Positions 1 to 64,000 of a stretch of 64,000 nucleotides of DNA are shown here, in pieces. The number at the start of each line of letters is the position of its first letter. Position 1 is the first letter of the stretch. This stretch comes from Hymenobacter aerophilus DSM 13606 (GTDB lineage Bacteria; Bacteroidota; Bacteroidia; Cytophagales; Hymenobacteraceae). The DNA lies in assembly GCF_000382225.1 (NCBI RefSeq), contig NZ_KB907804.1:124001-188000 (forward strand), read 5' to 3'. A program made the position numbers and the translations under genes. The notes under the pieces are model-generated. The model was not told the origin of the DNA and did not search any database. It saw only the letters and a list, made by a program, of their open reading frames with translations.

Positions 1-167
1 GGGTGGGTGAACTCAATGGCCACATCGACCTGGGCGGGCGTGAAATCGGCGATGCTGGTGCCGGGCCGGCTGGGGTCGATGATGCCGGCTAGCTGGTGGC
101 CCCGCGCCCGGGCCTGGGCTTCGATGGCCCGGCCCATTTTGCCGTAGCCAATCAGGAGAATATTCAT
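1..167 (-). CDS. dapB: 4-hydroxy-tetrahydrodipicolinate reductase, N-terminal fragment
   Basis: The first 55 codons of DapB, which reduces the dihydrodipicolinate precursor in lysine/diaminopimelate synthesis in the cytosol. The fragment opens with a Rossmann nucleotide-binding turn (GYGKMG, residues 7-12) and reaches the conserved VDVAIEFTHP stretch; the rest lies left of the window. The start is the only ATG before an in-frame Rossmann strand. It is the last visible gene of a leftward set headed by parA, and from memory parA-parB-DUF5683-dapB is a common order in Cytophagales and Flavobacteriia. A 7-bp repeat array sits just upstream of the start. The assignment is firm despite truncation. 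Confidence 0.9.
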   Translation of the reverse strand, partial: MNILLIGYGKMGRAIEAQARARGHQLAGIIDPSRPGTSIADFTPAQVDVAIEFTH

Positions 168-177
168 GTTGAGAAGA

Positions 178-224
178 GAAGCTGGGAGTGGGAAGCTAGT
201 GGATAGAATAGGGGGAAGCTAAGG
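178..224. repeat. Degenerate 7-bp tandem array upstream of dapB
   Basis: About six units with a 7-bp period (GAAGCTG, GGAGTGG, GAAGCTA, GTGGATA, GAATAGG, then a longer last unit). It begins 10 bp upstream of the dapB start codon and belongs to the heptad arrays found at many gene borders in this window. Confidence 0.7.
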
Positions 225-290
225 TGCACAGGTTTTGATGAGCAGCAGATGAGGCAACCGGCCGGAAGCACGCTTGGTGCCTGTTGCCTT

Positions 291-956
291 CTACTTCATC
301 GAGAACGTGAGGGCCAGGCCGGCACGCGGGAACTGGCCCGGCGTGGGTAGCACCGCCGGGTCGAGGCGCAAACTCAGGTCGTCGCTGATGTCGAAGTTGC
401 GCAGGTGGGCGTCCACCAGCGCGTCGAGAATGGTGATGCCGTACACCACGGCTGTGTAGGCAATAAACGTGTCGCGGTTTCGGCGGTAGAAATTAACACC
501 CACCTGAACGCCTTCGCGGGTCTTTTCCTTCTTTACCCGTTCACCATTAAGGTTTTCACTGATAAACTCCGCCGGATTCTTGTTGTAGTCGATGGGGTTA
601 TTATCAATTACGTTGCGGCCCTTCACGTATTCGCGGTAGCGCATCTGGCTGTAGTACAGGCCGTAGCCTACGCCGGCCAGTCCGCCGTACACCAGCGGCA
701 GCTTCCAGTAGCGGCGGTTGTATACCTGGCCCGCGCCGGGTATCAGGGCCAGCAGCGTGGCTTTCTGGGGCCGCGTTACGCGCATGCCCAGCAGCCGCTC
801 GGTGCGCCGCGTAGTATCGACGGCGGTCGGCTTGGTGGCTACCTGCACCGAATCGGGGCCGGCGGTGGTGACCACCTGGGCCGAGGCCCCCGACGGCCGC
901 AGCGCCGCCAGCGGCAGGCCCAGGGCGAAAAGCAGAGAATAGCGAAACCGAAACAT
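291..956 (-). CDS. DUF5683 domain protein, exported or membrane-associated
   Basis: A 221-residue protein of unknown biochemical function. It starts with a signal-peptide-like stretch (residues 1-27, ending GASAQ), followed by a low-complexity linker and the DUF5683 core from about residue 60: RPQKATLLALIPGAGQVYNR, then KLPLVYGG and a Gly-rich hydrophobic segment, then a Tyr/Arg-rich part. The GAGQVYN-x-x-YWK signature is what identifies the family. It lies 110 bp downstream of parB in the same direction and ahead of dapB, so it is probably co-expressed with chromosome-segregation genes. Which membrane it sits in cannot be decided from sequence alone. Confidence 0.85.
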   Translation of the reverse strand: MFRFRYSLLFALGLPLAALRPSGASAQVVTTAGPDSVQVATKPTAVDTTRRTERLLGMRVTRPQKATLLALIPGAGQVYNRRYWKLPLVYGGLAGVGYGLYYSQMRYREYVKGRNVIDNNPIDYNKNPAEFISENLNGERVKKEKTREGVQVGVNFYRRNRDTFIAYTAVVYGITILDALVDAHLRNFDISDDLSLRLDPAVLPTPGQFPRAGLALTFSMK

Positions 957-1066
957 ACGAACAGAGCAGAGAACAAGCCGCGCGGGCAGGGGAAAAACCG
1001 AACCAACCCGGCCGGCACCGATGCAACGCGCTACGCACCGGCCTTGGTATGCAAGGCCGGCCGCGG

Positions 1067-2017
1067 CTAGGAGGGTTGCAGAATGTGCAGAATCCGCTGC
1101 ATGTCCTCCACCGAGTCGAAGGCAATCTTGATTTCGCCCCGGCCCTGGGGTCCTGGTTTCACCAGCACCCGGCTGCCAAACCGCTCCGAGAGGTGCCGCT
1201 CGGTGCGCTTGATTTCGGCCACCGGCACCACCGGCTCCGGCGCCGCGGCGGCTTTCTGGCCGGTTTCGGCGCCCGCGGCGCTGCCGCCGTTGCGCACCAG
1301 CTGCTCCACCTTGCGCACCGACAGGTCTTCGGCCACAATGCGGCGAAACAGCTCCAGCTGCTGGTCCTGGCTCTCAATGCTGATCAGGGCGCGGGCGTGG
1401 CCCATGCTGATCACCGTGTCGCGCAGGCCGATCTGGATGTCGGGCGGCAGCTTGAGCAGGCGCAGGTAGTTGGTGACGGTCGAGCGGTTTTTGCCCACCC
1501 GGTCGCCCAGCTCCTCCTGCTTGAGGTTGCACTCGCTCACCAGGCGCTGGTAGCTGAGGGCAATTTCGATGGCGTTGAGGTTTTCGCGCTGGATGTTCTC
1601 AATCAGGGCCATTTCCAGCATCTGCTGGTCGTCGGCCTTGCGGATGTAGGCCGGAATGGCGTCGAGGCCGGCCAGCTTGGAGGCCTGCAGGCGCCGCTCG
1701 CCCGAAATGAGCTGGTAGGAGTTGGTGCCCGTCTGGCGCAGCGTTACGGGCTGGATGATGCCCTGCACCCGAATGCTCTCGGCCAACTCGCGCAGCGCGT
1801 CCTGGTCGAAGTGGGTGCGGGGCTGGTAGGGGTTGGCCTGAATGTGGCCCACCGGAATCAGCCCCACCGAGTTGACGGGGTGGGGCACGAGGCCCAGCCG
1901 CTCACTTTTCTTCTCGTAGCTGCCCTCAATCAGGGCGTTCAGGCCGCGGCCCAGGCCCCCGGCCCGGCGCTTGGGCGCCGCCGCCGGAGCGTTCTTCTCT
2001 TCGTTTTTTTCAGACAT
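1067..2017 (-). CDS. parB: ParB-family chromosome partition protein
   Basis: A 316-residue ParB/Spo0J homologue that would bind parS sites, load CTP and spread on DNA as the partner of ParA. Visible parts are a basic N-terminal tail with GLGRGLNAL (residues 21-29, the usual ParA-interacting segment), the CTP-binding motif GERRLQA (106-112), the ENIQREN motif (140-146), a helix-turn-helix around 165-190 and GHARAL (206-211). The C-terminal dimerisation region is present, preceded by an Ala/Pro/Glu linker. Length and motif order are normal. parA lies about 800 bp upstream on the same strand with one small gene between them. A split parS-like repeat is found in the 216-bp gap before the start. 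Confidence 0.96.
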   Translation of the reverse strand: MSEKNEEKNAPAAAPKRRAGGLGRGLNALIEGSYEKKSERLGLVPHPVNSVGLIPVGHIQANPYQPRTHFDQDALRELAESIRVQGIIQPVTLRQTGTNSYQLISGERRLQASKLAGLDAIPAYIRKADDQQMLEMALIENIQRENLNAIEIALSYQRLVSECNLKQEELGDRVGKNRSTVTNYLRLLKLPPDIQIGLRDTVISMGHARALISIESQDQQLELFRRIVAEDLSVRKVEQLVRNGGSAAGAETGQKAAAAPEPVVPVAEIKRTERHLSERFGSRVLVKPGPQGRGEIKIAFDSVEDMQRILHILQPS

Positions 2018-2100
2018 ACCGACAAGCCGCCCTCACCCAATAGCACGGAGCAAAAGCGGGAGTCAAAAATACACAAACCCGCGGGAAGCCCGGCTAAAAA

Positions 2101-2131
2101 TGTTCCACGGCACCAGAAAAACCGTGAAACA
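2101..2131. other. Split parS-like inverted repeat near parB
   Basis: TGTTCCACGG (2101-2110) and CCGTGAAACA (2122-2131) form an inverted repeat interrupted by 11 nt. The outer nine bases of each half match the halves of the widely conserved parS palindrome TGTTnCACGTGnAACA, but the centre is split. It could be a degenerate centromere site, a ParB autoregulatory site, or a palindrome that has been separated by an insertion. Confidence 0.45.
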
Positions 2132-2233
2132 TGCGGCGCTGAGCCACTTAGCCAGCGAAAAGGCCGGCCGCTACGGCCGAGCTTCTAACCCAACCTAGAA
2201 AGACAAAACGGCCCAGACCGGCGCCGGACCGGG

Positions 2234-2644
2234 TTACGGCTGCTGAAAGGGCCGGCGCTTGAAGCTGACGTTGCTCTGCAAATCCTTCTCGTACACGGCC
2301 AGACACTTCGTCTGGAACTCGGGCGCGAAGGGTATCGGGCCGGGCTGCAGCTGCCGGGGCGCCGGGCGGGCGGCGGCGAAGAAATACACCCGCGTGTTGC
2401 CGTACTTGGTGTGCGGCATATACTCGCCGTACTGCTGCATTTCGGCCCAGCGGACGGTGTCGGCCACCGTCACGGCATAAATGCGCTGCACCGGGCCGGT
2501 GTTGTTTTCGTTGCGGTACAGGGCCACCTCGGTAAAGTCGCCGTCGAGGTCCTGGGGGCCGGGCTGCGTCAGCGCATCAAACACGAACCAGAGCAGGAGC
2601 AGGGCCGCGGCCCCACCCAACAGGTATTTAGGACGAATCGGCAT
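2234..2644 (-). CDS. Small single-span membrane protein, unknown
   Basis: 136 residues from the chosen ATG at 2644. An upstream in-frame ATG at 2683 would put 13 codons into the adjacent inverted repeat, so the shorter form is preferred. It has a basic N-terminus (MPIRPK) and one hydrophobic segment (about residues 7-23), followed by a soluble domain with Asp/Glu near the membrane and a Pro-rich stretch (RPAPRQLQPGPIPF). I do not recognise the family. It lies between parA and parB on the same strand, in a position where many relatives have the two genes adjacent, so a link to partitioning is possible but unsupported by sequence. Confidence 0.65.
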   Translation of the reverse strand: MPIRPKYLLGGAAALLLLWFVFDALTQPGPQDLDGDFTEVALYRNENNTGPVQRIYAVTVADTVRWAEMQQYGEYMPHTKYGNTRVYFFAAARPAPRQLQPGPIPFAPEFQTKCLAVYEKDLQSNVSFKRRPFQQP

Positions 2645-2678
2645 TTTAATAGGGTAGGTAGATGAATGATAAAAGAAC

Positions 2679-2771
2679 GTCATGCTGAGCCCCGCGAAGT
2701 ATCTCGCGTGCTGACGTTGTGCTGGTAACGCAACGTCAGCACGCGAGATGCTTCGCGGGGCTCAGCATGAC
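2679..2771. repeat. Long inverted repeat, GTCATGCTGAG family
   Basis: Two 41-nt arms (2679-2719 and 2731-2771) around an 11-nt loop, with a single mismatch. The outer ends read GTCATGCTGAGCCCCGCGAA and its complement. The same arm sequence, diverged, recurs at 10994-11089. It lies between parA and the small membrane-protein gene. Confidence 0.92.
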
Positions 2772-2784
2772 AGTTTTAGTGTGT

Positions 2785-2819
2785 CTTCTAGCTCCTGGCT
2801 TCTGACTACTAGCTTCTCA
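2785..2819. repeat. Heptad array after parA
   Basis: Five consecutive 7-bp units (CTTCTAG, CTCCTGG, CTTCTGA, CTACTAG, CTTCTCA) in the gap between the inverted repeat and the parA stop codon. Confidence 0.75.
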
Positions 2820-2827
2820 AAAGCAGC

Positions 2828-3643
2828 CTACGCCGCGGCGTCTTCGCGCTCCTCGTTGCCGGTGCCGTTGAGCACTTCGATGTTCTTCTCCACGATTTCG
2901 CGGGCCAGGTTGAGGTAGCTGATGCTGCCTTTGCTCTCGGCGTCGTGCAGGATGACGGGAATGCCGAAGCTGGGCGACTCGCTCAGCTTCACGTTGCGCG
3001 GGATGATGGTGTCGAACACCAGCTGCTGGAAGTGCAGCTTCACTTCCTCGACTACCTGGTTGCTCAGACGCAGGCGCACGTCGTACATCGTGAGCAGGAT
3101 GCCCTCGATTTCCAGCTCCTCGTTCAGCCGGCTCTGGATAATTTTAACGGTGTTGAGCAGCTTGCCCAGGCCTTCGAGGGCGAAATACTCGCACTGCACC
3201 GGGATGATAACCGAGTGCGCGGCCGTGAGGGCATTCACTGTAATCAGGCCCAGCGAGGGCGAGCAGTCGATGATGATGAAGTCGTAGAGGTCAGCCAGCG
3301 GGCGCAGGGCGTCCTTCATCTTCTCCTCCCGGTTGGGTAGGTTGATCATCTCCACCTCGGCGCCCACCAAATCAATGTGGGAGGGCATCAGGTCGAGGTG
3401 GGGCAGTACGTTGGTTTGCAGGATGATGTCCTGGGCATTGATGCCGTCGACCATGCACTCGTAGATGCTGTTCTGGATGTCTTTGGGGTCGAAGCCCACG
3501 CCCGAGGTGGCGTTGGCCTGCGGGTCGGCATCCACAAGCAGGGTCCGGTACTCCAGGGCCGCCAGCGAGGCGGCCAGGTTGATCGAGGAGGTGGTTTTAC
3601 CCACGCCGCCTTTCTGGTTGGCTACGGCAATGATTTTGCCCAT
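2828..3643 (-). CDS. parA: ParA-family chromosome partition ATPase
   Basis: A 271-residue Soj/ParA ATPase that would drive origin segregation with ParB. It carries the deviant Walker A box KGGVGKTT (residues 11-18), the A' motif [12 protein letters not shown] (35-46) and a Walker B-like FIIIDCSPS. Later motifs such as [11 protein letters not shown] and the [12 protein letters not shown] segment are typical of chromosomal ParA proteins. There is no N-terminal helix-turn-helix, which fits the chromosomal rather than the large plasmid subtype. The ATG at 3643 gives the canonical start [17 protein letters not shown] 7-bp repeat array lies 13 bp upstream of it. Confidence 0.97.
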
Positions 3644-3656
3644 GAGGTCGAAATAA

Positions 3657-3691
3657 AGCTGTTAGCTGATGGCTGCTAGCTGTTAGCTTAG
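3657..3691. repeat. Heptad array upstream of parA
   Basis: Five 7-bp units (AGCTGTT, AGCTGAT, GGCTGCT, AGCTGTT, AGCTTAG) ending 13 bp before the parA start codon on the opposite strand. Only one arm is seen here, with no inverted partner nearby. Confidence 0.75.
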
Positions 3692-3758
3692 TTCAGGTGG
3701 CGGCCAGGGTTGGTGCGGCGCCGTACAGTGGCGCGGAAGCAAATCCCGGCCGGGAAGA

Positions 3759-3766
3759 TACCTTTG
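3759..3766 (+). promoter_or_regulatory. Bacteroidota -7 box (TACCTTTG)
   Basis: An exact TAnnTTTG match 18 nt before the start codon of the binding-protein gene at 3785. No convincing -33 TTG was seen at the usual spacing. Confidence 0.55.
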
Positions 3767-3784
3767 GCAAATATACACGGTTTC

Positions 3785-5524
3785 ATGGTTCCCCTGCTTC
3801 CAATTCTGGCCCGCGCCGCGGGATTTGTGCGTTTCCGACCCCTGCGGCCCCTACTGGGCGGCCGCCGGCCGGCGGTGCTGCTGGCCCTGCCGCTGCTGCT
3901 GGCTCTGGCCGCCTGCACCGATTCGGCGGCCCCGACCGATGCGCGCCGGGTGTTCCGCTACAACCAGCCCGAAAGCCTCACCTCCCTCGACCCTGCCTTC
4001 GCCCGCAACCAGGCCAACACCTGGGCCACCACTCAGCTCTACAACGGCTTAGTGGAGCTCGACGACAGCCTGCGCCCCGGCCCCAGCCTGGCCCGGCGCT
4101 ACGAAATTGCGCCCGACGGCAAAACCTACACTTTCTGGCTGCGCCCCGCCGCCCGCTTCCACGACGCCGACGTATTCGCGGGCGGCAAAGGCCGGCGCGT
4201 AACGGCCCAGGATTTCGTGTACTCGTTTAAACGCCTGCTCGACGGGGCCACGGCCAGCCCCGGCGGCTGGATTTTTCGGGGCAAGGTGCTGGAGCAGGCC
4301 GGCGGCGAACCGTCGGATACCTGCTTCGTGGCCGTGAACGACTCGACGCTGCGCATCCACTTGAAGGAGCCGTTTATTCCCTTTCTGGGCATCCTGACGA
4401 TGCCTTACGCTTACGTGGTGCCCCGCGAGGCCGTGCAGAAGTGGGGTAAGGACTTCCGGGCCCATCCGGTGGGCACCGGGCCGTTCGTGTTCAAGGAGTG
4501 GGACGAGGGCAATGCCATCATCTACCACCGCAACCCCAACTACTGGAAAAAGGACGCCCAGGGAAAACAGCTGCCCTACCTCGACGCGGTGCAGATTACC
4601 TTCATTCAGGACCGCAAAACCGAGTTCCTGACCTTCATGCAGGGCAAGCTCGATTTCCTGAGCGGCATCCGCAGCGGCTCGCGCGACCTGATTATGTACC
4701 CCGACGGGGAGGTGCGGGAGGATTTTCGGGGCAAGTTCCAGCTGCAGAAGGTGCCCTACCTCAACACCGAGTACATCGGCATGCAGCAGGACCTGACCAA
4801 CCTGCGCGGCGACAACCTGCAAACCGGCCGCGCCCTGCAGGATAAGCGGGTGCGGCAGGCGCTCAACTACGCGCTCAATAAGCCCGAGCTGCTGGCCTAC
4901 TTCCTCAACAACGTGGGCCGGCCGGGCAATTCGGGCTTCGTGCCGGCCTCGCTGCCCTCGTTCAGCGCTGCCAAAGTGCCGGGCTACACCTACGAGCTGG
5001 CCAAGGCCCGGCAGCTGCTGGCGGCGGCCGGCTACGGGCCGGGCAAGCCGCTGCGTCTGCGCCTCAACACGGTGGCCGAAACCAAGGAGCTGTGCGAGTA
5101 CTACCAGAAAAAGTGGGCCGAAGTGGGCGTGCTGGTCGAAATTGACGTGAACCAGGGCGCCGCCCACGGCGAGCTGATTGACAACGGCCGCGCCGCCTTC
5201 TTCACCCGCAGCTGGCTCGGCGACTACCCCGACGCCGAAAACTACCTAGCCCTGTTCTACAGCCCCAACTTCGCGCCCGCCGGCCCCAACAAAACCCACT
5301 TCCAAAACGCCGCCTACGACCGCCTCTACCAGCAGGCCAAACTAGAGCAGGACGACACCAAACGCTACGCCCTCTACCAGCAGATGGACCGCATCATCGT
5401 GGCCGAGTGCCCGGTTATCAGTGTGTATTACGATGAAGTGGTGCGCCTGACCCAGAACAACGTGCGCGGCCTCACACCCAACCCCATGAACCAGCTGGTA
5501 CTGGAAAAAGTAATCAAGAATTAG
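3785..5524 (+). CDS. ABC-transporter substrate-binding lipoprotein, peptide/nickel type (SBP_bac_5)
   Basis: A 579-residue lipoprotein of the oligopeptide-binding family. The ATG at 3785 is preferred over 3710 because it follows a TACCTTTG promoter box and gives a signal peptide ending in the lipobox ALAAC (Cys44). The mature part starts with the FRYNQPESLTSLDPAFA segment, where Opp/Dpp-type proteins have their first lobe. It continues with WLRPAARFHDADVF, a DFVYSFKRL motif and the RALNYALNKPELL region, all typical. It probably captures peptides at the outer face of the inner membrane. No permease or ATPase genes are adjacent, so the transporter partners lie elsewhere. Its stop codon TAG is the first triplet of a heptad array. 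Confidence 0.88.
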   Translation: MVPLLPILARAAGFVRFRPLRPLLGGRRPAVLLALPLLLALAACTDSAAPTDARRVFRYNQPESLTSLDPAFARNQANTWATTQLYNGLVELDDSLRPGPSLARRYEIAPDGKTYTFWLRPAARFHDADVFAGGKGRRVTAQDFVYSFKRLLDGATASPGGWIFRGKVLEQAGGEPSDTCFVAVNDSTLRIHLKEPFIPFLGILTMPYAYVVPREAVQKWGKDFRAHPVGTGPFVFKEWDEGNAIIYHRNPNYWKKDAQGKQLPYLDAVQITFIQDRKTEFLTFMQGKLDFLSGIRSGSRDLIMYPDGEVREDFRGKFQLQKVPYLNTEYIGMQQDLTNLRGDNLQTGRALQDKRVRQALNYALNKPELLAYFLNNVGRPGNSGFVPASLPSFSAAKVPGYTYELAKARQLLAAAGYGPGKPLRLRLNTVAETKELCEYYQKKWAEVGVLVEIDVNQGAAHGELIDNGRAAFFTRSWLGDYPDAENYLALFYSPNFAPAGPNKTHFQNAAYDRLYQQAKLEQDDTKRYALYQQMDRIIVAECPVISVYYDEVVRLTQNNVRGLTPNPMNQLVLEKVIKN

Positions 5525-5689
5525 GGATTAGGAATTAAGAATTTCGCCCTGTCATCCTGAGTGGAGCGAAGGACCATATCACGTTAAAACAAGCCGTTGT
5601 TACGGCCGTTCTTGCGTGATAAGGTCCTTCGCTCCACTCAGGATGACAGGGCGAAATTCTTAATTCCTAATTATTAATTCTTAATTATC
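5521..5689. repeat. Inverted repeat (GTCATCCTGAG family) with paired heptad arrays
   Basis: The core arms (5551-5586 and 5615-5647 region) begin with GTCATCCTGAGTGGAGCGAA and differ by few bases. The complementarity extends outward through the flanks to 5528 and 5670. The flanks are heptad arrays: TTAGGGA, TTAGGAA, TTAAGAA on the left (5521-5541) and AATTCTT, AATTCCT, AATTATT, AATTCTT, AATTATC on the right (5655-5689). The left array contains the stop codon of the binding-protein gene; the right array ends 3 bp before the stop of the convergent dehydrogenase gene. The element therefore fills the whole gap between the two genes. Confidence 0.92.
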
Positions 5690-5692
5690 CCG

Positions 5693-6412
5693 CTAGGGAT
5701 TCGTGCTCCACATGCTGGCTTCCTTGATGAAGATGCGGCGGTTGAGGCGCAGCTGGCTGATGACGATTTCGGCCAGGTCTTCGGGCTGCATCACTTTGTC
5801 GGGGTTGCCGTCGGTGAGGTTGTTGGTGGTGGCCAGCTCGGTGGCGACGGTGCTGGGCGTGAGGGCCGACACACGAATATTCTGCTTGCGCACTTCCTGC
5901 ATCAGGGCTTCGGTGAGGCCCAGCATGCCGAATTTGGAGGCACTGTAGGCGCTGGAGCCCGCCGAGGCCCGCAGGCCCGAGGTAGAGGCCACGTTGATAA
6001 TGTCGCCGCTCTGGCGCTGTTGCATCTGGGGCAGCACGGCGCGGGTCACGTAGTAAGTGCCCAGCAGATTCACCTGAATGATGTGCTCCCAGTCGGTGGG
6101 CGCCATATCCATGAACTTGCCGAAGGTGCCGATGCCGGCGTTGTTGATGAGAATATCGATGCTGCCGAGCTGCTCCAGGGCCTGGGCCACGGCGGTATCC
6201 ACGGCGGCGCGGTCGGCCACGTCGGCGGTTACCAATACGGCGGCGGGGCCGTTGGCTTCCTTGATTTCCTGGGCTACGGTTTGCAGGTCGGTTTCGGTGC
6301 GGGCCAGCAGGGCCACGCGCACGCCCTGGGCGGCCAGGGCCAGGGCAATGGCGCGGCCGATGCCTTTGCCCGCGCCCGTTACGAGGGCGGTTTTGCCGGT
6401 TAAGTCTTCCAT
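5693..6412 (-). CDS. Short-chain dehydrogenase/reductase (FabG-like)
   Basis: A 239-residue classical SDR. It shows the NAD(P)-binding TGAGKGIG (residues 12-19), NNAG (90-93), catalytic Ser143, and YSASK with Tyr156 and Lys160. The ATG at 6412 is preferred because the family's N-terminus is a few residues before the glycine motif; an upstream in-frame ATG at 6505 would add an unconserved extension into the divergent gene. The true substrate is unknown. It is annotated in relatives as a 3-ketoacyl-ACP reductase, but a separate and better fabG candidate lies at 24791-25540. It is divergent from the DUF885 gene. Confidence 0.88.
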
Positions 6413-6595
6413 AAAGTCAGGTGGTGTTGAGTTGTAGGTGCGTAAATAAGCAGTTACAACTCCGGCCCGCCCCAAAGGTTGCCTTTGGGCCCAGGGGGCG
6501 CGCAATTCACAGTTCTGCTTACCTTTCCTGCTCCTAAACCTGCGCGCCGGCTTCGTCCGCTCAAACTGTTGCCCGCCGCGCTAACTCCTGCTCCT

Positions 6596-8449
6596 GTGAA
6601 GAACTTTATTCTGCCTGCGCTGCTGGCCGGTGCGCTGCTCAGCGGCTGCAATCAGCAGCAAAAAGCGGCCGATGAAACCGCCGCTATTTTCGCGCCCAAC
6701 CTGAAAGATGTGAAGGACATCAACAAGTTGTTTGATTACTACTGGGAAGAAAACTCCCGGCTGTTTCCGCTCGATGCCACCACCCAGGGCGACAACCGCT
6801 TCAACGACCAGCTGCCCAACGATGGCACCCGCGCGTTCCGCGAGCAGCTACGGGCCTTCTACCAGAAATACCTCGACGGCCTGCACCAGTTCAAGCGCGA
6901 AAGCCTGTCGGTGAACGACAAAACCAGCTACGACATCCTGGAGTATGACCTGCAGAACAAGCTCGAAGGCCTGAAGCTCAACAGCTGGATGATGCCGTTT
7001 CAGCAGTTCTGGGGCCTGCCACTCACGATGGGCCAGTACGGCTCGGGCGAAGGCGTGCAGCCTTTCAAAACGGTTGAGGATTACGACAACTGGCTGGGCC
7101 GGGTGCACGGTTTCACGCCCTGGACCGACACGGCCATTGCCAATTTCCGGCAGGGCATGGCCGCGGGCGTAGTGCTGCCCAAGGCGCTGGTGCTGAAGAT
7201 GATTCCGCAGATGCGGGCCATGGAAACCAAGGACCCCACCCAAAGCCTGTTCTACGGCCCCATCAACAAGCTGCCCGCCGATTTGCCGGCCGCCGACAAG
7301 CAGCGCCTCACGGCTGCCTACCAGAAGGCCATCCTCACGGAGCTGGTGCCGGCCTACAAAAAGCTGGGCGACTTCCTCGAAACCGAATACCTGCCCAAAG
7401 CCCGCCCCAGCACCGGCATTTCGGCCATTCCGGGCGGGCCCGACATGTACCGCTACCTCGTGAAAACGTGGACGACCACCGACAAAACACCGGACGAAAT
7501 CTACCGGACCGGCCAGGCGGAAGTGGCCCGCATTCGGGGCGAGATGGAGAAGGTGAAGCAGCAGGTTGGGTTCCAGGGCGACTTGCCGGCGTTCTTCGCC
7601 AGCCTCAAAACCAACCCCGAGCTGATGCCCTACAAAACGCCCGAAGAGGTGCTCGACGGGTTCCGGGCCATTCAGGCCAAAATAGAGCCCAACCTGAAAA
7701 AAATGTTCGGCCGGGTGCCTAAAACGCCGTTTGAGATCCGGCAGACCGAGGATTTCCGCGCCGCCTCCGCCTCGGCCGAGTACAACCAGGGCGCCCCCGA
7801 CGGCTCGCGCCCCGGCATCTTCTACATCCCGATTCTCGACGCCACCAAGTTCAACATCACCTCGGGCATGGAGTCGCTGTTTCTGCACGAGGCCATTCCG
7901 GGCCACCACTACCAGATTTCCTTGCAGCAGGAAAACACCGACCTGCCCAAATTCCGGCGCTTTGCCTGGTACGGGGCCATGGGCGAGGGCTGGGCGCTGT
8001 ACTCGGAAAGCCTGGGCAAGGAGCTGGGCCTCTACACCGACCCCTACCAGTACATGGGCTCGTTGGGCGACGAGATGCACCGCGCCGTGCGCCTGGTGGT
8101 GGACGTGGGCATGCACACCAAAAACCTGACCCGCGAGCAGGCCATCAAGTATATGATGGCCAACGAAGCCATCAGCGAGGAAGGCGCCACGGCCGAAATT
8201 GAGCGCTACATGGCCATTCCGGGCCAGGCGCTGAGCTACAAAATCGGGGCCCTGAAACTGCGCGAGCTGCGCCAGAAATACGAGCAGCAGCACGGCGGCA
8301 GCACCACCCGCCTGCGCGAAAAGTACGCCGGCCAGAACCGCGCCCACTTCAACCTGAGCGACTTCCACGACGAGCTGCTGCGCGACGGCGTGATGCCGCT
8401 GGCCGTGCTGGAGCGCAAAATGGATACCTGGGCCGCCAATGAGAAGTGA
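6596..8449 (+). CDS. DUF885 lipoprotein, metallopeptidase-like
   Basis: About 617 residues from a GTG start at 6596. That start gives a perfect lipoprotein signal (VKNFILPALLAGALLSGC), so it is preferred to the in-frame ATG at 6479. The mature protein is mostly helical and matches the DUF885 family over its length, with the hallmark HEAIPGHH (residues 431-438), a zinc-site-like motif, followed by YGAMGEGWALYSE, which has the second acidic ligand position. DUF885 proteins are thought to be thermolysin-clan-like peptidases anchored outside the cytoplasm; the substrate is unknown. It stands alone. Its TGA stop is followed at once by a heptad array. Confidence 0.87.
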   Translation: MKNFILPALLAGALLSGCNQQQKAADETAAIFAPNLKDVKDINKLFDYYWEENSRLFPLDATTQGDNRFNDQLPNDGTRAFREQLRAFYQKYLDGLHQFKRESLSVNDKTSYDILEYDLQNKLEGLKLNSWMMPFQQFWGLPLTMGQYGSGEGVQPFKTVEDYDNWLGRVHGFTPWTDTAIANFRQGMAAGVVLPKALVLKMIPQMRAMETKDPTQSLFYGPINKLPADLPAADKQRLTAAYQKAILTELVPAYKKLGDFLETEYLPKARPSTGISAIPGGPDMYRYLVKTWTTTDKTPDEIYRTGQAEVARIRGEMEKVKQQVGFQGDLPAFFASLKTNPELMPYKTPEEVLDGFRAIQAKIEPNLKKMFGRVPKTPFEIRQTEDFRAASASAEYNQGAPDGSRPGIFYIPILDATKFNITSGMESLFLHEAIPGHHYQISLQQENTDLPKFRRFAWYGAMGEGWALYSESLGKELGLYTDPYQYMGSLGDEMHRAVRLVVDVGMHTKNLTREQAIKYMMANEAISEEGATAEIERYMAIPGQALSYKIGALKLRELRQKYEQQHGGSTTRLREKYAGQNRAHFNLSDFHDELLRDGVMPLAVLERKMDTWAANEK

Positions 8450-8457
8450 GGTGGTGA

Positions 8458-8651
8458 GAAGCTAGAAGTATAAGAAGCTAGAAGTTAGAAGTCAGGAGAT
8501 AGAAGTGGCCGCCGGCCGTTCTGAGGCTGCACAGAGCCCTGTTTCGCAAAATCATTCGTTGATACGGCCGTTTTTGCGTAGTAAGGTTTTTAAGCGATTC
8601 AGAGCGGCAGACGGCCGCTTCTATCTCCTGACTTCTAACTTCTAGCTTCTT
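8458..8651. repeat. Inverted pair of heptad arrays around a decayed core
   Basis: The left array (GAAGCTA, GAAGTAT, a 9-mer, GAAGTTA, GAAGTCA, GGAGATA, GAAGTGG; 8458-8508) is the reverse complement of the right one (8612-8651) across about 38 nt with one mismatch. The inner part (8512-8611) is a much weaker inverted repeat that still shows traces of the CTGAG ends. The right array ends 5 bp before the DUF4126 start codon, so the element occupies the whole spacer between two tandem genes. Confidence 0.9.
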
Positions 8652-8656
8652 TTATT

Positions 8657-9166
8657 ATGACCAAATACCAATGGCAAACCATCGGGCTGGGCACGCTGGC
8701 CGGCTTCCGCAGCATGACGGCCCCGGCGCTGCTTAGCAGCAACCTGCTCACCTATCACCCCAAAGCCCTGGCCGGCTCGCCGCTGCGCTACCTGCAAAAG
8801 CCCTGGGTGGCCCAGGGCCTCAAGCTGCTGGCCGCCGGCGAAATGGTGGGCGACAAATTGCCCGCAACCCCCGACCGTATCGCGCCCCCCATTTTGCTGG
8901 GCCGGATAGTTTCGGGGGCGCTGGTGGGCGCCGCCATCTTCCGCATCAACCACGATAAAACCCTGAACGGGGCCGTACTGGGCGGTCTGGCGGCCGTGGC
9001 CGGTACTTACCTCAGCTTCTTTTTGCGCAAGGAGGCCACCCAAGAATCGGGGCTGCCGAGCGCCGTAACCGGCGGCTTCGAGGACGCCCTGACGCTGGGC
9101 ATGGGCCTGGCCCTGACCAAAGGCACCGATGTGGGCAAGCCCCAGCCCCGCGCCTGGGACCTGTAG
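8657..9166 (+). CDS. DUF4126 family membrane protein
   Basis: A 169-residue integral membrane protein. It carries the DUF4126 signature: GFRSMTAPALL near the N-terminus (residues 16-26), a central GEMVGDKLPATPDRI (about 61-75) and a LLGRIVSGALVGA segment, followed by a Gly/Ala-rich hydrophobic stretch and a C-terminal GFEDALTLGMG. Three to four membrane segments are likely. The function is unknown. The ATG lies directly behind a heptad array, with no recognisable Shine-Dalgarno sequence. Confidence 0.85.
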   Translation: MTKYQWQTIGLGTLAGFRSMTAPALLSSNLLTYHPKALAGSPLRYLQKPWVAQGLKLLAAGEMVGDKLPATPDRIAPPILLGRIVSGALVGAAIFRINHDKTLNGAVLGGLAAVAGTYLSFFLRKEATQESGLPSAVTGGFEDALTLGMGLALTKGTDVGKPQPRAWDL

Positions 9167-9201
9167 CGTCGCCTGCGTTTATCAGGCGCGCAACCCGCCA
9201 A

Positions 9202-9238
9202 CAAAATGCCCCGCCGGATAATCCGGCGGGGCATTTTG
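9202..9238. terminator. Intrinsic terminator, bidirectional
   Basis: An 18-bp perfect stem (CAAAATGCCCCGCCGGAT with its complement) around a single-base loop. A-rich and T-rich edges allow termination on either strand between the convergent DUF4126 and lipoprotein genes. Confidence 0.9.
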
Positions 9239-9322
9239 CTTGGGAGGAAAGAAGGAGATAAGTAGGGCGATAATGCCGGAGAAATCCGGTTGGGGGAGCG
9301 GCCGACGGGCCGGGGAATCGGC

Positions 9323-9631
9323 TTAGTTTTCGCGGGTGGTGGCTTTCACCTCCGGGTTGGTCTGGGGCATGGAGTTGACGGGAGAAGTGCCCTGGTCGTC
9401 CGTAGTAGTAGAAGTTTTCTGGTCGGCCGCCGAGCCTTTGCCGATGGGCGTGTAAGCGTCCTGACTATTGCTGATGCTGTCGAGGTCGGTGTCGGCGGCG
9501 GTGGCTCTGGGGCCGTTGGTGAAGTCCTGGCTGAACTGGGGCTCCTTGCCGGGGCCGTTATCGTAGTCGCAGGCGGTGGTAAGGCCGAGGCCCAGGGCAG
9601 CAAACAGGCAGAGAGAAAATAGGCGGTTCAT
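9323..9631 (-). CDS. Small lipoprotein, unknown
   Basis: 102 residues from the ATG at 9631, which gives a clean lipoprotein signal peptide with lipobox LTTAC (Cys21). The upstream ATG at 9679 would bury it. The mature part is short, acidic and rich in Asp, Ser, Thr and Gly (DYDNGPGKEP, then DTDLDSISNSQDAYTPIGKG) with no predicted fold and no recognised family. It is probably an outer-membrane or periplasmic low-complexity lipoprotein. Confidence 0.65.
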   Translation of the reverse strand: MNRLFSLCLFAALGLGLTTACDYDNGPGKEPQFSQDFTNGPRATAADTDLDSISNSQDAYTPIGKGSAADQKTSTTTDDQGTSPVNSMPQTNPEVKATTREN

Positions 9632-9720
9632 AGGTAGAGCGGTCAGGAAAGAGAAGTCGGAAGCGGCTTCATCGGGCAAACGTGCCGGACGGGGCCGGGG
9701 TTGCGTTGTACCTTCGCCCG

Positions 9721-10425
9721 ATGGCTATTCCGACGCTGATGAACTGGAGCGGGGGCAAAGATTCGGCCCTGGCGCTCTACCACGCCCTGCGCGACCCCGC
9801 GCTGCACCTCACCGACCTGCTCACCAGCGTAAACGCCCACCACGGCCGCGTATCCATGCACGGCGTGCGCACGGCGCTGCTCGAAGCCCAGGCCCGGCGC
9901 ATCGGCCTGCCCCTCACGCAGCTGCGCCTGCCCGAAACCCCCGATATGGCCGAGTACGAGCAGCTGATGCACGCCACGCTGGCGCCGCTGCTGGCCCGCG
10001 GCGTGGCCCGGTCGGTTTTTGGCGATATTCACCTGGAAGATTTGCGCCGCTACCGCGAGCAGCAGACGGCCACGCTGGGCCTGGAGGCCGTATTCCCACT
10101 CTGGCAGCGCCCCAACACCGAGCTGCTGGCCGAGTTTCTGACCCTGGGCTTCCGGGCCGTAGTAGTGTGCGTCAGCGAGCAGCACCTCGACCGCAGCTTC
10201 TGTGGCCGCGAGCTGGATGCCGATTTCCTGCGCGACCTGCCGGCCGGCGTCGATTCGTGCGGCGAAAACGGCGAATACCACAGCTTTGTCTACGATGCGC
10301 CGTACTACTCAGGGCCCATTGCCGTGCAGCGCGGCGAGCAGGTGCGCCGCGCCTACCCGGCCCCGGCCGGCAGCGCCGCCCCCGAAGCCGCCTTCTGGTT
10401 TCAGGATTTGTTGGTAATAGAATAA
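9721..10425 (+). CDS. Dph6-like PP-loop ATP-binding protein (diphthine--ammonia ligase family)
   Basis: A 234-residue ATP-pyrophosphatase-type protein. It has the PP-loop SGGKDSALAL (residues 10-19), then HGVRTALLEAQARRIGLPL, the FGDIHLEDLRRYRE segment and the family's C-terminal GENGEYHSF motif. In eukaryotes and archaea this family amidates diphthine, but bacteria lack diphthamide, so the bacterial role is not known and the name should be read as a family label. A TACCTTCG promoter-like box ends only 4 nt before the ATG at 9721, favouring this start over 9682. Confidence 0.82.
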   Translation: MAIPTLMNWSGGKDSALALYHALRDPALHLTDLLTSVNAHHGRVSMHGVRTALLEAQARRIGLPLTQLRLPETPDMAEYEQLMHATLAPLLARGVARSVFGDIHLEDLRRYREQQTATLGLEAVFPLWQRPNTELLAEFLTLGFRAVVVCVSEQHLDRSFCGRELDADFLRDLPAGVDSCGENGEYHSFVYDAPYYSGPIAVQRGEQVRRAYPAPAGSAAPEAAFWFQDLLVIE

Positions 10426-10428
10426 AAA

Positions 10429-10524
10429 CGCCATTCAGAGCGCAGCGAAGAATCTCGCGTGAGTCATTCGGCGGTAATCCTTCAACGACTACAAGCGAGA
10501 TTCTTCGCTCCACTCTGAATGACG
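10429..10524. repeat. Inverted repeat, CATTCAGAGCG family
   Basis: Arms of about 31 nt (10429-10459 and 10494-10524), carrying CATTCAGAG...GCGAAGAATCTCGC and its complement with three or four mismatches. The ends match the consensus of the other long inverted repeats. It starts 3 bp after the Dph6-like stop codon. Confidence 0.88.
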
Positions 10525-10532
10525 TTCATTCA

Positions 10533-10574
10533 GCTAACAGCTAACAGCTAACAGCTAACAGCTAACAGCTAACA
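10533..10574 (+). repeat. Six perfect GCTAACA repeats before the DCC gene
   Basis: Six uninterrupted, identical copies of GCTAACA, ending 5 bp before the start codon at 10580. This is the most homogeneous heptad array in the window. The array occupies the position where a ribosome-binding site would lie. Confidence 0.95.
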
Positions 10575-10579
10575 ACAAT

Positions 10580-10972
10580 ATGGTTATTCTCTTCGACGGC
10601 GTCTGCAACCTGTGCAACGGCTTTGTGCAGTTCGTAATCCGGCACGATGCGGCCGGGCAGTTCCGGTTTGCGGCGCTGCAGTCGGCGGCGGGGCAGGAGC
10701 TGCTGCGGACCCACCAGCTGCCCGCACCTACCGAGCCCGACTCGGTAGTACTGCTGGCCGATGGGCAGGCGTACACCCACTCGGCGGCGGCGCTGGGCAT
10801 TCTGGCCCGGCTGGGCGGGCGCTGGGCGGCGCTGGCCCGCGCCGGCCGCTGGTTTCCGCGCCCCCTGCGCGATGCCGTGTACCGCCTCATCGCCCGCTAC
10901 CGCTACCGCTGGTTCGGCCGCCAGGAAAGCTGCTGGCTGCCCACACCCGAGCTGCAATGCCGGTTTCTGTAG
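10580..10972 (+). CDS. DCC-family thiol-disulfide oxidoreductase-like protein (DUF393)
   Basis: A 130-residue cytosolic protein of the DCC family. The defining motif FDGVCNLCNG is at residues 5-14 (Asp6, Cys9, Cys12), followed by a stretch ending in PEPDSVVLLADGQAY and a C-terminal RYRYRWFGRQ. The family is thought to have a thioredoxin-like fold, but its physiological partner is unknown. It sits between two long inverted repeats, and its leader consists of a perfect 7-bp repeat array, which could affect expression when the copy number changes. Confidence 0.87.
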   Translation: MVILFDGVCNLCNGFVQFVIRHDAAGQFRFAALQSAAGQELLRTHQLPAPTEPDSVVLLADGQAYTHSAAALGILARLGGRWAALARAGRWFPRPLRDAVYRLIARYRYRWFGRQESCWLPTPELQCRFL

Positions 10973-10993
10973 CTGGTTTCCGTAAAAAAGAAC

Positions 10994-11158
10994 GTTATGC
11001 TGAACCCCGCGAAGCATTTCGCGGGCTGACGTTGCAGCTTTGGTGATTTACTGCTGCAGTAGAGATGCTTCGGCCGCGCTCAGCATGACGCCCGTATTTT
11101 TACTCACTACTCACTACTCACTATTCACTACTCACCACTCACCACTCACCATCTCACC
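10994..11158. repeat. Inverted repeat plus ACTCACT heptad array
   Basis: An imperfect inverted repeat at 10994-11089 (outer ends GTTATGCTGAACCCCGCGAA and CTCAGCATGAC) is related to the one at 2679-2771. It is followed at 11102-11158 by ACTCACT x3, ATTCACT, ACTCACC x3 and an 8-mer, ending 2 bp before the next start codon at 11161. Confidence 0.9.
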
Positions 11159-11160
11159 CC

Positions 11161-12165
11161 ATGCAAGCTCTTGTTCTTTCCGGAATTGATCAGGCCGTAG
11201 CCCTGCAGGATGTGCCCACACCCACGCCTGCCGCCGGCCAGGTGCTGGTGCAGCTGCACGCCGCCGCCCTCAACCACCGCGACGTCTGGATTCAGAAGGG
11301 CCAGTACGCCGGCCTCAAATTCCCCATTATCCTGGGCTCCGACGGCGCCGGCACGGTAACGGCCCTCGGCGAAGGCGCTCCGGCAAGCCTGCTGCACCAG
11401 GCCGTGCTCATCAACCCCGGCCAGAACTGGGGCGACAACCCCCGCGCCCAGGGCCGCGACTTCCGCATTCTGGGCCTGCCCGATGATGGCACTTTCGCCG
11501 AGTACGTGGCCGTGCCGGCCGCAACCGTGCGGGCCAAGCCGGCGCACCTAAGCTTCGAACAGGCCGCCGCCCTGCCCCTGGGCGGCCTGACGGCCTACCG
11601 CGCCGCCTTCACGCGCGGGCAGGTAAAGGCCGGCGAGCGGGTACTCATCAGCGGCGTAGGTGGCGGCGTGGCGCTGCTGGCGCTGCAGATGGTAGTGGCC
11701 GCCGGCGCCGAAGCCTGGGTGACGTCGGGCTCGGAGGAGAAAATTGCCCGGGCTGTGGCGCTGGGCGCCAAAGGCGGCATCAGCTACAAAACCGAAAAAT
11801 GGCCCTCCACGCTTACCAAACAGGCGGGCGGCGGCTTCGACCTCATCATCGACAGCGCCGCCGGCCCCGGCTTCAACGACCTGATTGACGCCGCCGCGCC
11901 CGGCGGCCGCATCGTGTTCTACGGCGCCACCCAGGGCGACGTGCCCGAGCTGGCCGCCCGCAAAGTGTTCTGGAAGCAGCTTTCGGTGCTGGGCTCCACA
12001 ATGGGCACCGAGCAGGATTTCGCCGAAATGGTCGATTTGGTCGAGCAGCAGAAGCTGGTACCGGTCATCGACGAAACCTTCGCGCTGGCCGAGGGCGAGC
12101 AGGCCCTGCGCCGCATGGACGAAGGCGTGCAGTTTGGTAAGATCGTGCTAAAAATAAAGGCCTGA
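11161..12165 (+). CDS. Zinc-free quinone oxidoreductase-like medium-chain dehydrogenase
   Basis: A 334-residue MDR-superfamily oxidoreductase. The GroES-like N-terminal domain contains ALNHRDVWIQKG, and the nucleotide-binding domain has GVGGGVALLALQ (residues 165-176) and WVTSGSEEK. No cysteine is seen at the structural-zinc positions, so it resembles the zinc-independent quinone oxidoreductase branch. It would use NAD(P)H; the substrate is unknown. It stands alone after a repeat element whose heptad array abuts the ATG. Confidence 0.85.
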   Translation: MQALVLSGIDQAVALQDVPTPTPAAGQVLVQLHAAALNHRDVWIQKGQYAGLKFPIILGSDGAGTVTALGEGAPASLLHQAVLINPGQNWGDNPRAQGRDFRILGLPDDGTFAEYVAVPAATVRAKPAHLSFEQAAALPLGGLTAYRAAFTRGQVKAGERVLISGVGGGVALLALQMVVAAGAEAWVTSGSEEKIARAVALGAKGGISYKTEKWPSTLTKQAGGGFDLIIDSAAGPGFNDLIDAAAPGGRIVFYGATQGDVPELAARKVFWKQLSVLGSTMGTEQDFAEMVDLVEQQKLVPVIDETFALAEGEQALRRMDEGVQFGKIVLKIKA

Positions 12166-12275
12166 AAATATCCGCTGAACGCATCTTTAAAGAAGAAAAA
12201 TTCGTTTTTGGAGGGAATCAAATTGCTGCTAATTTAGTTAGCTTTACATCCGCCAACCACGAAGTTTTCTGCCTT

Positions 12276-12563
12276 ATGAAGATGCCCGCCGAATACCTCG
12301 CCTGCCCGGTTTTTGAGCTGACCTACCCAACCGGCGAAGCTGCCGAATCGGTGCCGGTAGTGGCCTACACCGACGCCCTGCAGGCCGTGGAAGCCGCCCT
12401 GGCCGACGCCGAAAAATATAAGTACCTGCTCATGCGCGCCCTGCGCCGCAGCGGCCCGGCCACCACGCAGCAGTACCCCGAGCTGCCCGCGCTGGCCTTC
12501 CCCGAGCCCGGCACCGATACCCGCGTGCTGCCGCTGTATCCGCCCAACGAGTTGGCCGCCTAA
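12276..12563 (+). CDS. Hypothetical protein, 95 residues
   Basis: A short soluble acidic protein, rich in Ala, Pro and Glu, with an Ala-rich helix (ALQAVEAALADAEKYKYLLM) in the middle and a Pro-rich C-terminus. Codon use matches neighbouring real genes, and a TAGCTTTA box resembling the -7 promoter element lies about 35 bp upstream. A strong terminator follows. I do not recognise a family. Confidence 0.6.
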   Translation: MKMPAEYLACPVFELTYPTGEAAESVPVVAYTDALQAVEAALADAEKYKYLLMRALRRSGPATTQQYPELPALAFPEPGTDTRVLPLYPPNELAA

Positions 12564-12607
12564 GCAAGCCGCGGCTCCGACGGGCCGGTTTTTATTGTCA
12601 TTTATAG

Positions 12608-12646
12608 AAAAAGCCCCGCTTCCGGTTTCGGGAAGCGGGGCTTTTT
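12608..12646. terminator. Intrinsic terminator, bidirectional
   Basis: A 16-bp stem (AAAAAGCCCCGCTTCC and its complement) with a 7-nt loop, lying between convergent genes with A and T tracts on both sides. Confidence 0.92.
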
Positions 12647-12665
12647 GCGCTTCAATAAGTTGCCG

Positions 12666-14084
12666 CTACGCCTCGGTGCGCTCGGAGTGTTCCAGCTGAC
12701 GCAGGCGTTGGCCCAGCAGCCGGGCCAGCGTAACGGCCTGGGCACGCAGCTCGGGCACGGCCGTCGACTCGAAGAAGGCGGGGCGGCGGCTGGGGCCAAT
12801 GGTAAACAGCGTGCCGGAGGCCCGGCCATCCGCATTGAGCAGGGCGCCATTGACATCCGTAAGCAGGCCCAGGCCCAGCGGGTCGGGCACCAGCCTGCCG
12901 GCTTCGCGCAGCTGCACCACCAACGGCTCCTGAATGCGGCGGTAGTCGAGCAGCGGGCCGGTGCAGGTGATGACGTGCCGGGCCGTAACCTGCCGGTCGG
13001 GCTGGCCGGCGCGGCTGATGGTAACCAGCAGCCCGTCGTCGGTGGGCACTAGCTGGCGCGCCCGGCCCCGCAGCTGCTGCACGCGGCCCGAGGCCAGCAA
13101 CTCCTCGATGGTAGCGGCGTTGCCGGGCGGGCTGCGGTGGCGCAGCACCGACCACATGCCGGCCAGATGGCGCAGAAAGCGCGCCTGCTCGGCCAGCGGC
13201 CAGCCGGCCCAGATGCGCGGCAAATCGGGCCGCAGCGAATCGAGCACCGGCTGCCAGGCAAGGCCCTGGGCCTGGGCGGCGGCTACGTGCCGACGCACCA
13301 CCCGCATCACCTCGCCCACGGTGTTCAGGCCGGCCAGCTCGGGGTAGAAGCTGGGGTAAGCGGGGGCATCGGGCACGGCGGCCGTGGGCCAGCGGCCGTG
13401 CTGCGAAACCACCGTCAGGCGCCCCTGGTGGCCATCGGCCCGCAACCCCAGCAGCACATCCACGGCCGTCAGGCCCGAGCCGAGCAGCAGCACATCGTCG
13501 GTTGATTTGATGCTCGACAGCGCGCCCGACAGCCAGGGGCTGCCGTGGAAGCCCGGGTGCCTGACGTAGTCGTGGGGTGGGGGCGTGGGCAGGGCGGGCG
13601 GGAAATTGCCCAGGGCCAGCACCACCAAATCGGAGCGGATAAGCTCGCCGTTGCGCAGCCGCACCACGGCGCCCGGCCCGGCCGGGTCGGGCTCCACGCT
13701 CAGGGCCGAAGAGTTGTGCCACTGGCAGTTCATGCCGTTCATGGCGGGCCACTCCAGCACCTGGCCCACCAGCTGCTGCAGGTAGCGGCCATAGCTCTGG
13801 CGGGTACAGAAAACCGTCTGGCAGGTGTGCGCCGCGCCCGTCACGCGCAGCCAGTTCTGGAAATGGTCGGGCTCCTCCGGAAAGGCACTCAGGGCTTTGC
13901 AGGGCACATTAAGCAGGTATTCGGAGCGCCGGGCCGTGTAGGCCAGGCCGGGCCCCGGGGCGGGGCGCGGCTCTATCAGGTGCACATCACAGTGGTAGGG
14001 CTGGCCCGCCAGCCGGGCCAGTTGCACGGCCAGCATCGAGCCCGAAAAGCCGCCCCCGATAATTGTAATGCTCCTGCGCTGCAT
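12666..14084 (-). CDS. FAD/NAD(P)-binding protein
   Basis: A 472-residue flavoprotein with the dinucleotide fold GGGFSG (residues 10-15) near its N-terminus. A second motif, LLLGSGLTAVDVLLGL, and a late THVITCTGP-like stretch (residues ITCTGPLLDYR) fit the FAD-NAD(P)-binding family (NAD_binding_9 type). Proteins of this group are annotated only as oxidoreductases. There is no signal peptide, so it is cytosolic. It lies alone between convergent hldD-side and hypothetical genes. The function is otherwise unknown. Confidence 0.82.
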   Translation of the reverse strand: MQRRSITIIGGGFSGSMLAVQLARLAGQPYHCDVHLIEPRPAPGPGLAYTARRSEYLLNVPCKALSAFPEEPDHFQNWLRVTGAAHTCQTVFCTRQSYGRYLQQLVGQVLEWPAMNGMNCQWHNSSALSVEPDPAGPGAVVRLRNGELIRSDLVVLALGNFPPALPTPPPHDYVRHPGFHGSPWLSGALSSIKSTDDVLLLGSGLTAVDVLLGLRADGHQGRLTVVSQHGRWPTAAVPDAPAYPSFYPELAGLNTVGEVMRVVRRHVAAAQAQGLAWQPVLDSLRPDLPRIWAGWPLAEQARFLRHLAGMWSVLRHRSPPGNAATIEELLASGRVQQLRGRARQLVPTDDGLLVTISRAGQPDRQVTARHVITCTGPLLDYRRIQEPLVVQLREAGRLVPDPLGLGLLTDVNGALLNADGRASGTLFTIGPSRRPAFFESTAVPELRAQAVTLARLLGQRLRQLEHSERTEA

Positions 14085-14295
14085 AGCCTGATTGGTTAAG
14101 AGCTTTTAAGATAGCACTCTCGCCGGAATGTTTAGTAGAAAAAAAATTGCAGCCGCGGCCAGACGGCCCGGCCGGCAACAGGTCAGCCACCGGCCAGAAG
14201 CTAGCCGCCACCATTCCGTTCCTGACTCCGCAGAGCCCCAGCTGCCGTCTTGCTGCTACCAGTAGCCAACTCCGCCGGGGCGGGCATCCGGCCGC

Positions 14296-15261
14296 TTAGT
14301 AGTAGGCGCCGGGCACCAGGTAGTTGCGCACGTAATCGTTGATGCCGTCTTCGAGGCGGGTGAAGGGCCGCTCGTAGCCGATGCCGCGCAGCTTGCTCAT
14401 ATCGGCCTGGGTGAAGTACTGGTAGGTGTCGCGGATATCCTCGGGCGTGTCGCGGAAGTGGATGTCGGCAGTGCGGTCGAGGGCGGCGAAGGTGCTCAGC
14501 GTCAGGTCGAGGAAGGTGCGGGCCTCGCCGGTGCCTAAGTTGTAGATGCCCGAGGCGCGGCGGGTCTGCATCAGAAACATGCACACGTCCACCACATCCT
14601 TCACGTACACGAAGTCGCGCTGCTGCTCGCCGTCGGCAAAATCGGGGTTGTGCGAGCGGAACAGCGTCATTGAGCCCGTTTCCTGAATCTGGCGGAAGGC
14701 GTGCAGAATAACCGAGGCCATGCGGCCTTTGTGGTATTCATTGGGACCGTACACGTTGAAAAACTTCAGGCCGGCCCAGAAAAACGGCTTTTCCGGCTGC
14801 GCCACGGCCCAGTTATCGAAATCGTTCTTCGACTCGCCGTAGGGGTTGAGCGGGCGTAGCAGCGGCAGCAGCACGTCGTCGTCGGAGTAGCCCAGCGTGC
14901 CCGAGCCGTAGGTGGCCGCCGACGAGGCGTACACCAGCGGCAGCTGATAGCGGCAGCAGGCCTGCCACATCTGCTTGGAGTACTCCAGGTTGAGGATGTT
15001 GAGCAGGTCGCGGTTGGTTTCGGTCGTGTCGGTGCGGGCCCCGAGGTGGAAAATGAACTCCACGTCGGCGTGGTGGGCATCGAGCCACGGAAAAAACTCC
15101 TCGCGGTCTACGTACTCGGTCAGGTGCTTGCCCGAGAGGTTGAGCAGCTTCCGTTCGTTGGTGAAGTTATCGACCACCACGATTTCGTTGAAATTGGCGG
15201 CGTTGAGGCGGGCGACGAGGGCACTGGCAATAAAGCCGGCAGCTCCGGTGACGACGATCAT
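14296..15261 (-). CDS. hldD: ADP-L-glycero-D-manno-heptose 6-epimerase
   Basis: A 321-residue extended SDR. It would convert ADP-D-glycero-manno-heptose to the L-glycero form for the LPS inner core. Motifs are GAAGFIAS (6-13), HLGARTDTTE (72-81, a heptose-epimerase hallmark), YASSAATYG (111-119) and NPYGESK with Tyr141 and Lys145. The ATG at 15261 puts the Rossmann motif at the N-terminus, so the longer frame reaching 15510 is rejected. It fits with lpxB at 18 kb as part of lipopolysaccharide synthesis, though the genes are not linked. Confidence 0.93.
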   Translation of the reverse strand: MIVVTGAAGFIASALVARLNAANFNEIVVVDNFTNERKLLNLSGKHLTEYVDREEFFPWLDAHHADVEFIFHLGARTDTTETNRDLLNILNLEYSKQMWQACCRYQLPLVYASSAATYGSGTLGYSDDDVLLPLLRPLNPYGESKNDFDNWAVAQPEKPFFWAGLKFFNVYGPNEYHKGRMASVILHAFRQIQETGSMTLFRSHNPDFADGEQQRDFVYVKDVVDVCMFLMQTRRASGIYNLGTGEARTFLDLTLSTFAALDRTADIHFRDTPEDIRDTYQYFTQADMSKLRGIGYERPFTRLEDGINDYVRNYLVPGAYY

Positions 15262-15368
15262 AAGGCAGAAGTTTAGGCCCAAAAGTAACCAGCAAGCCGC
15301 GAACGGCCGGCCAGTGGCGGGGCAGGCAGGAAGATAGCAGGTAGAGAACGGGCATCCTGCGCGGCGGT

Positions 15369-15376
15369 TACCTTTG
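15369..15376 (+). promoter_or_regulatory. Bacteroidota -7 box (TACCTTTG)
   Basis: An exact TAnnTTTG match ending 5 nt before the ATG at 15382. If used, transcription would start at or next to the start codon, giving a leaderless or nearly leaderless mRNA. Confidence 0.6.
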
Positions 15377-15381
15377 CGCGC

Positions 15382-16305
15382 ATGCTCCGCCAATTCATCC
15401 GCCGCTTCGCCGGCTTCAGCCTGCTGCCCCTGCTGCTGCTGGCCGCCTGCCGCCCCGATACTTCCGAAACCAATACCACCCCCGCGGCCGAAACCGCGGC
15501 CGGCCCCCAACAGCTGCGCGACGACCTGGGCCGGACCCTGACCGTGCCGGCCCAGCCGCGCCGCATCATGGCCCTGGCGGCCTCCATGACCGAAATGCTG
15601 TTTGCCGTGGCCGATACGGCTACCATCGTGGCCCGCACCCAGGTCTGCGACTACCCGGCCGCCGCGCTGCGCAAGCCCGTCGTCAACAGCTACCCGCTCG
15701 ATCTGGAGCGCCTCGTAGCCCTCCGGCCCGACGTGGTGTTTACCACCACCGGCATCACTTCTGAGGCTGATGCCCAGCGGCTGCAGGAGCTAGGCATTCC
15801 GGTGTATTATCAGCAGTACGAAACGGTGGAGGATATTTTCCGGGGCCTCACTGACCTGGGCCGCATCCTGAACCGCCAGCCCCAGGCCCGGCAGCTGGTC
15901 GATTCGTTGCGCCGGGAGTTGCAGGCCGTGGAGGCGCTGCCCAAAGCCGCGGCGGCGCCCAGCGTGCTGGCCATCACCTGGACCGACCCGATTTACGTGT
16001 ATGGCCAGAACACGCTGTTTACCGACAAAATCCGGCTGGCCGGCGGGCAGAACGCAGTACAGGAGAAATTCGCCCAGCCTTACCCGGCCCTCACCCGCGA
16101 ATACATCCTTAAAATGAACCCCGATATACTGCTGGGCGGCTCGTTCGGCAAGCTCGACAGTACCTTTTTCCGGCTCTACCCCGAACTCAAGCGCATCAAA
16201 GCCTACCAGACCCGCCGCATCTACGCCCCCACCGACGACCTGATGTCACGCCCCGGCCCGCGGGTTATCGAGTCGGTGAAGGAGTTGCGGGAGCTGGTTA
16301 GGTGA
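15382..16305 (+). CDS. BtuF/FhuD-type ABC substrate-binding lipoprotein
   Basis: A 307-residue periplasmic binding lipoprotein with lipobox LLAAC (Cys23). The class III fold is shown by DLGRTLTVPAQPRRIMALAASMTEMLFA, in which the PRRI segment follows the first strand, and by LERLVALRPDVVFTTTG and the EDIFRGLTDLGRIL helix linker. The family binds cobalamin or ferric siderophores. It is followed by a FecCD-type permease gene, so together they form most of an importer, though no ATPase gene is present. Its stop overlaps the flank of the next inverted repeat. Whether the ligand is B12 or iron cannot be told. Confidence 0.86.
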   Translation: MLRQFIRRFAGFSLLPLLLLAACRPDTSETNTTPAAETAAGPQQLRDDLGRTLTVPAQPRRIMALAASMTEMLFAVADTATIVARTQVCDYPAAALRKPVVNSYPLDLERLVALRPDVVFTTTGITSEADAQRLQELGIPVYYQQYETVEDIFRGLTDLGRILNRQPQARQLVDSLRRELQAVEALPKAAAAPSVLAITWTDPIYVYGQNTLFTDKIRLAGGQNAVQEKFAQPYPALTREYILKMNPDILLGGSFGKLDSTFFRLYPELKRIKAYQTRRIYAPTDDLMSRPGPRVIESVKELRELVR

Positions 16306-16443
16306 ATGTGCGAAATGTGCTGAGAATGTGGCGAATGAGAGGATAGAACTAAATGCACCTTACGTAACAACGGTACTTAAATTCGGCCTTTTCGTGCGCA
16401 GCCTCATTCCGCGCATCCCGCACATTTCCCACATTCAATTAAA
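16306..16443. repeat. Diverged inverted repeat between the binding-protein and permease genes
   Basis: The left flank (GAATGTGC, GAAATGTGC, then TGAGAATG...GAATGAG) is imperfectly complementary to the right flank ending CACATTTCCCACATTCAATT just before the permease ATG. The period is about 8-9 rather than exactly 7. It fills the complete 138-bp gap. Confidence 0.75.
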
Positions 16444-17445
16444 ATGACTCGTCCCGCCCTGCCTTTCATTCTGGCGAGCCTGCTGCTGACGGCGGGCCTG
16501 TTGGCCGTGGGGCTGCGGGTGGGCAGCTACGAAACCGATTATGCCCTGATCGGCCGGGCGCTGCTGCACTACGACGCCCGCGACCCGGCCCAGCTGGTGC
16601 TCATCGAGTTGCGGCTGCCGCGGCTGCTGCTGGCGCTGCTGGCCGGGGCCGGGCTGGCCCTTAGCGGCTACGTAATGCAGGCCATGGTGAACAACCCGCT
16701 CGCCGACCCCTACCTGCTGGGCACGGCTTCGGGCGGGGCGCTGGGGGCCAGCCTCACGTTCCTGTTCGTGCCGGGCCTGACGATATTCGGGCTATACGCG
16801 CCCCCGCTGGCCGCGCTGGTGGGGGCGCTGGGCGTTACGCTGGTGGTGGTGGTGATTGGCAGCCGCCGGGGGCGGGTGGTGCCCACGCTGCTGCTGCTGG
16901 CCGGCGTGGCCATGGGCTCGTTGGTAACGGCTGTGGGCGGGCTGCTCACGTTTCTGGCCGCCACCGAGGAGAAGCTGCGCACCATCACGTTCTGGTCGCT
17001 GGGCGGGTTTGAGCGGGCCAGCTGGGCCACGCTGCCCTATCCGGCCGCCGCCGTGGGGCTGGGGCTGGGGGCGCTGGCGCTACTGCGGCCCCGCCTGAAC
17101 CTGCTGCTGCTGGGCGAGGAGCGGGCCACGGCGCTGGGCCTGCCGGTGGCCCGCACGCGCTGGCTGCTGCTGCTTATTGCCTCGGGCCTCACCGGGGCCG
17201 TAGTGGCGCTGTGCGGGCCGATTGGATTCGTGGGCCTAGTGATTCCGCACATCACGCGCTGGCTGCTGGGCACGGTGGGCCGGGGCAATATGGTGTTCTG
17301 CGCGCTGCTGGGCGGTAATTTTCTGGTGCTCTGCGACCTGCTGGCCCGGGTGCTCTACCCGCCCGCCGGCCTGCCCGTGGGCCTGGTCACGGCCCTGTTC
17401 GGCGTACCGTTCTTCGTATATTTGCTGCGCAAACAAGGAGGCTAG
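16444..17445 (+). CDS. FecCD/BtuC-type ABC transporter permease
   Basis: A 333-residue polytopic inner-membrane protein of the iron-siderophore/cobalamin permease family. Typical motifs are RLPRLLLALLAGAGLALSG near residue 58 and QAMVNNPLADPYLLGTASGG, followed by the GPIGFVGLVIPHITR coupling-helix region towards the C-terminus. About nine or ten membrane segments are expected. It acts with the binding protein encoded just upstream. The cognate ATPase is missing from the window, and the next gene, in 26 bp, is a pterin enzyme instead. Confidence 0.92.
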   Translation: MTRPALPFILASLLLTAGLLAVGLRVGSYETDYALIGRALLHYDARDPAQLVLIELRLPRLLLALLAGAGLALSGYVMQAMVNNPLADPYLLGTASGGALGASLTFLFVPGLTIFGLYAPPLAALVGALGVTLVVVVIGSRRGRVVPTLLLLAGVAMGSLVTAVGGLLTFLAATEEKLRTITFWSLGGFERASWATLPYPAAAVGLGLGALALLRPRLNLLLLGEERATALGLPVARTRWLLLLIASGLTGAVVALCGPIGFVGLVIPHITRWLLGTVGRGNMVFCALLGGNFLVLCDLLARVLYPPAGLPVGLVTALFGVPFFVYLLRKQGG

Positions 17446-17471
17446 GTAAGCGCGCCTCCAACATCTTAGTA

Positions 17472-17888
17472 ATGATCTACATCAGCCGCCAGGAACACTT
17501 CAACGCCGCCCACAAGCTGCACAACCCCAAGTGGAGCGACGAGCGCAACAAGGAAGTGTTCGGCCCCTGCGCCAACGTCAACTGGCACGGCCACAACTAC
17601 GACCTCATCGTGACGGTGAAGGGCCGCCCCGACCCGGAAACGGGCTTTGTCATCGACCTCAAGGAGCTCAGCACGCTCATCCGCACCCACGTCATCGACC
17701 AGGTCGACCATAAGAACCTGAACCTCGACGTGCCCTTCATGGCCGGACAGCTGGCCAGCACCGAAAACCTGATTGTGGCCTTCTGGAACATCCTGCAGCC
17801 CGCCATCGAGGGCATTTCGCCGGCCCGCCTGCATTCGCTCAAGCTCTACGAAACGCCCCGCAACTTCGTGGAGTATTTCGGAGAATAA
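17472..17888 (+). CDS. 6-pyruvoyl/6-carboxy-tetrahydropterin synthase family enzyme
   Basis: A 138-residue T-fold enzyme. Zinc ligands are His14 in HFNAAHKL, and His39 and His41 in HGHNY. The catalytic Cys33 is spaced C-x5-HGH. That spacing is as in animal 6-pyruvoyl-tetrahydropterin synthase, whereas E. coli QueD has C-x3-HGH. So although relatives are usually annotated queD (queuosine precursor), the motif leaves open a tetrahydrobiopterin-type activity. The acidic/His pair in DQVDHKNLN (Asp79, His80) is conserved. It lies 26 bp after the permease and shares a heptad array, which contains its stop codon, with lpxB downstream. Confidence 0.85.
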   Translation: MIYISRQEHFNAAHKLHNPKWSDERNKEVFGPCANVNWHGHNYDLIVTVKGRPDPETGFVIDLKELSTLIRTHVIDQVDHKNLNLDVPFMAGQLASTENLIVAFWNILQPAIEGISPARLHSLKLYETPRNFVEYFGE

Positions 17889-17918
17889 TTATTAATTACT
17901 AATTCTTAATTACTAATT
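17884..17918. repeat. AATTnTT-type heptad array between the pterin enzyme gene and lpxB
   Basis: Five 7-bp units (AATAATT, ATTAATT, ACTAATT, CTTAATT, ACTAATT). The first unit includes the TAA stop of the upstream gene; the last ends 8 bp before the lpxB start. There is only one arm, with no central inverted repeat. Confidence 0.85.
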
Positions 17919-17926
17919 AGCAAAGG

Positions 17927-19048
17927 ATGAAGTACTACCTGATAGCGGGCGAACGGTCCGGGGATTTTCACGCGGCCAGCCTCATGCAGGAGTTGCGCCG
18001 GCAGGACCCTGCGGCCGAGTTCCGCTTCTGGGGCGGCGACCTGATGCAGGCCGAGGGCGGTGAAATGGTGCGCCACTACCAGGAAATGGCCATTATGGGC
18101 TTCTGGGAAGCCGCTACCAGCGTGCTCAAGTTTCGCGGCTACCTCAAGCAGGCCCAGCGCGATATGCTGGCCTGGCAGCCCGATGTGGTAATTCTGGTAG
18201 ACTACGCCGGCTTCAATATGCGGGTGGCTAAGTTTGCCAAGGAAGCCGGCCTGCAGGTGTTCTACTACATCTCGCCCAAAATCTGGGCCTGGAACCAGGG
18301 CCGCGTGCACCAGGTGAAGAAGGTGGTCGACCGCATGTTCGTGATTTTGCCCTTCGAGCAGGAATTCTACCAGCGCTTCGATTACAAAGTCGATTACATC
18401 GGCAACCCCATTGCCGACAGCGTGGGCGAGCACCAGAAATCGGACGACTTTTACCAGCGCAACCAGCTCGACCCCGCGCGGCCCATTATTGCGGTGCTGC
18501 CCGGCTCACGCAAGCAGGAAATCGAGGAGATGCTCTACGAGATGCTGGCCATTCTGCCGCCTTTCCTGAACTACCAGTTCATCGTGGCCGGCGTCGATAA
18601 CCTCGACCGCAACTACTACGCCCACTTCGAGCGCAACAACGTGCGCATCCTCTTCGACCAGACCTACGACCTGCTGGCCCACGCCACCGCCGCGCTGGTA
18701 ACCAGCGGCACGGCCACGCTCGAAACGGCCCTGTTTAACGTGCCCCAAGTGGTCTGCTACCGCACCAGCGCCGTGTCGTACGCCATTGGCAAGGCCGTTA
18801 TCAAGGTGCCGTTTATTTCGCTGGTGAACCTGATTGCGGGCCGCGAAGTCGTGAAGGAGCTTATCCAGGGCGATTTCAACTCCCGCAACCTCGTAGTCGA
18901 GTTGAAGAAAATCACCGAAGACGAAGCGTTTATTGCCCAGCAGAAAGTCGGCTACGCCGAAATTTGGGAGAAGCTGGGCCAGCAGAAATCGGCTGAAAAG
19001 GCGGCGGCCCTGATGGTGGGCTATCTGCGGGAGCGGAAAACGGCGTAG
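17927..19048 (+). CDS. lpxB: Lipid-A-disaccharide synthase
   Basis: A 373-residue GT19 glycosyltransferase that joins UDP-diacylglucosamine and lipid X at the inner membrane in lipid A synthesis. Clear signatures are the N-terminal AGERSGDFHAASLM (residues 7-20), the central YYISPKIWAWNQGR and the VLPGSRKQEIEEML motif, then LVTSGTATLETAL near the nucleotide-sugar site. Length is normal. It is transcribed in the same direction as the permease and pterin genes, separated by a 7-bp repeat array. Confidence 0.95.
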   Translation: MKYYLIAGERSGDFHAASLMQELRRQDPAAEFRFWGGDLMQAEGGEMVRHYQEMAIMGFWEAATSVLKFRGYLKQAQRDMLAWQPDVVILVDYAGFNMRVAKFAKEAGLQVFYYISPKIWAWNQGRVHQVKKVVDRMFVILPFEQEFYQRFDYKVDYIGNPIADSVGEHQKSDDFYQRNQLDPARPIIAVLPGSRKQEIEEMLYEMLAILPPFLNYQFIVAGVDNLDRNYYAHFERNNVRILFDQTYDLLAHATAALVTSGTATLETALFNVPQVVCYRTSAVSYAIGKAVIKVPFISLVNLIAGREVVKELIQGDFNSRNLVVELKKITEDEAFIAQQKVGYAEIWEKLGQQKSAEKAAALMVGYLRERKTA

Positions 19049-19164
19049 GCTGGCCGGGTTTATAACGGCCAGTGGCCGGGTGGTTTTGGCAGGGCGTTGC
19101 GAGGAGGAATAAAGGCGCTATCTTGTTGACCGCTCGTTCTTTCAACCTGCCCTGAAACTGCTTT

Positions 19165-20356
19165 ATGAAAACAGTTAGTCTGCTCCTGCTACTGGCCTTG
19201 CCGACGGCGTCCGTGGTCTTTGCGCAAAGCCCGGTTCTCCCGGCTACCCGGAGTTCTGTCTCTCCTCGCCCTCGCCAAACGCCCCGGCAACTCTACCAGG
19301 CCGCAGCGGCAATGGCCCAACGCAACGAGCCGCGCATGGCCCTGCGGCAGTTGAAGCAGGCCGTAGCAAGTGGCTTTTTCTCGGCCGAACAGATTGAGGC
19401 AGATGCCGATTTCGCGCCGTTGCGAACCCTGGGTGGCTGGCCGCAGCTGCTGAATTCCGCCCGTGCCCGCCAGCAAAAGCACGAAGCCGCTTTCGATCCG
19501 CAATTGATGGCGCTGATTAAAAAAAATCCACTACCAGGACCAACACTACCGCAGGATAGCCACGGCGGCCGAGCGGCAGTACGGCGTGGATTCGCCCCAG
19601 GCCCGAGCGGCTGACCACGAACAGAGCCGCCTCGACCCCCAGCTTATCCGGCAAGTCGACAGCCTGATTGCTATTCACGGCTACCCTGGCAAAAGGCTGG
19701 TGGGTGGTTACCAAACTGATGTAGCCTTTTTCGTTATTCAGCACAATCCCGATGAAAAGTATCTGCCGCTGCTTACTGTTGCCGCTGAGAAAGGCGATGT
19801 CAGGCCATCGGAGCTAGCCATCTTCACCGACCGCATCAGGGCACGGAAAGGAGAAAAACAGCTTTATGGCTCCCAATTAGGGCCGGCCGTGAAGGGCAAG
19901 TACACGCTCGACCCCATCGAAGACGAATCCAACGTAAACGGGCGGCGGGCGGCGGTGGGTTTGGAGCCGCTAGAAGACTACTTGAGCAAATACTACAACA
20001 TTGCCTACCAGGTGCCCACCGTCACCCATAACCCCAACCCGCCCGAACTTTACACCCAGCCCCACACCGACAAGTCGCCGGTGGAGCCGATTGGCGGCTA
20101 CGAAGCCATCTATGCCCGCCTGCAATACCCGGCCGAAGCCCGCCAGAAAAACATCAGCGGTAAGATTACGGTGCAACTTACCATCGACCCCCAAGGAGTG
20201 CCGCAGAACGTAGCCGTGGTGCAGGGCCTCGGCGCCGGCTGCGACGAAGAAGCCCTGCGCGTTATGCGCGCCGCCCGCTTCACCAACCCCGGCGGCCAGG
20301 ACCACGAGATTCGGATGAACCTGCCGTTTCCATACGAGGCGACGGCGGGGAAGTAA
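19165..20356 (+). pseudogene. Frameshifted DUF6624 - TonB C-terminal domain protein
   Basis: Two overlapping frames read as one gene. The first (19165-19614) starts with a signal peptide (MKTVSLLLLLALPTASVVFA) and a helical TPR-like part (AMAQRNEPRMALRQLKQAV), then reaches FDPQLMALIKK. There the frame breaks in a run of eight A (19519-19526). Removing one A continues directly into the other frame as KKIHYQDQHYRRIATAAERQ, which restores a DUF6624-type domain. The second frame ends in a TonB C-terminal domain. It is either a recent inactivating slip, a sequencing error in the homopolymer, or a gene decoded by slippage; the intact codons on both sides show that it is at most recently broken. Confidence 0.8.
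19586..20356 (+). CDS. DUF6624/TonB C-terminal part as a separate reading frame
   Basis: The downstream frame of the broken gene, shown from its first GTG. Residues 1-130 hold the rest of the DUF6624-like domain: YPGKRLVGG, AFFVIQHNPDEKYLPLL, YGSQLGPAVKGKYTLDPIED and the NGRRAAVGLEPLEDYL segment. From about residue 165 a TonB C-terminal fold follows (EAIYARLQYPAEARQKNISG, then VQLTIDPQGVPQNV and GCDEEALRVMRAARFTNPG), like proteins that end with an energy-transducing TonB module. The frame stays open upstream to 19517, so translation from here alone would give a domain lacking its first strand. It lacks its own signal peptide and would be misplaced if made separately. Confidence 0.6.
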   Translation: MDSPQARAADHEQSRLDPQLIRQVDSLIAIHGYPGKRLVGGYQTDVAFFVIQHNPDEKYLPLLTVAAEKGDVRPSELAIFTDRIRARKGEKQLYGSQLGPAVKGKYTLDPIEDESNVNGRRAAVGLEPLEDYLSKYYNIAYQVPTVTHNPNPPELYTQPHTDKSPVEPIGGYEAIYARLQYPAEARQKNISGKITVQLTIDPQGVPQNVAVVQGLGAGCDEEALRVMRAARFTNPGGQDHEIRMNLPFPYEATAGK

Positions 20357-20424
20357 GGCGTTGTGTTGGAGGCGCTCCGAAAGTTCTTGAACCCGATGCG
20401 ACCGGCTTCGGATCGGCCGCTAAC

Positions 20425-22491
20425 TCACGGCTGCTCGCCCAATGCCTGCCGGAGCACGTAGGCCACCGAACTGCTGTAGCGGTCGGGCGTAGCGAGCAGG
20501 GCGGTGAGGTCGGCGTGGGCGGCTTGGTGCCAGGGCGCGTGCCGACTCAGGTGGCCCAGCAGCAGCACGGCCCACTGCCGGCCCAGTTCAGTAGCCTGGT
20601 TGTTTAGGGCTACCTGCACCAGCACGCGGCGCAGCCGGCTGATAAGGGAAGTGGGCAGGGGCGCCAGCAGGGCCAACAGGGCCGCCAGTGCGGTGGGGGC
20701 GTCGTCAGTGCGGCCGGTGGTGTCGAGTAGGTCCCACAGGTGCCGTTTGATGTCATACGGATGACTATCTACCTCCCAAAAACCATATGTCTCCCACCGG
20801 GCCGTCAGCGCATCGATAGTTTCCAGGCTGGTTACCAGGTAATCCACGAAAGCTTCGGCCGAAGCGAAGTACTTCGTAGCGCCCCGTTGCGTAAAGCCCA
20901 GGCGCGAGCCGGGGTCGTCGCGGGTGCCGTAATACCAACTGTGCAGCAGTTGAAAAACCTGCTTCTGCATTTTCGGAGCCGCATCGCCAACCCACACCAA
21001 ATTGCGCAGAAACTGATGTAACCGCAGCTGCTCGGCGCGGGGCGCGGCAGTCAGCCAGTGCTTGACCATCTCCTGCAAGCCCACCGCGGAGTTTTCCGGT
21101 GCGGTGCGCAGGTTATCGATAATCAGCTGAACGGGTAGGGCACCTTGCTCCAAAAGGGGGCGGAGCGCCGGCAAGTTGGGGAAGCTGAACAGGTCGCGCG
21201 CTATCAAATCGTGCGCCAGCGCCGGAACTTCGCTGGCTGGCAGGGCCGGCCAGCCCAGGATGGCGTTGATGTAGGACAGGTCCTGGCGAAACCGGTACGC
21301 GGTGGGGTCTGCGGCTGTTTCCTGGAGCAGCTGGCGGGCATCGTTGGGCTCCAGGTTGAGCACCCGGATACTTTGTAGCGTTCCGCGCAGCTCGTCGGGC
21401 AGGTCGGGGCGCCGGAGCAGCGGCTGCAAAAAGGGACGTAGCCGCAGGCGCGGCATGCCGCGCTGAATCATCATACTAAACAGGTTATTGAGCTGACTAT
21501 CATTGAATTCTGCCAGTAAAGGCCCTAGCTCAAACTCTTGGTTGGTCCGGATCAACACCAAGGCCGCCGCAAAGCGCCGGCGCGGGCTGCGCAGGGCCGC
21601 GTGCAGTGGGTCGGGCAGGGCGGCGGCCAGCGCCACCCCAAAGGCCAGGTCGTCGTCGCCGGTTGTTAGCGCCTCGGCCGGTATGGGCTGCGACTCCCGG
21701 CCCCAGGCGGTGTTCAGCAGGGCCGACCCCACGGCCGCTTCCAGCGGGAGTACCTTGCTGAGGGCGTAAAGCGCGGGCCGCAGCTCGGCATCGTACCTCC
21801 GGAAGTGCAGGTTGACCAAGTAGTGCCAGTGGCTCAGAATGAGGGTGGCTTCCAGTTGTAGGGCGTCATCGGTCAGCTTCAGGGCCTGCACCGCCAGCTC
21901 GACATCGGGAAAGTAGGTTTCGTCGTAGGCTGTGGGTTCTAGGGCCCAGAGGCGCAGACGGGCCAGCGCGGCCAGCACCCGGCTAGTGCCGAAGGGCGAG
22001 TTCAGGCGGGTTTCCAGCAACTTTTCGGCTTCCGTAACACCCTGATGCGGGGGGAGCGTAAGGGCTTGCAGCTCGTCATCGGGCAGGGGCAGGCGGGGCA
22101 GCAGCTCGTTTTCCAGCGCCAGCGCCCAACCGCGCTGGCGCAGCTGGCTTTCCGCCCGGGCCAGGTCATCCAGGTGGCGCTCGGCCACGATGGCGTGGCG
22201 CTGGTAGAGGCGGTCAAAATGCTCGGCCTGATCGGGGGGCATGGCGGCCAGGCGCTCGGGAATCACGAACTGGTCGGAGCCCACGTGCTTAAGCCAGCGG
22301 GCAGGCCCGTAGTGCTCGTCGGGCACGAGGCCGGAGCCGCAGTGGCGGCAGTATTTACCGGCGGGCGTCAGCTGCACGCACCAGTGGCAGCGTTTCTCGC
22401 GGCGCACCACACAGCCGCACTGGCCACACAGGTCGCCAGGTTTCCAGTCGGGCGGTTGCACCTGACCACAGTTCTCACAAGTAGCACGCAT
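20425..22491 (-). CDS. Large double-zinc-ribbon protein with a helical-repeat body, unknown
   Basis: 688 residues. The N-terminus contains two zinc ribbons: Cys5/Cys8, Cys22/Cys25 (also Cys27), Cys35/Cys38 and Cys48/Cys51. A conserved-looking linker follows (about 60-90), with an IPERLAAMPPDQAE motif. The remaining 550 residues are Leu/Ala-rich helices with no repeat signature I can name, suggesting an alpha-solenoid. There is no signal peptide or membrane segment. The gene starts 29 bp after a smaller gene that carries the same ribbon module, so the two are probably co-transcribed and functionally paired. No family recognised; a scaffold or regulatory role would be a guess. Confidence 0.8.
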   Translation of the reverse strand: MRATCENCGQVQPPDWKPGDLCGQCGCVVRREKRCHWCVQLTPAGKYCRHCGSGLVPDEHYGPARWLKHVGSDQFVIPERLAAMPPDQAEHFDRLYQRHAIVAERHLDDLARAESQLRQRGWALALENELLPRLPLPDDELQALTLPPHQGVTEAEKLLETRLNSPFGTSRVLAALARLRLWALEPTAYDETYFPDVELAVQALKLTDDALQLEATLILSHWHYLVNLHFRRYDAELRPALYALSKVLPLEAAVGSALLNTAWGRESQPIPAEALTTGDDDLAFGVALAAALPDPLHAALRSPRRRFAAALVLIRTNQEFELGPLLAEFNDSQLNNLFSMMIQRGMPRLRLRPFLQPLLRRPDLPDELRGTLQSIRVLNLEPNDARQLLQETAADPTAYRFRQDLSYINAILGWPALPASEVPALAHDLIARDLFSFPNLPALRPLLEQGALPVQLIIDNLRTAPENSAVGLQEMVKHWLTAAPRAEQLRLHQFLRNLVWVGDAAPKMQKQVFQLLHSWYYGTRDDPGSRLGFTQRGATKYFASAEAFVDYLVTSLETIDALTARWETYGFWEVDSHPYDIKRHLWDLLDTTGRTDDAPTALAALLALLAPLPTSLISRLRRVLVQVALNNQATELGRQWAVLLLGHLSRHAPWHQAAHADLTALLATPDRYSSSVAYVLRQALGEQP

Positions 22492-22520
22492 ATTTTCTCA
22501 GACAACCAACTGTTTGAAAA

Positions 22521-23093
22521 CTAGATGCGCCCCCGCCGCACGCGGCCCCACAGCTGGTCTTTCTCTTCGGCCGTAGCTTCAGCCAGCCGGCGCGGAATAT
22601 CGTCCTTGGCCAGCCCGTCGCGGCGCAGCAGCAGGGCCAGAGGCAGTTCGGCTACTGGTACAAAGGCGGCGCCGCAGTTGCGGCAGCGGCGGCCGGGCCC
22701 GCTGGAGCCGCACCAGAAACACTGCTCAATGGGCTCGGCTTGGCGGCCGCAGTTCACGCACAGGTCGCCGGGCGTGTAATCCTTCGGTTGCTTGTAGTTG
22801 CAGCTGGCGCAAAACACAGCGTCGGACGAGTCGACGTTGATGGTGGGGGCTACCACAGCCGTGCTGACGGCCGGCGCTTCGGTTACGGCGGCGGGCACGG
22901 CCCACTCCAGTACCCGGGTGGCCACGGCCGGGTCGAGTTCGGGCAGTAGTTCCAGCAGCGTAAGCACCGTGCCCACCTCGCCGAAACTGGCGCGGCTGCT
23001 GACGCCCATATCGACCAGGTTGGTGAGTTGCTCTTCGCTCAGACCTTTGGCTTTGAGGATGTTGCGTTCTAACAGAGTGAATTCGGAATCCAT
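22521..23093 (-). CDS. Double-zinc-ribbon protein, paralogous module, unknown
   Basis: 190 residues from the ATG at 23093 (MDSEFTLL...). The longer frame to 23156 adds an unconvincing hydrophobic extension. A helical N-terminal part (GLSEEQLTNLVDMGVSSRASFGEV) is followed by an Ala/Val linker, then by two zinc ribbons with the same spacing as in the 688-residue neighbour: FCASC, DLCVNC, QCFWC and RCRNC. After them comes an IPRRLAEATAEEKDQLW segment, matching the IPERLAAMPPDQAE of the neighbour. The shared ribbon plus tail makes the two genes paralogous over this module. It is the first gene of a probable two-gene operon. Confidence 0.78.
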   Translation of the reverse strand: MDSEFTLLERNILKAKGLSEEQLTNLVDMGVSSRASFGEVGTVLTLLELLPELDPAVATRVLEWAVPAAVTEAPAVSTAVVAPTINVDSSDAVFCASCNYKQPKDYTPGDLCVNCGRQAEPIEQCFWCGSSGPGRRCRNCGAAFVPVAELPLALLLRRDGLAKDDIPRRLAEATAEEKDQLWGRVRRGRI

Positions 23094-23182
23094 AAAGAAA
23101 GATAAGGCAAGGTGGATAGTTGGTAAGATAGCAAGGGAGGACCTTTTCGCACACAACGGCCCGCGAACAGAGTGACATCAGC

Positions 23183-23848
23183 TCACCGTACCGTCACCAA
23201 CTCCGGACTTTCCAGCATCCGAACGGGCGAAATAACCCGCTCATTTAGCGGCAGCTTGGTGCCGTACCGCTCAAGCATTTTGGCCTGCACGGCGGGGTGG
23301 GAGAGGTCGAACTCGCGGAGCCGCTGGAGCTGGCCGATTTCGCGGCCGGTGGCCTGCTGGTACATTTTCCAGATGAGCTCCGAGCAGTAGATACGTTCAT
23401 CCGACCAGCCAAAGTACAGGTCGTAATTGCGGCCCCGGTACTGCTCGCCGGCGGCCTGCAGCTTGCGTAGCACGGCCGGCGTGAGCACCTTTTCAGCATC
23501 GCGCAGGCGTTTGACCACAAACTGCCTGTCTTTGCCCCGGGCCACCCAAGCCGCCAGGGAAGTTTCGCTTACCGGCTGCACGGCTTCAAATACGCGCCAC
23601 TTGCCGTTTTTATGGAACAGGATACCGCAGTGGCTGTACGCCGAGTGCGTGGCCAGCTGAATAGCTTTACTCTGGGCCGACTGCGAAGTCTGAAAAATCA
23701 GGTCGCCGTTGCGGAGCCGGGGCGCAATGCTTGCCGCGGATTGGCTGGCAACTTGGGCAACCTGGTAGCGCTTGAAGTAGCGCTGGGCGCGTGGAAATGC
23801 GGCCAGCGCAAGGGTGAACAGCAAGAACAGCAGCAACACTCGGCGCAT
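23183..23848 (-). CDS. YiiX/YebB-like permuted papain-fold cysteine hydrolase
   Basis: A 221-residue protein with an N-terminal hydrophobic signal or anchor (residues 3-18), so it acts outside the cytoplasm. The permuted NlpC/P60 pattern is visible: GDLIFQ (48-53) opens the fold, the catalytic His73 lies in YSHCGILF, and the catalytic Cys155 is in the C-terminal YCSELIW motif with Glu157. Relatives are thought to cleave cell-wall peptides or acyl groups. It runs in the same direction as the zinc-ribbon pair and lies 89 bp upstream of it, which may be coincidence. Confidence 0.85.
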   Translation of the reverse strand: MRRVLLLFLLFTLALAAFPRAQRYFKRYQVAQVASQSAASIAPRLRNGDLIFQTSQSAQSKAIQLATHSAYSHCGILFHKNGKWRVFEAVQPVSETSLAAWVARGKDRQFVVKRLRDAEKVLTPAVLRKLQAAGEQYRGRNYDLYFGWSDERIYCSELIWKMYQQATGREIGQLQRLREFDLSHPAVQAKMLERYGTKLPLNERVISPVRMLESPELVTVR

Positions 23849-24076
23849 GGTGTTTTAGAGAAAAGTGAAGGATGGGCAAGTGAAATCTCACAAAGTTTAC
23901 AAGCTTACTTCTCAATATCGGCGCAATAGCTAGGAGTCTTTGCTTTCAAGGCGCCTATCAAGCGCACGCTACTGATAAAACGAATTATACTGAGCACGAC
24001 AAGTGCATCGACAGATATCAAGGAAGCTGTAGAAAACCTTTATCAAGTATTTGCCCGCTACCCGCTCAACCCGGCA

Positions 24077-24736
24077 ATGGAAGCCAGCCCCGTTTACGGC
24101 GACACTATCCAGGCCTGGAATCGGACGCTAACGGCTAACCCATTGCGGGCGCTAACCGAAGAGGACCTGCGAATCTTCTACTTCAAAGCCCTTACAACTT
24201 GGGGGAACCTGAGCGACTTCCGGCACTTTTTGCCGCGCATTCTGGAATTGTTAACAACCTTCAGCGGAGATTGGGAAGAGTGGGTCGCACTCAATAAACT
24301 GAACTACGGGCACTGGCAAACCTGGTCCGAGGCCGTGCAAAAGGCTATGCGCCGCTACCTGCGGGCCCTATGGCATGAGGTGCTGATATCCGACGTCGAA
24401 ATGGTTGATGTCGTTTTTGGGGAATACACAGCCGGTATTGCCGAGGTATATCCTGATTTTGGCCAGCTGCTCCAGCATTGGTTCGAGGTTGAGAGTCCTT
24501 ATAAAGTCCCCCGGCTGGTCTACTTCGTGAATGGAAATTCCAAGCAACTTTTAAAGAAGCAGCGACTGAGTATGTTTACCGGAACCAGTGAGCAAGGCCC
24601 GCTTTTCTTCTCGTGGCTGACCAGTCCGGCACTAATTGAATATCTCACAGCCGACTTCTTCCGCAACCCATCATCGGCCTACGCTGCGGAGCTTTCAGCC
24701 GTGATTCAAATGCTCGAAGTCGCCGCTAAAAAGTAA
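24077..24736 (+). CDS. Uncharacterised protein with apparently missing N-terminal start
   Basis: 219 residues from the first ATG. From memory, relatives share a DFxHFLPRILEL motif (here SDFRHFLPRILELL) and a tryptophan-rich middle, but I know no function for them. The frame remains open for about 140 bp upstream, and the extra codons read like coding sequence (IKEAVENLYQVFARYPLNPA from about 24017), yet no ATG, GTG or TTG lies in that stretch. The natural start may therefore be lost, frameshifted or non-canonical. The region is less GC-rich than its neighbours and is divergent from the cysteine hydrolase gene. Confidence 0.65.
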   Translation: MEASPVYGDTIQAWNRTLTANPLRALTEEDLRIFYFKALTTWGNLSDFRHFLPRILELLTTFSGDWEEWVALNKLNYGHWQTWSEAVQKAMRRYLRALWHEVLISDVEMVDVVFGEYTAGIAEVYPDFGQLLQHWFEVESPYKVPRLVYFVNGNSKQLLKKQRLSMFTGTSEQGPLFFSWLTSPALIEYLTADFFRNPSSAYAAELSAVIQMLEVAAKK

Positions 24737-24790
24737 ACCCGATGCCAGCCTCACGGCCAACATCGGGCAAAAAACCAGGCCAACAGTCGC

Positions 24791-25540
24791 TTACGTCAGC
24801 ATGCCGCCATCGACCTGCAACACCTGGCCCGTAATGTAGGCCGAGTCGTCGGAGGCCAGGAAGGCGGTGGCTTTGGCTACGTCGTCGGGGGTGCCGCCGC
24901 GGCGCAGCGGAATGGCCTTGCGCCACTCATCCACCTGCTTGGCGTCGAGGGCATCGGTCATTTCGGTTTCGATGAAGCCGGGGGCCACCGCGTTGCAGCG
25001 GATATTGCGCGAGCCCAACTCCAGGGCTACCGACTTGGTGAAACCGATGATGCCGGCCTTGGAAGCTGCGTAATTGGCCTGCCCTGCGTTGCCCTTCACG
25101 CCCACCACCGATGACATGTTGATGATGCTGCCGGCTTTTGCCCGCATCATGGGCTTGGTGGCGGCCTTGGTCAGGTTGAACACCGACTTCAGGTTCACGG
25201 CCATTACCTGGTCCCACTGCTGCTCGCTCATGCGCATCAGCAGCCCGTCCTGGGTAATGCCGGCGTTGTTTACCAGAATATCGAGCTTGCCGAACTCGGC
25301 TACCACGTCCTCCACCAGCTTTTCGGCTTCAGCGTACACTGAAGCATCGGAGCGGAAGCCTTTTACTTTGGTACCGGCGGCCGAGAGCTCCTGCTCCAGC
25401 TGCTGGCCTTTTTCTACACTAGAGAGGTAGGTGAAAGCCACCTGGGCGCCCTGCTGGGCAAAATACGCCGCAATGGCGCGGCCAATTCCTTTCGAAGCGC
25501 CCGTAATCAGGGCCACTTTTCCGTCGAGCAGTTTCGTCAT
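24791..25540 (-). CDS. fabG: 3-oxoacyl-[acyl-carrier-protein] reductase
   Basis: A 249-residue classical SDR with fatty-acid-synthesis features. It shows TGASKGIGRA near residue 13, NNAGITQDGLLMRM, SSVVGVKGNAGQANYAASKAG with the catalytic Ser, Tyr and Lys, and the C-terminal LASDDSAYITGQVLQVDGGM, which is characteristic of FabG. The start at 25540 gives MTKLLDGKVALITG; the longer frame to 25621 runs through a heptad array and is rejected. It would reduce beta-ketoacyl-ACP with NADPH. No other fab genes are adjacent. Confidence 0.93.
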   Translation of the reverse strand: MTKLLDGKVALITGASKGIGRAIAAYFAQQGAQVAFTYLSSVEKGQQLEQELSAAGTKVKGFRSDASVYAEAEKLVEDVVAEFGKLDILVNNAGITQDGLLMRMSEQQWDQVMAVNLKSVFNLTKAATKPMMRAKAGSIINMSSVVGVKGNAGQANYAASKAGIIGFTKSVALELGSRNIRCNAVAPGFIETEMTDALDAKQVDEWRKAIPLRRGGTPDDVAKATAFLASDDSAYITGQVLQVDGGMLT

Positions 25541-25553
25541 ATCTTTGGTTAGA

Positions 25554-25701
25554 GCTACAAGCGTCAGGCTGCAAGCTACAAGCTTTGCTGGTTTAGGTGC
25601 AAGTGAGGAGCTGCAAGGCACCGGTTATTGGCGCGCGAGTTGTCAGTTTTAGGCTGGCAGAACCTAAGCTTGCAGCTTGTAGCTTGCGGCCTGAAGCTCA
25701 A
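25554..25701. repeat. Inverted pair of GCTACAA-type heptad arrays between divergent genes
   Basis: GCTACAA, GCGTCAG, GCTGCAA, GCTACAA, GCTTTGC at 25554-25588 is roughly the reverse complement of AGCTTGC, AGCTTGT, AGCTTGC, GGCCTGA at 25667-25694. One arm lies 13 bp before the fabG start and the other directly before the ATG at 25705. The promoters of both genes must lie in or between the arms. Confidence 0.85.
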
Positions 25702-25704
25702 AAC

Positions 25705-26937
25705 ATGACTATCTGTATTCTCGGGGCGGGGCCGGGCGGGGCCACGGCGGCTCTGCACCTGGCTAATGCCGGCCACCGCTGCCTGCTGCTCGACCGCGCC
25801 ACCTTCCCGCGCGATAAAGTGTGCGGCGACGCGCTCAGTGGCAAGGTGCTCAGCGAATTGCGCCGCATTGATGAGGAGTTGCCCGCCCGCCTAGCTGCCG
25901 AGCCCGCCCAGCTCCCCAGCTGGGGCATCGACTTTTACGCCCCCAACGGCCGCCGGCTGGCCGTGCCCTTCAAGCCCCACTATAACCCGGCCACCGACCG
26001 CGCCGCCGGCCACATCAGTAAGCGCATCGACTTCGATAATTTCCTGATTGAAGAAGTGCGCCGCCGGCCCGAAATCGACTTCCGCGAAAACACCGACGTG
26101 GCCGCCCACGAGCAACTGCCCGACGGCCGCTGGCGACTACTGGGGCCCGACAAGCAGGAACTAGCCACCGCCGATGTGCTGCTGGTGGCCAACGGCGCCC
26201 AGTCGAACTTTGCGCGCGTGGTGGGCGGGCACGCGCTGGAGCCGGCCCACCACTGCGCCGGCCTGCGGGCCTACTACCGCGGCGTAACCGGCCTGCACCC
26301 CGACAACTTCATCGAACTGCACTTTATCAAGGAGTTTTTGCCCGGCTACCTCTGGATTTTCCCGCTGCCCGACGGCCAGGCCAACGTGGGCGTGGGCATG
26401 CTCTCAGAAGCCGTAGCCAAGAAAAAAGTGAAGCTGCGCGAGCGGCTCGACGAAATCCTGCGCACCCACCCGGCCCTCCGGGGCCGGTTTGCCAGCGCCG
26501 AACGGCTGGGGCCGGTGCGCGGCTTCGGGCTGCCGCTGGGCTCCAAGCGCCGCCCGCTCTCGGGCCGCAACTACCTGCTGCTCGGCGACGCCGGCTCGCT
26601 CATCGACCCGTTTTCGGGCGAGGGCATCAGTCACGCCATGGTATCGGGCCGCCACGCCGCCGACTGGGCCACCCGGGCCGTGGCAGCCCAGGACTTCTCG
26701 CCGGAGTTTCTGAAGGGCTACGATGCAGCCGTGTACAACCGGCTGTGGCAGGAGCTGCGCCTGAGCCGGGCCATGCAGCGGCTGCTGGGCTACCCGTGGC
26801 TGTTCAACTTCATTGCCAACCGCGCCGCCAATAACCCCACGCTGGCCGAAACCATCAGCAACATGTTCCTCGACCTCGACCTGCGCGAACGGCTGCGCCA
26901 ACCGAGTTTCTACTTTAAGCTGTTACTGGGCAAGTAG
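25705..26937 (+). CDS. Geranylgeranyl-reductase-like FAD-dependent oxidoreductase
   Basis: A 410-residue flavoprotein. The FAD fold GAGPGGATAA is at residues 7-16, followed by the RDKVCGDALSG motif, an HISKRIDFDNFLIEE segment and the late FAD motif LLLGDAGSLIDPFSGEG. This is the group II flavin monooxygenase/geranylgeranyl reductase pattern. It would saturate isoprenoid or aromatic chains (for example menaquinone or lipid precursors), but the substrate cannot be inferred. The ATG at 25705 follows the repeat array and is preferred to 25597, which starts inside the array region. It is divergent from fabG. Confidence 0.88.
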   Translation: MTICILGAGPGGATAALHLANAGHRCLLLDRATFPRDKVCGDALSGKVLSELRRIDEELPARLAAEPAQLPSWGIDFYAPNGRRLAVPFKPHYNPATDRAAGHISKRIDFDNFLIEEVRRRPEIDFRENTDVAAHEQLPDGRWRLLGPDKQELATADVLLVANGAQSNFARVVGGHALEPAHHCAGLRAYYRGVTGLHPDNFIELHFIKEFLPGYLWIFPLPDGQANVGVGMLSEAVAKKKVKLRERLDEILRTHPALRGRFASAERLGPVRGFGLPLGSKRRPLSGRNYLLLGDAGSLIDPFSGEGISHAMVSGRHAADWATRAVAAQDFSPEFLKGYDAAVYNRLWQELRLSRAMQRLLGYPWLFNFIANRAANNPTLAETISNMFLDLDLRERLRQPSFYFKLLLGK

Positions 26938-27169
26938 GGGAGGAGGTGATGAGGTGATAAGTGAGGAGGAGGTGAGGGGATGAGGAGGTGATGGGTAAGG
27001 GCGTAAAAGGCGTGTCATTCTGAGCGGAGCGAAGAATCTCGCGTGCCACAGTAATTTCTAACGTTAGAGTTACCATGGCCCGCGAGATTCTTCGCTCCGC
27101 TCAGAATGACAGGCCTTTTACGCCCTCAGCCCAACACCTCCTCACCTCCTTACTTTCTCACCCCATCAC
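26938..27169. repeat. Inverted repeat (GTCATTCTGAGCG family) with inverted GAGGTGAT arrays
   Basis: The core at 26999-27125 has arms of about 50 nt that read GGGCGTAAAAGGC, then GTCATTCTGAGCGGAGCGAA and GAATCTCGCG, with complements. The flanks are arrays of GAGGTGAT-like 7/8-bp units on the left (26938-26998) and their complement (CACCTCCTCACCTCC) on the right (27126-27169). The element joins the convergent stop codons of the flavoprotein and TPR genes without a gap. Confidence 0.92.
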
Positions 27170-27871
27170 CTATTTATCCTTGTTGCCCACATACCGGCGC
27201 AGGCTTTTTTCGGCGGCGGGGTTGAGCTGGGTGGCTTTTTCGAGGTCGACGCGGGCTTCCTTGAACTTGTTGATGGACGCGTAGCTGATGCCCCGGTATT
27301 CGTAGGCGTCGGCGTAGTTGGGGTCGAGGGCAATGGCCTTGGTGAAGTCGGGAATGGCCGAGCGGTAGTTGTAAATCTGCATCTTGGCCGAGCCCCGGCC
27401 GAAGAACGCGTCGCGGTCTTGGGGGTTGTATTTGGTGGCCTTGCCGAAGTCCAGGATGGCGCCGCTGTAATCCTTGGTTTCCAGACGGTTCAGGCCGCGG
27501 TTGTAGTACACGTTGCTGTTGGTGGGCTCCAGCTGAATGGCCGCGTTGTAATCAACCATGGCCGCCTTGTAGTCTTTCAGCTCGCTTTTGGCCCGGGCCC
27601 GCATCAGCAGGGCCTCCACATTGCGGGGTTCGGCTTCCAGGGCGGCATCGGCCGCTTTGATGTCCTTGCGGTGGTCGGGGGCCGTTTTGCGGGCCGCTGG
27701 GTCGATGTAGGCCGAGGAGCCGGACGATGACGGGACACTGGCGCCCGCATCTGTTTCGGCAGCGGTACCGCGGGCCGAAGGGCGTTCGATGTCGGCGGTG
27801 CTGCTGCGGGCGCAGGCGCCGGCCAGCAGCAACGTGGTACCAGCAAGCAGGGAGAGGAAGGGTGCTTTCAT
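27170..27871 (-). CDS. TPR-repeat lipoprotein
   Basis: 233 residues with a signal peptide and lipobox LLAGAC (Cys20). A disordered Ser/Ala linker (about 21-60) follows, then at least three tetratricopeptide repeats. The units are visible as AEPRNVEALLMRARAKSELKDYKAA, LEPTNSNVYYNRGLNRLETKDYSGA, YNPQDRDAFFGRGSAKMQIYNYRSA and a fourth ending IALDPNYADAYEYRG. It is an extracytoplasmic scaffold by inference. The partners are unknown. Confidence 0.88.
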   Translation of the reverse strand: MKAPFLSLLAGTTLLLAGACARSSTADIERPSARGTAAETDAGASVPSSSGSSAYIDPAARKTAPDHRKDIKAADAALEAEPRNVEALLMRARAKSELKDYKAAMVDYNAAIQLEPTNSNVYYNRGLNRLETKDYSGAILDFGKATKYNPQDRDAFFGRGSAKMQIYNYRSAIPDFTKAIALDPNYADAYEYRGISYASINKFKEARVDLEKATQLNPAAEKSLRRYVGNKDK

Positions 27872-28041
27872 GAAAAAGTAACGTGTAGTGGGTAAAACGC
27901 CACTTCAGCCGGGCGGCTAAGGTGGCGGCGCGCCTTTGTACGGCCGCCGCATCCAAAGGGGCAAAGACGGGGCCGGAATTTTGGGGCGCCCGTTTTCAGT
28001 AGTCGTACCAAGCGCCGCGCGCCCGACTGCCCCGGCCTGCC

Positions 28042-28049
28042 TATCTTTG
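28042..28049 (+). promoter_or_regulatory. Bacteroidota -7 box (TATCTTTG) upstream of lpdA
   Basis: An exact TAnnTTTG match 62 bp before the lpdA start codon, allowing a normal 5' leader of about 55 nt. Confidence 0.55.
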
Positions 28050-28111
28050 CCCGGCCGGACGTGGGCGTTACCTGCGGCGGGCGCTTCTTTTACTTCTCAA
28101 CCGAACACAAT

Positions 28112-29506
28112 ATGGCATTGCAATACGACCTGGTCGTTATCGGCAGCGGCCCGGGCGGCTACGTAGCCGCCATCCGGGCCTCGCAGCTGGGCTTGAAAGT
28201 AGCCGTGATTGAGCGCGAGTCGCTGGGCGGCATCTGCCTCAACTGGGGCTGCATTCCCACCAAAGCCCTGCTCAAGAGCGCCCAGGTATTCGAATACCTC
28301 AACCACGCCGCCGACTACGGCCTGAGCGCCGAGAACGTGGCCTACGACTTCGGCGCCGTGATTCAGCGCAGCCGGGGCGTGGCCGATGGCATGAGCAAGG
28401 GCATCAACTTCCTGTTCAAGAAGAATAAGATTGATGTCATCATGGGCACCGGCAAGCTGCTGGCGGCCGGCAAAATCGAGCTCACCAAGGCCGACGGCGG
28501 CAAGGATACCGTGGAGGCCAAATCCATTATTCTGGCCACCGGCGCCCGTTCGCGCGAGCTGCCGGCGCTGCCCATCGATGGCCAGAAAATCATCGGTTAC
28601 CGCCAGGCTATGGTGCTACCCGAGTTGCCCAAGCGCCTCGTGGTGGTGGGTTCGGGCGCCATCGGCGTCGAGTTTGCCTACTTCTACCGCACGATGGGCT
28701 CGGAGGTGACGGTGGTGGAATACCTGCCCCGCATCGTGCCCGTGGAGGACGAGGAGGTGTCGCGCCAGATGGAAAAGTCGTTCCGCAAAATTGGCGTCAA
28801 GGTGCTCACCAGCGCCGAAGTAACGGCCGTCGACACCAGCGGTGCCGGTTGCAACGTAACCGTAAAAACGGCCAAGGGCGACCAGCAGATTGAGTGCGAC
28901 GTGGTGCTGAGTGCCGCCGGCGTAGTCACGAACATCGAAAACCTGGGCCTCGAAGAGCTGGGCATCAAGGTAGAAAAAGGCCGCCTCGTGGTGGACGATT
29001 TCTACCAGACCAACGTGCCCGGCATCTACGCTATCGGCGACATCGTGCCCGGCCCCGCACTGGCCCACGTGGCCTCGGCCGAGGGCATTATCTGCGTCGA
29101 GAAAATCGCCGGCCACCACCCCGAGCCGCTCAACTACCAGAACATCCCCGGCTGCACCTACGCCTCGCCCGAAATTGCCTCCGTGGGCATGACTGAGGCC
29201 GAAGCTAAGGAGCAGGGCTACGAGGTGCTGGTGGGCAAGTTCCCGTTCTCGGCCTCAGGCAAAGCCTCGGCCGCCGGCGTGAAGGACGGTTTCGTCAAAG
29301 TCATCTTCGACAAGAAGTACGGCGAGTGGCTGGGCGCCCACATGATTGGCGCCAACGTAACCGAAATGATTGCCGAAGTGGTGGTAGCGCGCAAGCTCGA
29401 AACCACGGGCCACGAAATCATCAAGGCCGTGCATCCGCACCCCACCATGAGCGAGGCTATCATGGAAGCTGCCGCCGCCGCTTACGGCGAAGTAATTCAT
29501 CTGTAA
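28112..29506 (+). CDS. lpdA: Dihydrolipoyl dehydrogenase
   Basis: A 464-residue E3 flavoenzyme that reoxidises lipoamide in pyruvate, 2-oxoglutarate and branched-chain complexes. Motifs are GSGPGG (11-16), the redox pair Cys42/Cys47 in GGICLNWGCIPTK, a second GSGAIGVEFAYFY NAD fold, the YAIGDIVPGPALAHVA FAD motif, and the C-terminal HPHPTMSEAI with the catalytic His. The ATG at 28112 gives MALQYDLVVIGSG; the longer frame from 28061 is unlikely. It is followed by a strong terminator and is therefore monocistronic. Confidence 0.97.
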   Translation: MALQYDLVVIGSGPGGYVAAIRASQLGLKVAVIERESLGGICLNWGCIPTKALLKSAQVFEYLNHAADYGLSAENVAYDFGAVIQRSRGVADGMSKGINFLFKKNKIDVIMGTGKLLAAGKIELTKADGGKDTVEAKSIILATGARSRELPALPIDGQKIIGYRQAMVLPELPKRLVVVGSGAIGVEFAYFYRTMGSEVTVVEYLPRIVPVEDEEVSRQMEKSFRKIGVKVLTSAEVTAVDTSGAGCNVTVKTAKGDQQIECDVVLSAAGVVTNIENLGLEELGIKVEKGRLVVDDFYQTNVPGIYAIGDIVPGPALAHVASAEGIICVEKIAGHHPEPLNYQNIPGCTYASPEIASVGMTEAEAKEQGYEVLVGKFPFSASGKASAAGVKDGFVKVIFDKKYGEWLGAHMIGANVTEMIAEVVVARKLETTGHEIIKAVHPHPTMSEAIMEAAAAAYGEVIHL

Positions 29507-29530
29507 GCCAGTTGCTTTATACCCAGCAAT

Positions 29531-29565
29531 AAAGAAGCCCTTCCGACTTGCGGAAGGGCTTCTTT
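29531..29565 (+). terminator. Intrinsic terminator after lpdA
   Basis: A perfect 15-bp stem (AAAGAAGCCCTTCCG and its complement) with a 5-nt loop, ending in a T-rich stretch 59 nt after the lpdA stop codon. Confidence 0.93.
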
Positions 29566-29603
29566 TGTATATTGGGGCTCCATCCATCTAACCACTGCCC
29601 GCT

Positions 29604-29822
29604 ATGAAATGGCTGCCTTCCTTCGTTCGCTTATTTATGCTGTTTGCCCTGGGCCTGTTGCTGACTTTTCTCGGTGCCATGGGCTCTATAAATCATATAG
29701 GAGAAGGCTCCGGTACTTTATACAGTTTTGCCCGAATTCTTGGTTTGCTTCTATCGGTACTCGCCCCGCTGCTGATACTGCTGAAGTTTTTCTCCCGGCT
29801 CGACCGCAAAAAAGCACAGTAA
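29604..29822 (+). CDS. Small two-span membrane protein, unknown
   Basis: 72 residues: a short basic start, a first hydrophobic segment (about residues 8-26, SFVRLFMLFALGLLLTFLG), a loop (NHIGEGSGTL), a second segment (about 42-62) and a basic tail RLDRKKAQ, so the termini are probably cytoplasmic. No family is recognised. It lies between the lpdA terminator and the convergent TetR gene, only 7 bp from that gene's stop. Confidence 0.65.
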   Translation: MKWLPSFVRLFMLFALGLLLTFLGAMGSINHIGEGSGTLYSFARILGLLLSVLAPLLILLKFFSRLDRKKAQ

Positions 29823-29829
29823 TTACCGA

Positions 29830-30360
29830 TTACTGCGCCTGGTATTTGCTTTTGATGAAGCCGGGCATATCCTGGCCGTAGTCCTCGGTTTTGGTAGCTT
29901 CGGTTTTCCAGAGCGCCTCTACCAGCAGCAGTAGCAGGGCCGTTTCTTTGTCGGCGTCGGCGTATTCGAGCTGCGCGAAGGCCTGCCGGAGCCGGACCGG
30001 CAGCGGGCGCATAAACCGCTCGTGCTGCTGGCGAGCCATTTCCGAGTCGGCCAGGCGGTACTGCAGCTTCCAGAAGTGCGGCTCGTCGCGCACCAGCTTG
30101 AACGGCAGCTCAATCACACTGTGGATGAACGTGAGCGGGTCGGGCTCGGTGAGGCCGCCGCGGTTGGCTTCGATTATTCGCTTGTAGCCGCTGCGAATGA
30201 CGAATTCCAGCAACAAATCTTTGGAGCCGAAGTGCTTGAAAATAAGGGCTTCCGATACGCCGGCCTCGCGGGCAATGAGCTGGGTAGAGCTGTTGTCGAA
30301 GCCCCGCTCCCCAAAAAGCCGCAGGGCCACGTCGGCAATGTGCTGTTTGCGGTTGGTCAT
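29830..30360 (-). CDS. TetR-family transcriptional regulator
   Basis: A 176-residue repressor-type protein. The N-terminal helix-turn-helix is clear: ADVALRLFGERGFDNSSTQLIA then REAGVSEALIFKHFGSK (residues 8-48). The C-terminal ligand-binding half is all-helical and unassigned. The ATG at 30360 is the natural start (MTNRKQHIADVALRLFG). The 600-bp upstream region has an inverted repeat resembling a TetR operator at 30701-30737, so autoregulation is possible. No obvious target operon lies next to it. Confidence 0.9.
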   Translation of the reverse strand: MTNRKQHIADVALRLFGERGFDNSSTQLIAREAGVSEALIFKHFGSKDLLLEFVIRSGYKRIIEANRGGLTEPDPLTFIHSVIELPFKLVRDEPHFWKLQYRLADSEMARQQHERFMRPLPVRLRQAFAQLEYADADKETALLLLLVEALWKTEATKTEDYGQDMPGFIKSKYQAQ

Positions 30361-30482
30361 GGCAGGCAGGGGCGGAGCGGGTGGGCCAGCGCCCGGAGTG
30401 ATTGAACCCGCAATTACGGGTGCAAAAGCCTAAATACGTGCAGCGGCCGCAAAATAAGTGCTTCCCCGAAGCCCCAAAAAGA

Positions 30483-30517
30483 AGCCGGCCGATTCGGGGA
30501 TTCCGAATCGGCCGGCT
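30483..30517 (-). terminator. Hairpin with T tract on the minus strand
   Basis: A perfect 15-bp stem (AGCCGGCCGATTCGG, loop GGATT, complement). On the minus strand it is followed by TCTTTTTGGGG, which makes it a plausible terminator for leftward transcription coming from argH, before the tetR gene. Confidence 0.75.
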
Positions 30518-30700
30518 GCGTTTGTTCCGAAAGCCAGCGGGCGGCAGCGCCGGGGCAGGGCCGCGCGGCTTTCGGAGAGGCCGGCTGTGGGTGGGAGTGC
30601 AGCCGGGTAATCAGGGCGGGGAATTGGCCATCGGTGCCTAGTGGGAGTCAGCAGCCGTTAGCGGGAGCAAACTTACGCAATGATTCCGAAACCCAGTAAG

Positions 30701-30737
30701 TGTTAGCTCACTTTCGCAGGGTGAGCAAACACTCACC
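30701..30737. promoter_or_regulatory. Candidate TetR-type operator
   Basis: The nested repeats are TGTTAGCTCAC (30701-30711) against GTGAGCAAACA (30721-30731), and the inner GGTGAG-CAAACA-CTCACC (30720-30737). Palindromes of this size are typical of TetR sites. It lies 341 bp upstream of the tetR start, in the 607-bp gap between argH and tetR (30361-30967). That gap otherwise holds a hairpin terminator and a paired hairpin repeat, and no convincing gene. Confidence 0.4.
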
Positions 30738-30860
30738 AGCCTGGCGCAAGTGATAAGCTGCTGAAATTCGACTTGTTATCAGGAGGTGTAAAATTTTGGC
30801 TCAGGTGAGCTACACCGGTTTTCAGGTCAGTATAGGACTTGCGGGACCGGCTGGTAGTAA

Positions 30861-30940
30861 CGCGAACTTTGTAGTTCGCGCCCGCGCGCCGTTCGGGCAG
30901 CCCTGCTGGTTCGGGGACGACGCGAACTACAAAGTTCGCG
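30861..30940. repeat. Paired inverted hairpins (CGCGAACT family)
   Basis: A 20-nt quasi-palindrome (30861-30880) with stem CGCGAACT/AGTTCGCG recurs in inverted orientation at 30921-30940, 40 bp away. Each arm is itself a hairpin. It lies at the end of argH on the downstream side. Confidence 0.88.
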
Positions 30941-30967
30941 CTACATCTAAACGATTGGAAACCTCCG

Positions 30968-32284
30968 CTAGCTGCTCGCCTGTGCCCCGCCGAGGCGACT
31001 ACCGGCCCGAAACCGCGCCACTTTGCCCCGGATTTCGGCCAGCCCCAGGTTGTGCACGCTGCCGAGGTGGGTGGTTTGAAATTCGCGGTGCGGCTCGTAG
31101 GAGCCGTCTTCCACGGCCCGGCCCACCTGCCGGTAGGCCTCCCGGAACGGCACGCCGGCCTGGATGAGCTGGTTGATATTCTCCACCGAAAACACGGCGT
31201 CGTACTTGGTCTGCTTCAGCAAATCGGGCTTGATGCGCAGCTCAGGCAGCGCAAACAGTACAATGTCGAGAATGTCGAGCAGCTGCGTCATGGGCCCGAA
31301 CAAGGTTTCCTTGAGCAGCTGGAAGTCGCGGTGGTAGCCGCTGGGCAGGCCGGCGGTAGCCAGCAGCAGCGTGTTGGGCAGCGCCTGTAGCACCTGGCAG
31401 CGGCCCCGAATCAGCTCGAACACGTCGGGGTTTTTCTTGTGGGGCATGATGCTGGAGCCGGTGGTAAAGGCGGCCGGCAGCTCCACGAAGGCCAAATCCT
31501 GGGAGTTGTAAAGCACCAGGTCGTAGGCCATTTTGGCCAGTGTGGCGGCCATACCAGCCAGGGCGAAGGCAAGCGTGCGCTCGGTTTTGCCGCGCAGCAT
31601 CTGCGCCCCCACGCTGCTCACGGCCAGGCTGCCAAAGCCCAGTTCGCGGGTGGTTTGCAGCCGGTCGATGGGGAAGGAGGAGCCGAAGCCTGCGCCGGAG
31701 CCCAGCGGGTTCTGGTCGGCCACGGCGTAGGCGGCCTCAAACAGCGAAAGGTCGAGCAGCAGATGCTCGGCGTAGGCCGAAAACCAGAGCCCGAATGAGC
31801 TGGGCATGGCCGCCTGAAAGTGCGTGTAGCCCGGCATCAGGTCGGTCTGGTGCGCCTCGGCCTTGGTCAGCAGCACCTCCACCAGCTCCAGCGTGAGGCT
31901 CGCGGTGCGGCGGCAGTAGTCCTTGATGAACAGCTGCAGCGCCGTGAGCACCTGGTCGTTGCGCGAGCGGGCGGTGTGGATTTTCTTGCCCGCGTCGCCG
32001 AATTGCTCGGTCAGGTAGGCTTCAATTTTGGAGTGCACGTCCTCGTACTCGGGCTCGATAACGAACGTGCCGGCGTCCAATTGCTGCTGAAGCTCCTCCA
32101 GGCCCTGCTGGAGCTGCGCGTTTTCGGCCGCCGTCAGCAGGCCCGCCGCCGCCAGCATGTTGGCCTGGGCCCGCGAGGCCTGCACATCGAACGGGGCCAG
32201 GTACAGGTCCAGCTCCCGGTCGCGGCCCACGGTAAACTGTTCAATCTTCTGATCGACGGCAATGCCTTTGTCCCAGATTTTCAT
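30968..32284 (-). CDS. argH: Argininosuccinate lyase
   Basis: 438 residues. It cleaves argininosuccinate to arginine and fumarate, the last step of arginine synthesis. Motifs are TARSRND (104-110), GYTHFQ (152-157) and the flexible signature loop GSSIMPHKKNPD (276-287), which contains the catalytic Ser and lysines. It is the last gene of the leftward arm argB - M20 deacetylase - argH. A gap of 188 bp with a heptad pair separates it from the deacetylase gene. The start codon is preceded by a heptad array rather than a Shine-Dalgarno sequence. Confidence 0.97.
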   Translation of the reverse strand: MKIWDKGIAVDQKIEQFTVGRDRELDLYLAPFDVQASRAQANMLAAAGLLTAAENAQLQQGLEELQQQLDAGTFVIEPEYEDVHSKIEAYLTEQFGDAGKKIHTARSRNDQVLTALQLFIKDYCRRTASLTLELVEVLLTKAEAHQTDLMPGYTHFQAAMPSSFGLWFSAYAEHLLLDLSLFEAAYAVADQNPLGSGAGFGSSFPIDRLQTTRELGFGSLAVSSVGAQMLRGKTERTLAFALAGMAATLAKMAYDLVLYNSQDLAFVELPAAFTTGSSIMPHKKNPDVFELIRGRCQVLQALPNTLLLATAGLPSGYHRDFQLLKETLFGPMTQLLDILDIVLFALPELRIKPDLLKQTKYDAVFSVENINQLIQAGVPFREAYRQVGRAVEDGSYEPHREFQTTHLGSVHNLGLAEIRGKVARFRAGSRLGGAQASS

Positions 32285-32293
32285 ACTTGATTT

Positions 32294-32478
32294 TTAGGCT
32301 TTTAGCTGACAGCTGCTAGCTATTAGCTGCTGTTTATACGACTCGGGCTGAATACTTTGCCGGGCCGTTCAGGTGGTTTTCTCGCAGAGGTTCGCGGAGG
32401 TATGCGCGGAGGTAAAAAAGAGGTATGACGGCCTGCTGAGGATGATTTGAGAGCGACGCTAACAGCTACTAGCTAAAA
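32294..32478. repeat. Inverted pair of TTAGCTG/GCTAACA heptad arrays between two arg genes
   Basis: The array TTAGGCT, a short linker, TTAGCTG, ACAGCTG, CTAGCTA, TTAGCTG (32294-32329) opposes GCTAACA, GCTACTA, GCTAAAA (32458-32478). The second arm contains the stop codon of the M20 gene (complement of CTA at 32473-32475). The inner 130 bp show a G-rich stretch with repeated GCGGAGG but no recognised core. Confidence 0.82.
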
Positions 32479-33573
32479 CCCAGTTGGTTCAAAACCATTC
32501 AGCAACTCCACGTAGCCCCGTACGCCGGCCCTGATTTCGCTGAGCAGGATATACTCGTCGGGGGTGTGGGAGCGAGCCGAGTCGCCGGGGCCGATTTTGA
32601 CGGTGGGGAAGGGCATCATGCTCTGGTCGGAGAGCGTGACGGAGCCGAACGGGCGGCGGCCCAGCGCCCGCGCGCGCTGCACCAGCGGGTGCTCCGGAGC
32701 GATGCGCGAGGAGTTGAGGTGAGTGGAGCGCGGCACTACCTCCGAGTCAAGCAGACCCCGCACCAGCTCCACCACTTCCTGGTTGGTGTACAGCTCGTTG
32801 GTGCGCACGTCGGCTACGAAGGTGCAACGGTCGGGCACCACATTGTGCTGGCTGCCGGCCTGAATTTGGGTAACTGTCAGCTTCACCGGCCCGAGTAGCT
32901 CCGAAACGCGCTCAAACTGGAACTCGCGCAGCCGCTGAATATCGTTGAGGGCTTTGTAGAGGGCGTTTTCGCCCTCGTCGCGGGCGGCGTGTCCTGTCCG
33001 GCCGTGGGCGGTGCAGTCGAGGACCACGAGGCCTTTTTCGGCTACGGCGAGGTCCATCTGGGTGGGCTCACCTACGAGGCCCAGCACAATTTCGGGCAGC
33101 AGCGGCAGGAGCCGACGGATGCCGTCGGGACCCGAAATTTCCTCCTCGGCCGTGATGGCACAAGTGAGGTTGAAGGCGGGCGGGTGCTGCTCGAAATACA
33201 GAAAAGTAGCCAGCAGGCTCACGGCCGCGGCCCCGGCGTCGTTGCTGCCCAGGCCCGTCAGCCGGTCGCCCGCCAGCACGGCCCCAAACGGGTCGGCGGT
33301 CCAGCTGGGGCCGGGCTGCACGGTGTCGTGGTGGGAGTTGAGCAGCACCGTGGGCCGGGCCGGGTCGTAGTGCCGGCTCACGGCCCACACGTTATGGGCA
33401 TTGCGCTCGGGCCGGGCTCCGTGGAAGGTCAGGAAGCGCACGAGGTGGGCGGCCGTCTGGTCTTCCTGCCGCGAAAACGAGGGCGTCTGAATCAGCTGAA
33501 TCAGCAGCTGAATGGCGTCGTCGGTGAGCTGGGTGAGCAGCGGCTCGTTCAGCGGCTGGGTTAGCTCCGGCAT
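32473..33573 (-). CDS. M20 metallo-hydrolase, probable N-acetylcitrulline/N-acylornithine deacetylase (ArgE role)
   Basis: A 366-residue zinc peptidase-family protein with ligands in NSHHDTVQPG (His82, Asp84), GSNDAG (Asp112) and the catalytic EEE pair (Glu143/144). It is placed between argB and argH, and the window contains an acetylated-type carbamoyltransferase (argF' at 44264). The likely reaction is therefore removal of the N-acyl group from acetyl- or succinylcitrulline to give citrulline, as known for Xanthomonas and Bacteroides. ArgE-like action on ornithine cannot be excluded. The start overlaps the end of argB by 13 nt, so translation is coupled. Confidence 0.88.
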   Translation of the reverse strand: MPELTQPLNEPLLTQLTDDAIQLLIQLIQTPSFSRQEDQTAAHLVRFLTFHGARPERNAHNVWAVSRHYDPARPTVLLNSHHDTVQPGPSWTADPFGAVLAGDRLTGLGSNDAGAAAVSLLATFLYFEQHPPAFNLTCAITAEEEISGPDGIRRLLPLLPEIVLGLVGEPTQMDLAVAEKGLVVLDCTAHGRTGHAARDEGENALYKALNDIQRLREFQFERVSELLGPVKLTVTQIQAGSQHNVVPDRCTFVADVRTNELYTNQEVVELVRGLLDSEVVPRSTHLNSSRIAPEHPLVQRARALGRRPFGSVTLSDQSMMPFPTVKIGPGDSARSHTPDEYILLSEIRAGVRGYVELLNGFEPTGF

Positions 33574-34343
33574 AGCACGGTTTTTACGGGTTCGTGGAGG
33601 CGGAGCGCGTTTTCAATCACCACGCTTGCCACGCCGGCATTCAGCGCCGCAAAGGCGTTATCGAGCTTGGGCACCATGCCGGCGGCTACTGCGCCGGCCG
33701 CTTTCAGCTGGGCGTAGTCGGCGGCCGTCAGGCGCTCAATCACCGAACTATCGTCGTTCACATCGGCCAGCACGCCGTCTTTCTCGAAGCAGAAATGCAG
33801 CTCTACGGCCCGCCGCGGGGCCAGCGCCACGGCCACGGCGCTGGCAATGGTATCGGCGTTGGTGTTGAGCAGCTGGCCCTGGCCGTCGTGGGTGATGGCG
33901 CAGAGCACGGGCAGCAAACCGGCCCGTAGCAGCAGCTCCAGCAGGCCGGTGTTCACGGCGTCGGCCGGCAAATCGCCCACAAAGCCGTAGTTGATGGCGC
34001 CCACCGGCCGGCGCACGGCCCGGATGGCGTTGCCATCGGCCCCCGAGAGGCCGAGCGCGTTGACGCCGGCCGCCTGCAGCCCGGCCACCAGCTGTTTGTT
34101 GGTTTTGCCGGCGTAAAACATCGTTACAATGTCGAGCGTGGCGGCGTCGGTGATGCGGCGGCCCTGCACCAGCTGCGGCTCGTGGCCCAATTGGGCGAGA
34201 AGCTGGCTGGCCCCGCGGCCGCCGCCGTGCACCAGCAGCCGGGGCCCCGGCACCTGGGCCAGCGCGGCCACAAAGCGGCTCAGCTGGGCCGGCTCGTCGA
34301 GAATGGCGCCGCCGATTTTATAGATTTTCAGGGTTTCAGCCAT
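33561..34343 (-). CDS. argB: Acetylglutamate kinase
   Basis: A 260-residue amino-acid kinase. It phosphorylates N-acetylglutamate (or the succinyl form in relatives). Motifs are YKIGGAIL (8-15), LLVHGGGRGASQLL (36-49, the substrate and phosphate loop) and LGLSGADGNAIRA, with a KDGV stretch towards the C-terminus. No long N-terminal extension of the arginine-sensitive hexameric type is seen, although regulation cannot be judged from this. First gene of the leftward arm, 564 bp from the divergent GNAT gene, with its stop overlapping the following M20 gene. Confidence 0.94.
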   Translation of the reverse strand: MAETLKIYKIGGAILDEPAQLSRFVAALAQVPGPRLLVHGGGRGASQLLAQLGHEPQLVQGRRITDAATLDIVTMFYAGKTNKQLVAGLQAAGVNALGLSGADGNAIRAVRRPVGAINYGFVGDLPADAVNTGLLELLLRAGLLPVLCAITHDGQGQLLNTNADTIASAVAVALAPRRAVELHFCFEKDGVLADVNDDSSVIERLTAADYAQLKAAGAVAAGMVPKLDNAFAALNAGVASVVIENALRLHEPVKTVLCRS

Positions 34344-34453
34344 AGCACGCTTGTGGGGAGAATGAGCAGACGGCCGCCGGGGCAGGGCCAGTCAGTGGGG
34401 CCCGCGGAATTTTTTTTGCGGCTGCCGCGGCAAAGTTTCCGAAAAAAAACATT

Positions 34454-34461
34454 TACGTTTG
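34454..34461 (+). promoter_or_regulatory. -7 box (TACGTTTG) of the rightward arg operon
   Basis: An exact TAnnTTTG match 66 bp before the short leader ORF and about 450 bp before the GNAT gene. A TTTC at 34435 could serve as an imperfect upstream element. If used, the transcript would have a leader of roughly 440 nt. Confidence 0.55.
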
Positions 34462-34526
34462 CAACGCTTTCCGGCATTCGCTCACTTTTAAATCCGGAAA
34501 GCCCCGCCGCCCCGCGGCACTCGCAT

Positions 34527-34595
34527 ATGATTCACCTCTCTACCCCTGCGCTTCTGCGACGACCAAACCTGGTCGTGCGAATTATGCCAGCTTAA
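34527..34595 (+). CDS. 22-codon leader ORF of the arginine operon
   Basis: ATG to TAA, 22 sense codons, starting with MIHLSTPALL, then two adjacent Arg codons (34557-34562) and a third at 34578, ending RIMPA. It is too short to be a normal protein and lies in a long leader upstream of the GNAT gene, so it could be an attenuator peptide responding to arginyl-tRNA. Inside it ACGACCA/TGGTCGT forms a 7-bp hairpin, and the stop overlaps a perfect 16-bp palindrome. Only three Arg codons are present, so the attenuation idea is tentative; the remaining leader to 34907 has several GC-rich hairpins but no clear terminator with a T tract. Confidence 0.4.
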   Translation: MIHLSTPALLRRPNLVVRIMPA

Positions 34596-34601
34596 GCTGG
34601 C
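34586..34601. promoter_or_regulatory. Perfect 16-bp palindrome in the arg leader
   Basis: GCCAGCTTAAGCTGGC is self-complementary and spans the last codons and stop of the leader ORF. It could be a repressor operator or an RNA hairpin; which cannot be decided here. Confidence 0.5.
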
Positions 34602-34907
34602 CGCACTGGTATTGCCGGGTTCTTCGTCGCCGAAGAGCCGGTTCGGGGCCCGCCCATCGGCCCGCCCCCGAGAAATTCCCCGAATCAACTGCCCCCTGGT
34701 CCGAGTGTAAGCTTCCGCGTGTTTTTTCCGGCCCGGTGCCGGAACGCCCCGCCCTCCCGGTTCGCCGCCGCCGAGCCCGCCGCCTAAGCGCGGCGGCCGG
34801 TTGCTTTCGGCGCCTGCTGCTCCGCTGTTTCTGCGAGCCGGCGCTGCCTGCCTACGTTCGTGTTTCCACGCCTGCGGCCCTGTTGGGCCGCTAACCGACC
34901 CTCCGAC

Positions 34908-35477
34908 ATGTTGCTCCGAGTCGCCGAAGCTGCCGATGCGCAGCACGCCGAAACCCTGTGCCACTGGTATGCCGAATCGGCCCGTCAGCGGGGCGTGGGC
35001 ATTGCCAAGCGCGACCCTAACTATCTGATTAAGAAGATGGAAAAGGGTGATTCCATCATCGCCTTTCTTGACGGGGCGCTGGCTGGTTTCTGCTATATCG
35101 AGACCTTTGAAGACGCCAAGTTCGTGGTCAATTCCGGGCTGATTGTGAACATGGAGCTGCGACAGGAGGGCCTGGGGCGCGCCATCAAAGAGCGCGTGTT
35201 CGAGCTGTCGCGCACGAAGTATCCAGCGGCCAAAATCTTCGGCATCACCACCAGCGCGGCCGTGATGAAAATCAACTCCGAGCTGGGCTACCGGCCCGTT
35301 ACGTTTCCCGAACTCACCCAGAGCGAGGATTTCTGGAAGGGCTGCGCGAGCTGCAAAAACTACCCGATTCTGCAGGAAAATGAGCGGCGTATGTGCCTGT
35401 GCACCGGCATGGTGTACGACAAACTAAACGACCGTTTCAGCCAGCAAACCATCTCAGTATTGAGTAGTGAGACGTGA
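34908..35477 (+). CDS. GNAT-family N-acetyltransferase, candidate amino-acid N-acetylglutamate synthase
   Basis: A 189-residue acetyltransferase. The ATG at 34908 is preferred to 34860 because it gives MLLRVAEAAD and follows the palindromic leader. The acetyl-CoA site is suggested by LRQEGLGRAIKERVF (residues near 85-100). A Cys-rich tail follows (CASCKNY and CLCTG). As first gene of the rightward arg operon and with no other argA/argJ in the window, the probable role is the first acylation of glutamate. The last codons (VLSSET) and the TGA stop are made of a GTGAGTA heptad array. Confidence 0.8.
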   Translation: MLLRVAEAADAQHAETLCHWYAESARQRGVGIAKRDPNYLIKKMEKGDSIIAFLDGALAGFCYIETFEDAKFVVNSGLIVNMELRQEGLGRAIKERVFELSRTKYPAAKIFGITTSAAVMKINSELGYRPVTFPELTQSEDFWKGCASCKNYPILQENERRMCLCTGMVYDKLNDRFSQQTISVLSSET

Positions 35478-35585
35478 GTAGTGAGTATGAAAAAGTGCGG
35501 TGGCTTAACTCATTTAAGGGTTTGCCCGGCTCGTTCTTTCCCACTCGTCATTCCTCTCACTACTCAATACCCACTACTCAATACT
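35460..35585. repeat. Inverted pair of GTGAGTA/CACTACT heptad arrays, overlapping a gene end
   Basis: TTGAGTA, GTGAGAC, GTGAGTA, GTGAGTA (35460-35487) opposes CACTACT, CAATACC, CACTACT, CAATACT (35558-35585). The left array starts inside the GNAT reading frame and contains its stop codon (35475-35477). The right array ends 4 bp before the argG start codon. Confidence 0.9.
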
Positions 35586-35589
35586 AGAC

Positions 35590-36780
35590 ATGAAAAAGAA
35601 AGTCGTTTTAGCCTACAGCGGCGGCCTCGATACCTCGTTTTGTGCGGTGTACCTGACCCGCGAGCTGGGGCTGGAAGTGCACACGGTTATCGTGAATTCG
35701 GGTGGGTTTTCCGCTGCCGAGCTGGCCGCCATTGAGGCGCGGGCCTACGAGCTGGGCTCCTCCCGGCACGAGGTAATCGACGTAACCCAGCGCTTTTATC
35801 GGGACTGCCTGCGCTACCTGATTTTCGGGAACGTGCTCAAAAACGACACGTATCCGCTGAGCGTAAGTGCCGAGCGCATGTTCCAGAGCCTGGCGCTGGC
35901 CGAGTACGCCCGCGCCCATCAGGCCGACTACATTGCCCACGGCAGCACCGGCGCCGGCAACGACCAGGTGCGCTTCGATGTGGCCTTTTCGGTGATTGCG
36001 CCGGCCACTGAAATCATCACGCCCATCCGCGACCTTAAACTTTCGCGGCAGGCCGAAATCGACTTTCTCAACCAGCACGGCTTCGAAATGAGCTGGGAAA
36101 AGGCGAAATACTCTATTAACAAGGGCATCTGGGGCACCAGCGTGGGCGGCGTCGAAACGCTGACTTCGCGCGAGGCCCTGCCGGAAAGTGCCTACCCGTC
36201 GCAGTTGCAGCGCCAGGATTCGGAGCGCGTGGAAATCACGTTTGAACGCGGTGAGCCCGTGGCTTTGAATGGACAGAAAATGGAGCCGGTAGCCCTGATT
36301 CAGCAGCTGAACGAGCTGGGCGCGGCCTTTGCCATCGGCCGCGATACGCACGTGGGCGACACGATTCTGGGCATCAAGGGCCGGGTGGGGTTTGAGGCGC
36401 CCGCGCCGCTCATCCTCATCAAGGCCCATCACCTGCTCGAAAAGCACACGCTCAGCCGCTGGCAGCTGCTGCACAAGGATTACGTGGCCAATTGGTACGG
36501 CACGCTGCTGCACGAGGCCCAGTACCTCGACCCGGTGATGCGCGACTTCGAGGCCCTGCTCGAATCGAGCCAGGCGCGGGTGTCGGGCACGGTGTTCGTG
36601 ACCTTGCAGCCCTACCGCTTCGAGCTGCAGGGCGTGGAGTCGAAGTTCGACATGATGCAGTCGAAGGTGGCCACCTACGGCGAGGAAAATAACGCCTGGG
36701 ACGGCCGTGACGCCCAGGGCTTCATCAAAATTTTCAGCAACCAGCTGAAGATTCATTCCTCTTTCGACGATGAAAATTAA
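35590..36780 (+). CDS. argG: Argininosuccinate synthase
   Basis: 396 residues; condenses citrulline and aspartate with ATP. The N-terminal ATP-pyrophosphatase motif AYSGGLDTS (residues 8-16) and the GSTGAGNDQVRFD-type stretch (HGSTGAGNDQVRFDVAF) identify it, followed by NKGIWGTSVGG and a C-terminal SKFDMMQSKVATYGEENNAWD. Length and organisation resemble the Bacteroidota type. The end overlaps the argC start by 11 nt (ATGAAAATTAA), implying coupled translation. Confidence 0.96.
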   Translation: MKKKVVLAYSGGLDTSFCAVYLTRELGLEVHTVIVNSGGFSAAELAAIEARAYELGSSRHEVIDVTQRFYRDCLRYLIFGNVLKNDTYPLSVSAERMFQSLALAEYARAHQADYIAHGSTGAGNDQVRFDVAFSVIAPATEIITPIRDLKLSRQAEIDFLNQHGFEMSWEKAKYSINKGIWGTSVGGVETLTSREALPESAYPSQLQRQDSERVEITFERGEPVALNGQKMEPVALIQQLNELGAAFAIGRDTHVGDTILGIKGRVGFEAPAPLILIKAHHLLEKHTLSRWQLLHKDYVANWYGTLLHEAQYLDPVMRDFEALLESSQARVSGTVFVTLQPYRFELQGVESKFDMMQSKVATYGEENNAWDGRDAQGFIKIFSNQLKIHSSFDDEN

Positions 36781-37750
36781 AGTCGGCATAGTGGGCGGCG
36801 CGGGCTACACGGCTGGCGAACTAATCCGCATTCTGCTCCATCATGAATACGCCGAATTAGGCGCCATCGTGAGCTCCTCCAACGCGGGCAACGCGGTGCA
36901 CCAGGTGCACGACGACTTGGTGGGCGAAACGGAACTGCGCTTTGCCACCGAACTGGCCGGCGACGAGGACGTGGTGTTTTTGTGCCTGGGTCACGGCAAT
37001 TCCAAGGCGTGGCTTCAGAAAAACACGCTGCCCGAAAGCACCGCCATTATCGACCTGAGCAACGATTTCCGCCTGGCGGCCGATGCGGAATTTGCCGGTC
37101 GCGAGTTCGTGTACGGATTGCCGGAGCTGAACCGCAGCCGCATCCAGCAGGCCCAGAGCATTGCCAATCCGGGCTGTTTTGCCACGGCTATTCAGCTGGC
37201 GCTGCTGCCGCTGGCCCAGGCCGGCCGGCTCACGGATGATGTGCACGTGTCGGCCATTACGGGCAGCACGGGGGCGGGGCAGGGGCTGGCAGAAACGGTG
37301 CATTTCTCATGGCGCAGCAACAACGTGTCCATCTACAAGCCCTTCACGCACCAGCACCTCGGCGAAATCGGCGAGAGTCTGGCGCAGCTCCAGCCGCAGT
37401 TGGGCGCGGATATTCACTTCATTCCCTACCGGGGCAATTTCGCGCGGGGCATTTTCGCCAGCGTTTACACGCCCTCGGAGTTGACCCAGGACGAGGCGCG
37501 GGCGCTGTACCAACAGTTTTACGCCGACGCGCCGTTTACCACGGTGTCGGATAAGGAAATTCACCTCAAGCAGGTGGTTAATACTAATAGGTGCCTGCTA
37601 CATGTGCAGAAGGTAGGCAAGCAGCTGCTGATTACCTCAGCAATTGATAATCTGGTGAAAGGCGCGTCGGGCCAAGCGGTGCAGAATATGAACCTGCTAT
37701 TTGGGCTGCCGGAAACGACGGGGTTGATTTTGAAAGCGGTTAATTTCTAG
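36770..37750 (+). CDS. argC: N-acetyl-gamma-glutamyl-phosphate reductase
   Basis: 326 residues; reduces acetylglutamyl-phosphate with NADPH. It has GGAGYTAGEL (9-18), the catalytic Cys136 in IANPGCFATA, and the middle GSTGAGQGL and HQHLGEI segments of the dehydrogenase family. Its start overlaps argG. Normal length for the short type I enzyme. Third gene of the rightward operon. Confidence 0.96.
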   Translation: MKIKVGIVGGAGYTAGELIRILLHHEYAELGAIVSSSNAGNAVHQVHDDLVGETELRFATELAGDEDVVFLCLGHGNSKAWLQKNTLPESTAIIDLSNDFRLAADAEFAGREFVYGLPELNRSRIQQAQSIANPGCFATAIQLALLPLAQAGRLTDDVHVSAITGSTGAGQGLAETVHFSWRSNNVSIYKPFTHQHLGEIGESLAQLQPQLGADIHFIPYRGNFARGIFASVYTPSELTQDEARALYQQFYADAPFTTVSDKEIHLKQVVNTNRCLLHVQKVGKQLLITSAIDNLVKGASGQAVQNMNLLFGLPETTGLILKAVNF

Positions 37751-37776
37751 CATTCCACCAATTACCCAAGCTGTAA

Positions 37777-38031
37777 ATGGCACTCCAAATTTGTCCGAAA
37801 TGCAAGGAGCATGCCTTTACCTGGTACATATCAGAAAACAATGCGGGTGGGGAAGTTACCATCTGGCAGTGCGCGAGTTGCGAATACTACGCTTTCGAGT
37901 ATGACGAGCGTATGTCAAGACCTTGTCCACACTGTGGCTCAGGACAGGAGTCAAAATTACTCGACCAGGAGAATGAATACTGGTGGTGCTACTGCTGTAA
38001 CAGTACTAATGTGGTTGCTTCGTTTAAATAG
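37777..38031 (+). CDS. Small zinc-ribbon protein inserted in the arg operon
   Basis: An 84-residue protein with nine Cys, eight of them arranged as likely zinc ligands: Cys6/Cys9, Cys32/Cys35, Cys50/Cys53 and a Cys71/73/74 cluster. It looks like two small zinc ribbons (CPKC...CASC and CPHC...CYCC) with tryptophan-rich edges. No DNA-binding family is recognised. The spacing to argC (26 bp) and argD (17 bp) is tight, so it is co-transcribed. The local sequence is less GC-rich than argC and argD around it, which suggests a later insertion. A regulatory or stress role in the operon would be a guess. Confidence 0.75.
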   Translation: MALQICPKCKEHAFTWYISENNAGGEVTIWQCASCEYYAFEYDERMSRPCPHCGSGQESKLLDQENEYWWCYCCNSTNVVASFK

Positions 38032-38048
38032 TTAATAGCCCAAAAACC

Positions 38049-39191
38049 ATGGAGCTTTTCAACGTGTATCCGCTCGTCAACATCACGCCCGTGCGCGCAC
38101 TCGGCGCGAAACTCTGGGACGATAAGGGACAAGAGTACCTGGATTTCTATGGTGGCCACGCCGTTATTTCCATCGGCCACAGCCACCCGCACTACGTGCA
38201 GCGCCTCACCGAGCAACTGCAACACATCGGCTTCTACTCCAACTCGGTGCAGATTCCGATTCAGACGGAGCTGGCCCGCAAGCTGGGCCAGGTATCGGGC
38301 TACGAGGACTACGCGCTGTTTTTGTGCAATTCGGGCGCCGAGGCTAATGAGAATGCGCTGAAGCTGGCTTCCTTCCATACCGGCAAAACCCGCGTAGTGG
38401 CCTTTCGAGGCGCGTTTCATGGCCGTACCAGCGGCGCGGTGGCCGCCACCGACAACCCCAAAATTGTGGCGCCATTCAACGCCGGCCACGCCGTCAGCTT
38501 CCTCGAATACGACCTGGCGGCGGTAGAAGCCACGCTGCAAGCCGGGGGCGTGTGCGCCGTAATTATCGAGCCGATTCAGGGCGTGGGCGGCATCATCATG
38601 CCTGCCGATGAATTCCTGCAAGGCTTGGCAGCGCTGTGCCGGCAGTATGGCGCGCTGCTCATTGCCGATGAGGTGCAGAGCGGTTACGGCCGCAGCGGCA
38701 AGTTCTTTGCCCACCAGCACGCCGACATCCGGCCCGATATTATTTCGGTGGCCAAGGGCATGGGCAACGGCTTTCCCATCGGCGGCATCCTGATTTCGCC
38801 CGAGTTAAACGCCTCCTACGGACTGCTGGGCACCACCTTCGGCGGCAACCACCTGGCCTGCGCCGCTGCCCTGGCCGTGCTCGAAGTCATCGAGAACGAA
38901 AAGCTGCTTACCCACGCTACCGAGCTGGGCGGCTACCTCCGCACGGAGTTGCTGGCCCACGCCGGCGCCGAAGAAATCCGCGGCCGGGGCCTAATGGTGG
39001 GCATCAAGTACAACTTCCCCATCAAGGAAATCCGCGACCAGCTGCTCACCGAGCACCACATTTTCGTGGGCAACGCCTCCGACCCCACGGTGCTCCGACT
39101 ACTGCCGCCGCTCAACATCACGCGGGCCGAGGTTGACCGGTTTTTTGGGGCCTTGTACGCGCTGGTGCCGGTTGCAGTCAGAACGGTGTAG
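38049..39191 (+). CDS. argD: Acetylornithine/succinylornithine aminotransferase
   Basis: 380 residues, a class III PLP transaminase. It shows the cofactor phosphate motif NSGAEANE (94-101), the EVQSGYGRSG segment with the conserved Asp207 and the PLP lysine Lys236 in ISVAKGMGNG. It transfers the amino group to acylated glutamate semialdehyde. The C-terminal end is supplied by a repeat: the last codons and the TAG stop lie in the arm of the element at 39185-39294. Confidence 0.95.
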   Translation: MELFNVYPLVNITPVRALGAKLWDDKGQEYLDFYGGHAVISIGHSHPHYVQRLTEQLQHIGFYSNSVQIPIQTELARKLGQVSGYEDYALFLCNSGAEANENALKLASFHTGKTRVVAFRGAFHGRTSGAVAATDNPKIVAPFNAGHAVSFLEYDLAAVEATLQAGGVCAVIIEPIQGVGGIIMPADEFLQGLAALCRQYGALLIADEVQSGYGRSGKFFAHQHADIRPDIISVAKGMGNGFPIGGILISPELNASYGLLGTTFGGNHLACAAALAVLEVIENEKLLTHATELGGYLRTELLAHAGAEEIRGRGLMVGIKYNFPIKEIRDQLLTEHHIFVGNASDPTVLRLLPPLNITRAEVDRFFGALYALVPVAVRTV

Positions 39192-39294
39192 AGACGCATA
39201 CTTGCGTCTCGTCGTTGAACGGCCCACACCCGAACGACCCCAGTTTACCAACAACGTCAGCAACGATTGAGACGCGAATACGCGTCTCTACACC
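39185..39294. repeat. Paired inverted hairpins (GAGACGC family) between argD and carA
   Basis: The arms GGTGTAGAGACGCATACTTG... (39185-39217) and its inverted, slightly diverged copy (39261-39294) are each a hairpin of GAGACGC/GCGTCTC type. The TAG stop of argD lies inside the left arm. Half an element of the same family is at 43702-43737. Confidence 0.92.
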
Positions 39295-39301
39295 CCACGC
39301 C

Positions 39302-40390
39302 ATGTCCCAAACAGTAAAACTTGTTCTCGAAGACGGCACCGAAATCCAGGGCGAGTCCTTCGGCGCGTTCACCTCCGCCGCGGGCGAGGTGGTGTTCAGC
39401 ACGGCCATGACGGGCTACCCCGAAAACCTGACCGACCCGTCCTTCGCCGGCCAGATTCTGGTGCTGACTACTCCCATGGTGGGCAACTACGGCGTGCCTG
39501 GCGAGGAGCTCTACGAATCGATTTCCCGCATTTTCGAGTCCGACAAAATCCACGTGGCCGGGCTGGTGGTCAACTACTACTCCCAGGAGCACAGCCACTG
39601 GAACGCCGCCAAATGCCTGGGCGACTGGCTGAAGGAGTACAACATCCCCGGCATCTGCGGCGTCGATACGCGCATGCTGACCAAGAAGCTGCGCGAAAAC
39701 GGTGCGCTGCTGGGCAAAATCGTGGCCGACGGGCAGGACCTGCCCCTGCACGACCCCAACCTTGACAACCTGGTGGCCCAGGTGAGTCCGGCCGGGGTGC
39801 AGCACTATGGCCACGGCCAGCACAAAATCGTGCTCGTCGACTGCGGCACCAAGACCAACATCCTCCGCTGCTTCCTGGAGCGCGACGTGGAGCTGATCCG
39901 CGTGCCCTGGGACTACGATTTCACCCAGCTCGACTACGACGGCCTGTTTCTGAGCAACGGTCCCGGCGACCCCAAGCTATGCGAAGCCACCATCGGGCAC
40001 CTGCGAAAAGCGCTAACCCAGGACAAGCCGATTTTCGGCATCTGCCTGGGCTCCCAGCTCATGGGCCTGGCGGCGGGCGGCGACACGTTCAAGCTCAAGT
40101 ACGGCCACCGCAGCCACAACCAGCCCGTCAAACTCACCGGCACCCAGCGCTGCTACATCACCAGCCAAAACCACGGCTTCGCGGTCGATACCGCCACGCT
40201 GCCCGCCGAGTGGCAGATGCTGTTTGAGAACCTGAACGACGGCACCTGCGAAGGCATCAAGCACCAAACCAAGCCGTTCTTCTCCACCCAGTTCCACCCC
40301 GAGGCCGCCGGCGGGCCAGAGGATACGGAGTTTCTGTTCGATGACTTTTTGACGGCGGTGGCGGAGTATAAGAGTAGCGCTGGAAGATAA
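39302..40390 (+). CDS. carA: Carbamoyl-phosphate synthase small subunit
   Basis: 362 residues. The N-terminal domain starts with VLEDGTEIQGESFGA, followed by the glutamine amidotransferase domain with the catalytic Cys248 in FGICLGSQ and the His/Glu pair in FHPEAAGGPEDTEF. It releases ammonia from glutamine for CarB. The ATG at 39302 is chosen because the upstream frame from 39215 runs through the repeat. Followed by carB after 80 bp, with a single arm of another repeat in between. Confidence 0.96.
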   Translation: MSQTVKLVLEDGTEIQGESFGAFTSAAGEVVFSTAMTGYPENLTDPSFAGQILVLTTPMVGNYGVPGEELYESISRIFESDKIHVAGLVVNYYSQEHSHWNAAKCLGDWLKEYNIPGICGVDTRMLTKKLRENGALLGKIVADGQDLPLHDPNLDNLVAQVSPAGVQHYGHGQHKIVLVDCGTKTNILRCFLERDVELIRVPWDYDFTQLDYDGLFLSNGPGDPKLCEATIGHLRKALTQDKPIFGICLGSQLMGLAAGGDTFKLKYGHRSHNQPVKLTGTQRCYITSQNHGFAVDTATLPAEWQMLFENLNDGTCEGIKHQTKPFFSTQFHPEAAGGPEDTEFLFDDFLTAVAEYKSSAGR

Positions 40391-40396
40391 TAAGCG

Positions 40397-40424
40397 AAGA
40401 TGCTTCGGCTCCGCTCAACATGAC
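40397..40424. repeat. Solo arm of the GTCATnCTGAG repeat between carA and carB
   Basis: A single right arm, ending GCTCAACATGAC, that matches the end of the inverted repeat at 10994-11089. No left partner is present. Confidence 0.7.
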
Positions 40425-40470
40425 ATTCTGATTGCTCCTCCAGACGTTCAAAAAGAACCCAACCCTTAGA

Positions 40471-43400
40471 ATGACCAAACCCAACAAAGTCCTCATCCTC
40501 GGTTCCGGCGCGCTCAAAATTGGCGAGGCCGGCGAGTTCGATTATTCCGGCTCGCAGGCGCTCAAGGCGCTCAAGGAGGAAGGCATCCGCACCGTGCTCA
40601 TCAACCCCAACATTGCCACCGTGCAGACGTCGGAGGGCATGGCCGACGACGTGTACTTCCTGCCCGTGACGCCCTACTTCGTCGAGCAGGTCATCCAGAA
40701 AGAGCAGCCCGATGGCATTCTGGTGGCTTTTGGCGGCCAGACGGCCCTGAACTGCGCCGTGGCCCTGTACCGGGCCGGTGTGTTCGAGCGCTACGGCGTG
40801 CAGGTGCTGGGCACGCCCGTGCAGGCCATCATCGACACCGAGGACCGGGAGATTTTCAAGGAGAAGCTCGACCAGATTGGCGTGCTCTCGGCCCGCAGCG
40901 TGGCCTGCACCTCCCTGGAGGAGGCCCTGGCCGCCGGCCAGACCATCGGCTTTCCCATCATCGTGCGGGCCGCCTTTGCGCTGGGCGGGCTGGGCAGCGG
41001 CTTTGCCAATAACCTGGACGAGCTGCGGGCCGTGGTGCAACAGGCCTTCACCACGTCCGACCAGGTGCTGGTGGAGGAGTCGCTCAAGGGCTGGAAGGAA
41101 GTGGAGTACGAGGTGGTGCGCGATGCGTATGACAACTGCATCACGGTCTGCAACATGGAGAACTTCGACCCCATCGGCATCCACACCGGCGAGAGCATCG
41201 TGGTGGCCCCCTCGCAGACGCTCAGCAACCGCGAGTACCACAAGCTGCGCTCTATCGGCATCCAGACCATCCGGCACCTGGGCATTGTGGGCGAGTGCAA
41301 CATCCAGTACGCGCTCGACCCCGCCTCGGAAGACTACCGCGTGATTGAGGTCAACGCCCGCCTGTCGCGCTCCTCGGCCCTGGCCTCGAAGGCCACGGGC
41401 TACCCGCTGGCCTTCGTGGCGGCCAAGCTGAGTCTGGGCTACTCGCTTTCGGAGCTCAAAAACAGCGTCACGCAGACTACCTCGGCCTTTTTCGAGCCGG
41501 CCCTGGACTACGTGGTGGTGAAGCTGCCGCGCTGGGACCTGGGCAAATTCTCGGGCGTCAACCGCCAGATTGGCTCGGCCATGAAGAGCGTGGGCGAGGT
41601 GATGGCCATCGGCAAAACGTTCGAGGAAGCCATCCAGAAAGGCCTGCGCATGCTCGATACCGGCAAGCGCGGCTTTGTGGCCAACCGCCCCGAGGAAGGG
41701 CTGGATAACGCCGCCATCGACCAGCTGCTGCGCGAGCCCAACGAGGAGCGCATCTTTGCCATCAACCAGGCGTTTGAGGCCGGCTACTCGCTGGAACAGG
41801 TGCACCAGCTCACGCGCATTGACCACTGGTTTTTGCAGCGCCTGCTGACCATTTTCCAGCTGGGCCGGCAGCTGGCCGCCGGCCGCGCCACCGGCGGGCT
41901 TGATGGGCTGGAAACCAGGCTGCTGCGCGAGGTGAAGAAGGCCGGTTTCTCCGACCAGCAGCTAGCCGTGCTGCTGCTGGGCGAGGGCGACGTGAAGGCG
42001 GACGAGCTGCGGGTGCGGGCCCGCCGCAAGGCCCTGGGTGTGCTGCCCGTTGTCAAACAGATTGACACGCTGGCGGCCGAGTTTCCGGCCCGGACCAACT
42101 ACCTCTACCTCACCTACCACGGCACCGAACACGATTTGGCGCCCGAAACCGAGCAGTCCATCCTGGTGCTGGGCTCGGGCGTGTACCGCATCGGCTCATC
42201 GGTCGAGTTCGACTGGTGCGGCGTGCAGGCTGTGCAGACGGCGGCCGGGGAGGGCTACAAAACCATCCTCATCAACTACAACCCCGAAACTGTCAGCACC
42301 GACTACGACGTCTCGGACCGGCTGTATTTTGAGGAGCTGAGCTTCGAGCGGGTAATGGACGTGCTGGATTTCGAGCAGCCCGGCGGCGTTATCCTAAGCA
42401 CCGGCGGCCAGATTCCCAACAACCTGGCCATGCGCCTCGAAGAAGCCGAAGCGCCTATTTTAGGCACCACGGCCGCGCACATCGATGAGGCCGAGAACCG
42501 CCACAAGTTCTCGCGCATCATGGACGAGCTGGGTATTGCCCAGCCGCGCTGGAAGGAGCTCACGTCGCTGCAGGCCATGGAGCAGTTCGTGCACGACGTG
42601 GGCTACCCCGTGCTCATCCGCCCGAGCTACGTGCTGTCGGGCGCGGCCATGAACGTGGTGTCCAACGCCTTCGAGCTGGAAGCGTTTCTGCAAACGGCCG
42701 TGGAAGTAAGCGCCGAATATCCGGTGGTGGTGTCCGAGTTCATGCAGGAAGCCAAGGAAATCGAGCTCGACGCGGTGGCCGATAAAGGAGAAATCGTGAG
42801 CTACGCCATCAGTGAGCACGTCGAGTTTGCTGGCGTGCACTCGGGCGACGCGACCATGTACTACCCCCCCCAGCGCGTGTACGTGGGCACCATCCGCAAG
42901 CTCAAACGCATTGCCGAGCAGGTGGCCCGCCGCTACGCCATCAGCGGCCCGTTCAACATCCAGTTTCTGGAGAAGAACGGCGCCATCAGCGTAATCGAGT
43001 GCAACTTGCGCGCCGCCCGCAGCTACCCCTTCGTCTCGAAGATATCGGGCAACAACCTCATCCAAAAGGCCACGCAGGTGCTGCTGGGTAAGCCCGTTGC
43101 CCGCGACGAAAGCGAGCGGGTGTACGATTTGCCCTTCGTGGGCGTGAAGGCCCCGCAGTTCTCCTTCACCCGCCTGCCCGGCGCCGACCCGGTGCTGCGC
43201 GTGGACATGGTCAGCACGGGCGAAGTGGGCTGCCTGGGCGACACGGCCGAGGAGGCGTTGCTGAAGGCCATGCTGAGCGTGGGCTACCAGATTCCGCAGA
43301 AGTCGGTGCTTATCAGCGGCGGCCCCATCACGTCGAAAGTGGCGCTGCTCTCCGTCACCCAGCTGTTGGTGCGCAAGGGCTACCAGGTGTACGCCACGCT

Positions 43401-43707
43401 GGGCACGCACCGTTTCTTCACCGAAAACCACGTGCCCAGCTCCCTGCTCTACTGGCCCGACGAGCTGCAGGAGCCCAACGTGCTGACGTATCTGAAGGAG
43501 AAGAAAATCGACCTGGTCATCAACATTCCCAAGAACCTGAGCAAGGGCGAGCTGGACAACGACTACACCATCCGCCGCGCCGCGGTGGATTCGGGGGTGG
43601 GCCTGCTGACCAACGCGCGGCTGGCCAAGGCCTTCATCAAGGCCTTCTGCACGCTGGAAATGAAGGATTTGAAGATCAAGAGCTGGGGGGAATATCGGGC
43701 GATGTAG
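40471..43707 (+). CDS. carB: Carbamoyl-phosphate synthase large subunit
   Basis: 1078 residues with two homologous halves. The first half begins PNKVLILGSGALKIGEAGEFDYSGSQALKAL, with GGLGSG near 170-180; the second ATP-grasp half begins near SILVLGSGVYRIGSSVEFDWC. It makes carbamoyl phosphate from ammonia, bicarbonate and two ATP, for both arginine and pyrimidines. The ATG at 40471 is preferred to 40432, which adds an unconserved stretch. The stop codon lies within a half-copy of the GAGACGC repeat. Full length and complete. Confidence 0.97.
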   Translation: MTKPNKVLILGSGALKIGEAGEFDYSGSQALKALKEEGIRTVLINPNIATVQTSEGMADDVYFLPVTPYFVEQVIQKEQPDGILVAFGGQTALNCAVALYRAGVFERYGVQVLGTPVQAIIDTEDREIFKEKLDQIGVLSARSVACTSLEEALAAGQTIGFPIIVRAAFALGGLGSGFANNLDELRAVVQQAFTTSDQVLVEESLKGWKEVEYEVVRDAYDNCITVCNMENFDPIGIHTGESIVVAPSQTLSNREYHKLRSIGIQTIRHLGIVGECNIQYALDPASEDYRVIEVNARLSRSSALASKATGYPLAFVAAKLSLGYSLSELKNSVTQTTSAFFEPALDYVVVKLPRWDLGKFSGVNRQIGSAMKSVGEVMAIGKTFEEAIQKGLRMLDTGKRGFVANRPEEGLDNAAIDQLLREPNEERIFAINQAFEAGYSLEQVHQLTRIDHWFLQRLLTIFQLGRQLAAGRATGGLDGLETRLLREVKKAGFSDQQLAVLLLGEGDVKADELRVRARRKALGVLPVVKQIDTLAAEFPARTNYLYLTYHGTEHDLAPETEQSILVLGSGVYRIGSSVEFDWCGVQAVQTAAGEGYKTILINYNPETVSTDYDVSDRLYFEELSFERVMDVLDFEQPGGVILSTGGQIPNNLAMRLEEAEAPILGTTAAHIDEAENRHKFSRIMDELGIAQPRWKELTSLQAMEQFVHDVGYPVLIRPSYVLSGAAMNVVSNAFELEAFLQTAVEVSAEYPVVVSEFMQEAKEIELDAVADKGEIVSYAISEHVEFAGVHSGDATMYYPPQRVYVGTIRKLKRIAEQVARRYAISGPFNIQFLEKNGAISVIECNLRAARSYPFVSKISGNNLIQKATQVLLGKPVARDESERVYDLPFVGVKAPQFSFTRLPGADPVLRVDMVSTGEVGCLGDTAEEALLKAMLSVGYQIPQKSVLISGGPITSKVALLSVTQLLVRKGYQVYATLGTHRFFTENHVPSSLLYWPDELQEPNVLTYLKEKKIDLVINIPKNLSKGELDNDYTIRRAAVDSGVGLLTNARLAKAFIKAFCTLEMKDLKIKSWGEYRAM

Positions 43708-43737
43708 TGACGCATATTTACGTCTCGTCGTTGAACA
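43702..43737. repeat. Half element of the GAGACGC repeat family at the end of carB
   Basis: Thirty-six nt closely match the left arm at 39185-39219, including the shared GTCTCGTCGTTGAAC end. The TAG stop of carB (43705-43707) lies inside it, as the argD stop does in the full copy. Confidence 0.85.
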
Positions 43738-43747
43738 CTATGAAAAT

Positions 43748-44218
43748 ATGAATCTCTCTCATCTTAAAGCCGCTTGGGAAAAGGCTCATATCAGGGCTGC
43801 CCGACCGGCCAGTCGGGCCGAAATCCGTGCTTTTGAAAGAAAGTACAGCGTACAACTTCCGAAAGATATGTTCGACTACTTCAAACTGGTTAATGGAATG
43901 ATGGACGGAGAAACTGACAATGAGCTATTCGCTTTCTATTCTTTGGATAAGCTCGAAACAGTTGTCAATAAGTTTAGCGACTGGCACGGAATACCCAAAT
44001 ACAGCGACGCCTTAACCACTCTTGATAGGCCAGAAACCCTTTTTTTGTTTTCGGACTACTTCATTCATCTTGAGGCCTTTGCTATTCGACTGGATAAGTC
44101 AAGTATTCTCAATAACCATGTTTATGCTATATGCGGCGGAATGTATCAGGTTGTAGCAGTGTCATTCTCAGCATTCATTGATTTATACCTGCAAGATTCT
44201 GAGGCGTTGATTATTTGA
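43748..44218 (+). CDS. SMI1/KNR4 family protein
   Basis: A 156-residue SUKH-superfamily protein, seen from ASRAEIRAFERKYSVQLPKDMFDYFKLVNGMMDG and the C-terminal YQVVAVSFSAFIDLYL. Bacterial SUKH proteins are often immunity proteins for polymorphic toxins, but no toxin gene is seen nearby. The base composition is clearly more AT-rich than in carB and argF', and it lies behind a half repeat element, so it looks like a recent insertion in the arg operon. Orphan immunity is a guess. Confidence 0.82.
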   Translation: MNLSHLKAAWEKAHIRAARPASRAEIRAFERKYSVQLPKDMFDYFKLVNGMMDGETDNELFAFYSLDKLETVVNKFSDWHGIPKYSDALTTLDRPETLFLFSDYFIHLEAFAIRLDKSSILNNHVYAICGGMYQVVAVSFSAFIDLYLQDSEALII

Positions 44219-44263
44219 CTTCGGATTCAGCAGCCTATTCTCACTCAGCTCTCACATTACCCC

Positions 44264-45208
44264 ATGAAAAACTTCACCTCCTTCGCCGATGCCGGCGACT
44301 ATAAAGCCCTGTTGCAGCAAGCCCTCGAAATCAAGGCCAACCCGTACGGCTACCAGCACATCGGGCGCAACAAAACCGTCGGGCTCATCTTCTTCAACCC
44401 CAGTTTGCGCACCCGGCTTAGCTCGGTGAAGGCGGCCTACAACCTGGGCGCGCAAGCCTGGGTGCTCAACGCCGGCACCGATTCGTGGACACTGGAAACG
44501 GCTGACGGCGCCGTGATGGATGGCTCGACCCAGGAGCACATCAAGGAGGCCATTGCCGTGATGAGCCAGTATTGCGACGTGCTGGGCGTGCGCACCTTCC
44601 CCACGCTCACCGACCGTGAGGCCGACTACGGCGAGGTGTTCTTCAACAAGATTCTCTCCTACGCCACGGTGCCCGTCATCAGCCTCGAAAGCGCCACGTT
44701 GCACCCGCTGCAAAGCTTCACCGACCTGCTGACGGTGGCCGAAACCAAGCAGCAGGAGCGCGTGAAAGTGGTGCTCACCTGGGCCCCGCACGTGCGCGCC
44801 CTGCCCCAGTGCGTGCCTAACTCGTTCTGCGACTGGTTCACCGATATCGACTGGGTTGATTTGGTCATCACCCACCCCGAGGGCTACGAGTTGGACCCCA
44901 AATTCACCCGCGGCGCCCGCATCGAGTACGACCAGCACAAAGCCCTGGCCGGCGCCGACTACGTGCAGGCCAAGAACTGGAGCAGCTACCACGACTACGG
45001 CCAGGTGCTGAGTACCGACCCCTCTTGGATGCTGACAGCTGAGCACATGGCTGGCACCAACGATGCGAAATTCCTGCACTGCCTGCCCGTGCGCCGCAAC
45101 GTGGAAGTGTCGGATGCCGTGCTCGATTCGCCCAATTCGCTTATCATTCAGGAGGCCGGCAACCGCACGTTCGCCATGCAAACCGTGCTACACGAGCTGC
45201 TTAAATAA
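44264..45208 (+). CDS. argF': N-acetyl- or N-succinylornithine carbamoyltransferase
   Basis: A 314-residue transcarbamylase of the Xanthomonas/Bacteroides branch. The carbamoyl-phosphate loop is FFNPSLRTR (residues 43-51) instead of the usual STRTR of plain ornithine transcarbamylase. Typical segments are VMDGSTQEHIKEA and HCLPVRRNVEVSDAVLDS. It would convert acylated ornithine to acylcitrulline, which the M20 enzyme at 32473 then deacylates. In characterised enzymes a Glu (acetyl) or Pro (succinyl) residue in this loop sets the preference; by my alignment the position here is Gln90, so the substrate is open. It closes the rightward operon. Confidence 0.9.
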   Translation: MKNFTSFADAGDYKALLQQALEIKANPYGYQHIGRNKTVGLIFFNPSLRTRLSSVKAAYNLGAQAWVLNAGTDSWTLETADGAVMDGSTQEHIKEAIAVMSQYCDVLGVRTFPTLTDREADYGEVFFNKILSYATVPVISLESATLHPLQSFTDLLTVAETKQQERVKVVLTWAPHVRALPQCVPNSFCDWFTDIDWVDLVITHPEGYELDPKFTRGARIEYDQHKALAGADYVQAKNWSSYHDYGQVLSTDPSWMLTAEHMAGTNDAKFLHCLPVRRNVEVSDAVLDSPNSLIIQEAGNRTFAMQTVLHELLK

Positions 45209-45222
45209 GTTGTTCTGACGTG

Positions 45223-45355
45223 GCGCCTCACCCCCCCGGCCCCCTCTCCTCAACAGGAGAGGGGGTGCGTTCAACGGCCACGCACGCCATCAACCAAACG
45301 AGCCGACGTGGCTCCCCCTCTCCTGTTAAGGAGAGGGGGCCGGGGGGTGAGGCGC
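45223..45355. repeat. Paired inverted hairpins (CCCCCTCTCC family)
   Basis: Arms of about 45 nt (GCGCCTCACCCCCCCGGCCC... and its complement) each contain a hairpin with an 11-bp stem, CCCCCTCTCCT/AGGAGAGGGGG. It sits between argF' and the glycosidase gene. The stems are strong enough to also act as terminators, though without T tracts. Confidence 0.92.
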
Positions 45356-45390
45356 ACGCGAAGGGCGACGATGCCTTGCCTTTTTACCCC

Positions 45391-45398
45391 TAGCTTTG
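45391..45398 (+). promoter_or_regulatory. Bacteroidota -7 box (TAGCTTTG)
   Basis: An exact TAnnTTTG match ending 5 nt before the ATG at 45404, the same geometry as at 15369-15376. Confidence 0.6.
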
Positions 45399-45403
45399 CG
45401 GCA

Positions 45404-47206
45404 ATGCTCGTATTGCCCGCTTCCGCCCGCTTCCCGCTTGCCCTGTTGTTGATTTGCTGCCTGCTGATCGGCCTGCCCCAAATGGGGCGCGCCCAGGACG
45501 CCGGGGTGCCGCCCAAGCGGGAGCTGCGGGGCGTGTGGATTGCCACCGTGGAGAACATCGACTGGCCCAGCAGCCGCAACCTAAGCCCCGAGCAGCAGCG
45601 CCGCGAGTACCGCCGGATTCTGGACGACCACCAGCGCACGGGCATCAACGCCGTGTTTGTGCAGGTGCGGCCCGCCTCCGATGCCTTCTATGCCAGCCAG
45701 TTGGAGCCCTGGAGCAAGTGGCTGACCGGCACCCAGGGCAAGGCCCCCGCGCCCTACTACGACCCGCTGCCCTTCCTGATTGAGGAGGCCCACAACCGCG
45801 GTATGGAGTTCCACGCCTGGTTCAACCCGTACCGGGCTACCATGGACACGCTCACGCGCCGGCTCGCGCCCAACCACCCGTTCCGGCAGCACCCCGAGTG
45901 GTTTCTGCGGTTTTCGGGCAAGCTGCTCTACAACCCCGGCCTGCCCGAAGTGCGCGCCTACATCAATCGCGTGATTATGGACGTGGTACGCCGCTACGAC
46001 ATCGACGGGGTGCATTTCGACGATTACTTCTACCCGTATCCGGAGGCCCGGAAGGTGATTGAGGACCAGGACGCCTTCGCCCGCTTCAACCCCGACAACC
46101 TAAAGCTGGCCGACTGGCGCCGCCAGAACGTGAACCTGCTCATCCGCGACCTGCATGACTCCATTCGCAGCACCAAGCGCTGGGTGAAGTTCGGCATCTC
46201 GCCCTTCGGCGTGTGGCGCAACCAGCGCACCGACCCCAACGGCTCCGACACCCGCGCCTTCGAGGGCTACGATGGTCTGTACGCCGACGCGCTGGAATGG
46301 ACCCGCCAGGGCTGGGTGGATTACGTGCTGCCCCAACTGTACTGGAGCACCGGCTTCGCGGTGGCCCGCTACCCCACGCTGGTGGAATGGTGGGCCCGCA
46401 ACGCCAATGGCCGCCATGTGTACATCGGCCACGGCGCCTACCGGATGCTCGAAAACACCAAGGCCGACACCGTGTGGCGCAACCCGCGCGAGCTGCCCCG
46501 GCAGGTGCGCCTGAACCGCACGTTCCCATCGGAGCTGCAGGGCAGCGTGTTCTTTAGCTCGAAGTCGCTCATGGCCAACCCGCTGCGCACCACCGATTCG
46601 TTGCGCCAGCACGAGTTCCGCTACCCGGCCCTGCCGCCCACCATGCCCTGGATTGACGCCGTGCCGCCGCTACCACCCCAGCGCCTGACCCTCACGGCCA
46701 GCGCCGCCGCCAACGTGCTGACGTGGCAGCCCGCCCCCACGGCCCCCGACGGTGACCGGGCCGCCTACTACGCCCTCTACCGCTTCACGCCCGAGCAAAC
46801 GCCCCGCCCCGACGACCCACGCAACCTGCTGGCCCTCGTGCGCCCGCGCCCCGGCACCGGCCTCGTGTTCGCCGACACCACGGCCCGCCCCGGCGAGGCC
46901 TACGCCTACTACCTCACCGCTCTCGACCGCCTGCACAACGAAAGCCGCCCCGTGTGGGTGCGCACCACCGGCCGCGCTGCCGAGGTCATCGTGGCTCAGG
47001 CCCCGCCCGAACCCACGCCCACGCCGGCTCCCGAGCCCGTAACGCCGCCGGCACCTCAGCCGGCTGTCCCGCCCGTTGCCCCAGCCCCACGCCCACCGGT
47101 TGCACGGCCCGCGCCTACTGCCCCGGCTCCCACGAAAGTCAAGGTGAAAACCAAAAGCAAAAAGCGCGGTGGCTTCTTCGAACGCATCTTCGGCGGCCGG
47201 CGGTAG
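45404..47206 (+). CDS. GHL10 (family-10-like) glycoside hydrolase, exported
   Basis: 600 residues with a signal peptide (ALLLICCLLIGLPQMGRAQ). The DUF187/GHL10 domain begins ELRGVWIATVENIDWPSSRN and continues with GINAVFVQVRPASDAFY, EFHAWFNPYRA, YNPGLPEVRAYINRVIMDVV and DGVHFDDYFYPYP, placing the acidic residues for catalysis. A C-terminal Ig-like segment and a Pro/Ala/Lys-rich tail (KVKVKTKSKKRGG) follow. It probably degrades or modifies an extracellular polysaccharide. The ATG at 45404 follows a promoter box at 5-nt distance, hence the choice over 45308 and 45371. Its TAG stop precedes a heptad array. Confidence 0.87.
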   Translation: MLVLPASARFPLALLLICCLLIGLPQMGRAQDAGVPPKRELRGVWIATVENIDWPSSRNLSPEQQRREYRRILDDHQRTGINAVFVQVRPASDAFYASQLEPWSKWLTGTQGKAPAPYYDPLPFLIEEAHNRGMEFHAWFNPYRATMDTLTRRLAPNHPFRQHPEWFLRFSGKLLYNPGLPEVRAYINRVIMDVVRRYDIDGVHFDDYFYPYPEARKVIEDQDAFARFNPDNLKLADWRRQNVNLLIRDLHDSIRSTKRWVKFGISPFGVWRNQRTDPNGSDTRAFEGYDGLYADALEWTRQGWVDYVLPQLYWSTGFAVARYPTLVEWWARNANGRHVYIGHGAYRMLENTKADTVWRNPRELPRQVRLNRTFPSELQGSVFFSSKSLMANPLRTTDSLRQHEFRYPALPPTMPWIDAVPPLPPQRLTLTASAAANVLTWQPAPTAPDGDRAAYYALYRFTPEQTPRPDDPRNLLALVRPRPGTGLVFADTTARPGEAYAYYLTALDRLHNESRPVWVRTTGRAAEVIVAQAPPEPTPTPAPEPVTPPAPQPAVPPVAPAPRPPVARPAPTAPAPTKVKVKTKSKKRGGFFERIFGGRR

Positions 47207-47265
47207 CTATTTTGAACTGTTAGCTGAAAGCTATTAGCTGGTAGCTTTTGTGCAGGAAATCATGT

Positions 47266-47281
47266 TATTCCACGTGAAAAA
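47266..47281. other. parS-like site
   Basis: TATTCCACGTGAAAAA matches the general parS consensus TGTTnCACGTGnAACA at all specified positions except the second and fifteenth. It lies in a convergent intergenic region and partly overlaps the hairpin arm that follows, so it may be fortuitous. Confidence 0.35.
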
Positions 47282-47314
47282 AGGCTCTGCACCCTATTGA
47301 GTGCGGAGCCTTTT
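47279..47314. terminator. Intrinsic terminator, convergent genes
   Basis: AAAAGGCTCTGCAC pairs with GTGCGGAGCCTTTT (one G-U pair) around an 8-nt loop, with A and T tracts on the two sides; bidirectional between the glycosidase and the SusE-like gene. Confidence 0.9.
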
Positions 47315-47350
47315 CCGTTTTACAGCTAACAGCTAACAGCTAACAGCTAA

Positions 47351-48643
47351 CTACAGGGCCTTTACAGTCAGCGTCAGGGCTACATCGGTCGTTGAGGTGC
47401 GGTTGATGCCGGTGACGGTGAAGATGGCATACTGGTCGAGTTCGCGCAGGCGGGCGATGATAACGTCGCCAACTACCACGTTGTCGAGTTGGGCTACCTG
47501 GTTGGCGGCGGCCGTGGCCTGGTAGAGCTGGCGGATGCTGCTGAGCGTGGCGTCGGCGTAAGCGGCTGGGCCGCCCTTGGCTATCCGTACAAACTTGGTG
47601 GTATTAAGGGCCTGCAGGCGCACGGCGTTGCCGGCTGTACTGGTAATGGCTACGTCTTTGGCTGTTACAGGCTCCGCGGCAGCCACCGGGGCGAAAGTCG
47701 TCAGGTCGAAGGCCGCCAGGTCGCCGCCGGTGGTGCCAGTGTAGCTAAGCGTGGCGGTGCGGGCCGCCGCCAGGGGCGTAGCGGCCACTGGCGTAATGGC
47801 CGGAGCCGTGGCCGAGGCCGACCGGAAGCTGGCCGCCAGCGGCGGGTTGCGGTCCTGAAAGCGGCTCTTGGCCTCAAAACGAAATACAACGGGCTGGCCC
47901 GCGCTACCGGCTGGTAGGGCCACATCCACGTTTACGGTGGTGGCGGCCCCGCTTTGGGTACCGGCTACCGGCACGCGTTGGCGGGCAAAGCGCCGCTCGG
48001 CCGCCGTGCCCACCTGCACGTAGGTAATCAGGCTGTCGATATTACTGTAGAGCGTGCCAGCGGCCGTGAGGGAAGAAGCCGCGTTGATGCCGCCCTCGTT
48101 GAGCAGCACCGGAAAGCGCACCACGTCGCCGGGAGCTGGGGCAGCCCCCACGGGCAGCGTTACGTTGCTGGAGGCTTTCAGGCTGATGGTAGGCGTGGCT
48201 TCGGCCAGCCGGAAGCTGAAGCTGCGGTCCTTGGTCTGGCCATTGTCGCTCACCAGCACGGCGTCCACCTTCACGTTGGCTTTGTTGGCGCCGGCCGGAA
48301 CCGTGTAGTTCACCACCAGCGTATCGCTCTGGCGGATGCGCGAGAAGGCCGCCGAATACGGAATAGTGCGCACCAGCGTCGAGTCGCGGCCGGGCTCCAC
48401 TTTCTGGTACAGCCGGATTTCCTTCAGCGGGGCACTCTGGGGCGCGAAGCGCAGCTCGAACTGCACTACCTCGCCCGTGGCGTACTTGGAGGCCGTGCCC
48501 AGGGCGTTGGCCGTGAAGGTGGGCAGCTGGGCCCCGACTTCGGAATAGTACGTATCCAGCTCCTTCTCGCAGCTGCTCAGCAGCAGCACCGCCGCCAGCG
48601 GCAGCAGCCGGACCGGGCGGGAAAACAAGGATGTAGGGTTCAT
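47351..48643 (-). CDS. SusE/SusF-like surface lipoprotein of the SusCD locus, unknown
   Basis: 430 residues with lipobox LLSSC (Cys25). The mature protein is beta-rich with repeated Ig-like patterns: TGEVVQFELRFAPQSAPLKEIRLYQKV, then DVVRFPVLLNEGGINAA, then a C-terminal VDGVI-like strand set ending in TDVALTLTVKAL. It follows susD and susC in the same direction. In such operons, the third gene usually encodes a surface glycan- or ligand-binding lipoprotein, but nothing here identifies the ligand. I do not recognise a named family. Confidence 0.7.
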   Translation of the reverse strand: MNPTSLFSRPVRLLPLAAVLLLSSCEKELDTYYSEVGAQLPTFTANALGTASKYATGEVVQFELRFAPQSAPLKEIRLYQKVEPGRDSTLVRTIPYSAAFSRIRQSDTLVVNYTVPAGANKANVKVDAVLVSDNGQTKDRSFSFRLAEATPTISLKASSNVTLPVGAAPAPGDVVRFPVLLNEGGINAASSLTAAGTLYSNIDSLITYVQVGTAAERRFARQRVPVAGTQSGAATTVNVDVALPAGSAGQPVVFRFEAKSRFQDRNPPLAASFRSASATAPAITPVAATPLAAARTATLSYTGTTGGDLAAFDLTTFAPVAAAEPVTAKDVAITSTAGNAVRLQALNTTKFVRIAKGGPAAYADATLSSIRQLYQATAAANQVAQLDNVVVGDVIIARLRELDQYAIFTVTGINRTSTTDVALTLTVKAL

Positions 48644-48729
48644 ATCAGCAGGGAAAATAGCGAGGAGAAAATAGGGGAGGGCCGGTTATCCGGAAAAGCC
48701 CGGCCCGGACAGTTAGCGGACCGCTGACC

Positions 48730-50319
48730 TTAGGGCCGGTCGAACCACAGGGGCTTGCCGATGTACTCGTCGTTGGTGGTGGCGCCGGCTTCGGCAAACT
48801 GGCGGGCCACTTCCTCGGGGTTGTACAGGGTTTCGGTGGCGCCCGGCAGCAGGCGGCGCGGGAAGCGCAGCTTGGGGTCGGGGTTGGCCGACAGAACCGG
48901 GTTTACGCTGTTGCCGGTGGGATACTGGAAGTTCACGTACACGTCGGAGTTGAAATCGTAGCGCCGCATATCAGTCCACGACTCGGGATTGAGGAATAGG
49001 GCAATGTACTTCTGCTCCATGATGGCGCGGGGCACAGCGGGGTTGGCAGACGAGGCCAGCTGCTCGGGCGTCTGGGCCACGGCGGCGCTGTTCAGGTAAG
49101 CCGTAATCTGGGCCGGCGTGATAGTGGGGAACGTCACGGCTGGCGCGGCAAAGGTGCCGCCTACCCCAATTTTGGTCATGTGCGCCCGGATTCCCTCCTT
49201 GTAGGCCATCAGGGCCCGGGCCTTGTTGCCGGCCTTGAAGGCGGCTTCGGCCTCAATGAACTTGAGCTCGTGGTAGGTAATCACCTCGAAGTAGCCCAGG
49301 TCGCGGGCGTACCAGCTGGCGTAAAAATCGGTGATGGTGCTGCCCGGCGTGAGGTTGGTGCCGGCCGGCGTGCCCGCGCCGGGAGCTGCCCCGGTGCTGG
49401 TAGTGGGCGCCATAATGCCGAAGCGCGGGTCGGTTACGCCCGGGAAGGTGGTGCCGTCGAGGTAGTCGATGAAGTTGTTCGAGAACGTGGCGGAGCCAAA
49501 GTTGGCGCGGGTGGTACCGAAGATGTTGGTAGTGTTCACCAACGGAGCCACGGCCGTCTGGAACTGTAGCTGGGCATCGTCGGCGGTGCTCGTAAAGCTC
49601 TTGTCTACCAGGGCTAGCACGGCGTTGGGGTCGTAGCTGGCCTTTTTGGTGAGGTGGTTGAGCTGCCGGGCCTTGAGCGAGTAGGCCAGCCGCACCCACT
49701 TATCCTTGTCTCCCTTATACAGAATGTCGCCACTCTCGCTGGGTGAACTGCTGTAGAAAGCGCGCTTGTTTTCGCTCGCGGGCTTGTTCATCTCCACAAT
49801 ACCCTCATCAAGCAGCTGGTTGATGGTGGCGTAGAGCTGCTCCTGCGAATCGTACTTGGGCTTGAAGTTGGCCCCGCCCTGGTAGGCCTCCGAGTAGGGC
49901 ACGTCGCCCATCATGTCGGTGAGGTGGGCCAGAATCAGGGCCTGCATAATCTTGCCCGCGCCCACGTAGTACGCCGAGCCCTCGGCCTCGGCCGCCTTTA
50001 TCATGGGCGGAATGTTGCCGCCCGACTGGAAGTAGGAGTAGTTGAACGTGTTGGTGCTCTGAGCGTTGGTGAAGCGGTACTGGTCGTTGCCGCCGCTGTT
50101 CACGGTGCGGCTCACAATGTACTGCTCGATGTAGGGCGTGCGCAGACTGGTGAACATCTGCGTTTGAATGCCGTTGCTGATGATGTTGGGCAGCAGGAAG
50201 TTGGGCGTAGTATCGGAGGGGTTGTTGGGGTTGTCGTTCACGTCGAGGAAACTCTCGCACGAACTCAACGCCCCGGCGCCACCCACAAGTAGCCCCAGAA
50301 ACAGAAGATACTTTTTCAT
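48730..50319 (-). CDS. SusD/RagB-family outer-membrane nutrient-binding lipoprotein
   Basis: 529 residues, lipobox ALSSC (Cys21), followed by the FLDVNDNPNNPSDTTPNFLLPN segment typical of the SusD-like_2 subfamily. Helical TPR-like parts and the C-terminal PESWTDMRRYDFNSD segment agree. It would form the lid on the SusC transporter encoded upstream. The ligand is unknown; this branch often handles peptides or N-linked-type glycans as well as polysaccharides. The ATG at 50319 gives the signal MKKYLLFLGLLVGG. Confidence 0.93.
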   Translation of the reverse strand: MKKYLLFLGLLVGGAGALSSCESFLDVNDNPNNPSDTTPNFLLPNIISNGIQTQMFTSLRTPYIEQYIVSRTVNSGGNDQYRFTNAQSTNTFNYSYFQSGGNIPPMIKAAEAEGSAYYVGAGKIMQALILAHLTDMMGDVPYSEAYQGGANFKPKYDSQEQLYATINQLLDEGIVEMNKPASENKRAFYSSSPSESGDILYKGDKDKWVRLAYSLKARQLNHLTKKASYDPNAVLALVDKSFTSTADDAQLQFQTAVAPLVNTTNIFGTTRANFGSATFSNNFIDYLDGTTFPGVTDPRFGIMAPTTSTGAAPGAGTPAGTNLTPGSTITDFYASWYARDLGYFEVITYHELKFIEAEAAFKAGNKARALMAYKEGIRAHMTKIGVGGTFAAPAVTFPTITPAQITAYLNSAAVAQTPEQLASSANPAVPRAIMEQKYIALFLNPESWTDMRRYDFNSDVYVNFQYPTGNSVNPVLSANPDPKLRFPRRLLPGATETLYNPEEVARQFAEAGATTNDEYIGKPLWFDRP

Positions 50320-50342
50320 CGGTTTAAGCAAATTAGTAGCGG

Positions 50343-50432
50343 TTAGCTGATGGCTATTAGCTGTTAGCTTTAACTGCTGGCCGGGCTTCTGCGGGAACAT
50401 TCCACGGAAAAGCTAACGGCTAACAGCTAACA
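50343..50432. repeat. Inverted GCTAACA/TTAGCTG heptad arrays between susC and susD
   Basis: TTAGCTG, ATGGCTA, TTAGCTG, TTAGCTT (50343-50370) opposes GCTAACG, GCTAACA, GCTAACA (50412-50432). One arm lies 24 bp upstream of the susD start, the other 9 bp from the susC stop. Confidence 0.85.
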
Positions 50433-50440
50433 GATCAAGA

Positions 50441-53400
50441 TTAAAATGTCACGCGCAGGCCCATGTCCACGCCGCGGGTGGCGGGCACGTTGCCGTAGTC
50501 GAAGCCGTTGGAGCCGCCGCCGCGCACGCCCGAGCCGGAAGCTGCCGTTTCGGGGTCGGCACCGCTGTACTTGGTGAGCAGCAGCAGGTTGCGGCCGGTT
50601 ACGTTCAGCTCCAGCCCCTTGATGACGCCGGTGCGCTCGAGCAGCGCGGCCGGCAGCGCGTAGCTGAGCGTGGCGTAGCGCAGGCGCGTCCAGGAGGCAT
50701 CCTCAATGTAGGGCGTGCCCACAGCACCCAGAATGTTCTGGTAGTAGCCCTGGGTTAGCTCGGCGGGGCGGGTGTTGGGCGAGTAGCTGCCGTCGGCGTT
50801 GGTCACCACGCCATCAAACACCACTTCCTTGTAGCGTTCGGCCGTGCGGGGCCCGGTGCCGGTGGTGGTGCTGTAGAGGTCGTTACCGTTCACCACTTTA
50901 CCGCCCACCCGGAAGTCAAGCAGGAAGCTCAGCCCCAGGCCCTTGTAGCTGAACGTGTTGGTGAACTGGGTGGTAAAGCGCGGGGCCCGGTTGCCCACGT
51001 AGGTGAAGGTGGTGCCCGGAATGGGGTAGCCGGTAGTGGGGTTGATGAGCAGCTTCCCGTAATCGGGGCTGTTGGGGTTGGTTACGCGCTGGAAGTCGTA
51101 GGCCGCAATGCCCGTAATCGGCCGCCCCAGAAAGGCGCCGCCCTGGTGCACGTTGGTAATAAAGGCATCCGACTGGAACACCACCGTCAGCGGGAAGGGC
51201 AGCGACTCGGTTTTGTTGGTGTTGTGGTAGAAGTTGGCCAGAATATCCCAGTTGAAGCCCGAGGCCGAGCGGATGGGCGAGCCGTTGAGCGTGATTTCCT
51301 GGCCTTCGTTGGTCACCACGCCGCCGTTGATGTACTGCAGAATAAAGCCCGTGGCCTGGCTTACGCGCGGGGCAATCAGCTGGTCGCTGGTGCGCGAGAA
51401 GTAGTAGTTGAAATCGAGACCCAGCCGGTTTTTAAGGAACTGCAGGTTGATGCCGGCCTCGTAGGAACGGGTCTGCTCGGGCTTGAGCAGGGGGTTGGAA
51501 CCGAAGAAGTCGTTGCGCGAGCCGCCCCCGATGTAGGTGTTGGTCGTCAGCGGCGACTGCACCCGGTAGGGGCCCGTGTCGCGGCCCACCTGGGCCACCG
51601 AGGCCCGCAGCTTGCCGTAGTTGAGGATGTTGTTCTGCTCCAGGCCCAGCGTGCGGGTAAACTCGTAGCCCAGCGCCGCCGAGCCGTAGCCGAATCCCTT
51701 ACCGAAAATCTTGCCCTCATCAGGCCGCGGCAGCGTTGAGGAGCGGTCGTAGCGGCCCTGCAATTCCACTGTCACCTGGTCGAGGAACGTGGCGCTGAGC
51801 TGGGCAAAGTTGCCAATCAGCCGCCGCATGGCCACGCGTTGCAGCGCGCCCCGGTTCACGGTGTTATTGATGCTGATAAAGTCCGGGTTCTGAAAAATCA
51901 GGCCTGTGTAGTCCACCGCTTCGTCGCGGCTGTGCTCAATGGTGTTGCCCAGCACCAGCGAGCCGCGCAGGTTTTCGCTGAACGTGTGCCGGAACGAGGC
52001 CAGGGTGGTAGCCGTAATCAGCCGGTTCAGGTCCACGGTTTCGGCAATGCCGCCGTTCTGGTTGCCCACCTGCGAAGTGCCCACCGCCCGCACCGAAGTC
52101 GAGTGCGTGCTGGCTACGTCGGTGCCGATGTTGTGGCTCAGCGTCAGGAAGGGCAGCACCTTGAAGTTGAGCTGGGTGTTGCCCAAAAAGCGGTTGGTGC
52201 GGTCGGTTTGGGGGTTGAAGCGGGCCGACCAGTAGGGGTTGTCGGCGTCGGCGTCGGTGCCGTTGTTGGGCGGCAGCAGGCGGCGGCGGGTGCCGTCGGC
52301 ATTCAGGTAGTTGCGGGCGTCGTCGTTGCCGGGCCAGTTCAGCAAGCTCAGCAGAAAGCCGCCCGTCGAGCCATACAGGCCCGGCCCCTGCAGGGTGCGC
52401 CGCCCGCCCGAGTTCAGGTACTGGGCCGACGCCGAAACATCAAACTTGGGTGAGAGCTGGGCCGTGCCCGACAGGCGCACCGTGGTTTTATCGTACTTGT
52501 TTTCGGGCGTCACACCGCTCTGGTCGAGCCGCGAGGCCGATACGAAAAACGTGGCCTTCTCGGTGCCGCCCGACATATTCAGGAAGTTCTGGAAGGCGTA
52601 GCCCTTCTCAAAGAAGTTCTCCACGTTGTCGTACCGCGGCTGGCCCGGCGTAAAGCGTGGCCCCCACGAGTTGCGGGTAGTGGCATCGAACACGCCGCCC
52701 GAGCCCTGCTGGTACTGGTCCTGGGTTTTGGGCAGCCGGTTCACCTCATCCACCGAAAACTGCGTGCGGTAGCTGATGGTGGTGCGGCCGGCGGTGCCTT
52801 TTTTGGTGGTGATAACCACAGCCCCGTTGGCGGCGCGCAGGCCGTAGAGGGCGGCGGCGGCCGGGCCTTTCAGCACCGTCATGCTGGCAATATCTTCGGG
52901 GTTGAGGTCGCCGGCGCGGTTGGGCGTGCCCACCGAGCGGCCCAGCAGGCCGTTGAACTGCGAGCCCCCGCCCGGCGCCGTGCTCTCCTGAAACGACGAG
53001 TTGTCCATAATCATCCCGTCGATGATGAACAGCGGCTGGTTGTCGCCGTCGAGCGAGGTGCCGCCCCGGATGACGATGGCCGTGCCCTCGCCCGGCGAGC
53101 CGCCCGAGGAGGTGATGTTGACGCCCGCCACCTTGCCCTGCAGCGCGTTCACGATGTTGGTCTGGCGCGAGTCGATGATGTCCTTGGCCTTCACCTCCTG
53201 CACCGCCGTCACGATGTCGCGCCGGTCCTGGGCAATGTTGTAGCCGGTAATCACCACATCGTTGAGGGCCGTGGTGTTCTCCTTGAGGGCAATGCTGATA
53301 GGCCCTTCGCCGGCCTCCACGGCCCGCTCCTGCGTGGTGTAGCCGATAAAGCTGAACGAGAGCGTGCTGCCAACGGGCGCCGCTACCGAGAAGCGGCCTT

Positions 53401-53590
53401 CCACGTCGGTGGTGGCGCCAATGGTGGTTCCCTTTACGAGCACTGTTACGCCGGGCAGTGGCGAGCGGTCGAGGGCGGCCGTCACGACGCCCGTGACGGT
53501 GCGTTGCGCCGGGGTTTGAGCCCGAACCGCCTGCGGTGCCAGGGCCAGCGCGGCCCCCAGCGCGGGGGCCAGCCAGTAGAGTTTCTGCAT
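50441..53590 (-). CDS. SusC/RagA-family TonB-dependent outer-membrane transporter
   Basis: 1049 residues: signal peptide to about residue 26 (QAVRAQ), a CarboxypepD_reg-like Ig domain (TGVVTAALDRSPLPGVTVLVKG), then the TonB-box/plug region with NDVVITGYNIAQDRRDIVTAV and the SusC signature GVNITSSGGSPGEGTAIVIRGG, and a 22-strand barrel ending in the aromatic-terminal GLRVTF. The ATG at 53590 is preferred over 53629. With SusD it would import a surface-bound nutrient using the Ton system. The nature of the nutrient is unknown, but the divergent acetyltransferase-like gene suggests a glycan. Confidence 0.95.
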   Translation of the reverse strand: MQKLYWLAPALGAALALAPQAVRAQTPAQRTVTGVVTAALDRSPLPGVTVLVKGTTIGATTDVEGRFSVAAPVGSTLSFSFIGYTTQERAVEAGEGPISIALKENTTALNDVVITGYNIAQDRRDIVTAVQEVKAKDIIDSRQTNIVNALQGKVAGVNITSSGGSPGEGTAIVIRGGTSLDGDNQPLFIIDGMIMDNSSFQESTAPGGGSQFNGLLGRSVGTPNRAGDLNPEDIASMTVLKGPAAAALYGLRAANGAVVITTKKGTAGRTTISYRTQFSVDEVNRLPKTQDQYQQGSGGVFDATTRNSWGPRFTPGQPRYDNVENFFEKGYAFQNFLNMSGGTEKATFFVSASRLDQSGVTPENKYDKTTVRLSGTAQLSPKFDVSASAQYLNSGGRRTLQGPGLYGSTGGFLLSLLNWPGNDDARNYLNADGTRRRLLPPNNGTDADADNPYWSARFNPQTDRTNRFLGNTQLNFKVLPFLTLSHNIGTDVASTHSTSVRAVGTSQVGNQNGGIAETVDLNRLITATTLASFRHTFSENLRGSLVLGNTIEHSRDEAVDYTGLIFQNPDFISINNTVNRGALQRVAMRRLIGNFAQLSATFLDQVTVELQGRYDRSSTLPRPDEGKIFGKGFGYGSAALGYEFTRTLGLEQNNILNYGKLRASVAQVGRDTGPYRVQSPLTTNTYIGGGSRNDFFGSNPLLKPEQTRSYEAGINLQFLKNRLGLDFNYYFSRTSDQLIAPRVSQATGFILQYINGGVVTNEGQEITLNGSPIRSASGFNWDILANFYHNTNKTESLPFPLTVVFQSDAFITNVHQGGAFLGRPITGIAAYDFQRVTNPNSPDYGKLLINPTTGYPIPGTTFTYVGNRAPRFTTQFTNTFSYKGLGLSFLLDFRVGGKVVNGNDLYSTTTGTGPRTAERYKEVVFDGVVTNADGSYSPNTRPAELTQGYYQNILGAVGTPYIEDASWTRLRYATLSYALPAALLERTGVIKGLELNVTGRNLLLLTKYSGADPETAASGSGVRGGGSNGFDYGNVPATRGVDMGLRVTF

Positions 53591-53846
53591 GGTGAAGGGA
53601 GAAGAGAGGTGGGAAAATAGCGCCGCCACCGGCTAAAGCAGGCTGATGTACTGGATATAAAAGGCCCGGATAAAGCGGTCCGAGCGGCCTGTAAGGGTAC
53701 GAATATGCTGATAAAGTTGAAAAAGGACTAGGTTTAGCCAAAGTATATTGTTCGGCTGCCCGGCCAGCGGCTACCCGGCCGGCGGGCTACGGCAGGCCGC
53801 GCCCGGTATCAGCCGCCGCCGGCCGCTGGTCTTTTCTCTGTTCACC

Positions 53847-55022
53847 ATGACAACTGCCACCACCCAGGCTGCTCTCGAAACCACTGGCGCCCAGCCGCTG
53901 GCCGAGGCCTCACAGCCGGCCCGCCTCATCAGCCTCGACGTGTTCCGGGGCCTCACGGTGGCAGCCATGATTCTGGTGAACAACCCCGGCGACTGGGGCC
54001 ACATCTACGCCCCGCTGGAGCATGCCAAATGGCACGGCTGCACGCCCACCGATCTGATTTTCCCGTTTTTCCTGTTCATCGTGGGCGTCAGCATCAGCTA
54101 TGCCCTGAGTGCGGCCCGGCAGCAGTCGGCCACCCACGGCGCGGCCATGCTGCGGGTGCTGCGGCGGGCAGCCGTGCTGTTCGGGCTGGGGCTGCTGATG
54201 GCGCTCTACCCGAAGTTCGAATTGGCCACGGTGCGCATTCCGGGGGTGCTGGCGCGCATTTCGTGGGTGTTTCTGGCCTGCGGAATCCTGTTCCTGAAAA
54301 CCAGCCGCCGCCAGCAACTCGGGCTGCTGGTGCTGTTGCTGGTGGGCTACAACGGGCTGCTGCAGCTCGTGCCGGTGCCCGGTTTCGGCCCGGCCAACCT
54401 TCAGCCCGAAACCAACCTCGGCGCCTGGCTCGACCGGGCGGTGTTCAGCGAAGCGCACCTCTGGAAGCAAAGCCGCACCTGGGACCCCGAGGGCCTGCTG
54501 GGCACGCTGCCGGCCATTGCCACCGGCCTGCTCGGGATGCTGACGGGCCAGCTGCTGCGCCGCCGCGAGCTGGAGCCGGCTGTGCGGGTGGCCCAACTGT
54601 TTGTGGCCGCCACCGGCCTTATCGTGGCGGGACTCATCTGGAATGCGTGGTTTCCCATCAACAAAAGCCTCTGGACCAGCTCTTACGTGCTCTACACCGG
54701 CGGGCTGGCCACGGCCGCGCTGGCGCTGCTCTACTGGCTCTGCGACGTGCAGGGCCACCGCGGCTGGTGGACGACCGTGGGCCAGGTGTACGGCGTGAAT
54801 GCCATTACCGTGTTTTTCCTCTCAGGCATCGTGGCCAAAACGCTGGGCGCTATCAAGGTCACAGCCGCCAACGTGTCGCTCAAAACCTGGCTCTACAACA
54901 CATTCTTCACGCCCTATTTCAGCCCCGTCAACGCCTCGCTGGCCGGGGCGCTGGTGTGTGTGCTCATCTGGTTTGGCGTGCTGTGGCTGATGTACCGCAA
55001 AGGCGTTATCATCAAGGTATGA
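53847..55022 (+). CDS. HGSNAT/DUF5009-like multi-span acyltransferase
   Basis: 391 residues, with roughly nine to ten hydrophobic segments. The N-terminal SLDVFRGLTVAAMILVNNPG and the WHGCTPTDLIFPFFLFIVGVSIS motifs, with the catalytic His (in AKWHGCT), match the heparan-alpha-glucosaminide N-acetyltransferase/YeiB-like family. The protein would transfer acyl groups across the membrane to a sugar. Divergent from SusC with a 256-bp shared gap (53591-53846). A role in the same glycan pathway is inferred only from location. Confidence 0.85.
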   Translation: MTTATTQAALETTGAQPLAEASQPARLISLDVFRGLTVAAMILVNNPGDWGHIYAPLEHAKWHGCTPTDLIFPFFLFIVGVSISYALSAARQQSATHGAAMLRVLRRAAVLFGLGLLMALYPKFELATVRIPGVLARISWVFLACGILFLKTSRRQQLGLLVLLLVGYNGLLQLVPVPGFGPANLQPETNLGAWLDRAVFSEAHLWKQSRTWDPEGLLGTLPAIATGLLGMLTGQLLRRRELEPAVRVAQLFVAATGLIVAGLIWNAWFPINKSLWTSSYVLYTGGLATAALALLYWLCDVQGHRGWWTTVGQVYGVNAITVFFLSGIVAKTLGAIKVTAANVSLKTWLYNTFFTPYFSPVNASLAGALVCVLIWFGVLWLMYRKGVIIKV

Positions 55023-55057
55023 TTTAGGGAATGAGTTGATAGAAACCGTCTGTCAAC

Positions 55058-56686
55058 TCATTCCCCAAACGAATACCCCGCGAAATCCTCGCGCAACTGG
55101 GTTTTGCGGATTTTGCCAGTGGCCGTGTGGGGCAGCTCGTCCACGAATTCCACGGCCTCGGGCACCCACCACTTGGCCACTTTGCCTTCGTAGAACGCCA
55201 GCAGCTCCTCGGCTGAAACTGCCATACCGGGCCGGCGCACGACCACCAGCAGCGGCCGCTCGCTCCATTTGGGGTGGGGGCGGCCAATCACGGCGGCTTC
55301 GGCCACGGCGGGGTGGCCCACGGCCAGGTTTTCCAGCGCGATGCTCGAAATCCACTCGCCGCCCGACTTTATCACGTCCTTGCTGCGGTCGGTTATCTGC
55401 ATGAAGCCGGCCGCATCGATGGTGGCCACGTCGCCGGTGCTGAACCAGCCGTCGGGCGTGAGCTGGCCGGGCTCGTCGGTGCCGAAGTAGTCGGCTACCA
55501 CCCAGGCGCCGCGCACCAGCAGGTCGCCGAAGGCCACGCCGTCGTGGGGCAGCTCCTGGCCGGCGTCGTCCACAATCTTCATATCCACCCCGTAAATCAC
55601 GCGGCCCTGCTTGGCCAGCAACTCCGCTTGCTCGGCGGCGCTCAGGCCCAGCTGCTGGGGCTTGAGGGTGCTCACGGTGCCGAGGGGCGAGGTTTCGGTC
55701 ATGCCCCAGGCGTGGCGGATTTCCACATTCAGCTCGTCGCCAAAGGCCTTTAGTAGCGCCGGCGGGCAGGCCGCGCCGCCCACAATCATCTTGCGCAGCG
55801 TACTGAACTGCAATTCCTTGTCGCGCATAAAGGCCAGCAGCCCCAGCCAGATGGTAGGCACACCGGCCGAAAACGTCACGCCTTCCTGCTCGAACAGCTC
55901 GTAAAGGCTGGCCGCATCCAGCCCCGGGCCGGGCAGCACCAGCTTGCAGCCTAACATGGGGGCGAGATACGGAATGCCCCAGGCATTGACGTGGAACATG
56001 GGCACGACGGGCAAAATCACGTCGCGGGCCGAGCAATTGAAGCAGTCGGGCAGGCCAGCGGCGAAGGTGTGCAGCAGCGTGGAACGGTGGGAGTACAGCA
56101 CGCCTTTGGGCTCAGCGGTAGTGCCCGAAGTGTAGCAGAGCGAGGAAGCCGTATTCTCATCGAACTCCGGCCACGCAAACTCATCCGATTCGGCGTCGAG
56201 CAGGTCTTCGTAGCAGCGCAAATCGGGCAGCGTGGTGGTTTCGGGCATGTGGGCCCGGCCCGTCATCAGCACCCAGGCGCGCACGCCGGGGCAGCCGGGC
56301 GCCAGCTTTTCGGCCAGCGGCAAAAAGGTCAGGTCGAAGAAAATGGCTTGGTCCTGGGCGTGGCCGATGATATAGGTGAGCTGGCCGGCAAACAGGCGCG
56401 GGTTGATGGTGTGACACACCGCGCCCAGGCCCGACACGGCGTAGTACAGCTCCAGATGCCGGTGGTTGTTCCAGGCCAGCGTACCCACCCGGTCGCCGGG
56501 CTGAATGCCGAGGCGGCCCAGCACGTTGGCCAGCTGCTGGCTCCGGCGGCCCAGCCCGGCGTAGGTGTAGCGGTGCAGGCCGCCCTCGGCCAGCCGGCTC
56601 ACAATCTCAGTGTCGGCGTGCCACTTTTCGGCGTGTTCGAGCAGCCCGGCAATGCGCAGGGGCTGGTGCATCATGGGTCCTACCAT
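55058..56686 (-). CDS. Acyl-CoA synthetase (AMP-forming), medium/long chain type
   Basis: 542 residues of the ANL superfamily. The AMP/P-loop motif is [11 protein letters not shown] (185-195), followed by [31 protein letters not shown] ([10 protein letters not shown] here), [12 protein letters not shown] and the catalytic C-terminal Lys in [14 protein letters not shown]. This pattern fits fatty-acid CoA ligases such as AlkK types. It probably activates exogenous or recycled fatty acids. In-frame ATGs at residues 1, 5 and 6 make the exact start uncertain by a few residues. The next gene is the GxxExxY cassette. Confidence 0.92.
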
Positions 56687-56700
56687 CGTATCGTTCCTTT

Positions 56701-57199
56701 AGCTTTCACGCAGTGTCTCGGGGTGGGTGACGCGGTGTCTCGCAGTGCCGTTCTTACAGGCCGTTTACCAATCGGTGCATGTGGTCTTTGAGGTGGGCGA
56801 CGTTGAAGTTAATGAGCTGGCCGAGCTTCAGGCCGGAAAGCTTAAGATACGTTAGCAGCTGTTTGAAGTGGACTTCCTGCAGGGTTTCTACCGATTTGAT
56901 TTCGACGATAACCTTGCCCTCAACTACTAAATCAAGCCGAAAGCCTGCTTCCATCTGCACGCCGGCATACACCATCGGCAACGCCAACTGCGTTTGTACC
57001 AGCAGCCCCACTTGGCGCAATTCATGCGCCAGCGCCACCTCATACACCGATTCCAGCAGACCCGGCCCCAGAGCCGAATGCACCTTGAAAGCGGCCTTTC
57101 TTACCTCGAAAGAAACGTCATTCTCCTGCATAGATGTAGAATGTAAGAACGACACTGCGCTACCCTGCGTCACCCACCCCGAGACACTGCGTGAAAGCT
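56701..57199. mobile_element. GxxExxY cassette with 58-nt terminal inverted repeats
   Basis: Inverted repeats at 56701-56758 and 57142-57199 (AGCTTTCACGCAGTGTCTCG... at the outer end, ...GTTCTTACA at the inner) enclose a single gene. The GxxExxY stop codon lies within the left repeat and its start lies 10 bp from the right one. The whole 499-bp unit sits between the acyl-CoA ligase start and the NagZ-fusion stop. No transposase is present, so any mobility would depend on one in trans. Confidence 0.75.
56754..57131 (-). CDS. GxxExxY protein (PD-(D/E)XK-like)
   Basis: 125 residues from the ATG at 57131. The name-giving G24-x-x-E27-x-x-Y30 motif (GLLESVYE) is present, and the C-terminal half shows the nuclease-like D...E-x-K signature in FRLDLVVEGKVIVEIKSVE. 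The family is widespread in Bacteroidota with no assigned function. The upstream ATG at 57173 would begin inside the terminal repeat. The TAA stop is inside the left repeat, so gene and repeat form a unit. Confidence 0.9.
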   Translation of the reverse strand: MQENDVSFEVRKAAFKVHSALGPGLLESVYEVALAHELRQVGLLVQTQLALPMVYAGVQMEAGFRLDLVVEGKVIVEIKSVETLQEVHFKQLLTYLKLSGLKLGQLINFNVAHLKDHMHRLVNGL

Positions 57200-57207
57200 A
57201 CAAAGAA

Positions 57208-60297
<3,090 letters not shown>

Positions 60298-60398
60298 GGC
60301 GGCAGGGGTTAAGGCGCCAATTTACGCTATGCGCCCGTAGGCCGGTAAATTTCCCGCCGCCCGACCTCACATTTTCCGCGCGGGCCGGTTACTTGCCC

Positions 60399-60539
60399 AT
60401 GCCAGAAACTCCCGAGCCCCGCCGTGCCTACCACTCCAACGGCGACGTGCGCCTGTTCAAATTCCTGGGCATCGGCCTGGGCTGCGCCTTTACGGCCGGC
60501 CTGGTGCTGCTGGCGGTGGTGCTGTATTTTAGTTTATGA
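60399..60539 (+). CDS. 46-residue small membrane protein
   Basis: A short frame starting MPETPEPRRAYHSNGDVRLF and followed by one long hydrophobic segment (about residues 22-44), ending in YFSL. Codon use is like real genes. There is no near homologue I can name. Its stop TGA is followed directly by a heptad array. Real or not cannot be proved from sequence, but a single strongly hydrophobic helix following a charged start is in its favour. Confidence 0.55.
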   Translation: MPETPEPRRAYHSNGDVRLFKFLGIGLGCAFTAGLVLLAVVLYFSL

Positions 60540-60543
60540 GGCG

Positions 60544-60720
60544 GTTAGGTGTTAGGGACTTAGGTGTTAGGTCTTAGAACTGTTCTGTCATCCTGACGAA
60601 GGAAGGACCTTATCACGCAGGAGCAGCCGTAGCAACGACTTCTGCCTACGTAATAAGGTCCTTCCTTCGTCAGGATGACAGAACGGTTCTAAGACCTAAG
60701 TCCCTAAATCCTAATATCTA
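60544..60720. repeat. Inverted repeat (GTCATCCTGACG family) with TTAGGTG heptads
   Basis: The core arms read GTCATCCTGACGAAGGAAGG and complement (60586-60681). The flanks are GTTAGGT, GTTAGGG, an 8-mer, GTTAGGT, CTTAGAA (60544-60579) and TTCTAAG, ACCTAAG, TCCCTAA, ATCCTAA, TATCTA (60687-60720). The left flank has exactly one additional heptad relative to the right. The element runs from 4 bp after one stop codon to the next, overlapping the second, so it fills the convergent gap. Confidence 0.92.
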
Positions 60721-61956
60721 CTTCCGCCCTTTCTTCACCATCGAGCCGAACGCGCCCTTTTTCTCGAAGGCGGCTACTACTTCATCCTCGGCGGGCGTGC
60801 GCTTCACCACGGGGTTGTTGGCCCAGAACTCGGGGTCGTAGGGTTTGGCCCGGATGGCGTCCAGGTCGCGGTCGGTGAGGCTGGCCTGGGCGTAGGGCAG
60901 GCGCGGGTTGGTGGTGCTCTGGTTGTAGAAATACGTGAACGAGGTCACCTTGATGGCCAGCGGGTCCTTGCCGGGCTCAGTCAGGTCGGTGGTCAGGTCC
61001 ATTTTCATCAGCTCCAGCGGGGCCACGCCGGCCGCTCCGCCGGGCTTGAAGGCCATTTCGATGGTGAGCTTGGCGTTGGTGAACTTCTGGCGCGGGTTGT
61101 TGGTGCTGCCCGTAAAGCTGGGCTGCACCACCCGGTAGCGCACTACCTGGTTGGTTTCCAGATCAATCCAGACGGTGCCCTGGGCCTGGTACTTGATTTC
61201 GGGCCGGGTTTCAAAGCTGATTTCGGCCACGCCGCCGGTCGAGTCTTCGCCCAGAATGCCTTTAAGTTCGAGCAGGTAATTCTTCTCTACGTTGGGGCTG
61301 AACAGAGCCAGCGACGTGGTGCTGTCCTGCCGGATGTCAAACAGGCCGTAGCGGCGGGTGTACACCGAGAAGTTGCTCAGGCTGATGGGCGCCTGCACGC
61401 CGGCGTAGCGGCCCTGGGCCAGCGTGGTGCCCTCGATGCGGGCCGGGTTCGACTTCACGTTCCACACCACTTCCTGCAGCTCGGTGGGCTCGTCGTCGAT
61501 GCGCGTAATCTGGCGGTAGAAAGCGCGGCCGTAGTAGGTGCGGCGGTAGTTGCTCTGCAGGTTGCGGAAGGCCCGGTCGACGAGCTGGAACGGGAAGCTG
61601 GCCACCTTCACCTCGGGCAGCGCCACGGCCGCCGAGGCCAGCGTAATCGTCAGCGCCTCGGCCCCCGAACTCACGCGCACCGTGTCGCGGATGTGGCCCA
61701 GCTCCGACACCAGCAGTTGGGCCGGCAACTCTTTTACTACGAGCGTAAATTCGCCCTCCAGGTTGGTGGTGGTGCCGTTGGTGGTGCCCAGCACGGCAAT
61801 GCTGGCGAAGGGCAGCACTTCCTGCGTTTCCCGGTCACGCACCACGCCGCGCAGCTGCACCTGGGCCTGGCCGAGGTGCGCCAGGCCCAGCAGCACCAGC
61901 AGTAAAGTCAGGAAACGAACGGAGGGCAGCGGCAGGCGGGCAATGGCAGTAGTCAT
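60718..61956 (-). CDS. Exported protein with carboxypeptidase-regulatory-like domain
   Basis: 412 residues. A signal peptide (TLLLVLLGLAHLGQA) is followed by an Ig-like CarboxypepD_reg domain (LRGVVRDRETQEVLPFASIAVLGT, residues about 32-112). The remaining 290 residues are beta-rich with a YRRTYYGRAFYRQITRI stretch, reminiscent of DUF5686-type proteins, and end in basic MVKKGRK. It is probably periplasmic or in the outer membrane. The ATG at 61956 gives the signal; the longer frame to 62052 is rejected. The exact role is unknown. Confidence 0.78.
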   Translation of the reverse strand: MTTAIARLPLPSVRFLTLLLVLLGLAHLGQAQVQLRGVVRDRETQEVLPFASIAVLGTTNGTTTNLEGEFTLVVKELPAQLLVSELGHIRDTVRVSSGAEALTITLASAAVALPEVKVASFPFQLVDRAFRNLQSNYRRTYYGRAFYRQITRIDDEPTELQEVVWNVKSNPARIEGTTLAQGRYAGVQAPISLSNFSVYTRRYGLFDIRQDSTTSLALFSPNVEKNYLLELKGILGEDSTGGVAEISFETRPEIKYQAQGTVWIDLETNQVVRYRVVQPSFTGSTNNPRQKFTNAKLTIEMAFKPGGAAGVAPLELMKMDLTTDLTEPGKDPLAIKVTSFTYFYNQSTTNPRLPYAQASLTDRDLDAIRAKPYDPEFWANNPVVKRTPAEDEVVAAFEKKGAFGSMVKKGRK

Positions 61957-62226
61957 AGGGCTGGAACAGGGAGAGAGGCCGGGAAATGGCCGGAAAAGCA
62001 AGAACGCGGGCCGCTCCCAAAACCGTGCCCGACAACGTAAAACTACGGCCAAAACCGAACCCGGCGCGGTCGTTGCGGTTTAGGAGTGGTATATTGGTTC
62101 AGGATTCGGGCCGCGAAACTCGTTTCTGAGCAGGGTTTTCCGCCCCGTATCTGCGGCGGGCTGCTGCTTCAGAACGAGTCGTATACCCCGAAAACCACCA
62201 GCAAACCCAGAAAAACAAACTGCCTT

Positions 62227-62976
62227 ATGCTCAAGCGTGATTTCCTCAAAACCGGCCTGCTCACCGCCCTCGGCGCCCTGGTAAGCCCCGTCGTGCTGGC
62301 CGCCGCCCACGACGAAAAGCTGCTGCGCGAAGCCCGCGCGACGCCCATTGCCGACGGCCCTTTCACCCTGCCGCCACTGCCCTACGCCTTCAACGCCCTG
62401 GAGCCCCACATCGACGCCCGCACGATGGAAATCCACCACGACGCCCACCACAAGGGTTACGTGAGCAAGCTGAACGCCGCCGTAACCGGCACGCCGGCCG
62501 AGAAAATGAGCCTGGCCGAGCTGCTGGCCTCGATGAGCAAGCAAAGCGAGGCCGTGCGCAACAACGCCGGCGGCCACTGGAACCACTCGTTCTTCTGGCA
62601 GATTATGGCCCCCAAAGGCGGCGGCCAGCCTACCGGCAACCTCAAAACCGCCATCGATAAGGACTTCGGCTCGTTCGACAAGTTCAGCGAGGAGTTCACC
62701 AAGGCGGCCGGCTCGCGCTTCGGCTCCGGCTGGGCCTGGCTCATGGTCGACAAGAAAACCGGCAAGCTCATGGTCACTTCAACCCCCAACCAGGACAACC
62801 CGCTCATGGACCTGCCCGGCATTCAGCGCGGCATGCCCGTGCTGGGCATTGATGTGTGGGAGCACGCCTACTACCTCAAGCACCAAAACAAGCGCCCCGA
62901 CTACATCAAAGACTTCTGGAGCGTTGTCAACTGGCCCGAAGTAAGCAGCCGCTACGACGCCGCCCGCAAAGGCTAG
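62227..62976 (+). CDS. sodA: Superoxide dismutase (Mn/Fe), exported
   Basis: 249 residues. The N-terminal [25 protein letters not shown] is a Tat-like or Sec signal (a Lys-Arg instead of Arg-Arg), so the enzyme would act in the periplasm. The mature enzyme starts near [17 protein letters not shown]. Metal ligands are His70, His120, Asp209 and His213. The Gln189 in TPNQDNP and the WAWLMV segment suggest Mn or cambialistic use. The ATG at 62227 is preferred over 62086 because the upstream stretch shows no coding pattern. Confidence 0.92.
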
Positions 62977-63004
62977 GCCTTCTGAAGGCAAGGAGAAAAA
63001 GTAA

Positions 63005-63127
63005 AAAGTCAAAGCCCGCCTGTCATCCTGAGCGCAGCGAAGGATCTTATCCAGAAGCTAATATCAAGTAATAGCTTCTGGATAAGATCCTTCGCTGCGC
63101 TCAGGATGACAGGCGGGCTTTGACTTT
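63005..63127. repeat. Perfect 56-bp inverted repeat (GTCATCCTGAGCG family)
   Basis: The arms 63005-63060 and 63072-63127 are perfectly complementary over 56 nt, with an 11-nt loop. The ends carry AAAGTCAAAGCCCGCC, then GTCATCCTGAGCGCAGCGAA. This is the least diverged inverted repeat in the window and lies between the convergent sodA and DUF6438 genes, where it could also serve as a terminator-like hairpin. Confidence 0.97.
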
Positions 63128-63136
63128 CAACAGACT

Positions 63137-63637
63137 CTACCGGTCGGCCGCGGTGCCCACGGCCTTTCTTACTTCCTGGTCGAGGCGGTCGAATAGCTTC
63201 CGGAGGCTTTCGGGGCCGCCATCATCCACGCGCACGCTCTTGCTGCCTTTGGCGGTGGTGATGCGCAGAATGGTGGAGGGTAAATCGACGGCGCCGCTGG
63301 AGTATACCTCGCGCATTTGGTAGAAGCCAATCTGGTCGGCCTCGCGCAGTAACTGCTGCACTATGGCCGGATCGATTTTTACGGTGCGGTTGCCTTCCAC
63401 GGGCGCATGCTTGCGGCCCTCGTACTCCACCCGGCCATCGGCAAAAAAGCGGGCGGTGTAGTCGGGGCAGGTGCCGAAACACTCGGTGCGGCCGAATGAC
63501 AGCACCGGCTCCTCTTGTTGGGGCTGCCGGTTATCGGTGGCGGTTGGCGCGGTAGCAGCGGGGCGGTTGGCTTTGCAGGCGGGCAGCGCGGGCAGGCTCA
63601 GCAGCAACGTCAGGAGGGGAAGCAGGAAAACGCGCAT
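63137..63637 (-). CDS. DUF6438 lipoprotein
   Basis: 166 residues with a signal ending LPALPAC (Cys21, lipobox) and the DUF6438 hallmark CFGTCPDY (Cys53, Cys57), followed by DGRVEYEG and a helical end. The function is unknown. It is probably tethered to the outer membrane. The ATG at 63637 gives the signal peptide. It is transcribed after the terminator of the preceding leftward gene, so independently. Confidence 0.85.
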   Translation of the reverse strand: MRVFLLPLLTLLLSLPALPACKANRPAATAPTATDNRQPQQEEPVLSFGRTECFGTCPDYTARFFADGRVEYEGRKHAPVEGNRTVKIDPAIVQQLLREADQIGFYQMREVYSSGAVDLPSTILRITTAKGSKSVRVDDGGPESLRKLFDRLDQEVRKAVGTAADR

Positions 63638-63735
63638 GGGGCAGGGGAGAAGCAGTGGGTAGCAGAAAGGAAAAGCGGGTCAAGATAACAATTCGCCCTG
63701 GCCAGACGCTCTTGCCAAAGTTCGGGCCAGTTGCC

Positions 63736-63778
63736 ACCAAAAAGCCCCGCGGCTCTGGGAGGCGCGGGGCTTTTTGGT
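63736..63778. terminator. Intrinsic terminator
   Basis: A 16-bp stem (ACCAAAAAGCCCCGCG and complement) with an 11-nt loop. It is followed on the minus strand by the A/T-rich edge; it would end leftward transcription of the gene at 63800. Confidence 0.88.
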
Positions 63779-63799
63779 TAATCCAGCAAGTCGGAAAGC

Positions 63800-64000
63800 T
63801 TACGAGCGGCGGGTTTTGCGCGGCTTTTTGGGGCTGGTCACGTCGTCGGCGCCGGTGCCGGGCTCGGCCTCGTCGGCGTCAGTGTCGTTGCTGGCGGCCA
63901 CTTTTTTGCCACCGGTTTTGGTCTGGGCGTCGCGCTCCTGGGCGGCCTTCATGGCGTCGGCCAGGCGGGCCGAGAAGCCGCTGGGCTTCTTGTCCTTGTT
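63800..64000 (-). CDS. C-terminal tail of a leftward gene, possibly the membrane insertase YidC
   Basis: The last 66 residues only, reaching the right window edge. The tail is Lys-rich and disordered: NKDKKPSGFSARLADAMKAA, then a DADEAEPGTGADDV acidic stretch and a basic end KKPRKTRRS. From memory, Bacteroidota YidC proteins end in similar basic tails with a K-P/K-S-x-F-x-x-RL-x-x-A pattern. The identification is tentative as no membrane domain is visible. Confidence 0.35.
   Translation of the reverse strand, partial: NKDKKPSGFSARLADAMKAAQERDAQTKTGGKKVAASNDTDADEAEPGTGADDVTSPKKPRKTRRS

Follow-up and report, generated by a model that had tools for sequence, protein, structure and literature searches.

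The window analysed here is a stretch of 64 kb out of the 4.25 Mb genome of Hymenobacter aerophilus (G000), in which a GNAT-like gene, so named in the original prediction made from this DNA, ends inside one arm of an inverted repeat. Its reading frame gave no Pfam family at E 0.001 and reached 27.3 bits against an NCBIfam N-acetyltransferase model, under the cut-off of 154. As predicted, the last six codons and the TGA of the gene are built of GTGAGTA units:

34860-35477, plus strand: GNAT-like gene, an ORF with stop codon TGA at 35475-35477
35456-35487, plus strand: left heptamer arm of GTGAGTA type, containing the last six codons and the stop of the GNAT-like gene
35556-35585, plus strand: right arm, 87% complementary to 35456-35485 (inverted pair I10; RNA fold z -6.88)

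The motif GTGAGTAGTGAGTA, with at most one mismatch, occurs in 6 copies in the window, against 0 in 100 shuffles. A terminator within this element was considered and rejected, the sole scan match in 35400-35700 being 35429-35443, ahead of the element. The number of residues after a conserved FSQQ-like motif is equal in six relatives that are free of the array (G004, G008, G029, G006, G001 and G013), while of the last seven residues 3 agree and 4 differ when compared with G008 and G029. The array is also present in G026, and protein lengths deviate in some more distant relatives (L030, L031, L032, L034 and L038), in two of which (L030 and L034) the GNAT stop overlaps the argG start as TAATG. 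A similar end was observed in the argC orthologue of G004 (L050), which reads AAAGCTATTAGCTTT[TAG]CCACTAGCTGTCAGC and thereby has array-like last codons at an unchanged protein length, as does the GNAT gene in G000.

The original prediction had extended this finding to the stop codons of further genes in the window, and had read insertion right at gene ends, replacing stop codons, as a consistent placement rule. The elements located at these ends and beside them are as follows:

5520-5543, plus strand: heptamer array spanning the stop codon of the peptide-binding protein gene, outer part of the inverted repeat 5511-5590 / 5608-5687 (pair I1)
5655-5686, plus strand: partner array of 5520-5543 in the palindromic element, with 6 nt between its end and the stop of gene 5693-6412 on the minus strand
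8469-8654, no strand assigned: another palindromic element, its heptamer arms at 8469-8551 and 8572-8654, 19 nt past a stop (pair I2)
17886-17919, plus strand: heptamer array that opens with the stop codon of the pterin (PTPS) gene (lag-7 runs, profile search)
32460-32475, minus strand: TAGCTNN stretch, degenerate, where the M20 gene ends
39188-39210, plus strand: GTAG-tagged palindrome whose TAG is the argD stop (inverted pair I15)
39269-39291, minus strand: second, inverted GTAG-tagged palindrome of the argD pair
43704-43726, plus strand: degenerate GTAG-tagged palindrome whose TAG is the carB stop (repeat family D9)
47322-47351, minus strand: heptamer array that immediately follows the SusE-like stop, with partner arm 47217-47240 (pair I19)

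The overlap of repeats with gene ends is thus real and exceeds chance, but the prediction had mixed two unrelated repeats and had included one gene that is no case at all. The stop of the peptide-binding protein (5522-5524) lies within a heptamer array and that of the pterin enzyme (17886-17888) opens one, both as had been stated. The M20 stop (32473-32475) does fall in a short TAGCTNN stretch, but this is degenerate and has a lag-7 score of only 5, and at the SusE-like gene the array overlaps the stop codon in its final base alone, at 47351. At the stop of the GxxExxY gene (56754) no tandem repeat was found, nor did an orthologue of this gene turn up in the stretches of relatives compared. 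The argD and carB stops (39189-39191 and 43705-43707) do lie in a repeat, but this is a GTAG-tagged, REP-like palindrome (GTAGAGACGC...) whose TAG serves as the stop, and not a heptamer array. A search of argD against plasmids gave no match. Two side observations concern the surroundings of GxxExxY: a AGCTTTCACGCAGTGTCTCGGGGTGGGTGACGC stretch stands on either side of the GxxExxY gene (window 56699-56735 and near 57180-57207), and in 55058-57131 two genes including GxxExxY are without a match in the G026 stretches compared, both neighbours having one. The alignment of the window with G026 also skips from 19047 to 24792, genes 19-22 (19049-24790) being unmatched in the G026 stretches compared.

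To place these ends in context, period statistics were taken from an 862 kb sample of G000, window included, with 694 gene ends set by a simple gene caller of our own, on whose calls the edge and gap counts depend. Self-similarity at lag 7 gave 13 runs in the window and, in the sample, 47 runs of score at least 12 (40 of them mostly non-coding); lag 8 gave 24 runs, all non-coding, lag 6 gave 10 with 1 non-coding, and lags 4 and 5 gave 0. A stop codon lies wholly inside a period-7 run at 10/694 gene ends and inside a period-8 run at 2, the control periods 4, 5, 6, 9, 11 and 13 yielding 0 and periods 10 and 12 yielding 2 each. The units are diverse. An inverted partner lies no more than 350 nt away for 49 of the 72 arrays whose sequence is non-coding over a quarter of its length or more, where random neighbourhoods would give 5.3. 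Many arrays form the arms of palindromic elements, in which a GTCAT(T/C)CTGAGC core is frequent; three elements fold with RNA z scores of -6.9 to -8.2, and Rfam gave 0 matches in the window at gathering score. Octamer arrays of the GGTGATTT and GGTGAGGT types also occur directly behind stops (e.g. C13:61411, C5:14987), often ahead of a CTGTCATCCTGAGC core, and AGTGAGA heptamers stand ahead of ACGTCATTCTGAGC cores. Cyanobacterial STRR heptamers form arrays between genes as well, and the Hymenobacter arrays are likened to them by description only.

Genome-wide there are 75 GTAGAGACGC tips of the GTAG palindromes, the reversed control pattern giving 0, and in the stretches compared a complementary stem lies near the tip in 66/74 GTAGAGACG[CT] tips, a short palindrome of 20-40 bp; the 8/74 tips without a hairpin were dropped from tip counts. 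These palindromes are mostly extragenic (4/66 within called genes), and head-to-head pairs are seen in the genome site list, e.g. at 39188-39291. Where a tip faces the 3' end of a same-strand gene, its TAG is the stop in 7 of 32 cases and gaps of 1-8 nt number 0; the other 25 lie 9 to 848 nt off (nearest gaps 9, 9, 11 and 17), and among gaps within 100 nt 7/21 are exactly 0. The carB tip, which reads GTAGTGACGC, is not part of the 32. In two other GTAG families of the 862 kb sample, the TAG is the stop in 2/5 and 1/2.

The alignment of C-termini with orthologues, proposed by the original prediction as the means to see whether family ends were lost at the junction, speaks against stop replacement at several genes. 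In a named collection one G000 gene has four relatives at 97, 96, 97 and 87% identity, all of them Hymenobacter, and the genus names rest on this gene. Besides GNAT, the peptide-binding protein has an identical stop position in the array-free G029, and carB has the same stop position and the same last codon ATG in the palindrome-free G006, G001 and G013, there followed by TAA. The stop position is likewise unchanged without the repeat at C19:86674 (G026) and at the C21 gene (pair G016/G030), and the SusE-like gene has an identical stop in G026, where the array is much shorter. At C1:297445 the protein ends RSEK* in G000 and has the same RSEK* and TGA in Hymenobacter sp. ISL-91 and H. actinosclerus, which carry other, octamer-like repeats behind the stop, the heptamer array being absent in ISL-91; two remaining relatives have a different, longer end. 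Judged from the aligned sequences, this host end is common to relatives and the repeat behind it differs, which again argues against stop replacement.

Elsewhere the ends of orthologues do differ. The pterin enzyme is 1 residue shorter than its G026 and G029 orthologues, and argD is 1 residue longer than in the palindrome-free G006, G008 and G013 and 11 shorter than in the palindrome-free G001. M20 is 3 residues longer than in G004, G006, G008 and G013, and in G029, where a TAGCT stretch is present, 5 residues longer than in the same four. The claim that repeats encode last residues together with the stop is borne out for some genes, namely GNAT, M20, C5:10183 and C5:67343. At C5:10183 the tail is VSSE* in G000, where the unit is GTGAGTA, and VRSEK* in G008, where it is GTGAGAA, the end being rearranged in G026 and G029 and the gene not found when looked for in G004, G034 and G003. 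C5:67343 ends AVSC* in G000 and G026 and two residues earlier in G029 (AT*) and G004 (AG*), in both of which an array again opens with the stop triplet. A matched change of both arms was considered here and rejected: in G004 the left unit is TTAGTTG and the right arm still AGCTAAC, so the two arms do not always change together. Changed protein length was also rejected as a mark of repeats: it was seen in 2/10 gene-relative pairs (4 genes) with an array in G000 only, in 4/8 pairs (2 genes) with a palindrome in G000 only, and in 26/105 pairs (37 genes, including M20) in which neither end carried a repeat under the thresholds applied, after exclusion of 3/135 pairs from genes 8 and 32 whose ends were misaligned or could not be compared.

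We consider it likely, with a probability of about 0.7, that these fast-changing intergenic repeats carry stop triplets and end genes at their edges without aiming at stop codons. Two kinds of fast-changing, stop-carrying repeats would occupy the intergenic spaces of this Hymenobacter genome, the heptamer and octamer arrays, mostly arms of inverted repeats, extending up to the last sense codon. Since most units hold a stop in each sense frame, an array edge on or inside a gene end would provide a stop along with as many as six or so residues, and since the tip of the GTAG palindrome is TAG, an in-frame copy at or just before the old stop would end the protein there. The stop codon, unlike the sense codons, would be unprotected by selection, because the repeat brings its own. 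Selection is presumably the cause of the sharp array edge, the GTAGAGACGC palindromes probably spread by transposition, and the arrays may originate from slippage or recombination. The service of a repeat as a stop would then be mostly a side effect, and not a sign of repeats aiming at stops. This reading builds on the observed positions of the repeats, the distributions of edges and gaps, the absence of a phase lock and the stop positions of orthologues.

The distributions of edges and phases likewise do not support the placement rule. The left edges of 49 heptamer arrays, which include a few orthologous pairs, fall at -19 to -5 relative to the stop in 6 cases, at -2 to 0 in 8, at +1 to +10 in 26 and beyond in 9; edges on the stop codon (8/34 against 3/13 expected under a flat density) show no excess. 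Among arrays that exclude the stop, a sense stop column stands in phase 0 in 5/19 heptamer and 1/13 octamer cases, in a test for which stretch L132 was left out and identical arrays were counted once, so that the units show no phase lock. Arrays therefore start anywhere from the stop onward and seldom within the gene, and one that takes in the stop brings its own: of the 36 arrays lying no more than 25 nt from a 3' end, 25 have sense stops in all three frames, whereas 7 have none, a point against the preferred reading. The part of the claim that concerned insertion at gene ends fared better, in that elements abut 3' ends beyond uniform placement, although their edges are not focused on the stop: elements overlap or lie within 7 nt of the 3' end at 29/67 flanks, against a mean of 14.6 under a null of uniform placement of elements within the same gaps, and 0/5000 simulations reach 29. 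At 5' ends the same test gave 8/51 against 6.8. Some preference for 3' ends beyond simple filling thus remains, which weighs against the preferred reading.

Targeted insertion, in which a mobile element would recognise the gene end and the GTAG palindromes would target a pre-existing ...TG-TAG, is the alternative that survives best, and we regard it as unlikely. TG precedes 63/66 palindrome tips, which makes a target sequence possible, and several orthologue ends fit such a target. Six palindrome-ended genes were compared in 16 relatives (16, 12, 16, 11, 6 and 16 displayed per gene). At C19:86674, G026 has CTG/TAG without a palindrome, G004 has CTG/TGA one residue earlier and others differ. 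At C11:99245, ATG/TAG is accompanied by another GTAG palindrome in G004, G026 and G029, while none is visible beside the ATG/TAG of G008; 12 more distant relatives have Tyr at the same end position where the nearest four and G000 have ATG-TAG, so that by sequence comparison the last codon may have arrived with the element, a further point against the preferred reading. The C21 orthologue has a copy at GAG/TAG in G030 and GAG/TAG without one in G016, and carB keeps its ATG at the same place. Against targeting, the 25/32 tips facing a 3' end off the stop, the repeat-free orthologues of carB (TAA) and M20 (TAA/TGA), which never have TAG, and the heptamer edges without a peak on the stop all speak. 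The copy at C21:1750 lies inside the reading frame of relatives, the four nearest of which continue past GTG (by eight residues in G008), so that the G000 protein looks truncated, G034 and G003 ending at almost the same place without a palindrome. The C4:99860 copy stands two residues before the G008 stop, G008 being two residues longer and G004, G026 and G029 stopping one residue earlier. Moreover, any in-frame copy at or before the old stop yields a gap of 0, and the spike of gaps at 0 therefore requires no targeting. The ends of C13:14686 and C7:38129 are highly variable among relatives, G029 having its own palindrome copy elsewhere in the former, and in M20 of G004 a palindrome copy gives TAG at a position occupied by TGA in G008 and by TAA in G006 and G013.

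Arrays could also have grown by tandem duplication of the host stop together with the nucleotides that follow, the stop being first and the array copying it, an origin that is attractive from single alignments and that the phase test did not bear out. The end of C1:297445, AGTGAGAARTGA, exists in ISL-91 without the heptamer array, and several arrays consist of whole units from the stop, e.g. [TAG]GGAT followed by TAGGAAT at 5522 and [TAG]CGGT followed by TAGCGGT in G026. However, stop-including arrays are in phase by definition and the stop-excluding ones lack the lock, and the same unit families also adjoin start codons; we therefore hold such seeding to be improbable. Slightly more improbable still is a selected function, in which stop-dense inverted arms would form a boundary that ends translation in all frames from both sides, with a hairpin protecting or ending the mRNA. 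The sense stops in all three frames of 25/36 arrays near 3' ends, the excess of inverted partners and the strong folds of three elements agree with such a role, but 7/36 of these arrays have no sense stop, no intrinsic terminator fitting the GNAT element was found in 35400-35700, and orthologous gaps carry quite different elements or nearly none, as with the TAATG overlap of GNAT and argG. Coincidence of unrelated sequence, which the repeat-free GxxExxY stop and the degenerate M20 repeat would fit, is very improbable given the period-7 runs over stops at 10/694 ends, against 0 to 2 at other periods, and the 7/21 tip gaps of exactly 0.

Both effects that make up the preferred reading, of stop-carrying repeats ending genes at their edges, have been published for other bacteria. 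Di Nocera et al. (2013, PMC3733652) state that the termini of GTAG-tagged REPs "often provide" neighbouring ORFs with their TAG stop. The Hymenobacter palindromes resemble these REPs, as far as the parts of that paper used here describe them, in being short, with a GTAG tip, many copies, inverted pairs and positions near gene 3' ends. In these parts GTAG repeats are given for Proteobacteria, Cyanobacteria, Chloroflexi and the PVC group, and Bacteroidetes appear under CGTC repeats only; with its AGACGC stem the Hymenobacter palindrome is likened to GTAG REPs by general features and not by the 24 family consensuses of PMC3733652. For the TAACTGA heptamer direct repeats, 13 sets overlap the stop of the upstream gene, which was deemed a necessary consequence of the unit (MacGregor 2015, PMC4679880). 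In the excerpts of that work used here, these are intergenic heptamers like the Hymenobacter arrays and the TAACTGA unit has one-strand stops in all frames, whereas the Hymenobacter arrays have many units (TAACTGA in 0/84) and are mostly in inverted pairs.

As regards mobility, the G000 genome holds three Y1_Tnp (PF01797) loci. One of these genes, at C9:71185 (L255), is flanked by inverted GTAG-type palindromes that are GTAGCGCGAACTTTGTAGTTCGCG-like, the same pair standing at window 30857-30944, an arrangement like that of the RAYT / REP system as outlined in part of Nunvar et al. (2010, PMC2817692), with a Y1_Tnp gene between inverted palindromes. A second locus, L254 (G000:C35, around 29996), sits between AAAAGCCCCAGCGGGGCGACA repeat copies. 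Within about 1.5 kb of the Y1_Tnp genes, none of the 3 loci has a GTAGAGACGC palindrome, and we accordingly do not claim mobilisation of this palindrome by a RAYT of its own. A literature search on REPs in Hymenobacter found nothing, one on intergenic tandem repeats in Hymenobacter found, by titles, nothing on gene-end arrays, and one on REPs and ribosome rescue found nothing on REPs; we do not claim that either Hymenobacter case is unpublished.

What is added here is the occurrence of both effects in Hymenobacter, where the units are different and the arms mostly inverted, together with the orthologue tests. A real and simple effect, in which stop-carrying repeats cut genes at their edges, is thereby told apart from a claim of targeting, and edge density, unit phase and orthologue ends provide the means to distinguish the two. 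The differences between species in array-coded tails as units change (C5:10183 and C5:67343), and an array pattern over the last codons at constant length (GNAT in G000 and G026, argC in G004), tentatively point to the further and rather doubtful possibility that new protein C-termini arise steadily in Hymenobacter from the turnover of repeats between genes. The genus joins the bacteria whose GTAG palindromes supply stop codons, and in repeat-rich Bacteroidota gene ends and C-terminal differences may be the edges of repeats.
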